Source: a virus
DNA length: 48,971 nt
IMG/VR virus record: IMGVR_UViG_3300008464_000001
Coordinates: 1 to 48,971 of that record
Direction: 5' to 3' (one strand)
Of the stretch, positions 1 through 48,971 are shown one piece after another. The translations under genes were made by a program, and so were the position numbers. The notes under the pieces are model-generated. The model was not told the origin of the DNA. It searched no databases and saw only the letters and a program-made list of their open reading frames with translations. Within the stretch, counting starts at the first letter, position 1; every line of letters starts with the position of its first letter.

Positions 1-114
1 TAGTCAATTTAGGAAATGGTAAAAAGAAAACAAACACGGGAATGGAACAAGGTAACTTAATCCACACCATAAACCTTGAACCCGAAAAGTTCGACGAAGA
101 GTACTTCATAGTTG
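1..114. repeat. Terminal direct overlap (circular map join)
   Basis: These 114 bases are identical to 48858-48971. The reading frame that opens at 48743 continues in phase from the window end into the window start, so the two copies are one locus and the molecule is circular at 48,857 bp. A P22-like headful phage is circularly permuted, so the overlap is most simply an assembly join; a genuine short terminal repeat cannot be excluded from sequence alone. Confidence 0.95.
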
Positions 115-731
115 ACGGCGTACTTAATGCAAATGGGTCTATTCCTAAGAAACTTTTAACAGCCGAAAACCTTGCGAATGCAAACGGTAGACAAATCATT
201 TTGCAACCTCAATTAGACCTCGCAAACTTGTCTAGGCAAAACATTCTAGCTTATCCCGAAGCACAAGAAGCAATGTTCGGTGAAGGCGGAGAGAATGAAG
301 TTTCTTTTTTCTATATTGACTACGAGATTGTAAAGATTCTCACTAACGGACTGTATGACTTTCCATTCGCAATGCGTGTTAGGCCAGACCGTTTATATTT
401 AAACTACGAAACGAAGAAAGGTAAAATCATCGACCTTAAGTCTTCGAGAAATATTAAAAAATCTGCATTCGAAAGAGATGCCAAATGGAACTTTAAGTAC
501 GCAATGTCGGCTTATATGTACGTCTACGTAATTTACAAACTTACAGGCGTTATGTGTTCTTTCGAGTGGGTTGTCGTCGGTTCGGACGCATGGGCACCTA
601 TCGCAGTTTATCCACTAAGTGAAGAAACACTCGCATTGGGCGAAATACAATTTAATGAAGCAATTGTAAATATGATCAACGGAATGGAGACAGGCGAATG
701 GCGTTACCAAAAGCAACCACAGGTTATGTAA
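1..731 (+). CDS. PD-(D/E)XK exonuclease (RecE/YqaJ-like, DUF3799 type), 3' part
   Basis: This is the C-terminal part of a gene whose start lies at 48743; rejoined across the circular join it encodes 281 aa. The catalytic core is visible as RPDR (Asp168 of the rejoined protein) followed by IIDLKS (Asp183, Lys185), the D...DxK pattern of phage PD-(D/E)XK exonucleases that resect double-strand ends to feed an annealing recombinase. It follows an SSB-like gene (48254) and a small unknown gene with 4-base overlaps. The phage also has a Sak4-like ATPase (39823), its likely partner, but on the other strand. An internal ATG at 42 is not the real start, because the frame is open upstream of it. Confidence 0.85.
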   Translation, partial: VNLGNGKKKTNTGMEQGNLIHTINLEPEKFDEEYFIVDGVLNANGSIPKKLLTAENLANANGRQIILQPQLDLANLSRQNILAYPEAQEAMFGEGGENEVSFFYIDYEIVKILTNGLYDFPFAMRVRPDRLYLNYETKKGKIIDLKSSRNIKKSAFERDAKWNFKYAMSAYMYVYVIYKLTGVMCSFEWVVVGSDAWAPIAVYPLSEETLALGEIQFNEAIVNMINGMETGEWRYQKQPQVM

Positions 732-997
732 TTAATTTATCAAGTTTTTCTTCGGATAAACCGGAAACAAATACAAAAACCAAAAGGCGCAAATGTTTAA
801 TGTGTGGCGATCATTTTGACAGTGCCGGTTCACAGTTTAGACGTTGTGGAGAATGTAAAACAAGGTACGCAACTTGGATAACAACAAGTGAGGACACGCC
901 CGAAGACATGTTTGGGATTATGTACGGGGGCGGAAGTCGCACCTTAAGTGGTTCTGATACGGAAGTGAGTGCAGAACGAAGTGAAACAGTGGAGTGA
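698..997 (+). CDS. Small zinc-ribbon-like protein
   Basis: A 99-aa protein with two Cys pairs, CLMC near residue 33 and CGEC near residue 50, spaced like a zinc ribbon; the rest is polar and low in complexity, with a Ser/Glu-rich tail. It starts inside the end of the exonuclease gene (34-bp overlap), after a GGAG about 10 bases upstream, and its stop overlaps the next start, so it is probably translated by coupling. Nucleic-acid or protein binding is the usual role of such ribbons; no specific function is visible. Confidence 0.6.
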   Translation: MALPKATTGYVINLSSFSSDKPETNTKTKRRKCLMCGDHFDSAGSQFRRCGECKTRYATWITTSEDTPEDMFGIMYGGGSRTLSGSDTEVSAERSETVE

Positions 998-1641
998 AAC
1001 ATTTTATTGATTTCGAAACTACCGGTTTTGACCCGTGGAAAAATTGTGCTGTTAGTCTCGCTTGGATTATTGCCGACGACGATTATCAACCGATTGCAAA
1101 GTTCTACGAAGAGTGCTGCCCAAATGTTCTTAACTGGACAATATGGACTAAGGAAGCACAACGCGTACACGGATTCACGCCGGAATACATAAGCAAACAA
1201 CAAAGCGAAACGGCATTGTGTGAAAAGTTACTAGCGTTCTTAGAGGAAAATAACGACGGAACATTAGGGAACTTATATTACCACGCCGATTCACACATAG
1301 ATCACAAGTTTTTAATGGGCATACTGCTTAAGAACTTAGACGGGAGATATTATGAAATTTATAAATTCATTCGCGCAACTGGACATCGCAACACAATGTC
1401 TGATTTTAGGAATCACCTTGGGTCTAAGTTATATGGCCTATCGAAGCTTGCGAAACATTACGACGAACCCTTGGAACACCATAATGCCTTATCAGACACA
1501 ACATGTTTGTTAAATTGTTACCGGAAAATGGAATACGAAAAAAAAGGATACCTTATCAAAGAAGGTGTTAACGAAAACCTAGAAGAGAATATAAAGATTG
1601 CAGAAGAAACAATAAAAGAAAAAATAACGGAGAACAAATGA
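994..1641 (+). CDS. DnaQ-like DEDDh 3'-5' exonuclease
   Basis: A 215-aa protein starting at GTG (GTGA overlap with the preceding stop). The N-terminus carries DFETTG (Asp6, Glu8), the Exo I motif. A VHGFTPE segment lies in the position of the Exo II region, and HHNALSDT near residue 160 is the Exo III motif with the His and Asp of the DEDDh class. Proteins of this family degrade DNA or RNA 3'-5' with two metal ions and act in proofreading or end trimming. No polymerase gene is recognisable here, so it probably works alone in DNA processing or nucleotide scavenging. Confidence 0.85.
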   Translation: MKHFIDFETTGFDPWKNCAVSLAWIIADDDYQPIAKFYEECCPNVLNWTIWTKEAQRVHGFTPEYISKQQSETALCEKLLAFLEENNDGTLGNLYYHADSHIDHKFLMGILLKNLDGRYYEIYKFIRATGHRNTMSDFRNHLGSKLYGLSKLAKHYDEPLEHHNALSDTTCLLNCYRKMEYEKKGYLIKEGVNENLEENIKIAEETIKEKITENK

Positions 1642-1862
1642 AAATTTTAATACTTGGGATAATGCTAACACTTGCATCATGTAGCGGTTCTAACAAGTAC
1701 GGCGAATGTATAGGTGTAACAGAAGACGGTGACCCGAAACTTAGTTACAAAATTAGCGTAAGAAATACGATTTGGTCAGTGCTTGGGTTTGAAACAATCA
1801 TTGCTCCCGTCTTGTGGGCAACCGATTACGCGAAATGTCCTACAGGCTTTAAAAGAAAATAA
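1638..1862 (+). CDS. Small predicted lipoprotein
   Basis: A 74-aa protein with a lysine start, a hydrophobic stretch and a lipobox LASC ending at Cys15, so the mature protein would be lipid-anchored at the envelope with about 59 residues exposed. It overlaps the exonuclease stop by ATGA. Lipoproteins next to endolysin genes (the amidase starts 100 bp downstream) are often spanins or superinfection-exclusion factors. There is no coiled coil or proline-rich region typical of Rz1, so either role is only a guess. Confidence 0.7.
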   Translation: MKILILGIMLTLASCSGSNKYGECIGVTEDGDPKLSYKISVRNTIWSVLGFETIIAPVLWATDYAKCPTGFKRK

Positions 1863-1887
1863 CCTTGCTAACCGTTTATTCGGGCGT

Positions 1888-1943
1888 AGGGGGCGTTGGC
1901 AGTTCTATAAACTATAAAGTTGTGTGTGAATACGTCGCCCCCT
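1888..1943 (+). promoter_or_regulatory. Long-range stem in the endolysin leader
   Basis: AGGGGGCG (1888-1895) and CGCCCCCT (1936-1943) are perfectly complementary across a 40-nt AT-rich loop. The 3' arm ends 9 bases before the TTGGAG ribosome site of the amidase gene. The arms stand out as the only G-run and C-run in an AT-rich 100-bp gap. A role in holding back endolysin translation or in mRNA processing is inferred. Confidence 0.45.
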
Positions 1944-1964
1944 AATTTATATATTGGAGACAAA

Positions 1965-2630
1965 ATGAGATGTTTTAAAGAACCTACAAAGAAGCCTGTT
2001 ATCGCTTCACCACGATTACCAGACGACACACGATTAGGCGATTCGGTTAACGACCCTAAAGTTGCGTTCGTAATCGGGCACAATGAAAAATCACAAGGCG
2101 CACTTAACTACTTAGGCGAAAGTGAATACGTATTTAACACAAGAATCGCACAGAAAGTTCAAAGAAAACTAATCGACGCAAATATAGGTTCTGTAATTAT
2201 TTTCAGACCAACAAATACAGGTTATACAGGCCAGTGCAGAAGTGTTGCGAAAAAGGCAAAAGACTTAGGTGTTTATTACGCAATTTGTATGCACTTCAAT
2301 TCGGCAGGACAAGGCGCAAAAGGTTGTGAAGTTCTTGTTACGAAAAAAGCAAACCTAAAGGCGTTAAAAATTGCAGACGAATTTACAGACCGATTAAACA
2401 TGAACCTAGGAATTAGAGAACGTGGTGACGACGGAATTAAGTACGTAGGAAAAGGGCATAACGGTTACGGAATGTTAGACGCGCTAGAAAGCGAAGACGT
2501 TGATTCTATTTTAATTGAACCATGTTTTGCAAACTACAGGACGCCGGAAAGTCGTTCAATATTTGAATACGAAGACAGATATGCAGACATAATCGCCGGT
2601 TCAATAAGTAATGTTCTTGGTGTCGCGTAA
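1965..2630 (+). CDS. N-acetylmuramoyl-L-alanine amidase (Amidase_3 type), endolysin
   Basis: A 221-aa protein. The start at 1965 is chosen because TTGGAG stands 7 bases before it; an in-frame start at 1920 has no ribosome site. Zinc-ligand motifs of Amidase_3 are visible in order: VIGHN (His), a Glu in GESEY, ICMHFNSAG (His), and ILIEPCF with the catalytic Glu near the C-terminus. The enzyme cleaves the bond between N-acetylmuramic acid and L-alanine in peptidoglycan. There is no signal peptide, so a holin would be needed for release. It is the only cell-wall hydrolase I see, and hence the likely lysis enzyme. Confidence 0.88.
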   Translation: MRCFKEPTKKPVIASPRLPDDTRLGDSVNDPKVAFVIGHNEKSQGALNYLGESEYVFNTRIAQKVQRKLIDANIGSVIIFRPTNTGYTGQCRSVAKKAKDLGVYYAICMHFNSAGQGAKGCEVLVTKKANLKALKIADEFTDRLNMNLGIRERGDDGIKYVGKGHNGYGMLDALESEDVDSILIEPCFANYRTPESRSIFEYEDRYADIIAGSISNVLGVA

Positions 2631-3022
2631 TGTTTGGAGTTAATAGCACTGAATGTTTGGGGTCATGGGCGATTGGGAACAATTGTGAACGTTGCGCAAA
2701 ATGTGTTGAGAGTAACCCGTATTTCGATTCTACCAGTTCGCACATTGGTATTCGATTAAACGGTTACGTTGACGAGAACAATAAGGTCTTAAGTAAGAGT
2801 GAACTCGACAGGCGTATTAATAAAATACAAAGCGAGAACGCAGAAATGAAAAGCAAAGACTATTTCTACACGTCGCCCGAGTCGGTACAGAACAAGATTA
2901 AGTTCTTAGAGTTCTGGCTTGAAGACAACAAAGAAATTCTACGTCGTATTAAAAATCACCCGTTCGCAACTAAGGCGAAGTGGTTAAAAGATATGTGCGC
3001 CGTTGGTTTAGCGGGTGAATAA
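2630..3022 (+). CDS. Unknown cysteine-containing phage protein
   Basis: A 130-aa protein whose ATG overlaps the amidase stop (TAATG). The N-terminal 30 residues hold four Cys (two as CERCAKC), suggesting a metal or disulfide site. Residues 50-125 are charged and helical, with coiled-coil-like spacing. No family is recognised. Tight coupling to the endolysin suggests co-expression with lysis. Confidence 0.65.
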   Translation: MFGVNSTECLGSWAIGNNCERCAKCVESNPYFDSTSSHIGIRLNGYVDENNKVLSKSELDRRINKIQSENAEMKSKDYFYTSPESVQNKIKFLEFWLEDNKEILRRIKNHPFATKAKWLKDMCAVGLAGE

Positions 3023-3053
3023 GAATAATTAACAACTAACAAAGGAAAATAGC

Positions 3054-3446
3054 ATGAAAATGATTACAATGATTACGATTTTATTACTAACAACTTCTTG
3101 CGGAAAGGCTTATAAACATTGGGTTGGAGAACAAAGAAAGATTGAATTAAAACTCGAAGGTGAGGCAAGGTTGCTACAAGCGATTTCTGAAAAGACGATT
3201 GCAATTGAAGAAGCTAAAGCAGAACTTGAAAGTGCAAAATATAAATCATTAGCAGAGATTGAACGTGCAAAAGGTGTCGCAAAAGCAAACGCCATAATCG
3301 GTAATTCATTAAAAGGGAACGAGGGGTATTTACGTTATTTATATATTTCGAACTTAGATAAAGCAGAGTCGAACGGTTCAATTAATACGATATACATTCC
3401 TACGGAAGCGGGTTTACCAATTCTTGAAGCGGGTAGACGCAAATAA
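3054..3446 (+). CDS. Lipoprotein with a prohibitin-like C-terminal helix
   Basis: A 130-aa protein with a short signal sequence and lipobox TTSC (Cys16), followed by a long Ala/Glu/Lys-rich helix and the ending YLRYLYISNLDKAE...TIYIPTEAG. That ending resembles the C-terminal end of SPFH/prohibitin proteins, where a charged helix is followed by a strand of the form VIYVPT. Here the SPFH domain itself is absent. The protein would be anchored by lipid in the periplasm, possibly mimicking or capping a host prohibitin/HflK-like ring; a spanin-like role is the alternative. It starts after an AAAGGAAAA ribosome site. Confidence 0.7.
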   Translation: MKMITMITILLLTTSCGKAYKHWVGEQRKIELKLEGEARLLQAISEKTIAIEEAKAELESAKYKSLAEIERAKGVAKANAIIGNSLKGNEGYLRYLYISNLDKAESNGSINTIYIPTEAGLPILEAGRRK

Positions 3447-3712
3447 TGAACGATAAGCAGTTCTTTTGTCGAGTGTGTAAAGGGTTTTGCGCATTCGACA
3501 CAATTAAGAAAGGTACGTTTTCAGAAAAGACGGGCAAGGGAAAATGCAAGCCTTGTCATAACATTTATAGCAAAAATCGACACATGAACAAACGTGCAGC
3601 ACATGCGCCCGAAGACTATTTGGCGTGCGACGATTGCGACAGAATAATGAAAGATACACACACGGTACGTTGCAAGTTTTGCAATAGTGAGAACATAGAG
3701 TGGTTAATGTAA
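3446..3712 (+). CDS. Small protein with multiple CxxC zinc sites
   Basis: An 88-aa protein with Cys pairs CRVC, CKPC, CDDC and CKFC, enough for two zinc-ribbon sites, plus a basic middle segment. The ATG overlaps the stop of the lipoprotein gene (TAATG). Nucleic-acid binding or use as a scaffold is typical for double-ribbon phage proteins; no specific assignment is possible. Confidence 0.65.
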   Translation: MNDKQFFCRVCKGFCAFDTIKKGTFSEKTGKGKCKPCHNIYSKNRHMNKRAAHAPEDYLACDDCDRIMKDTHTVRCKFCNSENIEWLM

Positions 3713-3825
3713 TGGAAACACTAATTAACTCATACGCAAATTTTAACAAAGACAAATGTACGGGCAGAAAATTAATGCTCAACTTATATAGGTTTTATCT
3801 TGGATACGAATTTGAAAAATTATAA
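3712..3825 (+). CDS. 37-aa small protein
   Basis: A short frame opening with ATG in a TAATG overlap with the preceding gene and ending 26 bases inside the next. The overlap arrangement matches the surrounding operon, which is the main support. The peptide has an amphipathic C-terminal half (LNLYRFYLGYEFEKL) and no recognisable motif. Confidence 0.5.
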   Translation: METLINSYANFNKDKCTGRKLMLNLYRFYLGYEFEKL

Positions 3826-4420
3826 ATCATGGCTAGACGAAAATACACTTCTACACCATGTTAATAACCCGACAGAGCAAAGCAGCGAGAACGAAATACT
3901 ATTCACCGCCGAATACGTTCTTCTGCGACGCTTGTTGGGCAAAGAGTGCTACTTTCCGTTTCTAGGTTACGCCTTTTACATGGAAGAATGGCAAGACGGA
4001 AAACACATGAGTCACGACAACCGCACGGGCATACTTGCAATTGACAGTGACCATTACCCTTTATATAAACTTGCAAACCGAACATGGCTACACCCACGCG
4101 ACCTTGTGTTCTGGGGTTATAAAAAGCACCCACGACTGTTCTGGCCGTTGCTTCCTATCGTTTGCATTTCTAACATCATTAGTTGTGCGAAGACTTACAA
4201 AACACATAAAGACGGACGAAAAGAACTTACTACGAGTGGTAAAATGCTTGCATTCGTACGTAATAAGTCAAGCAATCTTGAGTTGACCCATAAAGTCTGT
4301 ACATGGTTTATTAGGCGTAACAAACACTTCGGAAGTTGGACGAAAGTATCTAAGATTTATTTTCCAAACAAAGGGCACCCAATTCCAATCTTAATGAGTG
4401 AGTGGGAGCAAACGGCATGA
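3800..4420 (+). CDS. Conserved-looking phage protein with one membrane segment
   Basis: A 206-aa protein with a TTG start. Its centre has MSHDNRTGI, a pattern I associate with an uncharacterised family in many phage genomes, and a hydrophobic stretch LFWPLLPIVCISNII near residue 115 that could span the membrane. It lies in the block with the amidase and lipoproteins. Function unknown. Confidence 0.65.
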   Translation: MDTNLKNYKSWLDENTLLHHVNNPTEQSSENEILFTAEYVLLRRLLGKECYFPFLGYAFYMEEWQDGKHMSHDNRTGILAIDSDHYPLYKLANRTWLHPRDLVFWGYKKHPRLFWPLLPIVCISNIISCAKTYKTHKDGRKELTTSGKMLAFVRNKSSNLELTHKVCTWFIRRNKHFGSWTKVSKIYFPNKGHPIPILMSEWEQTA

Positions 4421-4665
4421 GTGACACGAGAGTACACTTCGACATGGGGTGCATGAAGACAGGGCCATTCTCGAAACATACAGACGACCGCGCCGACGTT
4501 ACTTGTTCACCCTGTAAAAGAAAGTACGGAATAGGCGTGCATATTAAATCTTTCATCGTCGCAAAGAATGGGTTCTTGAACATCGTAGAAAGACCAAGCG
4601 AAGGTGAGTTTATGTTGGAACGTTTCGATTACATAGGAGAGTTTGATGGCCGTAGATTGTTCTGA
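4417..4665 (+). CDS. Unknown 82-aa protein
   Basis: The start at 4417 is chosen for its ATGA overlap with the preceding stop; an in-frame GTG at 4402 is less likely. A CSPCKRK segment in the middle hints at a partial metal site. The end overlaps the following gene by 20 bases. No family recognised. Confidence 0.55.
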   Translation: MSDTRVHFDMGCMKTGPFSKHTDDRADVTCSPCKRKYGIGVHIKSFIVAKNGFLNIVERPSEGEFMLERFDYIGEFDGRRLF

Positions 4666-4942
4666 TTGCAACGCCGCTTGTTGCCGATACATTGAATGCG
4701 AATACATAGCCGCCGATAATAAATGTTCAATTTATAAAACTCGTCCAGAAGTTTGCAACGCCGAATACATGTACGAGCATCATCATTCAAAAAACATGAC
4801 GAGAAAAGAGTGGGAAGTCAGTTTAAAAGAGTCTTGTGTCGACATGCGCGAGAGAGTGAAAACTAGCGTTAGTGAAGTTCCAATAAACGTCTTTAAAGCA
4901 AATGATTTCTTCAAAGCGAACATATCCAAGGATATTGTTTAA
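4646..4942 (+). CDS. YkgJ-type cysteine cluster protein (zinc/iron-chelating, PF03692-like), short form
   Basis: A 98-aa protein starting at 4646 behind AGGAG. It contains CSDCNAACC, a further Cys, and CSIYKTRPEVC, the CxxxCC...CxxY..RPxxC signature of the YkgJ/CxxCxxCC family, thought to bind zinc or an iron cluster. The biochemical role of the family is not established. A second, longer member is encoded at 8215 in the same genome. The gene ends the first operon; a 170-bp gap with operator-like palindromes follows. Confidence 0.75.
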   Translation: MAVDCSDCNAACCRYIECEYIAADNKCSIYKTRPEVCNAEYMYEHHHSKNMTRKEWEVSLKESCVDMRERVKTSVSEVPINVFKANDFFKANISKDIV

Positions 4943-5008
4943 TATTCCAATAAGTATTATTTTATTAAGGCGGTAAAAGTCGCTTTAAAGTTCGGATATA
5001 AAATGCAC

Positions 5009-5038
5009 TTAACTTGTTAAAATTGTTCAAATAACAAT
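5009..5038. promoter_or_regulatory. Two adjacent palindromes, probable operator for the receiver/ParB operon
   Basis: TTAAC-TT-GTTAA (5009-5020) and ATTGTT-N5-AACAAT (5022-5038) are perfect inverted repeats one base apart, in the only gap (4943-5113) in the first 11.5 kb longer than 60 bp apart from the endolysin leader. A weak promoter candidate (TTGATT, 17 nt, TAAGTT) lies about 30-70 bases further on. Such paired sites usually bind a dimeric repressor; the XRE protein (10642) or the ParB-like protein (5497) are candidates from this genome. Confidence 0.5.
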
Positions 5039-5113
5039 GAAAGTTTCGAACTTCCGTAAGTTTGCCTTGATTAAACCTTAATTGTTTTTTAAGTTAAGAG
5101 TAAGGGAGTGCGC

Positions 5114-5485
5114 GTGGAAATTAGAAAAGTTGTCGTTGTTGATGACGACGAAGACTATCTCGACTACCTTTGCGAGTCAATTGAAAAAAGGCATAAGAAA
5201 ATAAGGGTAACAAAATTCAAGGACTACGAAGAATTATTAAAAAAATTACCAGAGGCCGAACTTTATATTTTTGATAGAACAATAAAGCATTCGTACAACC
5301 TGTTCGATGCCTTAGAGTTAAATAGTCCATATTTTAAAAACAAAAGAATTGTAATGTGCACCTCTTATATTTATGACCCGCTAGAAATTGCACTACTTAA
5401 AGAAAAGTACGGAATTATGTTAGTGGTAAAGAAGCATGAGTTTGCATACGAATTTGATAGATTAATAGAAATTTTAAAACTATAG
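5114..5485 (+). CDS. Stand-alone response-regulator receiver (CheY-like) domain
   Basis: A 123-aa protein; the GTG at 5114 is preferred because AAGGGAG stands 5 bases upstream. It has the full receiver set: acidic pocket DDD (Asp10-12), phospho-acceptor Asp54 in YIFDRT, Thr83 in MCTSY, and Lys106 in VVKKHE, at spacings typical of CheY and with no output domain. A phosphorylated receiver in a phage could read a host histidine kinase. A separate OmpR-type DNA-binding protein (47672) could be its output partner. It is followed by the ParB-like gene, with a near-identical ribosome-site arrangement. Confidence 0.8.
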   Translation: MEIRKVVVVDDDEDYLDYLCESIEKRHKKIRVTKFKDYEELLKKLPEAELYIFDRTIKHSYNLFDALELNSPYFKNKRIVMCTSYIYDPLEIALLKEKYGIMLVVKKHEFAYEFDRLIEILKL

Positions 5486-5496
5486 GAGAGTGCGCA

Positions 5497-6339
5497 GTGA
5501 AAGTTAAAATGATTGCCATGGCAGACATTGAACAAGTTGATAATTCAAGAAATAAATACAAACCAAATGAGATGACAGACCTAATGGCGTCAATTAAACA
5601 TGACGGACTTTTGCAACCAATTGGACTTAGACCGAATAAAAAGAGAAGCGGCAAGAAGTTTACTATTAATTTTGGTAATCGTCGTTATAGGGCATATAAA
5701 ATGCTTGGACGAAAAGAAATTCCTTCAAACATTCTTGAAGCTGCGGAAACAGAAGCCGACGTAATTGTAACTAATTTAATAGAGAACGAGCATAGAAGTG
5801 AAGTAAGTGACGCCGAAAAAGGACGTTATTATCAATTGCTCATAAGCGATGAACACGGTTTAAATGTTGACCAAGTTGGCGTTCGTATTGGTGTCTCTGT
5901 ACAGAAAGTTAAACAATGTATTCGTCTATATTCAGACATACCAGAAGAGATACGTAAGAAAGTTAAAACAATTAAACAGGGTGCAAAGAAAAATGGTGCA
6001 ATACCTGTCTCTCAAGCCGACAAAGTTCTCACTCTAGCAAAAAAACATAACTTCAAAAAACAAAGCAAGGAAAAACTTTTTAATTATTGCACGGAAGAAC
6101 ATGTAACGAACCAACATTTAACAGGCGTAATGAATTTAATGTCTGCGGGTGCAACGTTTGAAAAAGCAAAAAAGAAAGTCGACTCAGTCAAAACTATTAC
6201 ATTACAAATACCAGTTAAGCTTGAAGACTGGGAAGAGTTTGTTAATATGTTCGGGACTGCCGACAAAGTTAGAACCGAAATGTGTAAATTCTTTTACGGT
6301 GAAGACACAAATCAAATGTTGTTTCAAAAACCTTACTAA
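5497..6339 (+). CDS. ParB-like DNA-binding protein
   Basis: A 280-aa protein starting at GTG behind TAGGAGA. The N-terminal ParB/Srx fold is visible as SIKHDGLLQPIGLRP and GNRRYRAYK (equivalent to the GERRxRA box), followed by ENEHR and a helix-turn-helix near residues 125-145 (VDQVGVRIGVSVQKV). No ParA partner is visible nearby, so it may be a transcription or replication regulator rather than a partition protein. If the prophage is a plasmid, it could still act in maintenance with host ParA. Confidence 0.82.
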   Translation: MKVKMIAMADIEQVDNSRNKYKPNEMTDLMASIKHDGLLQPIGLRPNKKRSGKKFTINFGNRRYRAYKMLGRKEIPSNILEAAETEADVIVTNLIENEHRSEVSDAEKGRYYQLLISDEHGLNVDQVGVRIGVSVQKVKQCIRLYSDIPEEIRKKVKTIKQGAKKNGAIPVSQADKVLTLAKKHNFKKQSKEKLFNYCTEEHVTNQHLTGVMNLMSAGATFEKAKKKVDSVKTITLQIPVKLEDWEEFVNMFGTADKVRTEMCKFFYGEDTNQMLFQKPY

Positions 6340-7007
6340 TGTCGACGTCAAAAGTTGTCGAAAAGAATATTTCCTTTTCTGAGCATGAGACAAGGTACAT
6401 CGTTAATAAGAAGTTTAAAGGCGTTCTTTACACTTTTGCGTCACCCAATTTGAAGGATTGCCAAGATTTTGTTATTGCAGTTGAAAAAGGTAAGACAAAA
6501 GAATTTAAACCGAAAGTGAAAACGAAACCGTTTAAAATGGGAAGTTATAAGAAAGTTGAACATTGCATACGGACTACGCCAAATGGTTCTTATCAGGTTC
6601 GAATAAATAGGGCCGGTCGTCGCTATGAAAAGGTTGTTAAAACATTAGACGACGCAAGATTCGCACGAGACGAAATGAAGACGGTGACAATTTCGATGCT
6701 TCAAGAAACGATTAAAGGAATTGCTGAAGGAAGGTGCCAACGCCCATTTAATGTAAACATAGGGCTAAAGGTAAAATTTGAATTTAATGAAACCAAGAAC
6801 CGAATGGAAATCATGCTGTACGACAAAGGTGATTGGCGAACTTATACATTAAACGAAGAGAAGACTACAGAGTTAAGGAACAGTTTAAATGGCACTATTA
6901 GAAGAATTAAGTATGGAGAATCAAAAGACGATTCAAGACTTAAGAGAAACGTTACGACAGCAAACAAACGTAAGAAGTCTAAAGGTAAACAGCAAACTTT
7001 GCTTTAA
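6339..7007 (+). CDS. Probable DNA-binding protein with an AP2/Arm-type domain
   Basis: A 222-aa protein in TAATG overlap with the ParB-like gene. Residues 75-110 (TTPNGSYQVRINRAGRRYEKVVKTLDDARFARDE) follow the three-strand-plus-helix pattern of the AP2-like or integrase N-terminal arm-binding domains, and an earlier segment (residues 20-50) may be a degenerate copy. The C-terminus is strongly basic. No recombinase catalytic domain is present. A role in sequence-specific DNA binding is inferred. Confidence 0.65.
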   Translation: MSTSKVVEKNISFSEHETRYIVNKKFKGVLYTFASPNLKDCQDFVIAVEKGKTKEFKPKVKTKPFKMGSYKKVEHCIRTTPNGSYQVRINRAGRRYEKVVKTLDDARFARDEMKTVTISMLQETIKGIAEGRCQRPFNVNIGLKVKFEFNETKNRMEIMLYDKGDWRTYTLNEEKTTELRNSLNGTIRRIKYGESKDDSRLKRNVTTANKRKKSKGKQQTLL

Positions 7008-7185
7008 TTTTGACCCCGACGAAATGTGCATTGAAATTGTTATCGTTGGTAAAACGTTTATTCTTGGACGCCGAAAGAGTCGTGCCGTAATTGAGTTCTT
7101 ATCAGGCGCACTTAAAGAAATGGACAAAGAGGACAAAACAAAACGCGTAATACGTGAAGTTATGGGCGGCGACTATGACTGTTAA
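6889..7185 (+). CDS. Unknown 98-aa protein, largely overlapping its upstream neighbour
   Basis: The frame opens at 6889 behind AAGGAA and overlaps the previous gene by 119 bases; an alternative start at 6913 shortens the overlap. The last 60 residues, beyond the overlap, have a compact alternating pattern (FNFDPDEMCIEIVIVGKTFILGRR) that reads as a real domain. No family recognised. Confidence 0.5.
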   Translation: MALLEELSMENQKTIQDLRETLRQQTNVRSLKVNSKLCFNFDPDEMCIEIVIVGKTFILGRRKSRAVIEFLSGALKEMDKEDKTKRVIREVMGGDYDC

Positions 7186-7474
7186 TTTTAGTGGCCCTTG
7201 GGGTGAATACACAATGGACGAAAAGGCACCGTATGCCGGACTCATTAAGTATGGACTCATTCAATTGAAATACCTCCAAAAGCATCAAAAGGACACGGAA
7301 TATATTAGAAACGATATAAGTGGTTATGAACAATTACTTGCGACAAAGAACGTTGAAGAGAGTTGCCGAATATTTACAATAACTAAACAAGATGCAAACA
7401 GCACGGGCAAACGATTTAAAGATAACCTTGCCGTTGTAGAACATTTAAAAAAGAATGGACTTTGGAATGAGTGA
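7175..7474 (+). CDS. Unknown 99-aa protein
   Basis: The start at 7175 follows a GGGCGG and overlaps the preceding stop; an upstream GTG at 7154 is possible. The composition is charged and helical, with tyrosines at regular spacing in residues 20-50. It ends inside the next frame. No family recognised. Confidence 0.55.
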   Translation: MTVNFSGPWGEYTMDEKAPYAGLIKYGLIQLKYLQKHQKDTEYIRNDISGYEQLLATKNVEESCRIFTITKQDANSTGKRFKDNLAVVEHLKKNGLWNE

Positions 7475-7988
7475 GGACGAAGTGATCTACACGAACAACC
7501 ATATGGAAATTCACCAATACAAGTATCTTAAGCGTTCGAACAGTAGAGTGCGTACAACAAGGTTTCTTGCATGGTCATTAATTGCTTTTATGGTTTACGG
7601 AAATGCAGTTGATGAGTGGGGAAATTGGTTAGTGTTGTTGCAGTTTTTTGTCTTCGTTAACATCGGGGCGTTAATTGGTTTCAATTTCGCAAAAAGAGAT
7701 AGTTCGTCTTTATTTCGCAAAAAGATAAAAGTCTTAAGCGACGACGTGGCGGAAACTGAGATTAAGCGCATTCATGAGTTTATGAAAGATATGAAAGACT
7801 ATCACGACGTGCCGTTGATTAATAAGTTTACGGGTGAAAAGGCGGTGGCGATGCGCTGTTATCGTTACTTCGTATGCCAACGGGAAAACAAAAAAGGTAA
7901 GCATAAATATTTTACTGCACCGACTGATTTCTTGAAAGACGGTTGGACAATTAGAGAAAAGGAAGACGAGGCGACGAATGTGCAATAG
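7467..7988 (+). CDS. Predicted membrane protein with two transmembrane helices
   Basis: About 173 aa. Two hydrophobic segments (FLAWSLIAFMVYGNAV and WLVLLQFFVFVNIGALIGF) lie near residues 30-70 after a basic N-terminus, giving a hairpin with a cytoplasmic C-terminal domain of about 100 residues. The start is uncertain: 7455, 7467 and a GTG at 7482 are all in frame. It is too large for a typical holin; a superinfection or host-membrane role is possible. Confidence 0.6.
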   Translation: MSEDEVIYTNNHMEIHQYKYLKRSNSRVRTTRFLAWSLIAFMVYGNAVDEWGNWLVLLQFFVFVNIGALIGFNFAKRDSSSLFRKKIKVLSDDVAETEIKRIHEFMKDMKDYHDVPLINKFTGEKAVAMRCYRYFVCQRENKKGKHKYFTAPTDFLKDGWTIREKEDEATNVQ

Positions 7989-8214
7989 TATGATTACGTG
8001 GACAATATATAATCGCCCCGACGAGTTCCCCGAAAAAGAGTTTGTTGCCGAAAAAGGCTTAATTGAGAAAGGTATTATATACCCGACACACACGAAGTAT
8101 TTTGCAAGCAGTCAGAAAGAATTAGATGCAATCAAAGAAAAAGTTGCGCCCGACCTCGAAGTTAATAAACGTTACGGGCGAGGGGTTTTATCAATCGTTG
8201 AGTCGTGGGTGTAA
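7978..8214 (+). CDS. Unknown 78-aa protein
   Basis: A short acidic/basic mixed protein opening inside the end of the membrane-protein gene. Its stop is directly followed by the ATG of the next gene. Alternating hydrophobic residues suggest a small alpha/beta fold. No motif recognised. Confidence 0.55.
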   Translation: MCNSMITWTIYNRPDEFPEKEFVAEKGLIEKGIIYPTHTKYFASSQKELDAIKEKVAPDLEVNKRYGRGVLSIVESWV

Positions 8215-8844
8215 ATGAAAATGCCGTTTAGAGTATCTGACAATTTTCGATTAATGACAGAAAGTGCAAGCGATGAGCAGAAAAAGTTTATTTTTCAAAG
8301 CACCATGAGACACAGAAAGCAATATGAAGAACTGTTAACAAAGTATAACGCAGAAAGTGTTGCATTTAGGTACTATGAACATATTGACGAAATCATAGCC
8401 GAAGACATGGCGAAACCAGAAAAGTTTCTAAACGTAAAGTCGATTGCATGTAAAAAAGGTTGTAACTTTTGTTGCTATCAAGATGTTTGTATTTCGCGCG
8501 AAGAGGCCATACTTCTTTTAAAACATTCAAAAGAAATCAAACTAAAGTTGCCATGGAAAAGAATCAAAGACCGTGCGGGTGGTAAAAAGCTGCCTTACGA
8601 AGAGACTGCATGCCCGTTCTTGGTAGACGGTGCTTGTTCTGTATATGAGTACCGCCCTATTACTTGCCGTAAAGCATTTGTTCTAGATACAAACGAGCAA
8701 TGTGATTTAAGTAAGGGCGACGCAACCGTTCAACGTCTTTCTTTTGCTTATGCCGAAATTACTGCCACTGCGATTATGAATGCAACCGACACCGGAAGTA
8801 TGGAGAAAATGTTGTTGAAATATAAAAAGGAAGCGAGCAAGTGA
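8215..8844 (+). CDS. YkgJ-type zinc/iron-chelating protein, long form
   Basis: A 209-aa protein with CKKGCNFCC near residue 80, ACPFLVDGACSVYEYRPITC near residue 130 and a final Cys, matching the PF03692 signature (CxxxCxxCC ... CxxY..RPxxC). It is a second member of the family already seen at 4646. Members have been proposed to bind zinc or an Fe-S cluster, without a settled function. The gene begins directly after the preceding stop and overlaps the next by GTGA. Confidence 0.82.
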   Translation: MKMPFRVSDNFRLMTESASDEQKKFIFQSTMRHRKQYEELLTKYNAESVAFRYYEHIDEIIAEDMAKPEKFLNVKSIACKKGCNFCCYQDVCISREEAILLLKHSKEIKLKLPWKRIKDRAGGKKLPYEETACPFLVDGACSVYEYRPITCRKAFVLDTNEQCDLSKGDATVQRLSFAYAEITATAIMNATDTGSMEKMLLKYKKEASK

Positions 8845-9209
8845 ACATCACAAGGCGTGACATAGAAAAGGTTATGGTGGTCTTGGGGTGTACGAAATTT
8901 ACTCATATAACCGCCAAAATGGACGTGCACTATACGTACTTTATGAACATGTTGTCGGAAAATAACCAGTTAACAAAAAGTCAGTCAATCAGGTTCTTTA
9001 GGACATTTAAAAACGAGTGCGAACAAGAACTTTCAAAGGCGAAGGCTAAGAAGCTTAAAGAACTCGCAGGCGATACCATTGCACCAACACAAATAAAGGC
9101 ACTTCCAACGGTTAAACAAGTGCAAAAAGAATTACAACGAAGACATAAGTTAATTATCAATACATCAACGTTAACGAAAATATTAGAAATCAGTCGGGCA
9201 CCAAGGTAA
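8841..9209 (+). CDS. Possible small helical DNA-binding protein
   Basis: A 122-aa basic protein with a GTG start (GTGA overlap). The N-terminal 60 residues look like a bundle of short helices (VMVVLGCTKFTHITAKM... NQLTKSQSIRFFRTF), similar in feel to Cro-type helix-turn-helix proteins but without a clear signature; the C-terminal 60 residues contain a second possible helix-turn-helix. DNA binding is inferred only. Confidence 0.5.
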   Translation: MNITRRDIEKVMVVLGCTKFTHITAKMDVHYTYFMNMLSENNQLTKSQSIRFFRTFKNECEQELSKAKAKKLKELAGDTIAPTQIKALPTVKQVQKELQRRHKLIINTSTLTKILEISRAPR

Positions 9210-9212
9210 ATT

Positions 9213-9458
9213 ATGAGCGTAGTATTATTGAATGACCTTAAGGGAAACAACTTCGAAGAAAAGGTATTAAAGGTCGTCGAAATGTTTGTTGAAATGACCG
9301 ACGGAGACAGAGACGAAGCACTCTATGCACTCGCAACGAATTTAATTATCAGAGACTTGATTATTGATATTGATTTCGGAACAACTAAAAAGCAGAAAGA
9401 AAAAATGTTTAAAGACACGATTAAAATAATTAATAAGTTTGAAAAGAAGGGCGAATGA
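9213..9458 (+). CDS. Unknown 81-aa protein
   Basis: A small acidic helical protein, coupled by ATGA to the following gene. No motif recognised; supported by its fit in a continuous chain of overlapping genes. Confidence 0.55.
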   Translation: MSVVLLNDLKGNNFEEKVLKVVEMFVEMTDGDRDEALYALATNLIIRDLIIDIDFGTTKKQKEKMFKDTIKIINKFEKKGE

Positions 9459-9703
9459 AAATAAATACAGGTAATACACAGGAAATTGATACTTTTTACG
9501 TCTTCTTAAGTGTTGATGAAAACGGCGAAGGAATACTTGGCGCACCGTTAGGGCCAAAGGGCGAACTTATACCTTTAATAACGGGCGACGAAAGATTGCT
9601 TGAAAATCTGAAACTAGTTGCGAAGCAAATGGCACCGATGACGGACGCTAAAATCAGACTTGTTAAATATACGCAGAAAGAAATAATCGAAGAACTTTCG
9701 TGA
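9455..9703 (+). CDS. Unknown 82-aa protein
   Basis: An ATGA-coupled small protein whose first half forms probable beta strands (DTFYVFLSVDENGEG) and second half a helix. It overlaps the next start by GTGA. No family recognised. Confidence 0.55.
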   Translation: MKINTGNTQEIDTFYVFLSVDENGEGILGAPLGPKGELIPLITGDERLLENLKLVAKQMAPMTDAKIRLVKYTQKEIIEELS

Positions 9704-9915
9704 TCGACATATATTTGTCCCTATACATTAGGTTCTTGCCCGTCGCATTCGGTGTCTTTGCAATTCAAGACGTCATGTACATATATAAAAATAGAACATA
9801 CGACATAGTTAGGTTTGGAGTGCTTGTTTTAATCTCTGCGCTTTATCCGATTTCATGGCCCGCAATTTGTATTTATCAGGTGTGGAACATACTTGTCGAA
9901 ACGAGGAAAATATGA
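9700..9915 (+). CDS. Small two-helix membrane protein (holin candidate)
   Basis: A 71-aa, strongly hydrophobic protein with a GTG start. Two membrane helices are likely (IRFLPVAFGVFAIQDVMYIY and FGVLVLISALYPISWPAICIY) joined by a short basic loop, with a charged C-terminus. Size and topology fit a class II holin, but it sits in a mid-operon position far from the amidase. This is one of four small membrane proteins that could be the holin. Confidence 0.6.
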   Translation: MIDIYLSLYIRFLPVAFGVFAIQDVMYIYKNRTYDIVRFGVLVLISALYPISWPAICIYQVWNILVETRKI

Positions 9916-10337
9916 ACGATAAACAATTTAAACTTATAAAGGCTAACCTTCCCGAACATGTAATGGAACAGGTTTACGAAATGATGGTTAACGGCGAACA
10001 CCCTAGCGATGTTGCAAAGTTTTTAATATCAGCAATTGACCCAGAACTAGTACGTGAAATAATGGGAGACGTTAAAGACGCTTCCGAAAACAGTCTTGCA
10101 TTTGGTAAGTTACCAATGGACGAACAAGAAGACTTGCTAGACTTGTTAAAAAGAATGGCACAAAAAACAATAGGCAAAGGCGTTTCGATTCAAGGGGCGA
10201 AGTTTCTAGAGACGGAGAGTTTTAAGTTCCTATCGAAAATTACAGATTCGTCCACGGGTGAGTATGCAACTAAGTGTGTGTTAGACCTCCTTGCCATAAA
10301 AGAAAAGGTAGACGCAATCGACGGGTTCTTGGAGTAG
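9912..10337 (+). CDS. Unknown 141-aa protein
   Basis: The start at 9912 is chosen for the ATGA overlap and a GAGGAAAA ribosome site. The protein is acidic and almost entirely helical, with a possible linker near residue 65. No family recognised. Confidence 0.6.
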   Translation: MNDKQFKLIKANLPEHVMEQVYEMMVNGEHPSDVAKFLISAIDPELVREIMGDVKDASENSLAFGKLPMDEQEDLLDLLKRMAQKTIGKGVSIQGAKFLETESFKFLSKITDSSTGEYATKCVLDLLAIKEKVDAIDGFLE

Positions 10338-10339
10338 TT

Positions 10340-10645
10340 ATGGGAAAAAAAGATAAAATAATAACAAAGCACGCAAGACCAGACTTACCGAAAGAAGAGT
10401 TAGCGAAAGCAGACGCAACGAGGGTGCTAGTTAAAAGTAAAAGTGACATAGCATTCGACTTCTTTCTTAAGCAGAACAAGGAAAACACCAAAAACGCGCG
10501 ACTTCGTTACCTTGAAAAGCATGACGACTTCTTTAGAGAATTTGCGTGTGAAATATTTACCAAAGGAATGAACTTTGCTTATTGCGGTGAAGTTTTAACA
10601 ACCGACGCGGAAGTTGACGAACTTATTAGAAGGCAAAAGAAATGA
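10340..10645 (+). CDS. Unknown 101-aa basic protein
   Basis: It starts 2 bases after the preceding stop with TTGGAG upstream and ends in ATGA overlap with the XRE regulator gene. Lysine-rich and helical, it has no motif that I recognise. Its coupling to the repressor gene hints at a regulatory or host-takeover role. Confidence 0.55.
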   Translation: MGKKDKIITKHARPDLPKEELAKADATRVLVKSKSDIAFDFFLKQNKENTKNARLRYLEKHDDFFREFACEIFTKGMNFAYCGEVLTTDAEVDELIRRQKK

Positions 10646-10938
10646 CAATCGGCGACAGAATTAAAGAACTAAGAAAAGAGAAAGGGTTTACTCAGGCCGG
10701 TCTAGCTGCGCAAATCGGTATTGAACATTCAACTATCGGTCGTTGGGAAAAGAACGAGAACGAACCCAAGTTAACCGACGCCGTAAAGCTTGCCAATGTT
10801 TTAGATACTACGTGTGAAGACTTCGTTGGAGTTATTAAAGGCGTTGACGGTGTTGCGTTTCGAAGACGACGGCTAGTTATGAATACAATCAGGGCGAAAC
10901 TTGACGAGCTAGATTTGCTTATGAACGAGTTGAAATAA
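10642..10938 (+). CDS. XRE-family (Cro/CI-type) transcription regulator
   Basis: A 98-aa protein with a textbook HTH_3 domain in residues 1-60: IGDRIKELRKEKGFTQAGLAAQIGIEHSTIGRWEKNENEPKL, then a basic RRRR patch and a short helical tail for dimerisation. No CI-type peptidase domain is present, so it would be a small repressor like Cro. It has no promoter of its own that I can see, being embedded in a chain of overlapping genes, which is unusual for a lysogeny repressor. Confidence 0.88.
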   Translation: MTIGDRIKELRKEKGFTQAGLAAQIGIEHSTIGRWEKNENEPKLTDAVKLANVLDTTCEDFVGVIKGVDGVAFRRRRLVMNTIRAKLDELDLLMNELK

Positions 10939-11339
10939 TGCACTACGACCGACAAGGTAATAAAATCGAAGACGTTCTTGAATGGAGTATGATGCTCGGT
11001 GACGAGTCGTACAAAAAGGTAGGCGATGAACACCTTGCGAACGGGTTACACGTTTCTACGATTTGGTTAGGACTCGACCACGGGTACAAAAGACACAAAC
11101 CTTTAATATTCGAAACCATGGCATTTAACGGTTCTGATATGATGGGTATCTTACAAGAACGTTATTACACAGAAGCGGAAGCAATTGAAGGGCATAACGA
11201 AATAGTCGCACAGTACAGTTGCGTAACTCGTTGGCAGTTGTTTTTAATAAGTCTTAAACAGGGTGACGTTACGTATGAATTCAAAAAATGGTTTCAACGG
11301 GTAAGATTTAAATTTAACGAAATGGTGGGGCGTGCTTAA
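10938..11339 (+). CDS. Conserved-type phage protein of unknown function
   Basis: A 133-aa protein in TAATG overlap. The segments VSTIWLGLDHG, PLIFETMAF and ERYYTEAEAIEGHNEIV follow a pattern common to small uncharacterised proteins of many phages. The function is not established. Confidence 0.65.
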   Translation: MHYDRQGNKIEDVLEWSMMLGDESYKKVGDEHLANGLHVSTIWLGLDHGYKRHKPLIFETMAFNGSDMMGILQERYYTEAEAIEGHNEIVAQYSCVTRWQLFLISLKQGDVTYEFKKWFQRVRFKFNEMVGRA

Positions 11340-11581
11340 TGAACAATAGAAAACTATACGAAGTTCTTGTAGGACATGAAGACGAAACAGAAGAATTCTT
11401 TATAATTAAAGACGAAACAGGTAAAATAAGGGGCTTTAAAAAGTTCATGCTTAACATGGTTATGGAAAATCGACTCGGCGTAAATAATTTTGTAATAATA
11501 GATTTTGGCAACAATATGTTTACATTGCCCGAGATTGAAGCAAATACTTGGAAGACTGCCAAGAAAGATTTAGTCGAATAA
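11339..11581 (+). CDS. Unknown 80-aa protein
   Basis: The last gene of the first plus-strand block, in TAATG overlap with its neighbour; its stop directly abuts the 3' end of the convergent tRNA-Pro gene. Mixed strand/helix composition and acidic. No motif recognised. Confidence 0.55.
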   Translation: MNNRKLYEVLVGHEDETEEFFIIKDETGKIRGFKKFMLNMVMENRLGVNNFVIIDFGNNMFTLPEIEANTWKTAKKDLVE

Positions 11582-11656
11582 TGGTCGGGGTGATGTGATT
11601 TGAACACACGACCTCTCGCCCCCCAGACGAACGCGCTACCCCTGCGCTACACCCCG
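11582..11656 (-). tRNA. tRNA-Pro (anticodon GGG), CCA encoded
   Basis: Reading the minus strand: acceptor CGGGGTG pairs with CACCCCG, D-stem GCGC/GCGC, anticodon stem TTCGT/GCGAG (with wobble pairs), loop CTGGGGG giving anticodon GGG, T-stem GTGTG/CACAT with loop TTCAAAT, then discriminator A and an encoded CCA. All arms have normal length (75 nt in total). The integrase gene starts 8 bases from its 5' end, a typical arrangement for tRNA-targeting integrases, and a partial copy of its D-arm/anticodon region lies beyond the integrase. Confidence 0.93.
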
Positions 11657-11664
11657 ACAATCAT

Positions 11665-12786
11665 TTAATTTATATTAAGCTTCTCTTCAATTCTTTGTAA
11701 AGCTTCATTTTCTAATATCCAACCTACATAGTTTTCTTGTGCAACTTCGACAGTATCACCTATTAGCATAGCAATATCAGAAATCGACAAACCTTTATTA
11801 AGACACATTTTTGCGAAACTATGCCGCATTATATGGTTCGATATATTTCTACGAGTCGTTCCCACTATAGTTGTTCTTAGTCGACCTTTGAATGCTTTTA
11901 ATGCCGCCTCAACAACACGCTTACTTAATGATTGTCTATTTTCTTGCTTTAGCGAAAGACTATAGTTAAACACCCATCGATCTAATGCTTCGACGCCTTT
12001 TGGAAATACTATTGTCGTTCTTCGTTTACCATTCTTAGGGTCGTCGTAAGAAAAGTCACGCATCATTTGTTCACGTACAAATAGCCGAGCTTCACCACGA
12101 AAAGAGTCTTCATTAAGTGCAAACAATTCACCAGAACGAAGGCCAGAATAATACATGATAGTTACTGCGTCTTTATCGAATAGTGTTTTAAGTTGACCTA
12201 GCAATTGATTTAATTGTTCTTCGGTAATCGCAATCGGTTCACGTTTTCGTACACGTTTTTTTGATAATGAATAATTGCGGCCTAAATGTTTTGCAAGTTG
12301 GTTAAAGTCTTTAATCACTCCATTATATGCAGCCGGTGAAATAGTGTTTTTTTCAATAAGTCTTTTAGCCGTATCAATATCAATAGTTAAGAGTGATTCA
12401 TTGTCGAGTATTTTTAACACACGAATAAATTTATATTTTGCGGTACTTTTAGTTGTCTCTTTCAGGTTGTCTTTATGTTCATATCGTTCTTGCCAAAACT
12501 TCTTAAACAGTCGCATGTTAACATTAGAAACTTCACCGTCTTCGTTATTTGCAATCTTATACTTCTTTTGCAGTTTCTTTTTTAATTCGTCCACTAAATA
12601 TAAAGCATGATTGTAGTCAAACTCCTTGTTTAATAGTCCGGCGTTAATTCTTTTCAATTCTGGCGAATCGATTGTAGGTTGTGTGCGCTTACCTTCTATG
12701 TCGGTTCTATCAAGAATAAGGCGAAACTGTTTTCGTTTACCAGTAGGTCGCCTAACAGTGACTCTTTGTTGAATATAATAGCTCAT
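11665..12786 (-). CDS. int: Tyrosine recombinase, phage integrase
   Basis: A 373-aa protein. The catalytic residues of the family are visible in order: Arg in YYSGLRSGELFAL, His-x-x-Arg in HIMRHSFAKM, and the Tyr nucleophile in AQENYVGW. Upstream are an arm/AP2-like N-terminus and a SAM-like core-binding region (residues 90-190). It would integrate the genome by attP x attB recombination. It starts behind TTGGAGG. Its leader carries repeated GGTAGAC and inverted ACGGTAG elements, and the gene is bracketed by the tRNA-Pro gene and a partial tRNA-Pro echo. Confidence 0.92.
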   Translation of the reverse strand: MSYYIQQRVTVRRPTGKRKQFRLILDRTDIEGKRTQPTIDSPELKRINAGLLNKEFDYNHALYLVDELKKKLQKKYKIANNEDGEVSNVNMRLFKKFWQERYEHKDNLKETTKSTAKYKFIRVLKILDNESLLTIDIDTAKRLIEKNTISPAAYNGVIKDFNQLAKHLGRNYSLSKKRVRKREPIAITEEQLNQLLGQLKTLFDKDAVTIMYYSGLRSGELFALNEDSFRGEARLFVREQMMRDFSYDDPKNGKRRTTIVFPKGVEALDRWVFNYSLSLKQENRQSLSKRVVEAALKAFKGRLRTTIVGTTRRNISNHIMRHSFAKMCLNKGLSISDIAMLIGDTVEVAQENYVGWILENEALQRIEEKLNIN

Positions 12787-12800
12787 ATTGCCTCCAAGGT

Positions 12801-12843
12801 ACGGTAGGGAAGTCTACCACTAGCCAGAAAACAGGTCTACCGT
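12801..12843. promoter_or_regulatory. Inverted/direct repeats upstream of the integrase
   Basis: ACGGTAG (12801-12807) and CTACCGT (12837-12843) form an inverted pair; inside it, a second CTAC (12814-12817) forms a nested pair with GTAG. On the minus strand the block reads as two GGTAGAC copies 22 bases apart. They lie just before the integrase ribosome site. They could be operator or integrase/excisionase arm sites. Confidence 0.5.
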
Positions 12844-12890
12844 TATTTTTGAATATGTAGTATTTATAGGCGGTTTGGTGTTTAGGTACA

Positions 12891-12917
12891 CGCCCCCCAG
12901 CGAAGTGCGCTACCCCT
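12891..12917 (-). repeat. Partial tRNA-Pro echo, candidate attachment-site half
   Basis: CGCCCCCCAG (12891-12900) and GCGCTACCCCT (12907-12917) match 11617-11626 and 11633-11643 of the tRNA-Pro gene exactly, with the same 6-base spacing between blocks but a different spacer. They correspond to the anticodon loop and D-arm. The two copies bracket the integrase gene about 1.27 kb apart, as attachment-site halves or a recombination scar would. Confidence 0.65.
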
Positions 12918-12918
12918 T

Positions 12919-13341
12919 TTAAGTTCCCGTTCTCAAGTACTTCGCACGCCTATCAATTTTTAATTTCTTAGGGTCTTTGATTTTGTCTAGGACACGCTTT
13001 TCACGTTTCGCCTTGTTGTTGGCGTCCATTACTTCACGTTTATTTGAATATTTTCTATTGGTTTTACGTCCCGCTTTGATGTTGCAAGACAGGTGAGAGA
13101 ACGCAATGTTGTTTATGTCGAAGAACATTCCAACGGGGTCGATTGAATCAAGCCATGGTTTTTTGTGTTCTATACTTAGGCACGATTCGGTTTCTATTTG
13201 TTCTCCGCACTGGAAGCACCAATCACGACCCGCAAGACAAACTAGCCAGAACATAACCGACTTACGAAGCCGACCGCCCGCCGTTCCGTGACTCATTCCG
13301 AGTTGTTTATCTTTCTTTAAGTTTTGTGCAGTTCTCGTCAT
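12919..13341 (-). CDS. HNH endonuclease
   Basis: A 140-aa protein. The HNH core is visible as CFQCGEQI (Cys pair), LSIEHKKPW (His-containing strand) and NIAFSHLSCNIKAG with a second Cys. HNH enzymes next to terminase genes commonly assist DNA packaging; this one is divergent from the terminase gene. The start at 13341 is preferred over 13362 because a class B promoter -10 (13353-13348) ends exactly six bases before it and no ribosome site precedes either start, so the mRNA would be leaderless. Confidence 0.85.
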   Translation of the reverse strand: MTRTAQNLKKDKQLGMSHGTAGGRLRKSVMFWLVCLAGRDWCFQCGEQIETESCLSIEHKKPWLDSIDPVGMFFDINNIAFSHLSCNIKAGRKTNRKYSNKREVMDANNKAKREKRVLDKIKDPKKLKIDRRAKYLRTGT

Positions 13342-13347
13342 GGAAGT

Positions 13348-13377
13348 ATTTGACGTGGGCATGATTTAACGGCGCAA
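13348..13377 (-). promoter_or_regulatory. Class B promoter for the HNH gene
   Basis: On the minus strand: TTGCGC, an 18-nt spacer ending in ATGCCCACG, then TCAAAT, followed by six bases and the ATG of the HNH gene. The ATGCCCAC block lies 1 base before the -10, as in seven other sites in this genome. Confidence 0.6.
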
Positions 13378-13402
13378 GAATTAATTTAAAAAACTTTCGA
13401 AT

Positions 13403-13432
13403 TTGCCACGTCAATTTATGCCCACACAAAAT
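13403..13432 (+). promoter_or_regulatory. Class B promoter for the packaging/head operon
   Basis: TTGCCA (13403-13408), an 18-nt spacer containing ATGCCCAC (13418-13425), then CAAAAT (13427-13432). Divergent from the HNH promoter. The terminase gene starts about 23 bases after the predicted transcript start, behind ACAGGAAG. Confidence 0.6.
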
Positions 13433-13461
13433 GTTCAAACACACCAATACAGGAAGTATAA

Positions 13462-14199
13462 GTGACGACGAGAAAACCAACCGTTGATTACAGAGTTACA
13501 AAGTTGCATGACGATTTAGTAACTATTCACGGCGAAGACACTGCCACAGTTCGTACAATCGCAACCGAACAAGAAATTGAAGACGATTATCAAGATTACC
13601 TTGTGCAATTGTTTCACCCGATTAAGGGCGACTACATGATTCAAGCGGTTAAGCGTAATTCACACTTGCTTGCGGAATATAACGAAAAAGAATTAAGAGA
13701 AAACGCCGACGTTAAAGAACGTGACGAATTGTTGCGTATGTCGTTCTGGGAAGAAATGACTAGGGCGGAGACTGAAAGAACGCCGGTAAAAGAAGTGAAC
13801 ATTTGGCGCGGTATATGTACCAAAGTTTATTGGGATAGGGTTGTGCGCGAGTACGACAATAAGTTCGCCTTCGTTTTAACACCTCCACGTAAAAAACGAT
13901 TAATGACTAAGCTTATTCACCACGAAGGGCTTGGACGACTACACGAAATAATCAATGCACCGATGATGGTTAAGAACAAGTATGGCCAAGAAGTACTCGA
14001 CCACAAAACGGCGAAGTTGATTCTTGAGGCATGGAAACTTGCAAACGAATCACTATACGGTACGGCAGTTCAACGTATTCAAAAACATGTAGTCAATGAA
14101 GGTAGCACCGGACAATTAACACCGGCGGAAGCTGCACTAAAACTCGCAGAATTAAAGAAGCAAATAGACGACGCGGTTGTGACCGTGAAGGAAGACTAA
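13462..14199 (+). CDS. Probable terminase small subunit
   Basis: A 245-aa protein starting at GTG. Assigned mainly by position, first in the packaging operon and upstream of the large terminase; it is long for a small terminase. The sequence is helical and charged, with a basic segment (PPRKKRLMTKLIHHEG) near residue 140 and a C-terminal helix resembling the oligomerisation tail of such proteins. It would recognise the packaging site. I see no clear N-terminal helix-turn-helix. Confidence 0.6.
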   Translation: MTTRKPTVDYRVTKLHDDLVTIHGEDTATVRTIATEQEIEDDYQDYLVQLFHPIKGDYMIQAVKRNSHLLAEYNEKELRENADVKERDELLRMSFWEEMTRAETERTPVKEVNIWRGICTKVYWDRVVREYDNKFAFVLTPPRKKRLMTKLIHHEGLGRLHEIINAPMMVKNKYGQEVLDHKTAKLILEAWKLANESLYGTAVQRIQKHVVNEGSTGQLTPAEAALKLAELKKQIDDAVVTVKED

Positions 14200-14492
14200 T
14201 GCACGTTAATGTTTTGGGCAAAAGAGTAAAGGTAACCGAGAAAGAATTACCAGACGGGCAATACGGCGAGTTCGTATCAGAACCCGAATTAGAAATATAT
14301 CTAAAGACCGACATGAAGAAACGGCAAAAGACACGTGTACTTAAGCATGAAATGTATCACGCAATGTTGTGGATTTCTGGGATTAGTGTTGCGTTGTCGA
14401 ACGACCAAGAAGAACAAATTGTCTCGTGTTTTGAATATCACGCAGACGACATAAAGAAAGAAGCAGTAAACCAACTGAGAGGTAACAAGTGA
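14199..14492 (+). CDS. Small zinc metallopeptidase-like protein (HExxH)
   Basis: A 97-aa protein in TAATG overlap. HEMYH near residue 50 is an HExxH zinc site, and an EEQIVSCFEYHAD segment about 25 residues later can supply the third ligand, as in short phage peptidases of the IrrE/ImmA-like or SprT-like kind. Similar genes are often found next to terminases; the substrate is unknown. Confidence 0.7.
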   Translation: MHVNVLGKRVKVTEKELPDGQYGEFVSEPELEIYLKTDMKKRQKTRVLKHEMYHAMLWISGISVALSNDQEEQIVSCFEYHADDIKKEAVNQLRGNK

Positions 14493-14659
14493 ACGAAGCA
14501 CAACAAATTAGGCAGCAATTCGAAGAACAAACGAAACAGATATACGCAGCGAACTCGGCGGGTGTTTGTACTAAGTATGTTGCGGCGGTTGTTAAGCAAT
14601 CGGCAGATAGAAATATGAGAATACTCTTAAGAGCAGCGAACCCAAAGACGAATGACTAA
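14489..14659 (+). CDS. 56-aa small protein between peptidase and terminase
   Basis: A short frame with a GTG start overlapping the peptidase stop (GTGA) and a stop overlapping the ATG of the large terminase. Helical and basic. Supported by the double coupling, with no gap left on either side. Confidence 0.6.
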   Translation: MNEAQQIRQQFEEQTKQIYAANSAGVCTKYVAAVVKQSADRNMRILLRAANPKTND

Positions 14660-16172
14660 CTCCGTTTACGACGAAATTAAAGTTTACGAACAAGCCCTTG
14701 CCATGCGTGAGGGTTTACCGCATTTATATTGCTTCCCTTTTTATCCGTGGCAACGTGAGTTCTGGGAATGCGACAAGCCTTTTCAATTTAACTATTCAGC
14801 AAACCAAGTAGGTAAGTCGGCAACGATGATTCGAAAGATTCTTCATTACGCAACCGAACCGAAATTGTGGAAGAAATTTAAGAAACGCCCACGGTTAATG
14901 TTTTACCTTTATCCCGACAAGCACACAATCAAGCGTGAAATCGAAACCAAGTGGACTGAGTTCTTGCCGTGCAATGGTTATGAAGACCATGAACAGTACG
15001 GGTTTAAGATTAAATACGAAGGCCCTTATCCGTCGCAAATAGAATTCAATTCGGGTGTTATTCTCGTATTACGTTCTTATGGTGGTGGTGCTGCAAAAGA
15101 AACCGCGCATAGACTTCAAGCCTCGACGCCTGCAATTATTGCGTGTGACGAAGAGTTGCCCGAAGAGTTATGGCCAGAACTACAAATGAGAATCGCTTCA
15201 CCCGCAAACGCCGGTGCGCAGTTTTGGTTAAGTTGTACGCCAACTAGAGGTCAAAAGTACCTTGCTGACATTCAAAACGGAAAACGAAAGATACCTAACT
15301 CATGGGTTCGTACTACAAGTATGTATGACTGTCTTTACTATGAAGACGGTTCGAAAGGCTTGTGGACTAAATCAAAGATAAAAGAAATTGAACAAACATT
15401 ACCTACGCAAAGAGAAATCGACGTAAGGGTACACGGACTATTTAAACGTGTTGACGGTCTTGCACTTCCTGCGTTTGACGAACTTAAGAACATAAAAGAA
15501 AACCACCCAATTCGTTCTTGGTTGATTCAAGCCGGTATTGATTACGGTATAGGCGGAAACCAAGGCGGTCACCCGAGCGCAATTGTATTCGTTGCCGTTA
15601 AACCGGACTACACCGACGCAAAAGTTATTCATACATGGAAAGCCGGAACAGATAGAAGTTACACCGTTGACGAAGTTATTAATCGTTACCTTGAAATGTG
15701 TACTGAATTAAACGTAAGTCATAATGACGTAACCCCTTTCTACGATTGGGCGTGCGGGGAAATGGGGATTATAGCAGAACGCCGTGGACTCGGTTTTCTT
15801 AAAGCAGTGAAAGACCGTAAACAAGGTTTCGACACACTTAACTCATTATTCAAAAACTTAATGTTAACGATATTCAAGTTCGGCGGTTGGCAGGACTTAG
15901 TAGACGAGATTGGTGAATACGCGCCAGACTCCAAAATCAACGACGACCTTATAGATGCCCTTCGATATGCAATTTCATTAATTGTGTTCAACTTCGAAAA
16001 CATCAAACTACCTAGCGACAAAGAAGAACCTAAAAAAGAACCACGACTTAAAGCACGAGGCGAAAAAATAAATGAAAACGAAGAAGACGATTGGACGACA
16101 GAAGACGAAATCGAAACTTGGAATAGAGAATATGACGAGTTCGGATATGACGAAGATTATACTGGCATGTAG
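14652..16172 (+). CDS. terL: Terminase large subunit
   Basis: A 506-aa protein. The ATPase N-half has a Walker A variant NQVGKS (Lys55), Walker B IIACDEE (Asp166, Glu167) and a coupling SCTPT motif (residues 194-198). The RNase H-like nuclease C-half has the first Asp in GIDYG (Asp297), then YDWACGE and the final DDLIDALRYA. It is the packaging motor that translocates and cuts DNA at the portal. The length is normal for the family. Confidence 0.92.
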   Translation: MTNSVYDEIKVYEQALAMREGLPHLYCFPFYPWQREFWECDKPFQFNYSANQVGKSATMIRKILHYATEPKLWKKFKKRPRLMFYLYPDKHTIKREIETKWTEFLPCNGYEDHEQYGFKIKYEGPYPSQIEFNSGVILVLRSYGGGAAKETAHRLQASTPAIIACDEELPEELWPELQMRIASPANAGAQFWLSCTPTRGQKYLADIQNGKRKIPNSWVRTTSMYDCLYYEDGSKGLWTKSKIKEIEQTLPTQREIDVRVHGLFKRVDGLALPAFDELKNIKENHPIRSWLIQAGIDYGIGGNQGGHPSAIVFVAVKPDYTDAKVIHTWKAGTDRSYTVDEVINRYLEMCTELNVSHNDVTPFYDWACGEMGIIAERRGLGFLKAVKDRKQGFDTLNSLFKNLMLTIFKFGGWQDLVDEIGEYAPDSKINDDLIDALRYAISLIVFNFENIKLPSDKEEPKKEPRLKARGEKINENEEDDWTTEDEIETWNREYDEFGYDEDYTGM

Positions 16173-16443
16173 TAAAGCAGGCGTTACCGAATTAACTATG
16201 GGTGACTTAAGTCTGAAATTTGACTCCACAAATCATGCCCACTCAAAATATGCAATCGGCAAGGAAGCTATACCGACGGAACAAGTTCAAGACATGGAAG
16301 TTAAGAACCCGTCACATTCAGACCCTTTATTCATTGAAGGCGACGAAGACACCGAACGCGTACAAAGCGAACTCGATGATCTCCTTATAAGCGACCCCGA
16401 TTTATACGAACAAATGATAGAAGAAAAACTTAAAGGGTCTTAA
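16132..16443 (+). CDS. Small protein between terminase and portal
   Basis: About 103 aa, acidic toward the C-terminus (SELDDLLISDPDLYEQMIEEKL), overlapping the terminase end and the portal start (TAATG). Starts at 16072, 16132 or 16147 are all in frame; 16132 is a compromise. A class B promoter-like site lies inside it. Function unknown. Confidence 0.55.
   Translation: MTSSDMTKIILACSKAGVTELTMGDLSLKFDSTNHAHSKYAIGKEAIPTEQVQDMEVKNPSHSDPLFIEGDEDTERVQSELDDLLISDPDLYEQMIEEKLKGS
16220..16249 (+). promoter_or_regulatory. Class B promoter-like site upstream of the portal
   Basis: TTGACT (16220-16225), an 18-nt spacer with ATGCCCAC (16235-16242), then CAAAAT (16244-16249), inside a coding region 195 bases before the portal gene. 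It has the best -35 of the family. Being intragenic, it could be chance, but the whole layout is kept. Confidence 0.5.
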
Positions 16444-18527
16444 TGGACGATAACAAGTTAGCTAAACTTAACAGTTTGTACGACGAGGGAGAGCAGGCCG
16501 ACAAGTCTCTCTTCACAGAACAGCGTTCAAATTGGTTGCTTTATATTGGAAATCATTTCAATAAACAAGCATCAAGTTTACACAATTTTATACGTGGCTT
16601 TAAACAGACTAGCGAAAAGAAAGGTTTGCGTTTAGTTAAAAACCATCTTGGTTCTATTTGCGACAAGCTAATGGCGTACACGGTTATTAATCATAATCCC
16701 GACGTCGTTGTTGAACCGAAAAATAAAACAGAAGTACAAGACAGAAAAGCCGCCGACATTGCCAATAGTGTATATAAGCACATTAAAAAAGCAAACAACT
16801 TTGAAGAGATGAAGGCAGACTTAGCCGCCGACTTTGTTGTTGCCGGTGAAATAATTACGTACACGTCGTTTAATCCAGAAAAAGGTGAGTTCTTAGGAAT
16901 GCAACCAACGGAAGTAGACGAGTTAGGGCAAGTTCTTAAAGAAGCCCCTAAATTTAGCGGTGAAGTCGAAATCAAAAGGCTTGAATCGTTTAACGTGTTC
17001 CGTGACCCGACTGCAAAACGTTGGGAAGATTGCAAGTGGATAGGGCACCGTGAAATGGTTGCACTTAAAGACCTTAAGGCGCAGTTTGGTGATAACCCCG
17101 AAGCAATTGAAAAGTTAACCGAAAGTGCCGACGAAGACTTTGTTGTTTTTGATGCGCAAAAATCAGGTAACGAATATTCGACAACCGGTAATACGAAAGT
17201 TCTTGTTAAAAAAGTATTTTACAGACCGTGCCTAGAGTATCCCGAAGGTTATTTCTATTACTACACGACTGACTTAATACTTGCGGAAGGAACGCTTAAT
17301 AAGCAATTCCCAATTACATATAGAGCATATCAAAAGGTGTCTACTAGCCCGCGCGGGTTTTCAATAATTCGTAGGCTACGTACACCACAATTAGAAGTGA
17401 ATAGAATTTCTTCTACTATATCCGAATCACAAATAAACTTTAGACAAAAACTGTTAATCAGTTCTGGTACGAAACTTTCACACGGTGGTACGTCTAACGG
17501 TGTTGTCGGAATTAAATACAGTGGTCAAGCCCCGACAGTAATGCAAGGGCAATCAGGTGAGCAATACTTGGCAACACTCGACCACCAAATCAGTGAAATG
17601 TACCGCTTGTCACACGTACCGGAAGAAGAACAAGATAAGAACGCAAACGCTGACCCGAATGCGCTTCTATTTAGGTCATTAAAAGACAAGAAACGTTTCT
17701 CGCAAAAGTCGGACATATTCGAATCGTTCTTAATTGAAGTTTGCGAAAAAGCACTTGATTGTGCCCGTCTCTTTTACAACGAAAATAACATTATACCAAT
17801 GGTTGACGCTAAAGACAGAGTGAACATTGCAGAGTTTAAAAACATTAATAAGCTTTGTTACTCGCTAGACGTTAAGCCTATGTCACAAGATATTCAATCA
17901 ATGCTAGGTGAGCAAATAAGTATTTCACACATACTTCAATACTCGCAAAACCTACCAGAAGAATACGTTGCACAGTTAGTTGCCTCAATGCCGTTCCTTA
18001 AAGATTCGGACTTAGCGGAAGAAATTACTTCCGACATTAGAAAGGTTGATGACGTGTTTGCAGCGATTGAGCGTGGACAAGCATTACCAGTATCACCTTA
18101 CGATAATCATAAATACTTTATTAAAAAGATTACGGGGAAAATGGTTGGAAGTGCATATCAGTTCTTAGACCCACAAGTACAAGCACTTTATCAACAACGC
18201 CTACAGCAACATGAGCAAATGGACGCCGAGAACGCGAAGAAAATGCAAATGGCACAAATGGGAATGATACCCGCAGGCGGTGGTTTAATTACGGTTTCCG
18301 GTCTTAAAGACGGTGCCGGTGAAGTTATTCGTTTACCTCACGATGCCCTGTTATGGCTTATTGAAAAGCTAAATGAGCAAGGCGGAATGCAACACTCTTA
18401 TAAAGAAGAGATTGGAAACGAAGGCGCAATGGCAGACATAGCCGGAATGATACCACAAACAGATTACTTTCAGAACACACAACAAATACCAACGGCGGCA
18501 ACACAAGCCCCACAAGGAATGTATTAA
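16443..18527 (+). CDS. Portal protein (P22-like)
   Basis: A 694-aa protein directly after the terminase genes; P22-type portals are about 725 aa. The N-terminal WLLYIGNHFNKQ and VKNHLGSICDKLMAY and the middle FNVFRDPTAKRWEDCKWIGHREMV segments follow the P22-like portal pattern, and the C-terminus is a Gln-rich helix (residues 570-620) like the P22 barrel. The dodecamer forms the DNA entry channel. It overlaps the preceding gene by TAATG. Confidence 0.85.
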   Translation: MDDNKLAKLNSLYDEGEQADKSLFTEQRSNWLLYIGNHFNKQASSLHNFIRGFKQTSEKKGLRLVKNHLGSICDKLMAYTVINHNPDVVVEPKNKTEVQDRKAADIANSVYKHIKKANNFEEMKADLAADFVVAGEIITYTSFNPEKGEFLGMQPTEVDELGQVLKEAPKFSGEVEIKRLESFNVFRDPTAKRWEDCKWIGHREMVALKDLKAQFGDNPEAIEKLTESADEDFVVFDAQKSGNEYSTTGNTKVLVKKVFYRPCLEYPEGYFYYYTTDLILAEGTLNKQFPITYRAYQKVSTSPRGFSIIRRLRTPQLEVNRISSTISESQINFRQKLLISSGTKLSHGGTSNGVVGIKYSGQAPTVMQGQSGEQYLATLDHQISEMYRLSHVPEEEQDKNANADPNALLFRSLKDKKRFSQKSDIFESFLIEVCEKALDCARLFYNENNIIPMVDAKDRVNIAEFKNINKLCYSLDVKPMSQDIQSMLGEQISISHILQYSQNLPEEYVAQLVASMPFLKDSDLAEEITSDIRKVDDVFAAIERGQALPVSPYDNHKYFIKKITGKMVGSAYQFLDPQVQALYQQRLQQHEQMDAENAKKMQMAQMGMIPAGGGLITVSGLKDGAGEVIRLPHDALLWLIEKLNEQGGMQHSYKEEIGNEGAMADIAGMIPQTDYFQNTQQIPTAATQAPQGMY

Positions 18528-19478
18528 ATGATTAACGAACCTGAGACTACACCAGTTGAAGAAATTGCAGAACCAGTTGTTGAAGAATCAAGTCAATTAG
18601 AACTCGACTTAGAACCCGAAGCAACACCCGAAGAAACGGTTACGCCAACCGAAGAAATTGTTGAACCCACTTATACTCCAAACCTAGAGTACAAAGTTTA
18701 CGGTAAAACACAAACGATTGAAGACGAATGGGCAACGGGACTCTTTACCAAAGATAACGAAGAACATTTTAAGAAACTTTACGAACGCGCCGGTGGGTTT
18801 GACCAACTAAAGTCGAACTACAAAGACATGGAAACTAACCACGGAACTCTACAAAACAATTTTAACGAACTTGATTCAGTTAGAAACGATTTAGTAGGTG
18901 CAGTTCAAGGTGGAAATTTAAGTAAGGCCATGGAGATTTTAAACATTAAAGAACAAGACTTGTTCCAGTATGTTCAAGGTCGTCTTGATTATCACTCAAT
19001 GCCTAACGATCAAAGGCAAGTGCATGACCAACACCAAGAATCGCAAAAACGTAATCAGTTTTTAGAACACCAAGTTGCACAACACCAAGTTCAACAACAA
19101 GACTTACAGTTGCAACAACATAATTTCAACATGCAGCAAGCAGTTTCAACACCCGAAGCCGCGCCAATGATTCAACAATACAACTCGATCATGAAGGACG
19201 ACAACGCCTTTAATAACATGGTTCGTATGGTTGGTGAAGCGGCACATGCACAAGGAAAATACTTAGAACCAAAAGACGCAGTTGCACAAGCGATGATGAC
19301 GTTGAATTTACAAGCAGCACCACAGGCCGCGGTAGTACCAAGTACTCAAGCCCCTGCACAAGTTGCACCGGTTGCACCCCCTGTCTTAAATGGCGGAAGT
19401 AGCGCGTCGGTTGTAAAGAAACGCCCGTCAAGTATTGAGGCAATACAGAACGAATACGCAAGATTATACGAAAACTAA
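18528..19478 (+). CDS. Scaffolding protein
   Basis: A 316-aa protein placed between portal and coat genes, the standard scaffold position. The N-terminal 45 residues are almost all Glu, Pro, Thr and Val. A Gln/His-rich helical middle (residues 160-210) precedes an Ala/Pro/Val-rich linker and a short basic C-terminal helix, the part that usually binds coat protein. It starts directly after the portal stop. Confidence 0.8.
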   Translation: MINEPETTPVEEIAEPVVEESSQLELDLEPEATPEETVTPTEEIVEPTYTPNLEYKVYGKTQTIEDEWATGLFTKDNEEHFKKLYERAGGFDQLKSNYKDMETNHGTLQNNFNELDSVRNDLVGAVQGGNLSKAMEILNIKEQDLFQYVQGRLDYHSMPNDQRQVHDQHQESQKRNQFLEHQVAQHQVQQQDLQLQQHNFNMQQAVSTPEAAPMIQQYNSIMKDDNAFNNMVRMVGEAAHAQGKYLEPKDAVAQAMMTLNLQAAPQAAVVPSTQAPAQVAPVAPPVLNGGSSASVVKKRPSSIEAIQNEYARLYEN

Positions 19479-19511
19479 TATTAATAATATTTTAAAACAG
19501 GAAGTTTTATC

Positions 19512-20783
19512 ATGGGTTTAAAGGCCACAGCAAATTTTGAGGAATTACTAAGAGAGTATGCACCTCACAAACTAATCGAAGACAGACAAAAGAAAACAAA
19601 CTATTTCTGGAACAAATTGACTAAGGATAAATCTTGGAAAGATGGCGTTTCTTACCAAATTCCGTGGGAACTATCGGAAGCTAGTTCATTCGAAATCGGT
19701 GGATTAATTGAGTCTGCAAAAATCACAGACGCGAAATACAAGAAAGGGACAATCTCTCAACATGCGCTTTTAACAGGTGCCATGAAGTATCATTCACGTG
19801 ATTTAAAACGTTACGGCGATATGAAACAATCGTTCTTAAAGTTACTTCCTAAGAAAGCGCAAAAGTTTTCTGACAGAATGAAATACCTTACGAACATCAT
19901 GCTTTTAGATAAAGGTTCTATTGCAAAAGGTATTAACGACGCAGTAAACGCACTTGCGACAGGTGTTATCAAGGTAACTAAACCGCAAAGATTCATGCTA
20001 AATGAAAGAATTGTTCTTGTAACAAGTGGTGCGGCGGCTGATAAAGAAGTTTATGTTAAGCAAATTAATATTGCTAACAGAACGATTACGGTTGCAGACT
20101 CGGCAGGCGTTGTTATTGACCTTACGACAGTTTCGGAAGTATTTGACCCATCAATCGATACGGTAACAATTAAAATCGTAGGTTACGACAGAGACGAATT
20201 CTTCTCTTTTACCGACCATTTACTACCTGCTTCACTTGGTGGTTCTGATTCTCTAAACGGAATTGTAACTAAGACAGATGCACCTATCTTTCAACCACAA
20301 GTAATCGACGGTGCGGCATGGACTTCTGTTAATATTTTAGACAAGCTATATGACACATACTTTGAAATTGCCGAACTTGGAAAAGTTGACGGGCAAGAAA
20401 TGCTATGCGGTTACAACCTGTTTAAAGCTGCTTCAAGAAAATCAGAAGCTTCTAAGCGTTACACTTCAACAAAAGAAAGTGGAATTGGTTTCAAGACTAT
20501 CGTAATTGATGGGCCTGAAGGCGAAATGAGACTTACAACTTTTGAAGAAATGCCAGACGACAAATTGTATATCCTTGATTGGGCATCATTTGTTTTCGCC
20601 GGAGACGAGTTCTTCAAACCTATGAAAGATATGAATGGTAACTCATTCTACACTGAAAGGGTTGCCGGTACTGGAAACGGTGGCGACGGTTACGTTTGTA
20701 TACAAGATATTGCCTTAAGTGGTCAAATGCTTTGTATCAAAGGTTCTGGAAACGGAGTGGTTCACTCTATACCAACACTATAA
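19512..20783 (+). CDS. Major capsid (coat) protein
   Basis: A 423-aa protein after the scaffold gene with an ACAGGAAG ribosome site; P22 coat is 430 aa. The sequence lacks a long delta domain and is rich in short strands, as in HK97-fold coats. A strong terminator follows immediately, as is common for the most expressed structural gene. Identification is by position, length and neighbours rather than by motif. Confidence 0.85.
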   Translation: MGLKATANFEELLREYAPHKLIEDRQKKTNYFWNKLTKDKSWKDGVSYQIPWELSEASSFEIGGLIESAKITDAKYKKGTISQHALLTGAMKYHSRDLKRYGDMKQSFLKLLPKKAQKFSDRMKYLTNIMLLDKGSIAKGINDAVNALATGVIKVTKPQRFMLNERIVLVTSGAAADKEVYVKQINIANRTITVADSAGVVIDLTTVSEVFDPSIDTVTIKIVGYDRDEFFSFTDHLLPASLGGSDSLNGIVTKTDAPIFQPQVIDGAAWTSVNILDKLYDTYFEIAELGKVDGQEMLCGYNLFKAASRKSEASKRYTSTKESGIGFKTIVIDGPEGEMRLTTFEEMPDDKLYILDWASFVFAGDEFFKPMKDMNGNSFYTERVAGTGNGGDGYVCIQDIALSGQMLCIKGSGNGVVHSIPTL

Positions 20784-20789
20784 CCAACT

Positions 20790-20817
20790 AAGGGGGTCTT
20801 CGGACTCCCTTTTTTTG
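20790..20817 (+). terminator. Intrinsic terminator after the coat gene
   Basis: AAGGGGGTC and GACTCCCTT pair around a TTCG tetraloop, followed by a run of T. It is the strongest terminator in the window. Its T-run contains the -35 of the next class B promoter. Confidence 0.9.
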
Positions 20818-20845
20818 ACGTTCCTATGACATGCCTACTCGTAAA
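20815..20845 (+). promoter_or_regulatory. Class B promoter (ATGCCTAC variant) after the coat terminator
   Basis: TTGACG (20815-20820) in the terminator T-run, an 18-nt spacer ending in ATGCCTAC (20831-20838; one change from the family block), then TCGTAA (20839-20844). It would restart transcription for the decoration and tail genes. Confidence 0.5.
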
Positions 20846-21004
20846 TTTGACATTATTACTATGTCTGATTCTTTTAATGGAGTTGTCCATTTAGGCGCAA
20901 ACACTTGTCTTCTTAAAGTATGCCCAAGAAAAATTGTATTTAACACAAGTGAATCACCCGAACCAGTAGGAATGTTAAATGCACATTTATTCACAATTAA
21001 TTAA
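20831..21004 (+). CDS. Small unknown protein after the coat gene
   Basis: 57 aa if started at 20831, or 47 aa from the in-frame ATG at 20861; the second is favoured if the class B promoter here is used, since the first ATG would lie before the transcript start. Its end overlaps the next gene by 26 bases. No motif beyond a Cys pair. Confidence 0.4.
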   Translation: MPTRKFDIITMSDSFNGVVHLGANTCLLKVCPRKIVFNTSESPEPVGMLNAHLFTIN

Positions 21005-22016
21005 AGCACAATTAGAACATGTCGCAAGTAACCCTGCCTCAATTGGTAAGGCGTTTATTTACTTCAATACAACAACAAATGAAGCAGTTCTTGATAACGG
21101 CACGGAAGTTAAACCGTTCTTAACTGAGTCGAACTTAAATGCAGTAATGCAAGATTTAGGTATCACGGCAAAGTCAGACACTAGGGCAAACTTAGAAGCA
21201 CTTGCGACCGAACTAGGCGCGCTTTACGTGATAACCGACGAAGACAATACGCTTGTTTATGACAACGGAACAGAACTACTAAACGCGGGTGGTTTCGATA
21301 AGAAATTAACCATGGCCGTACTTGAGGCATTGCCACGTAAAGCGGGTAAGATTTACTACGCAACGGACGACGCAATTGCAGTTCTTGATAACGGTGTTGA
21401 ACTAGTGCCAGTGGGTGCAATACAGTTCTTAGAGCAACGTAAACTATCATCTACATTAACAACTAATGGTGTTGTTGCCGAGCTAGGCGTGACAGGCATG
21501 GAATTAGGAAAACAGCATAGACTTACTCTTACTATGTCATGTTCTCGAATCGGAGTAGCACAAAACGAAATACAAGACTTAACATTCTCCGCAGTTCCAA
21601 ACGAAGGTTATTTTAAGCTAACACTAGATGCGGAAACAACGGCTAAACTTTGGTACGACACGACTGCACTTGAACTTGAAAACATGCTTATTGCACTTCC
21701 TAGTGTTGATGCAAGTGGTATCAGTGTAGTTGGCGACTTTGCAAGTGGTTTCACAATTGAATTCATAGGCACGGAAGGTTCTGTAAATCAGTCACAAATA
21801 TCAGTTGCCGAAAGTACGCTTAAATCAGGCGGAACAGGCGGTGTAAACGAAGTTCAAAGAGTTACATTTAGTGAAACACCTACGGGTGGAACATTCACAA
21901 TTACATACGACGGACAAACAACCGGTGCAATTGCCTACAATGCTTCAATAACTACGGTTAAGAATGCGCTAGAGGCTTTACCAAATATTGATGGTGTAAC
22001 GGTAACGGCGGTTTAA
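20979..22016 (+). CDS. Repeat-containing virion protein, probable head decoration or tail component
   Basis: A 345-aa protein. Three diverged copies of a motif of the form Y(x)nT...avLDNGtEl.p occupy residues 25-165 (about 55 residues apart). Two copies of a beta-sandwich repeat (QRVTFSETPTGGTFTITYDG ... NALEALPNIDGVTV) fill the C-terminal 140 residues. The latter resembles repeats common in phage structural and surface proteins. No enzymatic motif. Confidence 0.65.
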   Translation: MHIYSQLIKAQLEHVASNPASIGKAFIYFNTTTNEAVLDNGTEVKPFLTESNLNAVMQDLGITAKSDTRANLEALATELGALYVITDEDNTLVYDNGTELLNAGGFDKKLTMAVLEALPRKAGKIYYATDDAIAVLDNGVELVPVGAIQFLEQRKLSSTLTTNGVVAELGVTGMELGKQHRLTLTMSCSRIGVAQNEIQDLTFSAVPNEGYFKLTLDAETTAKLWYDTTALELENMLIALPSVDASGISVVGDFASGFTIEFIGTEGSVNQSQISVAESTLKSGGTGGVNEVQRVTFSETPTGGTFTITYDGQTTGAIAYNASITTVKNALEALPNIDGVTVTAV

Positions 22017-22681
22017 TGTCAGGATACACAATAGAGTTTACTAAGCGACAAAATGAAAAAGTAGACCTTAATGAAATTACAACGACGAACAGTTTAACAA
22101 AGACCGTTTCGGGAACAATTTACGAACCTTCAAGTGGTTGGACAGACCCACTTAGTCAACGTTGGTGGGAGTATCGGGTAGGCGATGTATCTATTCCAGT
22201 TTGGGATAGCGTGAATGTAGCACTATTGCCGCCGGAGACTACAGTACATACGGAAGGTGCTTACACTTATTACAAAGGGCCTAATCATGGAGGCGGCGGA
22301 GTACGATATAGTATGAGACGATCTCATGTTGGAAACATTCAGACTCCCCTTACTTCAATCACAACCTCAACAGACATAAACGGTTCGGCACATATAGGCG
22401 GAATTAGTGGAAATGCAAACATAGATGAAATACAAACCGGCGCACCTTTAGCAACACTTGCTAGTTCAGAGTTCGGACTAGAAGTTAATCACGACGGCAA
22501 TCAGTTAACAGAAATAAAACACCTTTCACCATTACAGGGTACGGAGTCAACCGAGCTAACATCAACGTCTACAGTTATATTTACACCAACGGCAACCGAT
22601 TTAACTATCGAAACGGTCGGGTGTAACGAGTCTCAAATGGTAGATAGAGAATTAACTAACGTCGTTGTGGAGGAATTATAA
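22016..22681 (+). CDS. Tandem paralogue 1 (GYTI...VVEEL family)
   Basis: A 221-aa protein, the first of three adjacent homologues. Shared features are an N-terminal GYTIEF, NSL-TVTGT-like strands, a YTYYKG segment, an LTSIT..TD block near residue 115, a KHLSP near residue 165 and a C-terminal NVVVEEL. The variable 60-residue centre is rich in Trp and Tyr. Such sets usually form surface decorations or receptor-contacting spikes. TAATG overlaps join the three genes. Confidence 0.7.
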   Translation: MSGYTIEFTKRQNEKVDLNEITTTNSLTKTVSGTIYEPSSGWTDPLSQRWWEYRVGDVSIPVWDSVNVALLPPETTVHTEGAYTYYKGPNHGGGGVRYSMRRSHVGNIQTPLTSITTSTDINGSAHIGGISGNANIDEIQTGAPLATLASSEFGLEVNHDGNQLTEIKHLSPLQGTESTELTSTSTVIFTPTATDLTIETVGCNESQMVDRELTNVVVEEL

Positions 22682-23385
22682 TGGCGGGTTATACGATTGC
22701 GTTTGATGGCGCACATGAACAAAACGGAAACAAGAATATAGTTACGACTGCAAATAGTTTAGAACAGACAGTAACAGGGACGGTAAGAACTCCTTCAAGC
22801 GGCGGTTATTTTGCCGGTACATGGGAAAATGATGCCTATGACGGTTGGAATGTAGTGCCGAATGATTACGAAACGGGTGACCCTTCAAATCAAATATGGG
22901 TATGTTGGAAAGGAACTATTTGGGTCATTAGTGCGCCCGCGTCCACAACTTCTTGGTCTACAGGCGGTTATACTTACTACAAGGGTGCGGTTGTAGGAAC
23001 GTGGGATTTTGGGTCATCTCAAATCTACAGAATAGGGCCGGGAAATATACAGACTGCGCTTACTTCAATTACGCCTACAACGGACACTGAAGGTGAATCA
23101 TTAGTTGGTGGTGTTGATTTAAATATAAATTCACTATTGACTCAAACGGGCGCACCGAATGCAACACTTCCTTCTACCAAGTTCGGAGTCGAAGCAAAAC
23201 ATAACGGTACAAAACTCATAGAAAATAAACACCTTTCCCCCGTAGTTTCGTTAGAGGGAATGAAAACAGAAACGGAAGTGGTAACTCTTTTTGACCCCGC
23301 CGCGACTGACATTACTTTTGAGGTGACGGGTGCAAATGAATCACAACACATAACTGACATTAACGTAATCGTCGAGGAACTATAA
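22681..23385 (+). CDS. Tandem paralogue 2 (GYTI...VIVEEL family)
   Basis: A 234-aa homologue of its two neighbours with the same ends (GYTIAF; NVIVEEL), a YTYYKG motif, LTSITPTTD and KHLSP. The central part differs most (Trp-rich, residues 40-85), consistent with diversification of an exposed surface. TAATG-coupled on both sides. Confidence 0.7.
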   Translation: MAGYTIAFDGAHEQNGNKNIVTTANSLEQTVTGTVRTPSSGGYFAGTWENDAYDGWNVVPNDYETGDPSNQIWVCWKGTIWVISAPASTTSWSTGGYTYYKGAVVGTWDFGSSQIYRIGPGNIQTALTSITPTTDTEGESLVGGVDLNINSLLTQTGAPNATLPSTKFGVEAKHNGTKLIENKHLSPVVSLEGMKTETEVVTLFDPAATDITFEVTGANESQHITDINVIVEEL

Positions 23386-24026
23386 TGGGCGGATACACAA
23401 TAGAGTTTAATGGTCATGAGGTTGAAAATAAAGACGTTGCGGAAATAGTAGCTACTAGCTCCCTTGAGAAAACAGTTGTTGTCACAGCTAGAGAACCGGC
23501 AAGTGGTGACTACAATGGTGCCTTTTATTATTGGCAAGAAAGTTCGACTGGCGTTATCGAGTATCTTGTATGGAATAACGTTTATGTCACTCAAGGGTTA
23601 GATGGCTACACGTACCATAGAGGGGTAGTTTACCAAGAACTTACTTCTAAATGGTACGGTATTGCACGAACAGGCCCTACTAACGTACAAACGCCTATTA
23701 CTTCAATCACACCTTCGACCGACACTGAGGGAATTCAAAATACGGGCGGAATTAGTTTAGTTACTGAAGTTGAATCAATACAAGCGGGTTCGGTTGCGTC
23801 TTCGGGTAGCGCACAGAAAATGGAACTAACCGCTAACGACGGAAGCGAAATAGGTAAAACGAAATACTTACCGCCCGCAACTTCGGGTGACGATTCTGAC
23901 ATAAACGCGTCCTATTCAACAATCTTTACACCTACAACAACCGACCTAACCGTAACCGCTTCGGGGTTTGGTAATGGTCACCTATTAAATAAAGAACTAA
24001 CTAAATTAATTGTAGAGGAAATATAA
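23385..24026 (+). CDS. Tandem paralogue 3 (GYTI...LIVEEI family)
   Basis: A 213-aa homologue of the two preceding proteins (GYTIEF start, YTYHRG, ITSITPSTD, KYLPP, LIVEEI end). It is the shortest and most diverged in the centre. TAATG-coupled on both sides. No enzyme motif visible. Confidence 0.7.
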   Translation: MGGYTIEFNGHEVENKDVAEIVATSSLEKTVVVTAREPASGDYNGAFYYWQESSTGVIEYLVWNNVYVTQGLDGYTYHRGVVYQELTSKWYGIARTGPTNVQTPITSITPSTDTEGIQNTGGISLVTEVESIQAGSVASSGSAQKMELTANDGSEIGKTKYLPPATSGDDSDINASYSTIFTPTTTDLTVTASGFGNGHLLNKELTKLIVEEI

Positions 24027-24556
24027 TGTACACACTTATTGATATGCACTGGACTGAAGGCGCGCAAGGCGAATTGTTTACTAAGAACTCAGAAGACAAG
24101 TTTGAAGAGTTCGTTGATTGGTGTCATGCGGGCAACGTCCCAACGATTAAAACACCTAGCGAGTTCTATTTCTTAGACGGAATTCATAAAGGACGTAACT
24201 ACAAGCGCATAAAAATGACAGTAGAGACGATTCAAGAAAGACAGTCTCAGTATAAGGCAAACGTTATGTCGTCACAAGGCGATACCATTGAACAACTATG
24301 CAAAGACGTTCTTAAATACATTAATGGTAAAAGTAACACAAGCCTAGAAACCGAAGCCGATATTGATGCAATGGAAGTCGCACTGGCACCTATTCTTAAG
24401 GCACTCGGTAAGAACAGATACAAGGCAGCAAAGAAACTTATCGACGAAATTGTAACTGATAAAGTCTTTTTCACTAACCAAGATAAGAAGTTAATTAAAA
24501 AACTATTCAAAACACACTTAAAGAAAATTAACAAACTCAAGGCGTTGGTGTCGTAA
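24026..24556 (+). CDS. Unknown helical protein in the tail module
   Basis: A 176-aa protein in TAATG overlap on both sides. The first 60 residues are mixed alpha/beta with several aromatics; the remainder is a Lys-rich helical bundle. It could be a chaperone or assembly factor for the preceding paralogues. No family recognised. Confidence 0.55.
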   Translation: MYTLIDMHWTEGAQGELFTKNSEDKFEEFVDWCHAGNVPTIKTPSEFYFLDGIHKGRNYKRIKMTVETIQERQSQYKANVMSSQGDTIEQLCKDVLKYINGKSNTSLETEADIDAMEVALAPILKALGKNRYKAAKKLIDEIVTDKVFFTNQDKKLIKKLFKTHLKKINKLKALVS

Positions 24557-24777
24557 TGATGAAAACAATCGCTACGGGAATATTAACAACCATGAGTATT
24601 GGATTACTTACAGGCTTGTATGGTTTGGCGATGACTCAGCAAGAACTACAGGCTAACGATCGCATACATGACCACACATACGGTGTAATTGAAAGACGCC
24701 TTGAGAAAATAGAAAACAAGAACGACATTATTATTGAAATGCTTTTAAAGAAAGGTTTAAGAAATGAAAACAGGTAA
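24556..24777 (+). CDS. Small N-anchored membrane protein with coiled coil (holin/antiholin candidate)
   Basis: A 73-aa protein: one N-terminal membrane helix (TGILTTMSIGLLTGLYGLAM), then a charged helix with heptad spacing (GVIERRLEKIENKNDIIIEML). The coiled-coil part resembles XhlA-like lysis accessory proteins, but the membrane helix is at the other end. Its place in the tail operon would also fit a minor virion membrane protein. Confidence 0.6.
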   Translation: MMKTIATGILTTMSIGLLTGLYGLAMTQQELQANDRIHDHTYGVIERRLEKIENKNDIIIEMLLKKGLRNENR

Positions 24778-25144
24778 ATATTTAACATGGCCTACGGCGG
24801 GTGATAGAGGTTCAAAGGCACACGTTGCCGTTAGTAATGCTATTGAAACCCTCGACACTCATTCACACAATGGTATTGACTCAGAAAAACTTTCACCATT
24901 AACACTTGAAAAAGTTGAAACAGTAATACTTATTGCTGACTTTGCTTTAACAAATGGTGAGTACAAAGTAATACACAATCTACCGGCGGGTTACGCAAGT
25001 GACACTGCTAATATTAAATATATTATTGCAAGTGGTGCCGAACTTGGTATTGAAATCTTTCCCACAGTCAGGCGTATTACATCAACACAAATTGAAATAT
25101 CACTCAATATAAATACATTCGATTTAAGGGTGGTGGTTTCGTAA
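24764..25144 (+). CDS. Small tail-associated protein
   Basis: A 126-aa protein. The segment DTHSHNGIDSEKL near residue 32 is an H-x-H motif followed by a strand-rich C-terminal half, the arrangement seen at the start of fibre-type virion proteins. It is coupled by TAATG to the large tail gene downstream. Probably a structural tail component. Confidence 0.6.
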   Translation: MKTGKYLTWPTAGDRGSKAHVAVSNAIETLDTHSHNGIDSEKLSPLTLEKVETVILIADFALTNGEYKVIHNLPAGYASDTANIKYIIASGAELGIEIFPTVRRITSTQIEISLNINTFDLRVVVS

Positions 25145-27327
25145 TGAGACAAGAGATACGTAACTTTACAGGCGGTATAACTGATTACGTTCACACGGAA
25201 AATGTTAACGCCTTCGAGAAACTAGATAACATATTAATTACGAAAGATAGGAACTACATTTCACGTCTTGGTTCGCGCCTATTGGGAGTTGAACACGTTA
25301 AGCCTGTTACTACAGTTCTTGAATGCCAACGTATTGCAGAATTAAACGGAAGAACATACTACGTACACGGTAAACAGATACTTGAATACGATAATGGTTG
25401 GACTGTTTTAATAGGGCCAGTAAGTGACTCGTTACTAACACAAGGAACTATCAATAGCACACAATCGGTTGTTGTTTGGAATGATCATCTTGTTCTTGTT
25501 GACGACGAAGGTTCACGCGCAATTAAGATTTACCATGATGAAAATGGTTTAACGAAAGTTGTTCAAGCAGGATTGCCTAAACCAACTACAGGTACAGTAA
25601 CGCCCTTTGGTGCCGGTACTAAAGGTTATGTTTATTCATTTGCTTTTAAGTACGACTATAAGATTGGCGACGTAACTTTTCTCGATGTGTCCTCGGTGCA
25701 TAATGTACAAATATTAAACGGACACGCAACACAAAACGACCTTAGTGATTTACCAGTTCTTACTAATGTAAGTGACACGCTTTATGACACTGTTAATTCG
25801 AAACTACAAATATATAGGACACCACACGAGGGTACGACTAGTTATCTAGTTGCGGAAGTTGCAAACGGTACGTTAACTTATTCAGACACAACGACAGACG
25901 TAGACCTTGTTAATGGTTTAGTTTTATACACAACCGGAACGTCACCACAGAATGACTTACCACCGGCGGCGAAGTTTTTAGAAGTTGTAGATAACGCATG
26001 TTTTTATGGAAACACTAAAGACTATCCTTACAGAGTTTGGCAATCACAAGCAGGCGACATTGACAGTGTGCCCGTTACTTTTTTTGAAGACTTTGAAGAA
26101 GAAATTGTTGGCCTTAGTTCATTTCAATCTAACTTGCTTGTCTTTACGACGAATCAGATTTGGAGACTTGAGGGTTCAATAGACGCAGGCGGTGCGGGCG
26201 TTCTTCGTAAAGTTCTTATTAGAGATAAAATAGGTTGCTTAGGCAACAATTCAATTATTAAAACAGACAAGGGTACACTCTTTGCCGGTAACGATTCGTT
26301 CTATATAACTAACGGTTACGAAGCAAATAAAATACCAGAAGAGGCCCTAAACTTTTATAACAGATACGAACGACTTGCGGTGTTCCCTAAAACAATTAAT
26401 GGGACGTATGACAGAATCAGTCAACGTGCATTTTGGACAACACAATCAAGTGCAAGTGATTACAAAGTCTTTGTTTACGACATAACATTTAATGCTTTTA
26501 CAACATTCTCAGGGCAAGACGACAACTTTGACACAACTTCAATTCTTTCCACAAGAAAGGGCGAGCTAATTAGAGGTGATAAATCAGGTCATGTTTTTAT
26601 TCACGACAACGCCGACTTTGGCGACCCGATTATTGATAACTCTAAAGCGTTTGCAGATTGGCAAGATGCGGTTGTTCTTTATAGTGTTAAACATATTGAT
26701 TTTGATTTTGGAATGCCAGACCTTAACAAATGGGTAACTAAAGTAACATTAACCGGTGACGGGCGAACAAGTCTTAATACCGAAATACGTTCTTATGACA
26801 ATTCTTACGATGTTTACAAAACTCTTAAAGAGATCGACTTTACGTCGGGTGTAATTTGGGAAGACGAAAGCGTTGTATGGGGTGACCACGAAATTATTTG
26901 GGAACTTGAAATAAGACTAAGTAAGACACGTAGGTTTAGAAGTGGACGAATAAGAACCAAAACTAAGCAGTTAGAAATAGCGAATGCAATATCAGTTCTT
27001 AGAGAATCATTTCTTACCGAACCCGATTCACAAGTAATCGTTGACTCGACAACTAAAATCGCAACAATCATTGACCCAACGTTGGCAAGTTTTCCTTTTA
27101 ATTCGATTGGAAAGTTAATGGTTATCAATGGACTTGAATACGAAATATTAGACTCGACCGCAAGCACTTTAACATTAAGTGATATTGCAAACAGTCTTGT
27201 AGACGGTAACCAAGATTGGCAAGTTAAGGGTTATGCACATAACCAACAATTACATTTATCTAGTATTATTTATAACTTTACTCCACTAGACGATGACGGC
27301 GGGTTCTACCAAGAAGGGGCTAAATAA
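25144..27327 (+). CDS. Tail nozzle / tubular protein-like structural protein
   Basis: A 727-aa protein. It begins NFTGGITDYVH... and has LDNILITKDRNYISRLGSRLLG, the pattern of podoviral nozzle proteins (T7 gp12 or P22 gp10 equivalents), which open with a statement of a 'source' strand followed by repeated beta-propeller-like blocks. The middle is all short strands. It would form the hub below the adaptor and carry the tailspikes encoded next. Confidence 0.65.
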   Translation: MRQEIRNFTGGITDYVHTENVNAFEKLDNILITKDRNYISRLGSRLLGVEHVKPVTTVLECQRIAELNGRTYYVHGKQILEYDNGWTVLIGPVSDSLLTQGTINSTQSVVVWNDHLVLVDDEGSRAIKIYHDENGLTKVVQAGLPKPTTGTVTPFGAGTKGYVYSFAFKYDYKIGDVTFLDVSSVHNVQILNGHATQNDLSDLPVLTNVSDTLYDTVNSKLQIYRTPHEGTTSYLVAEVANGTLTYSDTTTDVDLVNGLVLYTTGTSPQNDLPPAAKFLEVVDNACFYGNTKDYPYRVWQSQAGDIDSVPVTFFEDFEEEIVGLSSFQSNLLVFTTNQIWRLEGSIDAGGAGVLRKVLIRDKIGCLGNNSIIKTDKGTLFAGNDSFYITNGYEANKIPEEALNFYNRYERLAVFPKTINGTYDRISQRAFWTTQSSASDYKVFVYDITFNAFTTFSGQDDNFDTTSILSTRKGELIRGDKSGHVFIHDNADFGDPIIDNSKAFADWQDAVVLYSVKHIDFDFGMPDLNKWVTKVTLTGDGRTSLNTEIRSYDNSYDVYKTLKEIDFTSGVIWEDESVVWGDHEIIWELEIRLSKTRRFRSGRIRTKTKQLEIANAISVLRESFLTEPDSQVIVDSTTKIATIIDPTLASFPFNSIGKLMVINGLEYEILDSTASTLTLSDIANSLVDGNQDWQVKGYAHNQQLHLSSIIYNFTPLDDDGGFYQEGAK

Positions 27328-29630
27328 TGGGGTTTAGAATTAATCTCGATTTAGGTAAAATTGAGGCACTTTATACACGAGAAATATTTAAACAAGTAGT
27401 TAATTATTTAAACACGTATTTTGTTAACGAAGCGGCAATAAGTTATTCAAGTTTGATTAATAATGTCACGTCGAATGATGAACGTATCAACACTATAGAG
27501 AATAGTACTGCATTCACAGGCCCTTTCTCTGGAAGTTATACCGACTTAACAAATGTGCCCACAGACTTTACACCGAGTACTCATGCACATAATTATGCAG
27601 ACTTACTTAATGTACCGCTTGTATTTACTCCAACAACACACGGACACGACTACAGTGAACTTACAAATGTTCCCACGGAGTTTTTACCGAGTGCCCACGG
27701 ACATGACTATTTAGAACTTACGAATGTTCCTGCTAGTTTCACTCCTAGTGTTCATGCTCATAGTTATAACGACCTAGCTGACATTCCTGCTGACTTTACG
27801 CCTAGTACACATATTCACAATTATAGTAATATAGCGAATGTTCCTACTGAATTTACTCCTAGCGCACATGTTCATGACTACTCAACACTAACAAGCATTC
27901 CTAGTGAATTTAACCCAACGGCGCATGGCCATGACTATAGTGAACTAACAAACGTACCGGCGACTTTTGCACCTAGTGAACATTCACATGAAGAATTTAT
28001 CGGAACTTCTGAAAAAGCGAAGTTTAGAAACTTATTAAAATCTTTGGACGTTAATACGAACACAATTGTTTGGATGGGTGATTCAATAACAGAACAAGGT
28101 AGGGTTGGGGTTGGAGTTGGTAACGAAATCGGTTACACCACTTACTTAGAGGCAAAATATCCAAATGCGATTTATAACAATCAAGGAGTCGGTGGTTTTA
28201 CAACGAAAGACTTAATTACCAATATCGCTACATATACGGCTATTGGTGCAGACATGTACGTTGTGGCAATCGGTGTAAATGATGCCCGTTATAACGACAC
28301 TAGAGGCGCAGCAAACGACGCCGAATACTTAGCGAACATAACATCAATTTATAACTCTTTAAAAGTTGTTACGACAAACCTTGCGTTTATTTCTATATGG
28401 CCCACATACGACGCCGATGCCTTTGCAGCACTAGGACGTATTGCAACCGATCAACGTTTTGTGGAGTGGAATAAAATATTAAAAGACTTTTGCGAAACTA
28501 ATAATGTTATTTTTATCAATGCTTACGATCAAGTTAAAGCGACAATTACGCCTCATAACGAAGGTACGTTAGCAAGTGACGGAGTACACCCGAATATTAA
28601 CGACACGGAAGCAAAAGAAATTTATGCAAACTGTGTTCTGTACGACGACTATGTTAGGGCGAAATACTCAGACGTAACCGCGACGATGAATTCAAACATT
28701 GCAAGATTAGATTTATTAGAGTTATTGCCTTCTGAAACGGCAGCAAGTCACGGTGATAATTATAATATGCAAATTGCATGGAATGGTAACTTACAATCGG
28801 GTGACCTACAGTTTGATATTTTTAACACTAATTTACGTATGGGTTATTCGAATGTTGCACAATCGAACTTTGTATCATTTAAAAAACCCGTTGGCGTTGC
28901 AAACCTTTTGATTGAATCGGGTGACAATTACGCAGGAATAAAGATTCTTGAAAAGTCTGGCGCGCTAAACGACAGAGCATTTTGGATGTATTCGGCTTGG
29001 GGTTCTATGTACTTCACTTGTCGAACAGATACATTCGGGTCGAAAGGTGGTGCCGATATTAGAATTGAGCACAACTCAAGAAAAATCGTTATGGGTGAAT
29101 CGGGCGGTAAAGTCGTCGTTGGGCCTAACATGACTCCTTATCAAACTTTCAACGTAAACGGTTCAACGAACTTAGGCGGTGACGTTTATCTATCACAGGC
29201 TAACTTAAAAGGAGGTCTTTTAAAAACGTCCGATACTGGTTTGCTTGAAAAAATTGCTTGGCCCCTTCCCATAATGTCTGGAATATTAGCACTTAATGTA
29301 ACGGGCACTACAGAGTACAACATATTTCCGTCGGCAGGAATTACTATAAATGTAACTGGAAATGGAAAAGTAAGAATTCAACTTCTACTTGACCCTGCTT
29401 ATGGCCCGTCTCAAATTCACACTTCCGGTGGCTATGGCGAGTGGATTATACACCTAAATGATGTTGCTTATACTTCGATTAAATTTGAGGGTTACACGCC
29501 TAAATTAGAGGCCGTACTAACGTCAATTCCACAAGGAAACCAAGTTTTTAAAGCTTATATGAAAGGCGAACTAGCGGGAACAAATATAGCAATTACAGGT
29601 GCAAGGGCCTCCGTTGATGAGTACTTCTAG
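27327..29630 (+). CDS. Tailspike/fibre with HxH repeats and an SGNH hydrolase domain
   Basis: A 767-aa protein. Residues 1-70 are the probable virion-anchoring head. Residues 71-223 hold eight units of exactly 19 residues, each with an H-x-H pair. Residues 245-445 are an SGNH/GDSL hydrolase: block I WMGDSITEQG (Ser252), block II Gly in GVGGFTT, block III IGVNDAR, block V SDGVHPN with the catalytic Asp and His. The C-terminal 300 residues are strand-rich, with NVNGSTNLGG. The enzyme probably deacetylates or de-esterifies a surface polysaccharide used as receptor. Confidence 0.88.
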   Translation: MGFRINLDLGKIEALYTREIFKQVVNYLNTYFVNEAAISYSSLINNVTSNDERINTIENSTAFTGPFSGSYTDLTNVPTDFTPSTHAHNYADLLNVPLVFTPTTHGHDYSELTNVPTEFLPSAHGHDYLELTNVPASFTPSVHAHSYNDLADIPADFTPSTHIHNYSNIANVPTEFTPSAHVHDYSTLTSIPSEFNPTAHGHDYSELTNVPATFAPSEHSHEEFIGTSEKAKFRNLLKSLDVNTNTIVWMGDSITEQGRVGVGVGNEIGYTTYLEAKYPNAIYNNQGVGGFTTKDLITNIATYTAIGADMYVVAIGVNDARYNDTRGAANDAEYLANITSIYNSLKVVTTNLAFISIWPTYDADAFAALGRIATDQRFVEWNKILKDFCETNNVIFINAYDQVKATITPHNEGTLASDGVHPNINDTEAKEIYANCVLYDDYVRAKYSDVTATMNSNIARLDLLELLPSETAASHGDNYNMQIAWNGNLQSGDLQFDIFNTNLRMGYSNVAQSNFVSFKKPVGVANLLIESGDNYAGIKILEKSGALNDRAFWMYSAWGSMYFTCRTDTFGSKGGADIRIEHNSRKIVMGESGGKVVVGPNMTPYQTFNVNGSTNLGGDVYLSQANLKGGLLKTSDTGLLEKIAWPLPIMSGILALNVTGTTEYNIFPSAGITINVTGNGKVRIQLLLDPAYGPSQIHTSGGYGEWIIHLNDVAYTSIKFEGYTPKLEAVLTSIPQGNQVFKAYMKGELAGTNIAITGARASVDEYF
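27567..27990 (+). repeat. Eight-unit 57-bp (19-aa) repeat encoding H-x-H motifs
   Basis: First histidines fall at residues 86, 105, 124, 143, 162, 181, 200 and 219 of the tailspike, a strict 19-residue period. The unit consensus is roughly FTPStHgHdYseLtNVPte. The DNA copies are diverged at silent positions, so the spacing is held by protein selection. The H-x-H pairs in a trimeric fibre could bind metal along the axis, as the H-x-H sites of T4 gp37 bind iron. Confidence 0.9.
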
Positions 29631-29638
29631 GCGAAAAC

Positions 29639-29668
29639 TGGACTGTTCAAACTATGCCCACTCAGAAT
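29639..29668 (+). promoter_or_regulatory. Class B promoter for adaptor and ejection genes
   Basis: TGGACT (29639-29644), an 18-nt spacer with ATGCCCAC (29654-29661), then CAGAAT (29663-29668), in a 60-bp gap. The adaptor gene starts about 16 bases after the predicted transcript start, behind GGAGAATGCAGGA. Confidence 0.6.
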
Positions 29669-29690
29669 AGGTGATCATGGAGAATGCAGG

Positions 29691-30353
29691 ATGCAATACA
29701 GAACACTAGGCGATTTTAGGGAAGAAATCGAACGTGAACTTGATCTACAAGAAGAATCATTTATTTCACCGGACGAAATGGACGGGTACATACGCGAAGG
29801 CATTGACTTAGCGGAAACTGAAATAATTGGTCTATATGAAGACTATTTTCTCGACAAAACTGAATGGGCGGCAATCACTTCACCTATTCAACTTCCCACT
29901 AATATTTACGCAAACAAAATAAGACGTTTAGAGTTAAGACAGAATTCCGATGACACTGGTTTTCAGATCAATAAGAACTCTCATTTAAAACCGTCTCGTC
30001 TTGCATACAACATTTACAACAAGCTTGGCGCAAACCCTTACGTAGAAATCGAGGGCGAGCATAGTAACACCGAGTACAGAATGTTCTTTATTAGAAATGC
30101 AAACAAACCAGTGCTTGACGCCGATTTAATTGATTTACCAGAAGTTTCTATACATTTCATTAAATCATTCGTGCGTGCCAAATGTTACGAAAAAGAAATC
30201 GACCCAAGAACAGCAAGTGCGAAAGGCGAAATCGGTTTATATAAACAGGCCATGGTTGATTCACTTGCAAATATTGTAGACGACGGTTCGGAAATACTAA
30301 GTTCTGACATGTCTTTCTATGAAGAATTCGACGAACAACAATACTTTTACTAG
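29691..30353 (+). CDS. Head-to-tail adaptor protein (P22 gp4 / T7 gp11-like)
   Basis: A 220-aa protein with an N-terminal LGDFREEIERELD and helices placed as in podoviral adaptor proteins. Its C-terminal segment (FVRAKCYEKEIDPRTASAKGEIGLYKQAM) has the Tyr-Glu...Asp-Pro...Ala pattern common in this class. It would form the ring connecting portal and tail nozzle. Position before the ejection proteins agrees. Confidence 0.75.
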   Translation: MQYRTLGDFREEIERELDLQEESFISPDEMDGYIREGIDLAETEIIGLYEDYFLDKTEWAAITSPIQLPTNIYANKIRRLELRQNSDDTGFQINKNSHLKPSRLAYNIYNKLGANPYVEIEGEHSNTEYRMFFIRNANKPVLDADLIDLPEVSIHFIKSFVRAKCYEKEIDPRTASAKGEIGLYKQAMVDSLANIVDDGSEILSSDMSFYEEFDEQQYFY

Positions 30354-30361
30354 GAAATAAA

Positions 30362-31603
30362 ATGTATACAGACGAATACGGTAACGTTCACGGAGACACC
30401 GGCGGCGGAATGCTCCAACAATCAATGAGAGATCAACAAGCCGCGTTCCTTGCTGACATTAAAAAGCAATATCAGTCACAAATGCAGGGCGCGACCTTTG
30501 CAACCGATGACGGTCTAAGAAAGATCGAAGGCGGTCAAAACATGTACGGCATGGACAAAGCCGACACTATGCTTATGCGTGATGATGACGGAAACCTTGC
30601 GGAACGTTTTAGGGAAACCGAAGGCGACTCACTTGGTGCAATCAAGGAATATGGAAACACGTTAGGTGAAGACATTGACCCTCGACTTATGGTTGGTATG
30701 GGTGACTCGTTTAATGCACTTAAAGACAAAGCAATGTCGGAAGGCGATTCTACATGGGCAAGTCAACAACGTGTAAAACAACTAGGCGACATTGATAGTT
30801 CTTCTTCACAGTCAGTACAAAACAATCTAGCTAATATGGCAATGAAAGGTGGTGCAGGCGGCGGAAGTGCTGAACGTATGCTTGCCAATGCGGGCAATAG
30901 TGCAATGATGCAAAAGCAATCTGCAAACGCCGGTATTTCTGCACAAGATGAATCAATGAAAAATCAATTACTGTCACAAGTTGGCGGTGTTGAACAAAAT
31001 ATTAATGCAGGAAATGCGGCAGCGTTTGGTAATGATATTAATAGAAAACTCGGTGCCCTTCAAACAGGCGCGCAAGTTGAACAAGATATTAACAAGTCTA
31101 ATACCGCAACATTACGTGGTGACCTTGATAGGCAAAACATGGCAGCGGCGGCGAATTATAAGCAAGACGTTTCTGCATGGGGTGCAAAACAAAGTGCCGA
31201 CGGTCAAAGAGCTGCGTCTTCTGGCGGCGGCGGCGGCGGTATGTCTGTTATTTGTACTGCGTTTAATAAGCGTGGATTACTTAACGAGGAAGACTATGAA
31301 GCATCTACCAAGTTTGGACTTGACCTACTAGAGAAAGACCACAAAAACGGAACACATTCATTCGCTTCGTACATGTTCTTTATGAGCAAGTTCGTTAAGT
31401 TAATGGACAAAAACAGACTAGTCGACAAGATTGCACAAATTGTATTCAAACCGTTTGTTAAGCATACGGCGGGTAAGAAAAACTTGCTCGGCTTTTTAAC
31501 ACTTAAAACGGGCGAACTTATAACAACAACACTTTACCCATTCACAGATGAATACAAAGTGAAAAAGTTAAAACAACTTAGAAGAAAACAAGCGAGGAAT
31601 TAA
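30362..31603 (+). CDS. Ejection / internal virion protein
   Basis: A 413-aa protein. Residues 1-280 are Gln/Asn/Ala/Gly-rich helices. A poly-Gly linker near residue 285 is followed by a compact C-terminal domain beginning VICTAFNKRGLLNEEDYEAS, a pattern found at the ends of podoviral ejected proteins. It is released into the host with the DNA in related phages. Confidence 0.65.
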   Translation: MYTDEYGNVHGDTGGGMLQQSMRDQQAAFLADIKKQYQSQMQGATFATDDGLRKIEGGQNMYGMDKADTMLMRDDDGNLAERFRETEGDSLGAIKEYGNTLGEDIDPRLMVGMGDSFNALKDKAMSEGDSTWASQQRVKQLGDIDSSSSQSVQNNLANMAMKGGAGGGSAERMLANAGNSAMMQKQSANAGISAQDESMKNQLLSQVGGVEQNINAGNAAAFGNDINRKLGALQTGAQVEQDINKSNTATLRGDLDRQNMAAAANYKQDVSAWGAKQSADGQRAASSGGGGGGMSVICTAFNKRGLLNEEDYEASTKFGLDLLEKDHKNGTHSFASYMFFMSKFVKLMDKNRLVDKIAQIVFKPFVKHTAGKKNLLGFLTLKTGELITTTLYPFTDEYKVKKLKQLRRKQARN

Positions 31604-31605
31604 TA

Positions 31606-31974
31606 ATGGAACCTATGACAATGATGGCACTTGGTACTGCGGCAGCAAGCATGTACTCGGCAAACAAACAAAGAAAATCACAAGAAAAAATGAACAAAGC
31701 AAACATGGACGCGGAAGCCGCAATTACACAATTCTCTCCATTTACAGGTGCGGGAATTTCAAGTGGTGCGGATATGCAAGCAGGCCCTAATGTTGCGGGC
31801 GCAGGAATGCAAGGAGCATTAGCCGGTGCAAAATTTGGTATGGACTTCGATAAGTTTAATCAACAACCACAACGACAGGTTGCAAGCCTACCCTCAAGTA
31901 CAAACATGTACGCAATGAACACGGCACCTAAGCCACAAATGCAATTTGGATCTAACCCTACAGCACTGAGCTAA
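31606..31974 (+). CDS. Small internal virion protein
   Basis: A 122-aa protein rich in Ala, Met, Gln and Gly, with an N-terminal short hydrophobic helix (MMALGTAAASMYSA). Composition matches the small ejected proteins of P22-like phages; assigned by composition and position. Confidence 0.6.
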   Translation: MEPMTMMALGTAAASMYSANKQRKSQEKMNKANMDAEAAITQFSPFTGAGISSGADMQAGPNVAGAGMQGALAGAKFGMDFDKFNQQPQRQVASLPSSTNMYAMNTAPKPQMQFGSNPTALS

Positions 31975-31976
31975 TT

Positions 31977-32900
31977 ATGTTTTCACAAGAACAATACCAA
32001 ACACAACTAATGGACTCGTTAAATAATAACAAGTCGACGTTTAATAATGTTCTTACCGACCTTCAAGGCAGGCGTGCAGAATTAGAAGAACGTAAAGCAA
32101 ATCGTCACCCGCTTGAAGGCATTGACTTGTCTGGCATAAGTCGTGCGTTGGCGAATGCTAGTGGAACACAAGCAGCGATTACAAGGCCACCAGAACGTGA
32201 AGACTACGACGGTAAACTTGCAGCAATGGACAAGAATATAATGTCGGCACAATTTGCACAAAACGGTAATGATTTACGGTTAGCAAATGCGATGAAACCG
32301 AAGCAAGACCCTATGGCATTGTTAAATAGACGCCTAGACAGGACTGAAATTGAGAACCGAAAAAAACGTCTACATGCTGAAAAACTTGCAAAAATAAAAG
32401 CCGATGCAAAAGCAAAAGCCGACGCCGCTAAAACCTCCAAAGGTAAATCACTCACCGATTCGGGTGCCACAGAAATGTCAGACCTTAGAAACCAGTACTC
32501 TGCAATGGACGATATTATGGCAGATTGGAATAAGAACGTAGGTAATGAGACTTCGGGCGAGTGGATGTTTAGTGGTTTAGCAGGAAGTCTTTCACCATGG
32601 GATAGTGATGTAGAAAATTACGATGACCAAAAACGTGTTTATGCACAGGCCGTTGGTAAGGCACTTGAGGGCGGTAAGTTAACGGACGAGGATTATGTAA
32701 ATAAGTACATGAAATATTTTCCTGCAAATACCGACTCACCAGAAAGAGCAAAAAACAAAATTGATATATTAAAGAAGTTGCTTAAAGACAGTTACGACAA
32801 TCGTGTAGAAACTTATAAAGACACAAACTTTAACACCGGTAACTTGCCTTTAGGATTAGGCGACGACCCTGACAAACTTTTAAAAGAACTAGGTCTATGA
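31977..32900 (+). CDS. Ejection / internal virion protein
   Basis: A 307-aa protein with a Lys/Ala-rich coiled coil near residues 105-160 (RKKRLHAEKLAKIKADAKAKA). It overlaps the next gene by 4 bases (ATGA). Likely one of three co-ejected proteins that form the periplasmic channel. Confidence 0.6.
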   Translation: MFSQEQYQTQLMDSLNNNKSTFNNVLTDLQGRRAELEERKANRHPLEGIDLSGISRALANASGTQAAITRPPEREDYDGKLAAMDKNIMSAQFAQNGNDLRLANAMKPKQDPMALLNRRLDRTEIENRKKRLHAEKLAKIKADAKAKADAAKTSKGKSLTDSGATEMSDLRNQYSAMDDIMADWNKNVGNETSGEWMFSGLAGSLSPWDSDVENYDDQKRVYAQAVGKALEGGKLTDEDYVNKYMKYFPANTDSPERAKNKIDILKKLLKDSYDNRVETYKDTNFNTGNLPLGLGDDPDKLLKELGL

Positions 32901-34999
32901 ACAAAGAAAAAATACAACTACTAGCAAAACTTCACAGAGAAGGTAAGTTAAACCCCGAGCAAACACAACGTTTCGTTACGGGGCTAAAAGCTTATAAAGA
33001 AAAAGTTACGCCTAAGTATTCTCAAACACCGCACCCTGACATGGGAACGTTTAATAAAGATAGGTATACACTTACTAACTTCTTATCGAACTCTGGAAAA
33101 GTAGAAGACTACAGAAGTAAAGATAACCCGCACCTTAGATTTAGTAAAAACGAAGACGGTCAAATTTTTGCGAATACTGAAGGTTCTAATAAATTTCATT
33201 CAATTGACCCCGACGGTTCGGAAGGTATAGATTTAGGTGAAGTGGGAGATTGGGGCGATGATATTGCAAAAACAGTTTCCGGTATTGGTGGCGGAATTCT
33301 TGGTGCGCTAGGTGGTGCCGCCGCCGGTACAGCAACATTACCCGTTGTTGGAACAGTTGGTGGTGCAGGAGTTGGTGCAGTAGCAGGAAACGCGGCGGGC
33401 GAGTCGTTATTCGAAGGTGCTAGACAATGGGCCGGTGGTGAGTTAGGAATTCCCAACAACACTGAAAACGTTGGTTCTGATATGGCGAAAGACGCTGCAC
33501 TCAATATGGCCATTCCAGTTGCCGGTAAGTATGTAGGTAAAGCAGCAAAAGCCGCAGCACCATACTTTGCTAAACCAGTAAAGGCACTTAAAGATAAGTT
33601 GTTAGACTATCAGTCTAAATTAATTCCTGATTTTAATAAATATATTTCCGACGTTGATGACGACGTAATTGATGCCTATTCAGACAGTTCTAGTTTTAGA
33701 AAAGGTCTTCGTAATATTGACGCCGGTACAGCAAAAGATACTGAAAACTTACTTACCGATAAGATTGCACAAGCACAAAAAGGTGTTTCTAACGGTCGAA
33801 AAGAAAAACTTTGGAAAGAAGGAATTGAACCGCACAGAAAGAACATGAAACCTGTTAACATGACTAAAGTTAGAGGTGTTTATGATGATGCAATTGGCGA
33901 ACTTCAAAACAAATTTGATACTGACTCTTTAATTGTTCAAGCAAGGAAAGAAGCCGACGAACTTCGAAAAGCTGCAAATACACCCGACATTGCCGGTATG
34001 TCTAACCAAGGGCGCAAGTCACTCTTAAAACAAGCCGACGAAATAGAAGAGGCCGCAGTAAAGCAAGTTAACGGCGATCAAGGTTGGCTAGATGACATTG
34101 ATTTAATAAAAAAACAAAGGGCCAAGGCACTCGGTTCTGGAAATGCAGACATGGTTGACGGCGACAAGGCGTTTGGGATTTCAAAAGATTTGTATGGAAT
34201 TGGAAGGGCTAATAAAGACGTTATGAAAAGTGATGCAATACAAGCTTTGACAGACCAACAAAAAACAGACGCCGCACTAAGAGCTAGAAAAGCAGGGGCA
34301 GCATTAAAAGAAGCTCTTATGGACTCAGTAGAGGACAAGGAAGGTTACCAACAAGCTAACGATGCATACTCAACAATGATGAAATCGTTCGACAAAACGA
34401 AAACACAAACAACACAAACGCTTAAGAACCCTAAAAGTCTGCGCAGTAGATTGAAAGAATTTACACGACCTTCCGACGACGAGGGAGTGAACATGGCACA
34501 AAAGGCCGCGTTTGAAGACATTGAAAAATATGCAGAACTCGGTGGTGAAAATTTAGACTTCAAAGGCTTTGATAAAGTTCTTCGTGGTGCTAAACAGTTA
34601 GGCCCTAACTCTGCCTACGCCGACAAGATTGGTTCGCCAATTGCTAACAAGCTTGCAAATGCCGTCGCAACGGGTGGTTTTTTATTAACTCGCTCTTTTC
34701 CTGCTACTAAAACAATTGGTGGTGTAGCAAAGAGTGTTGCCAGTAAAAGAGGTGGTGGTGCTGCGGTTAGAAAATCTTTAGATAGGTTGGCAGCAAAGCA
34801 AAGAAATAAAAGTTTATACAGTAAAGCAATTGACAAGAACTTTGAAAAGGTTGGCGACAATATTGACAGTATATTTAACCCATTTAGGGACATGAACCCC
34901 GCATTGATGCCTAACACGCCAAATGGAATAGGTGGACTAATGTCGACAATTCCACGTAAAGATAGAATACTCTACAACTTGTACAATGATGACCAATAA
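32897..34999 (+). CDS. Large ejection protein with a glycine-zipper membrane segment
   Basis: A 700-aa protein. After a 110-residue head comes a Gly/Ala-rich hydrophobic hairpin (residues 125-175: IGGGILGALGGAAAG ... VGGAGVGAVAGNAAG) typical of glycine-zipper inserts in ejected proteins. The following 500 residues are long charged helices. It likely inserts in the inner membrane during DNA entry. Last gene of the structural block. Confidence 0.7.
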   Translation: MNKEKIQLLAKLHREGKLNPEQTQRFVTGLKAYKEKVTPKYSQTPHPDMGTFNKDRYTLTNFLSNSGKVEDYRSKDNPHLRFSKNEDGQIFANTEGSNKFHSIDPDGSEGIDLGEVGDWGDDIAKTVSGIGGGILGALGGAAAGTATLPVVGTVGGAGVGAVAGNAAGESLFEGARQWAGGELGIPNNTENVGSDMAKDAALNMAIPVAGKYVGKAAKAAAPYFAKPVKALKDKLLDYQSKLIPDFNKYISDVDDDVIDAYSDSSSFRKGLRNIDAGTAKDTENLLTDKIAQAQKGVSNGRKEKLWKEGIEPHRKNMKPVNMTKVRGVYDDAIGELQNKFDTDSLIVQARKEADELRKAANTPDIAGMSNQGRKSLLKQADEIEEAAVKQVNGDQGWLDDIDLIKKQRAKALGSGNADMVDGDKAFGISKDLYGIGRANKDVMKSDAIQALTDQQKTDAALRARKAGAALKEALMDSVEDKEGYQQANDAYSTMMKSFDKTKTQTTQTLKNPKSLRSRLKEFTRPSDDEGVNMAQKAAFEDIEKYAELGGENLDFKGFDKVLRGAKQLGPNSAYADKIGSPIANKLANAVATGGFLLTRSFPATKTIGGVAKSVASKRGGGAAVRKSLDRLAAKQRNKSLYSKAIDKNFEKVGDNIDSIFNPFRDMNPALMPNTPNGIGGLMSTIPRKDRILYNLYNDDQ

Positions 35000-35000
35000 G

Positions 35001-35034
35001 AAAAAGCCCTCTATTACAGGGGGCCTATTTTTTT
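35001..35034. terminator. Bidirectional intrinsic terminator between convergent operons
   Basis: GCCCTCT and AGGGGGC pair around a short loop, with a T-run on the plus side and an A-run upstream (a T-run on the minus strand). It separates the plus-strand structural operon from the minus-strand operon whose last stop lies inside it. Confidence 0.8.
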
Positions 35035-35340
35035 AAGTTTCTTTAATTGTTTTATGATTTTTTTCTTTTTGTTTTTGTACCACCATGGCACTTTTGCGAC
35101 AGCAAGAATGTTTGCTAACTCAGTAATCTTTGAATAATGCGTTGACACGTAGTTATTAAATTCCGGTTCATGACAAAATATTTTAACTCCGCTCTCTTCG
35201 TTATGTATTGCTTCCGTTTTATAGTTGCTTGTCCAAAAGTCGGGCGAGAAATTAACAGGTTTGCCACCACAACTAGTTAGACCTAAACTGGTCGTTAATA
35301 GCACGAGCAGCATTATGTTTGTTCTTATCTTTAATAGCAT
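35014..35340 (-). CDS. Predicted lipoprotein
   Basis: A 108-aa protein from the ATG at 35340, which has an AAAAAGG ribosome site; a longer GTG frame upstream is less likely. A hydrophobic signal (NIMLLVLLTTSLGLTSC) ends in a lipobox with Cys24, followed by a 60-residue soluble part and a Lys-rich tail. Its start lies inside the preceding gene in another frame, an arrangement like Rz/Rz1 spanin genes. Confidence 0.65.
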   Translation of the reverse strand: MLLKIRTNIMLLVLLTTSLGLTSCGGKPVNFSPDFWTSNYKTEAIHNEESGVKIFCHEPEFNNYVSTHYSKITELANILAVAKVPWWYKNKKKKIIKQLKKLKKIGPL

Positions 35341-35455
35341 TCTTAATCGCCTTTTTACGTTTACCGGCTTTATATTTCTCTTTAATAATTTCAAGAATTT
35401 CACCCATTATCATTGAAAGTGCTTTAAGACCGATTTTTGTTAATAGTGCTTGCAT
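35273..35455 (-). CDS. Small basic amphipathic protein overlapping the lipoprotein gene
   Basis: A 60-aa protein from ATG 35455 behind TTTGGAG. The N-terminal helix is hydrophobic and amphipathic (ALLTKIGLKALSMIMGEILEIIKE), the C-terminal half strongly basic. The last 68 bases overlap the lipoprotein gene in a different frame. Could be the inner-membrane partner of a two-gene spanin, or a small membrane-active protein. Confidence 0.55.
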   Translation of the reverse strand: MQALLTKIGLKALSMIMGEILEIIKEKYKAGKRKKAIKNAIKDKNKHNAARAINDQFRSN

Positions 35456-35463
35456 AATTACTC

Positions 35464-35488
35464 CAAAAAAAAGGGCCGTAGCCCTCTT
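35464..35488 (-). terminator. Intrinsic terminator inside the minus-strand lysis cluster
   Basis: AGGGC-TACG-GCCCT followed by eight T on the minus strand. It lies between the 61-aa gene (35491) and the 60-aa gene (35455), whose GGAG ribosome site is directly after the T-run. It would attenuate expression of the two downstream genes. Confidence 0.75.
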
Positions 35489-35490
35489 AA

Positions 35491-35676
35491 TTACTTGTTC
35501 TTTCTTGCTTTGTAGGCGTCATACGCTTCGTCTGGAATTTCAGCAATATCAATTTCCACTGCCAACGAAATCTTCGCTACGGGTTCACCGTCTTTGTTTG
35601 TGTCGATTTCTTTTGCAAACTCAACGATTACTTTACCGTTTTCAAATCTTACAATTTTCTTTTCTTCTTCACCCAT
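35491..35676 (-). CDS. Unknown 61-aa acidic protein
   Basis: A short acidic/basic protein (MGEEEKK...) behind AAAAAAGGAC, first gene after the minus-strand class B promoter. Alternating strands in residues 8-45 suggest a small beta fold. Function unknown. Confidence 0.55.
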   Translation of the reverse strand: MGEEEKKIVRFENGKVIVEFAKEIDTNKDGEPVAKISLAVEIDIAEIPDEAYDAYKARKNK

Positions 35677-35716
35677 TCTAATGTCCTTTTTTAAGGTTAA
35701 TATTTGTTAGAATGTC

Positions 35717-35746
35717 ATTTGACGTGGGCATAATTTAACGTGTCAC
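35717..35746 (-). promoter_or_regulatory. Class B promoter for the minus-strand lipoprotein cluster
   Basis: On the minus strand: GTGACA, an 18-nt spacer ending in ATGCCCACG, then TCAAAT. The 13 bases from CGTTAAAT to the block are nearly identical to the HNH promoter. It lies in the 73-bp gap after the helicase gene and drives genes 35676-35014. Confidence 0.65.
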
Positions 35747-35749
35747 CAA

Positions 35750-37288
35750 CTATTTTTTATGCCATGAGTTGATTACTTCACAGGCGGCAGAACCTTTGTG
35801 CATCTTTCGAACTCTTCCCTTATATGCCCATGGAACATCTTTAACATGTTTGCCTTTATAGTTCCCGTCTTGAAATATAAATTTGTCGTCACCTTTGGGG
35901 TTTATGTACTTGCCCGACAGAGACGATATAACGGCATTTGCTTCGTTCATTGTAAGTTTACCAACAACGTCACCACCTAAATGTGTGTCGAGTATACGGC
36001 GTTGTTTTACAGTTACAGGCCCGTCATTCTTCCATGGTTTTGCGTTTGCTAGTCCACGGATTAATTGCCCTGTAAAACGACTTGGAAACTTGTTTGTATT
36101 AAGCAACCGTTCTAAACTCTTCATGTTCATTTTCGCCGCTAACCTACAAGCCTTACGCACTTCTTTCGAGTGATGATATTCGGGTGTGTCGGTAACGTCG
36201 TTTTCTTCTAACCATTCAACAAGTTCTTCAAAGTCTTGGCACTCTTCTTTCTTTTTTGGTTTAATAACTTTGTCGTGCATGTTTTCGATTTCACCCGACT
36301 CAATAGACGGCGTGTCACCAATGTAATAAATGTTTGCGTGTGTCTTGCCTTCGTATGGCCTAAGCGCACGACCGGTACGTTGAATGTATGCAATAACTGA
36401 TTTTGTGTTGAACATGAAAATTGAACTACATATAGGTGCATCGAAACCGGCGGTAAGAACATCAACACTTACAAGAACTTGTATTTCACCCGCTTCGTAC
36501 TGTTTGAATACTTCGTCCCGTTGCTTTTCGCCCATTTCATCGGTAACAGCCCATGCAACTATGCCGTGTTTATTGAAAACGTCGGTCATTAACTTGCACT
36601 CTTCTTTCGATTTCATAAAGACAATACTGTTCTTACCGGCCTCGTGTTCTTGGTACAATTTTAGGACTATCGAACATTTAACGGCACTGTCTGCTACGTC
36701 GGACTTAATTTGCTTAAGAACCGGTTTAACTAAGTAACCTTGCTCAATGAGTTCTTGCATGGAAATTTGATAAGCAACCTTGTCGTAAAAACCACTGGCC
36801 AAACGTTTGTTCTTAAAAGGCGTTGCAGTGAAGTCTATAACTTGTGCTTGTTCAAACATTCTAAAAACATTCTCATAAGAACTAGAAAAACGACGGTGCG
36901 ATTCATCGACGATTATATAACGTGGCTTTTTGCCCGAAGTGAAAACGTAGTCAAGCATCTTGTCTTCGTTCGTACTCGATTGCACGGTACTTATAATTAC
37001 TTGGTCACTTGATTTCGGTCTTACTTGCGCCTGTAATACACCCGTTGCAATGTTGGAAAATTGTTCAAACTTCTTTCTTGTCTGAACAGTTAACAGTGAA
37101 AGGTGAGAGAGAATTAAAATACATTCGTCGTCTTTAAGTGTAGGCAAAAGACGTTTACATATTTCGACCATGCAAATTGTTTTACCACTTCCTGTACTGG
37201 CAACAACTAAAATATTCCTATGGCCCTCGTTGATTGCAATGATTGTCTGGTCAACTAGTTCTTGTTGGTATGGTCTTAACTTAAGCAC
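35750..37288 (-). CDS. Superfamily 2 DNA helicase
   Basis: A 512-aa protein starting at GTG 37288, chosen for GTGAGG six bases upstream. SF2 motifs in order: RPYQQ (Q-type motif), ASTGSGKT (Walker A), VDESHRRF (DEAH-like box), FTATPF (motif III), and QRTGRALRP (motif VI). It is the DEAD-like class related to type I restriction and UvsW-like helicases. Likely the replicative or recombination helicase, working with the primase encoded upstream in the same operon. Confidence 0.9.
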   Translation of the reverse strand: MLKLRPYQQELVDQTIIAINEGHRNILVVASTGSGKTICMVEICKRLLPTLKDDECILILSHLSLLTVQTRKKFEQFSNIATGVLQAQVRPKSSDQVIISTVQSSTNEDKMLDYVFTSGKKPRYIIVDESHRRFSSSYENVFRMFEQAQVIDFTATPFKNKRLASGFYDKVAYQISMQELIEQGYLVKPVLKQIKSDVADSAVKCSIVLKLYQEHEAGKNSIVFMKSKEECKLMTDVFNKHGIVAWAVTDEMGEKQRDEVFKQYEAGEIQVLVSVDVLTAGFDAPICSSIFMFNTKSVIAYIQRTGRALRPYEGKTHANIYYIGDTPSIESGEIENMHDKVIKPKKKEECQDFEELVEWLEENDVTDTPEYHHSKEVRKACRLAAKMNMKSLERLLNTNKFPSRFTGQLIRGLANAKPWKNDGPVTVKQRRILDTHLGGDVVGKLTMNEANAVISSLSGKYINPKGDDKFIFQDGNYKGKHVKDVPWAYKGRVRKMHKGSAACEVINSWHKK

Positions 37289-37592
37289 AATCAACCTCAC
37301 TTTGTAGGTGTTGCTTCTTATTAAACCTTCGCAAATCACCAACCAAGTCTTCAATTTCTATTTCACTTGGATTAAACTTAAGAACTTCACCGGTTTCTCT
37401 GTCTACCAATCTAACGTTACCGTTCATTCTTTCGATAAAACGTAAACCGTTTCTCTTAGCTTGGCACTTGTCAGTGTATGAATGAGGACTAATGCAACTT
37501 ATCTTGTTTGACGACAATGAAAACTTCCAAACATAACCATTTCTTTCTTCATCAAAATCAACAATTAGACGCCTTATGAGTTTATTGTGCAT
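37281..37592 (-). CDS. Unknown 103-aa protein, DUF1508/YegP-like pattern
   Basis: Started at 37592 behind GGGGG. The middle (WKFSLSSNKISCISPHSYTDKCQAKRNGLRFIERMNG) resembles the small YegP repeat (strand, 'ISphSYtsk' and helix). It overlaps the helicase start by 8 bases. The role of YegP-like proteins is not established. Confidence 0.5.
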   Translation of the reverse strand: MHNKLIRRLIVDFDEERNGYVWKFSLSSNKISCISPHSYTDKCQAKRNGLRFIERMNGNVRLVDRETGEVLKFNPSEIEIEDLVGDLRRFNKKQHLQSEVDCA

Positions 37593-37914
37593 GACTGCCC
37601 CCATTTAAAAGACGCGCTAAATCAGTAAGCCTTAAAACTGCCATAGGTTCTTGCTTGTCACCCTTTGTTATGAGTAATGCAATTCGCCCAACAACCTTTG
37701 GTACTTCGAATATTTTTGTAATTGGTACGTATGCTTTGTATCTTTTACATTGAACATCGAATGAACCAGTTTCAACTAAGTCAATCCCTTGACCGCCGGT
37801 TTGTGTTTCGGTTAAGTTTCTTTTCGCTTCTTTGTAACCTAAGTGATCTTTAAAGAAATTTGCGCACCATCTTTCGAATGAATGACCTTTTGTTCTGCTT
37901 CTTGCACCTGACAT
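37582..37914 (-). CDS. PD-(D/E)XK nuclease, Holliday-junction-resolvase-like
   Basis: A 110-aa protein with an N-terminal KGHSFERWCANFF helix (Glu), then GGQGIDLVETGSFDVQCKRYK: Asp and QxK arranged as in small phage/Hjc-like nucleases. It would resolve recombination or replication intermediates. It lies between primase and helicase genes. Confidence 0.75.
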   Translation of the reverse strand: MSGARSRTKGHSFERWCANFFKDHLGYKEAKRNLTETQTGGQGIDLVETGSFDVQCKRYKAYVPITKIFEVPKVVGRIALLITKGDKQEPMAVLRLTDLARLLNGGSHAQ

Positions 37915-38108
37915 TGTTTTCTCCGTCTCTTCAACTCGGCGTTTATTAGTCGCTTATTGGTTGAAAATTGTTTTCCATGAGGGCCTTTACTTTTGCCTTC
38001 CGACTGAAACCATTTGTCAGTGTTTACGAACAGCGCACATAATTGACTTACGTTAAGCGTTTGTACTGATTCTTTTGTTAATGGTTCTCTGTTTAAGCAA
38101 GTGTTCAA
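37839..38108 (-). CDS. Unknown 89-aa protein
   Basis: Starts at TTG in a 4-base overlap (TTGA) with the primase stop and overlaps the next gene by 76 bases. Basic C-terminus (KRLINAELKRRRKQ). The long overlap makes its reality less sure. Confidence 0.45.
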   Translation of the reverse strand: MNTCLNREPLTKESVQTLNVSQLCALFVNTDKWFQSEGKSKGPHGKQFSTNKRLINAELKRRRKQCQVQEAEQKVIHSKDGAQISLKIT

Positions 38109-39079
38109 AGTTCCAACTCTTCTTCGTTAAACGGGCAAGTTTCGCAACAATACGCTTGGAGAATGTGGTTATTTTCACAACCGAAAAAAGACGGTCTACG
38201 ATATACACTAGAGAAAACTCGGTTCACATGAACTTGGTCATCGTTAAAATGATCTTGGTTGAACATGATTGCGATTGCGTCTTCCTTTTGATAACCCTTA
38301 TTATTAAACCAACGTGCAAGCGTAGTAATGGTTTCATTCCATTCGCCGTTAAGTGGTTCATTCGTAATAATCTCTCTTATACAGTTAGGTACAAAAGACG
38401 ATTCGGTGTTGTCATTAGTGTTTCGGTACTCGTTCTTTTCTCTCTCTTCACGTATTTCTGCATTCACCCGATGAATGATTGTGTGCAAGAAACGGATTAA
38501 GCTTGAGGTGTCTTTTTTTTGTGAAGCAATTCTTTCTGGTTGACTTTTATTTGAAACAGACCGTATATAGTCCATACCTAATCTTAACTCGTCCAAAGTT
38601 ATCTTAGTTTTATAAAGGCCAGACTTCGCATGATAAGAACCGTCGCATCTTAATAAGTGCCTTGCTGCATAAACTTGTTTGTCTAAAAACTCACTCTTTG
38701 ACATTGTTTCGAAAAACATTTTAGAAATACGGTGCGGGTGCGTGTGACCTACAGTTAGCGGTATCATAATATGAAAGCCACGGTTTCCAGAAAAGTAAAT
38801 CTCCGGCAATAACCCAAATTCAGTTTCAATTATCTCCGCTAAATTAATAACGTCTCGTTCGCACCCAACACCGTCAAAATCTGCGTAAAGTGGTGAGCTA
38901 ACAGTGTTGCCGTTAATATCATAAGCTTGCAAACTCGCGTGTGTTTCGATTGGTTGACCCTTGCAATTAGAGGACACTAATTTTGCATTGATTAACTTAA
39001 TCGTATTTTCATTAAGAAGTTTTTGGCCTCTCATGAATTTTTCACTATGAATTTGGTAAGCGTAGTAACGGCAACTCAT
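38105..39079 (-). CDS. Archaeo-eukaryotic-type primase (AEP)
   Basis: A 324-aa protein. The AEP active site is visible as YADFDG (Asp67, Asp69), followed by YFSGNRGFHIMIP (His103), the SGNRGFH motif of the class, and LRCDGSYHAKSGLYKTKI near residue 145. The C-terminus has CCETCPF, a partial zinc site. It would prime phage DNA replication with the SF2 helicase. Phage AEPs of this size usually sit next to a Sak4-like recombinase, as here. Confidence 0.85.
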   Translation of the reverse strand: MSCRYYAYQIHSEKFMRGQKLLNENTIKLINAKLVSSNCKGQPIETHASLQAYDINGNTVSSPLYADFDGVGCERDVINLAEIIETEFGLLPEIYFSGNRGFHIMIPLTVGHTHPHRISKMFFETMSKSEFLDKQVYAARHLLRCDGSYHAKSGLYKTKITLDELRLGMDYIRSVSNKSQPERIASQKKDTSSLIRFLHTIIHRVNAEIREEREKNEYRNTNDNTESSFVPNCIREIITNEPLNGEWNETITTLARWFNNKGYQKEDAIAIMFNQDHFNDDQVHVNRVFSSVYRRPSFFGCENNHILQAYCCETCPFNEEELEL

Positions 39080-39083
39080 GTTC

Positions 39084-39599
39084 CTATAGACCTATGTTGT
39101 TTGTTTGTTCTTCGTTATGCGTAACCATATTTCTATAGTCTTGTTTTACTTCGCCACTCTTTTTAGTGAATGGTTTTGCCGCGACGAACTCAATCTTTCT
39201 GCCAATTGCAATTTCTTCCGTTGCTTTACCACCAAGAATCTCTTCACGTGACCAAATAGAAAGAATGAACATTTTCCACTCAACTTGCTTCGCCTTGTTT
39301 ACTTCGAAGTTTGAAGTCTTCGGGTCAAATACAAAGTACTCAATTAATTTGTCTGCATGTTCGCCAGTTTCAACTTTTAAATCGACGCCTAAACCTTTTT
39401 CGTTCTTGCGACAATCTGTAATAGTTGCAACTACTTTTTCGTTAACGTTAAACATAATCGGTTCTGGTATTGCCAAGTCGTCTTCTGTGAAGTCGTCAAA
39501 CAATGAGTCGTTGCCCATTAGAATGTCACCACCAATTACTGGTTCACTTTGTGTTAGAGGCGATTCACCTAAAATTGCTTGTTCCGTTGCGTTGTCCAT
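39084..39599 (-). CDS. OB-fold/SSB-like protein (DUF669-type)
   Basis: A 171-aa protein with an acidic N-terminus and a central beta-rich part (VATITDCRKNEKGLGVDLKVETGEH...), typical of the DUF669-like single-strand-binding proteins that accompany Sak4. Good ribosome site AAGGAGAG. Function inferred from context and fold pattern. Confidence 0.6.
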   Translation of the reverse strand: MDNATEQAILGESPLTQSEPVIGGDILMGNDSLFDDFTEDDLAIPEPIMFNVNEKVVATITDCRKNEKGLGVDLKVETGEHADKLIEYFVFDPKTSNFEVNKAKQVEWKMFILSIWSREEILGGKATEEIAIGRKIEFVAAKPFTKKSGEVKQDYRNMVTHNEEQTNNIGL

Positions 39600-39613
39600 G
39601 TTCTCTCCTTGAG

Positions 39614-39823
39614 TTATGAAATTATTTCGTTAATCTTTTTAATCGAGGCGTTTGCATTCATTCGTACTTTTTTAATCTTGTCGTTCTTATCGAGTAGCAG
39701 ATTAATATCGTCTTCGTTCATGGCCGTAGCAACTTCCGAGTCTTCGACAATCTTAGTTAACTTCGTTTTTGCCTTGGTAAAAATTCCAAGTGCATTGTTT
39801 AATCTGTTTTCGAGCGTAAACAT
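39614..39823 (-). CDS. Unknown 69-aa helical protein
   Basis: A Lys/Asn/Ile-rich helical protein in TAATG overlap with the recombinase gene. Heptad-like spacing suggests a coiled coil. No motif recognised. Confidence 0.5.
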   Translation of the reverse strand: MFTLENRLNNALGIFTKAKTKLTKIVEDSEVATAMNEDDINLLLDKNDKIKKVRMNANASIKKINEIIS

Positions 39824-40554
39824 TAAGCCACCATGTCCTTTTCGATTGCATCATAAGTCGCCTTCATATTTGCAATGTCGATAATGTAGTTTTTAGTTAT
39901 TAACGGAAGCCTTGAACCGGCTTGAATTCTTTCACTTGGTACGAATGTTAAAACAGGCGTTGCTTGTTTCTTCGTTTGTGGAGCAATGAAACCGATAACG
40001 TCACACTTACCATTTAAGAACTTATAAATTCCCTTTGGCATTTCTGGCGTGATTACGTCTTTCGTTACAACACCGCTTGATTCTTCGGTAACGTCTTTCG
40101 TTTTTGCGTGAGTAATAAATGTAAGTGGTAAGATTGCGAATAAGTGGTTAACAACGCGCTTGAATTCTTTCGTTAGTAATCCGTAACCGGCACCATGAGA
40201 TTTATAGTCACCAATTTCATCAACGCCAACTTGCTTGCAAATGTAATCAGTACAAAATTCACCTAAGTCTGAAACGAGGTCAATGCAAATACATGAATAG
40301 TTTTCTTTAACTTCTTTTTCGTTCTTCTTGATATACAGAACTAAGTTAATGAATTCTTGCCAGTTGTTGACACGTTCTGCGAATACACCGAGCTCATGGT
40401 GACCGTCTTCGGTAGCAATGAATAATGGTTCTAATTTTCCGACCTTTTGATGCGCGGCCAGTGTTGTTTTACCCGTCTTTGGATAAGAGAAAATGATCTT
40501 GTGCAATTCTGCAAAGTTCTTCTTTTTCTCGCTTCGTGCGAACTTGAGCGTCAT
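39823..40554 (-). CDS. Sak4-like RecA-fold ATPase (recombinase)
   Basis: A 243-aa protein with Walker A YPKTGKTT near residue 25, a Walker-B-like ICIDLVSDL near residue 90 and a following THAKTK sensor-like segment. Size and neighbours (AEP primase, OB-fold protein, helicase) match Sak4-type single-strand-annealing ATPases. It starts behind GGGGAG at the head of the minus-strand replication operon. Confidence 0.8.
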   Translation of the reverse strand: MTLKFARSEKKKNFAELHKIIFSYPKTGKTTLAAHQKVGKLEPLFIATEDGHHELGVFAERVNNWQEFINLVLYIKKNEKEVKENYSCICIDLVSDLGEFCTDYICKQVGVDEIGDYKSHGAGYGLLTKEFKRVVNHLFAILPLTFITHAKTKDVTEESSGVVTKDVITPEMPKGIYKFLNGKCDVIGFIAPQTKKQATPVLTFVPSERIQAGSRLPLITKNYIIDIANMKATYDAIEKDMVA

Positions 40555-40591
40555 GCGTAACTCCCCAAAATGTCATTAGAAATCTGTATTT

Positions 40592-40660
40592 CCAGACATG
40601 GGGCGTAATTAACTTGACAATAAAAAGAGAATTGCTAAGATAACGGCGTCCCATGTCTGG
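40592..40660. promoter_or_regulatory. 11-bp inverted pair framing a promoter
   Basis: CCAGACATGGG (40592-40602) and CCCATGTCTGG (40650-40660) are exact reverse complements, 47 bases apart. They lie before the -35 and just past the -10 of the promoter at 40614, and each is itself close to palindromic. This is the geometry of a paired operator, and it separates the leftward replication operon from the rightward small RNA. Confidence 0.6.
40614..40641 (+). promoter_or_regulatory. Sigma70-like promoter of a small RNA
   Basis: TTGACA (40614-40619), a 16-base spacer, TAAGAT (40636-40641). No class A or B block. It points rightward into a region without a gene and is followed 76-81 bases later by a terminator T-run. 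Confidence 0.65.
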
Positions 40661-40722
40661 GGCAACTACACCCTTATTACTAGTTTCGAGCTGCAATTCT
40701 TTGCTAGTAGTAGGGGTTTTTT
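40648..40722 (+). ncRNA. Predicted ~75-nt small RNA with intrinsic terminator
   Basis: Begins about 7 bases after a sigma70-like -10 and ends in a stem CCCTTATTACTAG / CTAGTAGTAGGGG (with wobble pairs) and six T (40717-40722). It contains no usable reading frame. The 5' end carries CCCATGTCTGG, also present in the leader of the divergent Sak4-like mRNA, so a titration or base-pairing role in that operon is possible. Confidence 0.6.
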
Positions 40723-41369
40723 AAATGTCTAACTTTCATTCGTGTGCGTAGTGTGTGTTTGTGTGAAAGGAAACTTATATGTGTAACTTTTACATGGCAA
40801 CGAAAAAAGCAATTGTTCCAAAATAAACTTCATGTTTTCCTAGTATTTCGGCAAGTTATCTTATTATTTTATTTAGCTTCGTAGTGACTGTGTCTGTAAG
40901 TTGTTGAATTTATTCGTCGAGTTACCTTCGATTAGTAACCATAATCTAGACCTTAATGCAACCTTAAGATTTAACCTAAAAGCCGTTGAATAGTTCCGTT
41001 TCGTGATTACAGTGTGTTATGAGTGGATATGATGAAGTTGTGTCAAGCGTTTTCTTTGTCTGGAAGTGACTGTAATGAGGCGATAATTAAAAATAATTAA
41101 AATAGTTCTTGACTCGGGAAAATCTGCCCACGTCTACTGTTTTGGGGGACGGGAGACAAGTGCGAAGCGCGCAGTCGAACGAGGGGGTTTGTTGCAACTT
41201 TAAACGACATTAGGAGTTTGGAGTGCATAACAAACGATTAGGTTAACCGCTAGGTTATTGCCGTAAAGAGATACGACGGACAAGAACTATAAATGGTTGG
41301 ATAACGTTACCGTAAATGTAAAGCGTCGAAGCGATGGCGTAACCGCCATGTTAAACACCGTAATTTCGC
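40723..41369. other. Non-coding 650-bp region between replication and recombinase operons
   Basis: No convincing gene. It holds an orphan class B promoter (41109), an AT-rich middle (40850-41000), a G-rich run after 41140, and a perfect hairpin ATGGCG-TAAC-CGCCAT (41334-41349) that could end the minus-strand recombinase mRNA. An origin or a site for the adjacent recombinase would fit, but no iteron or core site is clear. Confidence 0.5.
41109..41138 (+). promoter_or_regulatory. Class B promoter without a downstream gene
   Basis: TTGACT (41109-41114), an 18-nt spacer with CTGCCCAC (41124-41131), then TCTACT (41133-41138). It points into 230 bp with no reading frame and then into the antisense strand of the 41370-42646 genes. 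Confidence 0.5.
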
Positions 41370-41696
41370 TTATAGTTTTAACAGTTTTAAGTCTTCTTTA
41401 ATTAACGTTTTATAAACTTCACTTTCTAAAATCTCTTTCTCTACGTTTGCAACTTTGAAGTCGTTACGAATAAGAAAAGTGTCATTAACTTTACGAGCAA
41501 TTTCGAACTTAATTAGTATTTTCTGCCATTCGTTATAAGTTAAATATTCAACTAAACATTCGGGTAATGAAAACATAATATTATAACGAACAAAGTGACC
41601 ACCGACCGGCGATAATTTAAACCCTTTGACAACTTCTTGCCTTCGTCTTGCCTGTTCTTTTGCTAACTTCATAAACTCTTTTTTAGTTCCTAACAT
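41370..41696 (-). CDS. Unknown 108-aa protein after the second recombinase
   Basis: Starts with ATG 41696 behind GGAGG, overlapping the recombinase stop by 7 bases. Basic, helical; the middle reads RYNIMFSLPECLVEYLTYNEW. Coupling suggests a function in the same process as the recombinase, such as a directionality factor. Confidence 0.55.
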   Translation of the reverse strand: MLGTKKEFMKLAKEQARRRQEVVKGFKLSPVGGHFVRYNIMFSLPECLVEYLTYNEWQKILIKFEIARKVNDTFLIRNDFKVANVEKEILESEVYKTLIKEDLKLLKL

Positions 41697-42646
41697 ACGG
41701 CCTCCATAACACCTAACTCGGTTGTTGTTCCCGCCAACATTCTCTTTTGTCTGTCTTTCGTTAAATACTTTTCAGTAACTTCGAACTTTGCGTGCCCTAG
41801 ACGCATTTTAAGCACGGCGTTTCTAACTTCTAAACTATGCCCCGCCTTTTCCATTTGAATGTCTAACTCGTTAGCATACGTTCGTCTCATTGAATGTGGA
41901 GTAAGTTCTTCTATGTCCGTTAATTCTGTAATTGAATCAAGCCTTGAGTTTACGGCGCGAGTTGTTATTGGTGTTCCACGTTTTGCGCGGTTGCTTGTAC
42001 CAGTGAGAATGTAATCAGTTGGTAATAAATCTTTAGTTAATGAACTAAATTGTTTAATCAGTTCTTGAAGACGGTAGAAAATGCTTGCACTAATTGCGAT
42101 ATTTCTTGCCTTAAAGCCCTTACCAGAACGAATAAACACGTAATGGTTTTCACCTTCCTTAACTATGTCCTGTAGTTGAATCATAACAAGTTCTTCCCGA
42201 CGCGCACCGGTGTTCACTCCTAAAAAGAGAGTCAAATATAACTGTATTTCGCTTGCCGTTTTCGTTTGAAGAATAGAGAACACATTGAACATTGTTTCGC
42301 CCGAGTGTGTTGGTGTTGTCTGGTGTTCGGTATCTACGGCCACGCCCTTAACAAGTGCAAACTCGGCATTTTGAATTAAACCTCTAACACGTAAATGTGA
42401 CATAAACTTCTTTATGGCCGTAAGTTTGGCGTTAACAGTCGAAGAGGAATAGCTTTTAACTAGGTGCTTGCGGTACTCTAAGAACACTTCAAGCGTAATT
42501 GAGTTTAAGCTTCTAACGTCCCACGTTTTAGCGACATATTGACCGAATTGAATGACGTTCTGTTCGTAAGCTGCCTTAGTGTGAACATTGTCAATGCACG
42601 CAAGGAACACATTAATTTCACTGTTAAATTTCGTTATTAGTTGCAT
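41690..42646 (-). CDS. Second tyrosine recombinase (XerC/D-like)
   Basis: A 318-aa protein with an N-terminal SAM-like core-binding domain (residues 1-95), then catalytic Arg in GARREELV, His-x-x-Arg in HSMRRTYA, the LGHAKFEVTEKY segment with the Tyr nucleophile, and a short tail. Size and layout fit XerC/D-like enzymes better than an integrase. It could resolve genome multimers if the prophage is a plasmid. Good ribosome site AGGAGC. Confidence 0.9.
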   Translation of the reverse strand: MQLITKFNSEINVFLACIDNVHTKAAYEQNVIQFGQYVAKTWDVRSLNSITLEVFLEYRKHLVKSYSSSTVNAKLTAIKKFMSHLRVRGLIQNAEFALVKGVAVDTEHQTTPTHSGETMFNVFSILQTKTASEIQLYLTLFLGVNTGARREELVMIQLQDIVKEGENHYVFIRSGKGFKARNIAISASIFYRLQELIKQFSSLTKDLLPTDYILTGTSNRAKRGTPITTRAVNSRLDSITELTDIEELTPHSMRRTYANELDIQMEKAGHSLEVRNAVLKMRLGHAKFEVTEKYLTKDRQKRMLAGTTTELGVMEAVC

Positions 42647-42667
42647 GGTGTTTGCTCCTAGTTGTTA

Positions 42668-42784
42668 CTATTCTTTGTCGTTTTCTTTATGTTTGGTTAA
42701 TTCGTTACCTACGTAATGCACAATCGGTGCGCCAATCGCTAAAATTATACCACCGACGCAAATTACTATGTGTATTTTCTCCAT
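42668..42784 (-). CDS. 38-aa membrane protein
   Basis: A short frame in TAATG overlap with the gene before it: a single hydrophobic helix (IHIVICVGGIILAIGAPIVHYV), then a charged tail (KHKENDKE). Supported by the coupling and by the filled gap before the recombinase gene. Confidence 0.55.
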   Translation of the reverse strand: MEKIHIVICVGGIILAIGAPIVHYVGNELTKHKENDKE

Positions 42785-42984
42785 TACGCCGCCTTTTCGT
42801 ATTGTTCACGTTCTTTAAGTTGCCTTGCAAGTTGCTTTTCTTCGTTCTTCGCTTGTCGTTGCCACAATATCGCTTCTAGTTCTTCTTTTAATTCTTCGTA
42901 ATCGTGACCATTAACGCCTCTAGTGTAGTTTTCGCCTAATATCGCCTTAATTCGGGCAATTGGTATATGTTTAAGTGTACTCAT
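42784..42984 (-). CDS. Unknown 66-aa protein
   Basis: Started at 42984 behind AGGGG; an in-frame GTG at 42990 is possible. Charged and helical, Glu/Lys/Arg-rich C-terminus; coupled to the membrane protein. No motif. Confidence 0.5.
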   Translation of the reverse strand: MSTLKHIPIARIKAILGENYTRGVNGHDYEELKEELEAILWQRQAKNEEKQLARQLKEREQYEKAA

Positions 42985-43030
42985 TTTCACCCCTTGTATT
43001 CAATTTATGTTAGTGGTAGCCTTTAAAGAG

Positions 43031-43089
43031 AGAACTAGGGTAGCAGTCGTAAACGTTGCAATTTGTCAGACTATAGCCGCCCTAGTTCT
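43031..43089 (-). promoter_or_regulatory. 10-bp perfect inverted repeat in an operon gap
   Basis: AGAACTAGGG (43031-43040) and CCCTAGTTCT (43080-43089) pair exactly around a 39-nt loop with an inner AGTC/GACT pair. It stands in the 124-bp gap between genes 43109 and 42984 of the minus operon, without a T-run, so a processing, stabilising or attenuation stem is more likely than a terminator. Confidence 0.55.
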
Positions 43090-43108
43090 AACCCCGAATT
43101 CACGGGAA

Positions 43109-43774
43109 CTATGCCGCAAGCTTTTCTTTATATTCCTCATTTCTTAAACGGTTAACCACCTTTGCCATATATTGCATGTCTTCTTGAGTAAATTGGGACG
43201 TTGCTTCGTTCTTACGTGCATAATCCCATGTGCTTTTTATATGCTTCATTGGTGAATAGTCTTCAGGTTTGAAATATTGGTTCAATGGGTGTTGAGCATC
43301 TAGGCGGTAACTATAAGAACAATCATCGGCAAAAACCACGTTCAATTTATGTTTGTCGTAGCCCATTTCCGTGTATGTGTGAAAGTTTTCGCTTATATGT
43401 TTTCTATACTCCGCAAGTGTTTTAAATTCATGCTTTACGCATAGGTTTGTCGGCCCCTCTAGTCTTTCAAGTTCAATTCTTACAAGTCTTTCATTGAACG
43501 CCTTTTCACGTTCTGCTTTGATAGTTTCCTCACCACGTAGCATGGAATTAAAGCAATCGTTTAAAGTGTAATAGTACGAACCGGCGTGGTAATCTGTCAT
43601 AGAGTCGCTATGGTCGGTCAATCGGCGCAAGTTCAAACAATGCACATTATCGTCGCTAGTATTGAATTCAATCGTATAAATCTTATTAACACTCGTAATT
43701 GAGTATCGAGACTTTTCAAGTATTACGTTTAACTCTAGTTTTTTCGCTTTATTTAATACTGATTTCAGTTTCAT
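43109..43774 (-). CDS. Unknown 221-aa protein
   Basis: A mixed alpha/beta protein behind CGGAGTAGAT, with several Tyr/His-rich segments (YHAGSYYYTLND; DDCSYSYRLDAQHPLNQYF). No family recognised. First of a set of leftward genes that all begin with a GGAGT-type ribosome site. Confidence 0.55.
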   Translation of the reverse strand: MKLKSVLNKAKKLELNVILEKSRYSITSVNKIYTIEFNTSDDNVHCLNLRRLTDHSDSMTDYHAGSYYYTLNDCFNSMLRGEETIKAEREKAFNERLVRIELERLEGPTNLCVKHEFKTLAEYRKHISENFHTYTEMGYDKHKLNVVFADDCSYSYRLDAQHPLNQYFKPEDYSPMKHIKSTWDYARKNEATSQFTQEDMQYMAKVVNRLRNEEYKEKLAA

Positions 43775-43789
43775 ATCTACTCCGTTGAT

Positions 43790-44029
43790 CTACATATATA
43801 GTGCAATTAGTTCACGTTCTTGATCAGGCGTTAGACCGTCTAACAATGTGTTTAATTCCTTTTCGTCACTCTCTGTTAATGTGCCATGTTTTTCGTAACA
43901 AAACCCATTAGGATTAGGCGCAAGGCCGTAAGAAATTAAGTCACATACGCCGCGCTCAAGTAGTACAATAACTTCGCGTAAGTTAACGTTGGCGGTTTCT
44001 TGAAATTCTTCGTTAGTCATTCGTTTCAT
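43790..44029 (-). CDS. Unknown 79-aa protein
   Basis: Behind CGGAGTAACT. Acidic and helical; no motif recognised. Confidence 0.55.
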   Translation of the reverse strand: MKRMTNEEFQETANVNLREVIVLLERGVCDLISYGLAPNPNGFCYEKHGTLTESDEKELNTLLDGLTPDQERELIALYM

Positions 44030-44044
44030 AGTTACTCCGTAGTA

Positions 44045-44356
44045 TTAGGCAACGTCGTCGTTATCCCAATCGTTATCCATATAGTTGCAAAACTCATTAT
44101 AAATATCGTTCCAATTGTCTTCATTGATTTGGTGATAGTATTCAATTGCCATTTCGTTTTCATCATCATGTTCTTGAGAGTCGAAATCAATGCTAGGTAT
44201 GTTAGTCATGTTATAAATTGTACTCATAGACATTGCTGCGTACTTGTCAGATGCTTGCCCCTCATGGTGGTGTGATAACCAGTACCAAATTGCATAGGCC
44301 CACATAAAGGCGTCGAAATGGTCATTGATATTTGTGTGTGTTTTAGGTGTTTCCAT
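44045..44356 (-). CDS. Unknown 103-aa acidic protein
   Basis: Behind CGGAGTAAAT. Very acidic C-terminus (the last 25 residues are mostly Asp/Asn/Tyr) and a His-rich middle. No family; acidic tails of this type sometimes mimic DNA. Confidence 0.5.
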   Translation of the reverse strand: METPKTHTNINDHFDAFMWAYAIWYWLSHHHEGQASDKYAAMSMSTIYNMTNIPSIDFDSQEHDDENEMAIEYYHQINEDNWNDIYNEFCNYMDNDWDNDDVA

Positions 44357-44359
44357 TAT

Positions 44360-44701
44360 TTACTCCGCACGTTGCTTAAGATTAAATTCTAAGTATTGCT
44401 TTTCTAATTTTGCACTGTTTTTAATGTTGCCAGTGAAATATGCATAGTTGTTGTGTAAGAACACAAGCACGCCGTCGACGTCAATCATCGGGTTAATTAA
44501 ATAGTAATCAAGTTTTACAAGGTGTATATACTCTGTTTTAAGCATGTAAATTGTTACGCCGTCGACTTGATCAAGGGGAATAACTTGTTTGTTCTTTACG
44601 CCGTCTCTAAATTGAACTTTCTTAATTTGTCTTTTAGTCATAGTTATACCGGTTCGATTGTTGCGTTGTTTATCAAAGTATTCTTTAAGTTTCTTATTCA
44701 T
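44360..44701 (-). CDS. Unknown 113-aa basic protein
   Basis: Started at 44701 behind GGAGTG. Basic N-terminus, strand-rich centre (VDGVTIYMLKTEYIHLVKLDYYLI). No family recognised. Confidence 0.5.
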   Translation of the reverse strand: MNKKLKEYFDKQRNNRTGITMTKRQIKKVQFRDGVKNKQVIPLDQVDGVTIYMLKTEYIHLVKLDYYLINPMIDVDGVLVFLHNNYAYFTGNIKNSAKLEKQYLEFNLKQRAE

Positions 44702-44724
44702 AAACACTCCGTTATTAACGTTGA

Positions 44725-44901
44725 TTATTTTCTATTAACTAATGTTCTTACTTGCGCTTTGATTGATTCGGGCACTACGTAGTTACTTGACGATTGACCC
44801 ATTTTAATCTGAGTTATAATCATGTCGTTCTTTGCTTCACTTGCATTGATTACGTAGTTTGTTGCAGTGATTAGGGCGATGATTATTAGTAGGTTTTTCA
44901 T
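44725..44901 (-). CDS. 58-aa secreted small protein
   Basis: A short frame behind CGGAGCAACT. The first 20 residues form a signal peptide (MKNLLIIIALITATNYVINA, ending in a plausible Ala cleavage site), leaving a 38-residue mature peptide with a basic C-terminus. Likely exported to the periplasm or envelope. Confidence 0.6.
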   Translation of the reverse strand: MKNLLIIIALITATNYVINASEAKNDMIITQIKMGQSSSNYVVPESIKAQVRTLVNRK

Positions 44902-44957
44902 GTTAGTTGCTCCGTTGCGTGTTAGTCGTTCGTTGCGTGTTCTTATAGGTGTTGTTA

Positions 44958-45221
44958 TTAGTATGCGTTTACGTGTGAATGCTTTAAGTTATCAAGTGAG
45001 GCGTCGACATATTCAAAGGCGTTAAAATAAGCGTCGTCGCTAACCATGTCAGTTGCGTCGAATTGTATTTGCGCTTCTTTGATTACTTCGACACGTTGGT
45101 AATTTGTTACGTTAAAGTTGTGGTCAAGTTCAAATATTATAGCGTCGATCATTGTCATATATACCCCGTTGATTGCTATTCGTTGTTGCGTTGGATCAAT
45201 TGTAACACGTATCGGTTTCAT
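44958..45221 (-). CDS. Unknown 87-aa protein, first gene of the minus operon
   Basis: The long form from 45221 has no ribosome site; an internal ATG at 45158 stands behind CGGGGTA. The extra N-terminal residues read as a continuous strand (RVTIDPTQQRIAINGVYM), which favours the long form. Strand-rich; no family. Confidence 0.5.
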   Translation of the reverse strand: MKPIRVTIDPTQQRIAINGVYMTMIDAIIFELDHNFNVTNYQRVEVIKEAQIQFDATDMVSDDAYFNAFEYVDASLDNLKHSHVNAY

Positions 45222-45775
45222 AATATAAATATTTATGTGAAATAGAGACTTATTTGCGTATTTTGTGTGATTATAGGACGTTGCGTTGTGTACATATTAC
45301 AACGATTGTATGGCCGTATTACTCACTATAAAGATAGGGCAATGTAAACGGTAACGAATAGGCGCAACACCAATGGCAACGGCAACGTAAGGGCATAGCA
45401 TAGACGTGAGGGCATCAACGGGAATAGGTGGGGATAATTAGGGGGGTAACGATTATGCAATTCAATCGCATTTATTATTATGAACTCTGTTAGATTCTAT
45501 TCAGTTTCTATTACACATAATAGACATTAAGTGAAGTAGACGCAGTAAGCAAAGCCAATGCCAACAATTTCTCAACATGGGGGAGGGGGAGGGTCGCCGT
45601 CGCGTAAGTTAATATTAATCATTCCCCGCATTAATTTTTTCTTCCGCCGTATTCCGCAATTCATTCCCCACACAAAATTTTAAGGTTCCCCCTCACCGCC
45701 CTTTGCCCTCGTTTCCCCCGTTAGTGTTTTCGCTAACACTTGCTAACGTTTTTTCCGTTTAATTTTTTTTAGGCC
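45222..45775. other. Non-coding block with a strand-composition switch
   Basis: 550 bp without a gene. A TATAAT on the minus strand near 45270 could serve the leftward operon. From 45400-45600 the plus strand is G-rich (runs of GGGG and GGGGG); from 45620-45720 it is C-rich (repeated CCCC). This is the divergence point of the two largest operons and the most likely place for a replication origin, though no clear iterons are visible. Confidence 0.45.
45719..45754 (+). terminator. Possible intrinsic terminator before the class A region
   Basis: CGTTAG (45719-45724) pairs with CTAACG (45743-45748), with an alternative inner pairing GTTAG/CTAAC, followed by six T. It could insulate the class A promoter that follows from read-through. 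Confidence 0.55.
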
Positions 45776-45804
45776 TTGACGTCTCCAAGTCACCCCCATA
45801 ACTT
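45776..45804 (+). promoter_or_regulatory. Class A promoter P1, drives a non-coding RNA
   Basis: TTGACG (45776-45781), a 17-base spacer with AAGTCACCCCCA, then TAACTT (45799-45804). The C-rich block touches the -10, as in the three other class A sites. Confidence 0.6.
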
Positions 45805-45810
45805 ATTTGC

Positions 45811-45967
45811 ATTAGAGCATGTATTGGTTTTGTTTTCGTTGACGCGCGATTAACATTAACAACTCTTTATGTAGACATGCAGGCCAGAGTGGCGAACCGT
45901 AATTAAGTTCGATGAATCACTGGTAACGGGCGGGAGTATGAACGCGCAACTCTCGTCCTTTTTTTTT
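45811..45967 (+). ncRNA. Predicted ~157-nt structured RNA
   Basis: Starts about 7 bases after the P1 -10 and ends with stem CGGGAGT (45931-45937) / ACTCTCG (45949-45955) and nine T (45959-45967). Inside are a GCATGT/ACATGC closing pair, a CCAG-GTG / CACTGG arm with an inner CGAAC/GTTCG hairpin, and a small GTTGA/TTAAC hairpin. The reading frames on either strand are under 10 residues or run into the terminator, so it is most likely untranslated. No known RNA family is recognised. Confidence 0.6.
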
Positions 45968-46034
45968 CGGTGCAATACGTGCACACATAAACGCATTATT
46001 CGGTGCAAGTGTCTCTCAAGAACGATAAACGGCA

Positions 46035-46106
46035 GCACATTTAAATGTTCTTATATGTACAATTAACCCCGAAATGCACACTTAAATGTTCTTATATGTA
46101 CAATTA
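46035..46106 (+). repeat. Two 31-bp near-identical direct repeats
   Basis: Copies at 46035-46065 and 46076-46106 differ at one base, with a 41-base period. Each contains AATGTTCTT-n-TATG, the same string that forms the -10 to start-codon segment at 46130-46144. They precede the class A gene at 46142. They may be duplicated, decayed promoter ends or binding sites for a shared regulator. Confidence 0.75.
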
Positions 46107-46135
46107 TTGCCAATTCCAATTCACCCGCATAATGT
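46107..46135 (+). promoter_or_regulatory. Class A promoter P4, leaderless start
   Basis: TTGCCA (46107-46112), a 17-base spacer with TTCACCCGCA, then TAATGT (46130-46135), six bases and ATG at 46142. Confidence 0.6.
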
Positions 46136-46141
46136 TCTTGT

Positions 46142-46435
46142 ATGACAAAGCAAAAGACTAAAACTATTCCCTATGGCGGTAAACGAGTAAAGTTCTACGG
46201 CGCAGACCCAAGTGAAGTCAATAACAAACGTCCACGGCAAGAAGCAAAGAGACACATAAGAACAGAGTTCGACGACATGGCAGACAATAAGTTTCTCGAC
46301 ATGATTGCCGGTTTCAAAGGCAAGGACGACGAAGTTTCTCGTTGGGATAATTACGACGTGCCGACACTTGAAGAAATCATTGAAGCCGAAATCGACGACC
46401 TATGGTGCCAACGCGCACTCGACAAAGCCGCATAA
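46142..46435 (+). CDS. Unknown 97-aa protein with a leaderless start
   Basis: A basic N-terminal half and an acidic C-terminal half (residues 60-95, Glu/Asp/Trp). No ribosome site precedes the ATG, which lies exactly 6 bases past the -10 of class A promoter P4, so translation from a leaderless mRNA is inferred. Probably early expressed. No family recognised. Confidence 0.65.
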   Translation: MTKQKTKTIPYGGKRVKFYGADPSEVNNKRPRQEAKRHIRTEFDDMADNKFLDMIAGFKGKDDEVSRWDNYDVPTLEEIIEAEIDDLWCQRALDKAA

Positions 46436-46492
46436 CACTTTCCCCGTCCATTGTTCGCCCGTTTTGCACACTTTCCCCAACCATTAATGTTC

Positions 46493-46521
46493 TTGACAGT
46501 TAAAAGTCACCCCCGCATGTT
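46493..46521 (+). promoter_or_regulatory. Class A promoter P2, leaderless start
   Basis: TTGACA (46493-46498), a 17-base spacer with AAAAGTCACCCCCG, then CATGTT (46516-46521), six bases and ATG at 46528. An imperfect direct repeat with ACACTTTCCCC at 46435 and 46468 stands just upstream. Confidence 0.65.
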
Positions 46522-46527
46522 TTCTGT

Positions 46528-47175
46528 ATGGATATAATCGAAAAGGCAATTGCGTTCGCCACAGAAGCGCACGAAGGACAAGTACGAAAGTACACCGGAC
46601 TCCCGTACATTATTCACCCATTGGCAGTCGCCTCGAAAGTTGCGGAAGTAACTGACGATAAGAACATGTATTGTGCAGCAATCTTGCATGACGTAGTTGA
46701 GGACACCAAGTTTTCACTCGACGACATTAAGTATTCGTTTGGTGCCGACATAGAAGAACTCGTATTCTGGTTAACGGACATTTCGCAACCGAAGCATGGA
46801 AAACGTTCTGTACGTAAGTCAATTGACCGAGAACATATTGGACGTGCGCCGAAAGAAGCCAAGACAATTAAACTTGCCGATTTAATTCACAATACGCAAT
46901 CAATCGTTAAGCACGACGAAAGGTTTGCGAAAGTGTACATGCAAGAAAAAAGGTTACTGCTTGATGTTCTTCAGGAAGGTAACGAAGAGTTACATAAGCA
47001 GGCGTCGCACATTGTTTTTGAATACGAAATTAAACAGGCGTCGGAAAGAATTAGAATGAGTCAACAAGCAATGGCAAGCGAGCATTTTTTTAAAGTTCCG
47101 CATCGACCACGGGAATTCTTCGCCGGTAGAGGTTTTAATTTTCCAGAAGAGGCTTATCGTATTGCGGGCATTTGA
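46528..47175 (+). CDS. Small alarmone hydrolase-like HD protein (MESH1/SpoT hydrolase type)
   Basis: A 215-aa protein with the complete hydrolase set of SpoT/MESH1: YTGLPYIIHP (His30), ILHDVVEDT (His54, Asp55, Glu58, Asp59) and LADLIHNT (Asp118, Asn122), spaced as in MESH1. No synthetase, TGS or ACT domain follows, so it is a stand-alone hydrolase that would remove the 3'-pyrophosphate of ppGpp or a related nucleotide. The C-terminal 50 residues are an extra tail. Leaderless start under class A promoter P2. Confidence 0.85.
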   Translation: MDIIEKAIAFATEAHEGQVRKYTGLPYIIHPLAVASKVAEVTDDKNMYCAAILHDVVEDTKFSLDDIKYSFGADIEELVFWLTDISQPKHGKRSVRKSIDREHIGRAPKEAKTIKLADLIHNTQSIVKHDERFAKVYMQEKRLLLDVLQEGNEELHKQASHIVFEYEIKQASERIRMSQQAMASEHFFKVPHRPREFFAGRGFNFPEEAYRIAGI

Positions 47176-47200
47176 CAATTAAAAGTCGCACGCCTACGTT
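47172..47200 (+). promoter_or_regulatory. Class A promoter P3, drives a non-coding RNA
   Basis: TTGACA (47172-47177), overlapping the hydrolase stop, a 17-base spacer with AAAAGTCGCACGCC, then TACGTT (47195-47200). The A at +7 (47207) is the likely start. Confidence 0.55.
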
Positions 47201-47206
47201 TTATTA

Positions 47207-47418
47207 AAGACTAGGAAGCCGGTATTAGCCATATCAAAAAGGGCGATGACATAGCCTGCTAACTCAGGTCTAGGCGATAACGAACTACCCCCTACAACTC
47301 GCGCCCTAAGAAGAATGTAAAATGGGACGGAAGTAAACCGACAAAAATAAACATTATGCCGCACAAGGTGTTTAGACCCTTTAAGTCTTCGAACTTATAA
47401 ATCGAGTGCGGCATTTTT
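47207..47418 (+). ncRNA. Predicted ~212-nt structured RNA upstream of tRNA-Asp
   Basis: Bounded by class A promoter P3 and a 9-bp stem ATGCCGCAC (47356-47364) / GTGCGGCAT (47406-47414) with a T-run. Inside that stem two small hairpins (GGT-gtttag-ACC and TAAGT-cttcga-ACTTA) form a three-way junction resembling a shortened tRNA. Upstream there are GGGCG/CGCCC, CCTG-CTAACT-CAGG and CGG-aagtaaa-CCG pairings. The frames are all shorter than 15 codons. The class is unknown. Confidence 0.6.
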
Positions 47419-47426
47419 AAATTCAC

Positions 47427-47503
47427 GGTGCTATAGTCTAGTAGGTTATGACGTCGCCCTGTCACGGCGAAGATCACGTGTTCGAATCACGTTAGCACCG
47501 CCA
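47427..47503 (+). tRNA. tRNA-Asp (anticodon GTC), CCA encoded
   Basis: Acceptor GGTGCTA/TAGCACC, D-arm region GTCTAGTAGGTTATGAC, anticodon stem TCGCC/GGCGA with loop CTGTCAC giving GTC, T-stem ACGTG/CACGT with loop TTCGAAT, discriminator G and encoded CCA. GAC codons are frequent in the window's genes, so the tRNA may support translation. It starts 9 bases after the T-run of the preceding RNA. Confidence 0.95.
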
Positions 47504-47671
47504 TAAAAGAACCTACCTCTAGTACATATAAACCATATATTAACAACTTGTGTTAGCTTTGTTTGTAAAAGTTACCCGTTTCTTAAACATAATCAATCTT
47601 ACCTTTAACACTGACAATACTTAATGTATGTTTTCGACCTGTATACACAAATCTTATTATAGGTAACAAGT

Positions 47672-48139
47672 TTGCAAGACAAGATTAAAGATAAACAAAT
47701 TCGAAAGTTGTGTCTAGAGGTCTTTAAAGATAATGACTTCGACGATATAGCCGCGTCTGTTATTGCAAGACTAGACACTAAAAACAGTGAGTCTTTACGG
47801 CGACTAGACGTCGACTATCTTATATTTATAATTCAACAAGCCCTTAAGTTCCGAGAGGAAATAGGCAACGTTCTTTTTAATGAACATGACAAAGATAGTG
47901 AAGAGTTCAAAGACTTTGTATTCCTCGCCGCCGATTCAGTCGTAATCTACAAAGGTAGAACAGTTAAATGTACGCATGCGGTGTTTCAAACTCTGCAAGA
48001 ACTGTATGTGAATAAGAATTGCGTAGTTAGAAAACAAGACAACACCAAAAGAGTAATCGAACAAATACGGGGAAAGTTTCCCGACCTGTTAATAAAAAAC
48101 ATTCGTGGCGTCGGCTACAAATTAATTATCAAATCATAA
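47672..48139 (+). CDS. OmpR/PhoB-type winged-helix DNA-binding protein
   Basis: A 155-aa protein starting at TTG behind AGGTAAC. The C-terminal 65 residues (VIYKGRTVKCTHAVFQTLQELY ... VIEQIRGKFPDLLIKNIRGVGYKLI) carry the OmpR-type winged helix, ending in the characteristic RGVGYKL. The N-terminal 85 residues are helical and not a receiver. A stand-alone receiver (5114) is encoded 5.8 kb further round the circle. A promoter candidate TTCGAC-16-TATTAT and a TGTATACA palindrome stand before it. Confidence 0.8.
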   Translation: MQDKIKDKQIRKLCLEVFKDNDFDDIAASVIARLDTKNSESLRRLDVDYLIFIIQQALKFREEIGNVLFNEHDKDSEEFKDFVFLAADSVVIYKGRTVKCTHAVFQTLQELYVNKNCVVRKQDNTKRVIEQIRGKFPDLLIKNIRGVGYKLIIKS

Positions 48140-48141
48140 GG

Positions 48142-48163
48142 GGCCGTAATCACGGTCTTTTTT
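48142..48163 (+). terminator. Intrinsic terminator after the winged-helix gene
   Basis: GGCCGT pairs with ACGGTC (one wobble) around AATC, followed by six T. Confidence 0.75.
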
Positions 48164-48193
48164 AATTTTATTTTAAATTCATTCATTTTTTTC

Positions 48194-48223
48194 TTTCTTC
48201 GTTAATTCATGCCCACGTTAACT
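48194..48223 (+). promoter_or_regulatory. Class B promoter for the SSB-like / exonuclease operon
   Basis: TTTCTT in the -35 position (weak), an 18-nt spacer with ATGCCCAC (48209-48216), then TTAACT (48218-48223). CGTTAAT precedes the block, as in other members. Confidence 0.5.
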
Positions 48224-48253
48224 AGTACTCGAAACAACAGCGAGGAACTAGAA

Positions 48254-48592
48254 ATGAATATCAAACCTACATGGGTAACGATTTGGAAGAAACAGCACAA
48301 GACACGTGGAACAACTGAATTCGTAGAACTATTCATTTCTTATAAAACCGGCAGAGATTCATATTCAAAATACAATAACGTTGCGGCGGTTGCCTACGGC
48401 GATGTTGCACGTCAATTCACAAACATAAACATTAAACAATCCATACAAGTTCTTGAAGGGCAGATGCGTTTTCCAACATGGGAAGGTAAAGACGGCCAGA
48501 AAAAATCAAAGGGCGAGTTAACCATATTCAAATTTCAAAAGGAAGAAGATGACAAGAAAGGAATTCTACACGCGTCTACTAGCACACGGTAA
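48254..48592 (+). CDS. Probable single-strand DNA-binding (OB-fold) protein
   Basis: A 112-aa protein started at 48254 behind GAGG; a longer frame from 48209 begins within the promoter block and is rejected. The strand pattern VTIWKKQHK ... VAYGDVARQFTNINIKQSIQVLEGQMRFPTWEGKDGQKKSKGELTIFKF parallels SSB-type OB folds (core strands, then 'VeG.lr...dGqk'). It is first in the operon with the exonuclease, consistent with a DNA-end processing set. A second OB-like protein is encoded at 39084. Confidence 0.55.
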   Translation: MNIKPTWVTIWKKQHKTRGTTEFVELFISYKTGRDSYSKYNNVAAVAYGDVARQFTNINIKQSIQVLEGQMRFPTWEGKDGQKKSKGELTIFKFQKEEDDKKGILHASTSTR

Positions 48593-48746
48593 AGAGCGCA
48601 TATATGACCACGAAATGCTGATACAAAAATTCAGAAACACATGGCGTCCGGCGAACCTTGATTGGCACTTACGGACACTAAGAACAAATAAGAAAGTAGT
48701 GAAAATTTCACAACAAGAACTTAAGAAAATTAAAAAGGAAGAATGA
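48549..48746 (+). CDS. Unknown 65-aa basic protein
   Basis: Overlaps the previous gene by 44 bases and the exonuclease start by 4 (ATGA). Basic and helical; the reading FYTRLLAHGKERIYDHEML suggests a small helix-turn-helix but is not conclusive. Confidence 0.5.
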   Translation: MTRKEFYTRLLAHGKERIYDHEMLIQKFRNTWRPANLDWHLRTLRTNKKVVKISQQELKKIKKEE

Positions 48747-48971
48747 TGAGGAAACAGGGTCGACACTTAATTTCAAACGAAGAGTATCATGCTGATAAAG
48801 AGTTTAAATCATCGTCGGAAATCAAAGTTGCATTAGACCCTGCTTTATATAATCACGTAGTCAATTTAGGAAATGGTAAAAAGAAAACAAACACGGGAAT
48901 GGAACAAGGTAACTTAATCCACACCATAAACCTTGAACCCGAAAAGTTCGACGAAGAGTACTTCATAGTTG
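48743..48971 (+). CDS. PD-(D/E)XK exonuclease, 5' part (continues at base 1)
   Basis: The start of the gene completed at 1-731. ATG 48743 overlaps the preceding stop. The N-terminal residues (MMRKQGRHLISNEEYHADKE) and 52 codons before the internal ATG at 48899 show that the frame is open across the join, giving 281 aa in total. Confidence 0.85.
   Translation, partial: MMRKQGRHLISNEEYHADKEFKSSSEIKVALDPALYNHVVNLGNGKKKTNTGMEQGNLIHTINLEPEKFDEEYFIV

Follow-up and report, generated by a model that had tools for sequence, protein, structure and literature searches.

A Family of Eight Sites with a Conserved Block in the -35/-10 Spacer, Likely a Promoter Class of a Phage Genome

Results

Gene Content and Position of the Sites

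The window analysed here is the whole of a 48,971-nt virus record (IMG/VR IMGVR_UViG_3300008464_000001). An exact 114-base direct repeat is present at both ends, so the record very probably represents a complete circular genome 48,857 bases long with a GC content of 39.6%. It encodes a portal and terminase of the P22 type, an Amidase_3 protein, a primase-like protein, a helicase, an AAA protein and two integrases. No DNA match to it was found among 50,697 phage records, and the relatives that were detected share only ~35% identity in portal and terminase. At 11582-12786 a tRNA-Pro gene directly adjoins an integrase gene, a possible attachment site, and the product of 27327-29630 is tail-fibre-like and carries a GDSL lipase/acylhydrolase domain. 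The heptamer GTTCTTR (R, A or G) has 96 copies on both strands combined versus about 18.5 expected, mostly within genes and alike on both strands; in the seven relatives tested its enrichment is at most about twofold. GATCTT is depleted (5 occurrences versus 22 expected), possibly through avoidance of GATC.

Eight sites in this genome share a promoter-like motif. All lie in non-coding DNA except site 3, and sites 1, 2, 4, 5, 6 and 8 are located just 5' of a same-strand gene, with nominal leaders of 16-45 nt, site 1 apart. Site 1 (13348-13377, minus strand, TTGCGCCGTTAAATCATGCCCACGTCAAAT) heads an HNH endonuclease gene (ORF 12919-13362) and stands back-to-back with site 2. Two possible start codons lie downstream of it, one of which coincides with the nominal transcript start; the true start of the ORF is probably 13341 or 13296. 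Site 2 (13403-13432, plus strand, TTGCCACGTCAATTTATGCCCACACAAAAT) is at the head of the packaging/structural operon, with a nominal leader of 23 nt to the GTG at 13462. Site 3 (16220-16249, plus strand, TTGACTCCACAAATCATGCCCACTCAAAAT) lies within a small gene (about 16129-16443) flanked by terL and portal, and its nominal start is 187 nt before portal. Homologues of this small gene are found between terL and portal in relatives, and the site falls in a poorly conserved part of it.

Site 4 (20905-20934, plus strand, TTGTCTTCTTAAAGTATGCCCAAGAAAAAT) has a nominal leader of 38 nt to the ATG at 20979 and follows a terminator-like hairpin with a T run (20790-20811, plus strand) 3' of the major capsid gene; hairpin-like sequences occupy the same place in relatives. 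Site 5 (29639-29668, plus strand, TGGACTGTTCAAACTATGCCCACTCAGAAT) occupies a 60-bp gap before the gene at 29691-30353. Site 6 (35717-35746, minus strand, GTGACACGTTAAATTATGCCCACGTCAAAT), with a nominal leader of 34 nt to the ATG at 35676, heads a small block that ends in a lipoprotein-like gene, for which a spanin or lysis role is possible. Site 7 (41109-41138, plus strand, TTGACTCGGGAAAATCTGCCCACGTCTACT) faces non-coding DNA, beyond which its direction is antisense to the genes at 41370-42646, in the second integrase block; a structured RNA downstream of it was not supported (z -0.96). Site 8 (48194-48223, plus strand, TTTCTTCGTTAATTCATGCCCACGTTAACT) also follows a terminator-like hairpin (48138-48161, plus strand), has a nominal leader of 24 nt to the ATG at 48254, and heads a long gene block that extends across the circle junction to about 11581. 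The original prediction had placed the whole family at operon heads. This describes the six sites 5' of a same-strand gene, while site 3 is intragenic and no known gene lies downstream of site 7.

Three gene blocks have no comparable site ahead of them in a scan of the genome: the replication operon (40554), the block at 41370-45221 and the operon at 46142-48139. Judged by gene content, from which the timing classes are drawn, the replication, second integrase and HD/wHTH operons appear to be early. At 40614 (plus strand), within 40592-40722, a good sigma70-type promoter (TTGACA-16-TAAGAT) is located between the inverted-repeat arms CCAGACATGGG and CCCATGTCTGG; a very stable hairpin and a T run lie past the promoter, and the region may specify a small RNA of ~75 nt (fold z -5.5), for which Rfam gave no match. 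At 46040-46140, shortly before the gene at 46142, TTAAATGTTCTTATATGTACAATTA occurs twice, 41 bp apart, together with a diverged third copy; these repeats may be an early regulatory region.

A 30-bp Motif Unites the Sites

The family was first recognised by the octamer ATGCCCAC, of which the original prediction counted six exact copies with fewer than one expected. Six are indeed present, at the positions given, versus 0.61 expected, and none of 100 shuffled genomes reached six. This count alone is not decisive, because many 8-mers could be tested and others are more over-represented; ATGCCCAC by itself does not rank with the genome's most over-represented 8-mers. The significance of the family comes instead from the aligned flanks of the six exact copies, which contain 39.1 bits versus 19.7 ± 2.1 for the null, with none of 20,000 draws as high, and the result holds also when the null sets are taken from intergenic DNA. 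What is more, the family ranked first in an unbiased search for 30-bp motifs, with an information content of 42.7 bits versus 33.5 in a shuffled genome. In this search non-coding 30-mers were compared with the whole genome with no prior motif, and a positive control was passed. The motif reads TTGac-N3-C(G)T(T/C)AAaT(C/T)-ATGCCCAC-N4-A(A/C)T.

A leave-one-out scan of the 49-kb genome recovered all eight sites of the corrected list with no false windows; each time the left-out member was outranked only by the seven other members, and beyond the eight sites the best window in the genome scores at most about 15.5. The motif family is real. Seven of the sites listed originally share the 30-bp motif, with its 18-nt spacer and TTG-like -35, as ascribed to them. 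The eighth, 20815-20844 (plus strand), is not one of them: its leave-one-out score is -3.8, 71 windows score higher, and it was rejected. It is replaced by 20905-20934 (ATGCCCAA), absent from the earlier list, which stands at the head of that gene block and scores 20.6 versus a maximum of 17.9 in 20 shuffled genomes. The intergenic exact copies of ATGCCCAC each face the gene that follows, as had been stated.

For numbering, the T after the core was set as -7. The core ATGCCCAC then occupies -21 to -14, the downstream part of the 18-nt spacer, with TTG at -36 to -34 and a pair of A residues at -26/-25. Columns that exceed the 99% level of random ones extend from -36 to -7, and the spacing between the box, the TTG at -35 and the A/T of the -10 is fixed across the sites. 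The -35 element is of the sigma70 type, near TTGACA: TTG is exact in five of the eight sites and six sites match at 4-5 of 6 positions, while site 1 matches at 3/6 and site 8 at 2/6. The -10 element seems to deviate from the normal form. It matches TATAAT at 3-4 of 6 positions. All eight sites have an invariant A (-9) and T (-7), and A at -11 is found only in sites 2-5, those of the structural operons, and not in the other four. Site 8 has weak hexamers (2/6 at -35 and 3/6 at -10), yet its box is perfect. No palindrome was detected in the sites (best fraction 0.46 versus 0.52 for the null, p = 0.92), and a direct repeat with a 16-bp period (CGTYAAAT) is only marginal (p = 0.04).

Relatives and Database Searches

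The original prediction expected the block to recur at the same places in related phages. It did not: the relatives of ~35% identity lack the block, and two of the homologous places offer little or no room for it. The relatives examined keep the structural gene order. A hairpin-like sequence follows their major capsid gene, the next start codon comes within some 60-110 nt, and little space separates the genes ahead of the 29691-30353 orthologue. Sites 4 and 5 thus lack an evident counterpart there. No comparable motif family was found in these relatives either; at ~35% identity the failed expectation leaves the promoter claim unrefuted.

Two repeats in relatives were considered as equivalent families and rejected. 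In one record (G003, 31969-34165) a leader, AAGCGAGGCGGGGATGA or a near copy, occurs at four places; it is a ribosome-binding leader that includes an apparent start codon. In another (G004, 28603-28832) the repeats ATTATGGGTGAT and ATCACCTATAAT form a palindromic, operator-like cluster and are probably repressor operators.

Searches by DNA pattern and by protein for close relatives with the motif found none. The pattern matches in IMG/VR and GTDB are at chance level, and the contigs concerned carry no homologue of the window; the best outside match is inside a gene. A GTDB search with the portal alignment likewise gave no motif-bearing close relative. Since there is no equivalent motif family in the relatives, the set of putative promoters is private to this lineage within the collections searched.

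Candidate DNA-Binding Proteins

The complete genome was searched for proteins that might read the box. The sigma factor domain PF04542 is absent, the positive controls being detected. For PF04545, again with positive controls, there was only a weak match below the cut-off, inside a ParB-like gene. Adjacent to a ParB-like gene, 5108-5485 encodes a stand-alone protein resembling a response-regulator receiver (Pfam E = 0.0009, below the cut-off).

A 155-aa protein (47672-48139, plus strand) has a C-terminus that resembles an OmpR-type winged helix (IRGVGYKL), with sub-threshold matches: it scores 15.8 bits against PF00486 (cut-off 26.2, E = 0.015) and matches response regulators in the PDB at E = 0.03. 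Its single-sequence fold has the order EEE-HH-EE at low confidence (pLDDT 43). We rank it first as a possible activator because its operon has no box and it lies directly upstream of site 8; it is a weak, low-confidence candidate for the box-reading factor. A 98-aa protein (10642-10938, plus strand) is clearly of the Cro/CI helix-turn-helix type (Pfam HTH_3, E = 1.5e-15; PHROG transcription regulators) and is a candidate repressor.

Discussion

The eight sites likely constitute one promoter class (probability about 0.8). A class specific to the phage, as originally proposed, is the best reading of the fixed spacing of the box, the two sites that follow terminators, the short leaders and the early-looking operons that have no box. 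We lean, with limited assurance, to the view that a phage factor activates these promoters via the spacer box. The fuller version, in which such a factor reads the 8-bp element at -21 to -14 and thereby enables the host RNA polymerase to initiate at promoters whose hexamers are weak, is more tentative. The suggestion of a modified holoenzyme or an activator in the spacer is plausible.

Under such an activation scheme host RNA polymerase would start the structural, lysis-like, HNH and accessory/recombination blocks from the eight sites. With their weak hexamers the promoters would be poor by themselves, and a DNA-binding factor made by the phage would touch the spacer box and recruit or remodel the holoenzyme. 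Given a box-dependent factor and early operons that have no box, the boxed blocks would be switched on together, after those operons.

The strongest competitor, unlikely in our estimate though to be taken seriously, is that the box is an operator through which a phage repressor, either the 98-aa Cro/CI-type protein or a monomeric one like that of L5, silences the blocks in the lysogen. The phage encodes integrases as well as a clear HTH_3 protein, and a repressor operator superimposed on promoters would show the same anatomy. L5-type stoperators, which are asymmetric, oriented with transcription and distributed genome-wide, provide a precedent (PMC9283540). However, stoperators have no need of the fixed spacing seen here between the box and the -35/-10-like elements, and the palindrome expected for a Cro/CI dimer is missing. 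The promoters also appear weak rather than strong, and because the HTH_3 gene is apparently in the site 8 block, an HTH_3 repressor would silence its own gene. Stoperators are 13 bp long and occur in more than 20 copies, in promoters and intergenic spaces alike (PMC9283540). The sites described here resemble them in being asymmetric repeats oriented with transcription in short intergenic gaps, but are about 30 bp long, number eight, and all hold one register with promoter-like elements, which sets them apart from stoperators.

It is rather improbable that the motif is read by an alternative sigma factor or regulator of the host, the phage having copied the signal of a host regulon. The -10 at some sites is GTCAAAT-like and in this recalls ECF-type -10 elements. 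On the other hand, a search of 84,980 GTDB species genomes with the motif including its TTG gave 17 scattered single matches, approximately the number expected by chance, from many phyla and one per locus, in a collection that may lack the host or its genus.

There is little likelihood that the sites are recent duplicates of one promoter, alike by descent and not by selection on a specially read box: sites 1, 6 and 8 do have CGTTAAaT plus the core in common, but the flanks beyond the motif differ, and the core is kept where hexamers and flanks vary. Promoters for a T7-type single-subunit RNA polymerase (an AT-rich stretch, an 8-bp core ending in CAC and an A/T-rich start region), which the layout AAaTY-ATGCCCAC-NNNN-A resembles, are a very remote and largely refuted alternative, as the complete circular genome has no such polymerase (PF00940) by a search positive in T7, and the TTG of the -35 is conserved too.

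If a phage factor does activate through the spacer box, the arrangement differs from the known systems that it most resembles. We know of no phage example of promoter recognition at -21 to -14, between the -35 and the -10. In T4 middle promoters, where MotA and AsiA appropriate sigma, the MotA box at about -30 replaces the -35. Those promoters, like the present ones, combine a phage-specific box with a sigma70-type promoter, but the MotA box takes the place of the -35, whereas here the TTG is retained and the box is further downstream. The late promoters of Mu have non-consensus hexamers and serve several operons through one phage activator, C, acting with host RNA polymerase (PMC4461284). Here too several operons have such hexamers, and a single phage activator is proposed to serve them. 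However, the binding site of Mu C overlaps the -35 or is upstream of it, while the invariant block here is inside the spacer, at -21 to -14; no protein of the C/Mor family was recognised in this genome. The regulator site of MerR-type promoters is within the -35/-10 spacer, where we propose that the box acts. MerR sites are described as strong palindromes in 19-20-bp spacers (PMC1526738); by comparison, the 18-nt spacer and the lack of a palindrome place the present sites outside the MerR type.

Activation through the spacer box, if true, would define, from sequence alone, a regulon of a phage lineage that has no close relative in the searched collections, and would add a palindrome-free case of polymerase control through the spacer. 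The small set of sites and the two candidate proteins would then offer a handle for a direct test. It would also mean that such wiring can be private to a single phage even though its structural genes are common to its relatives.
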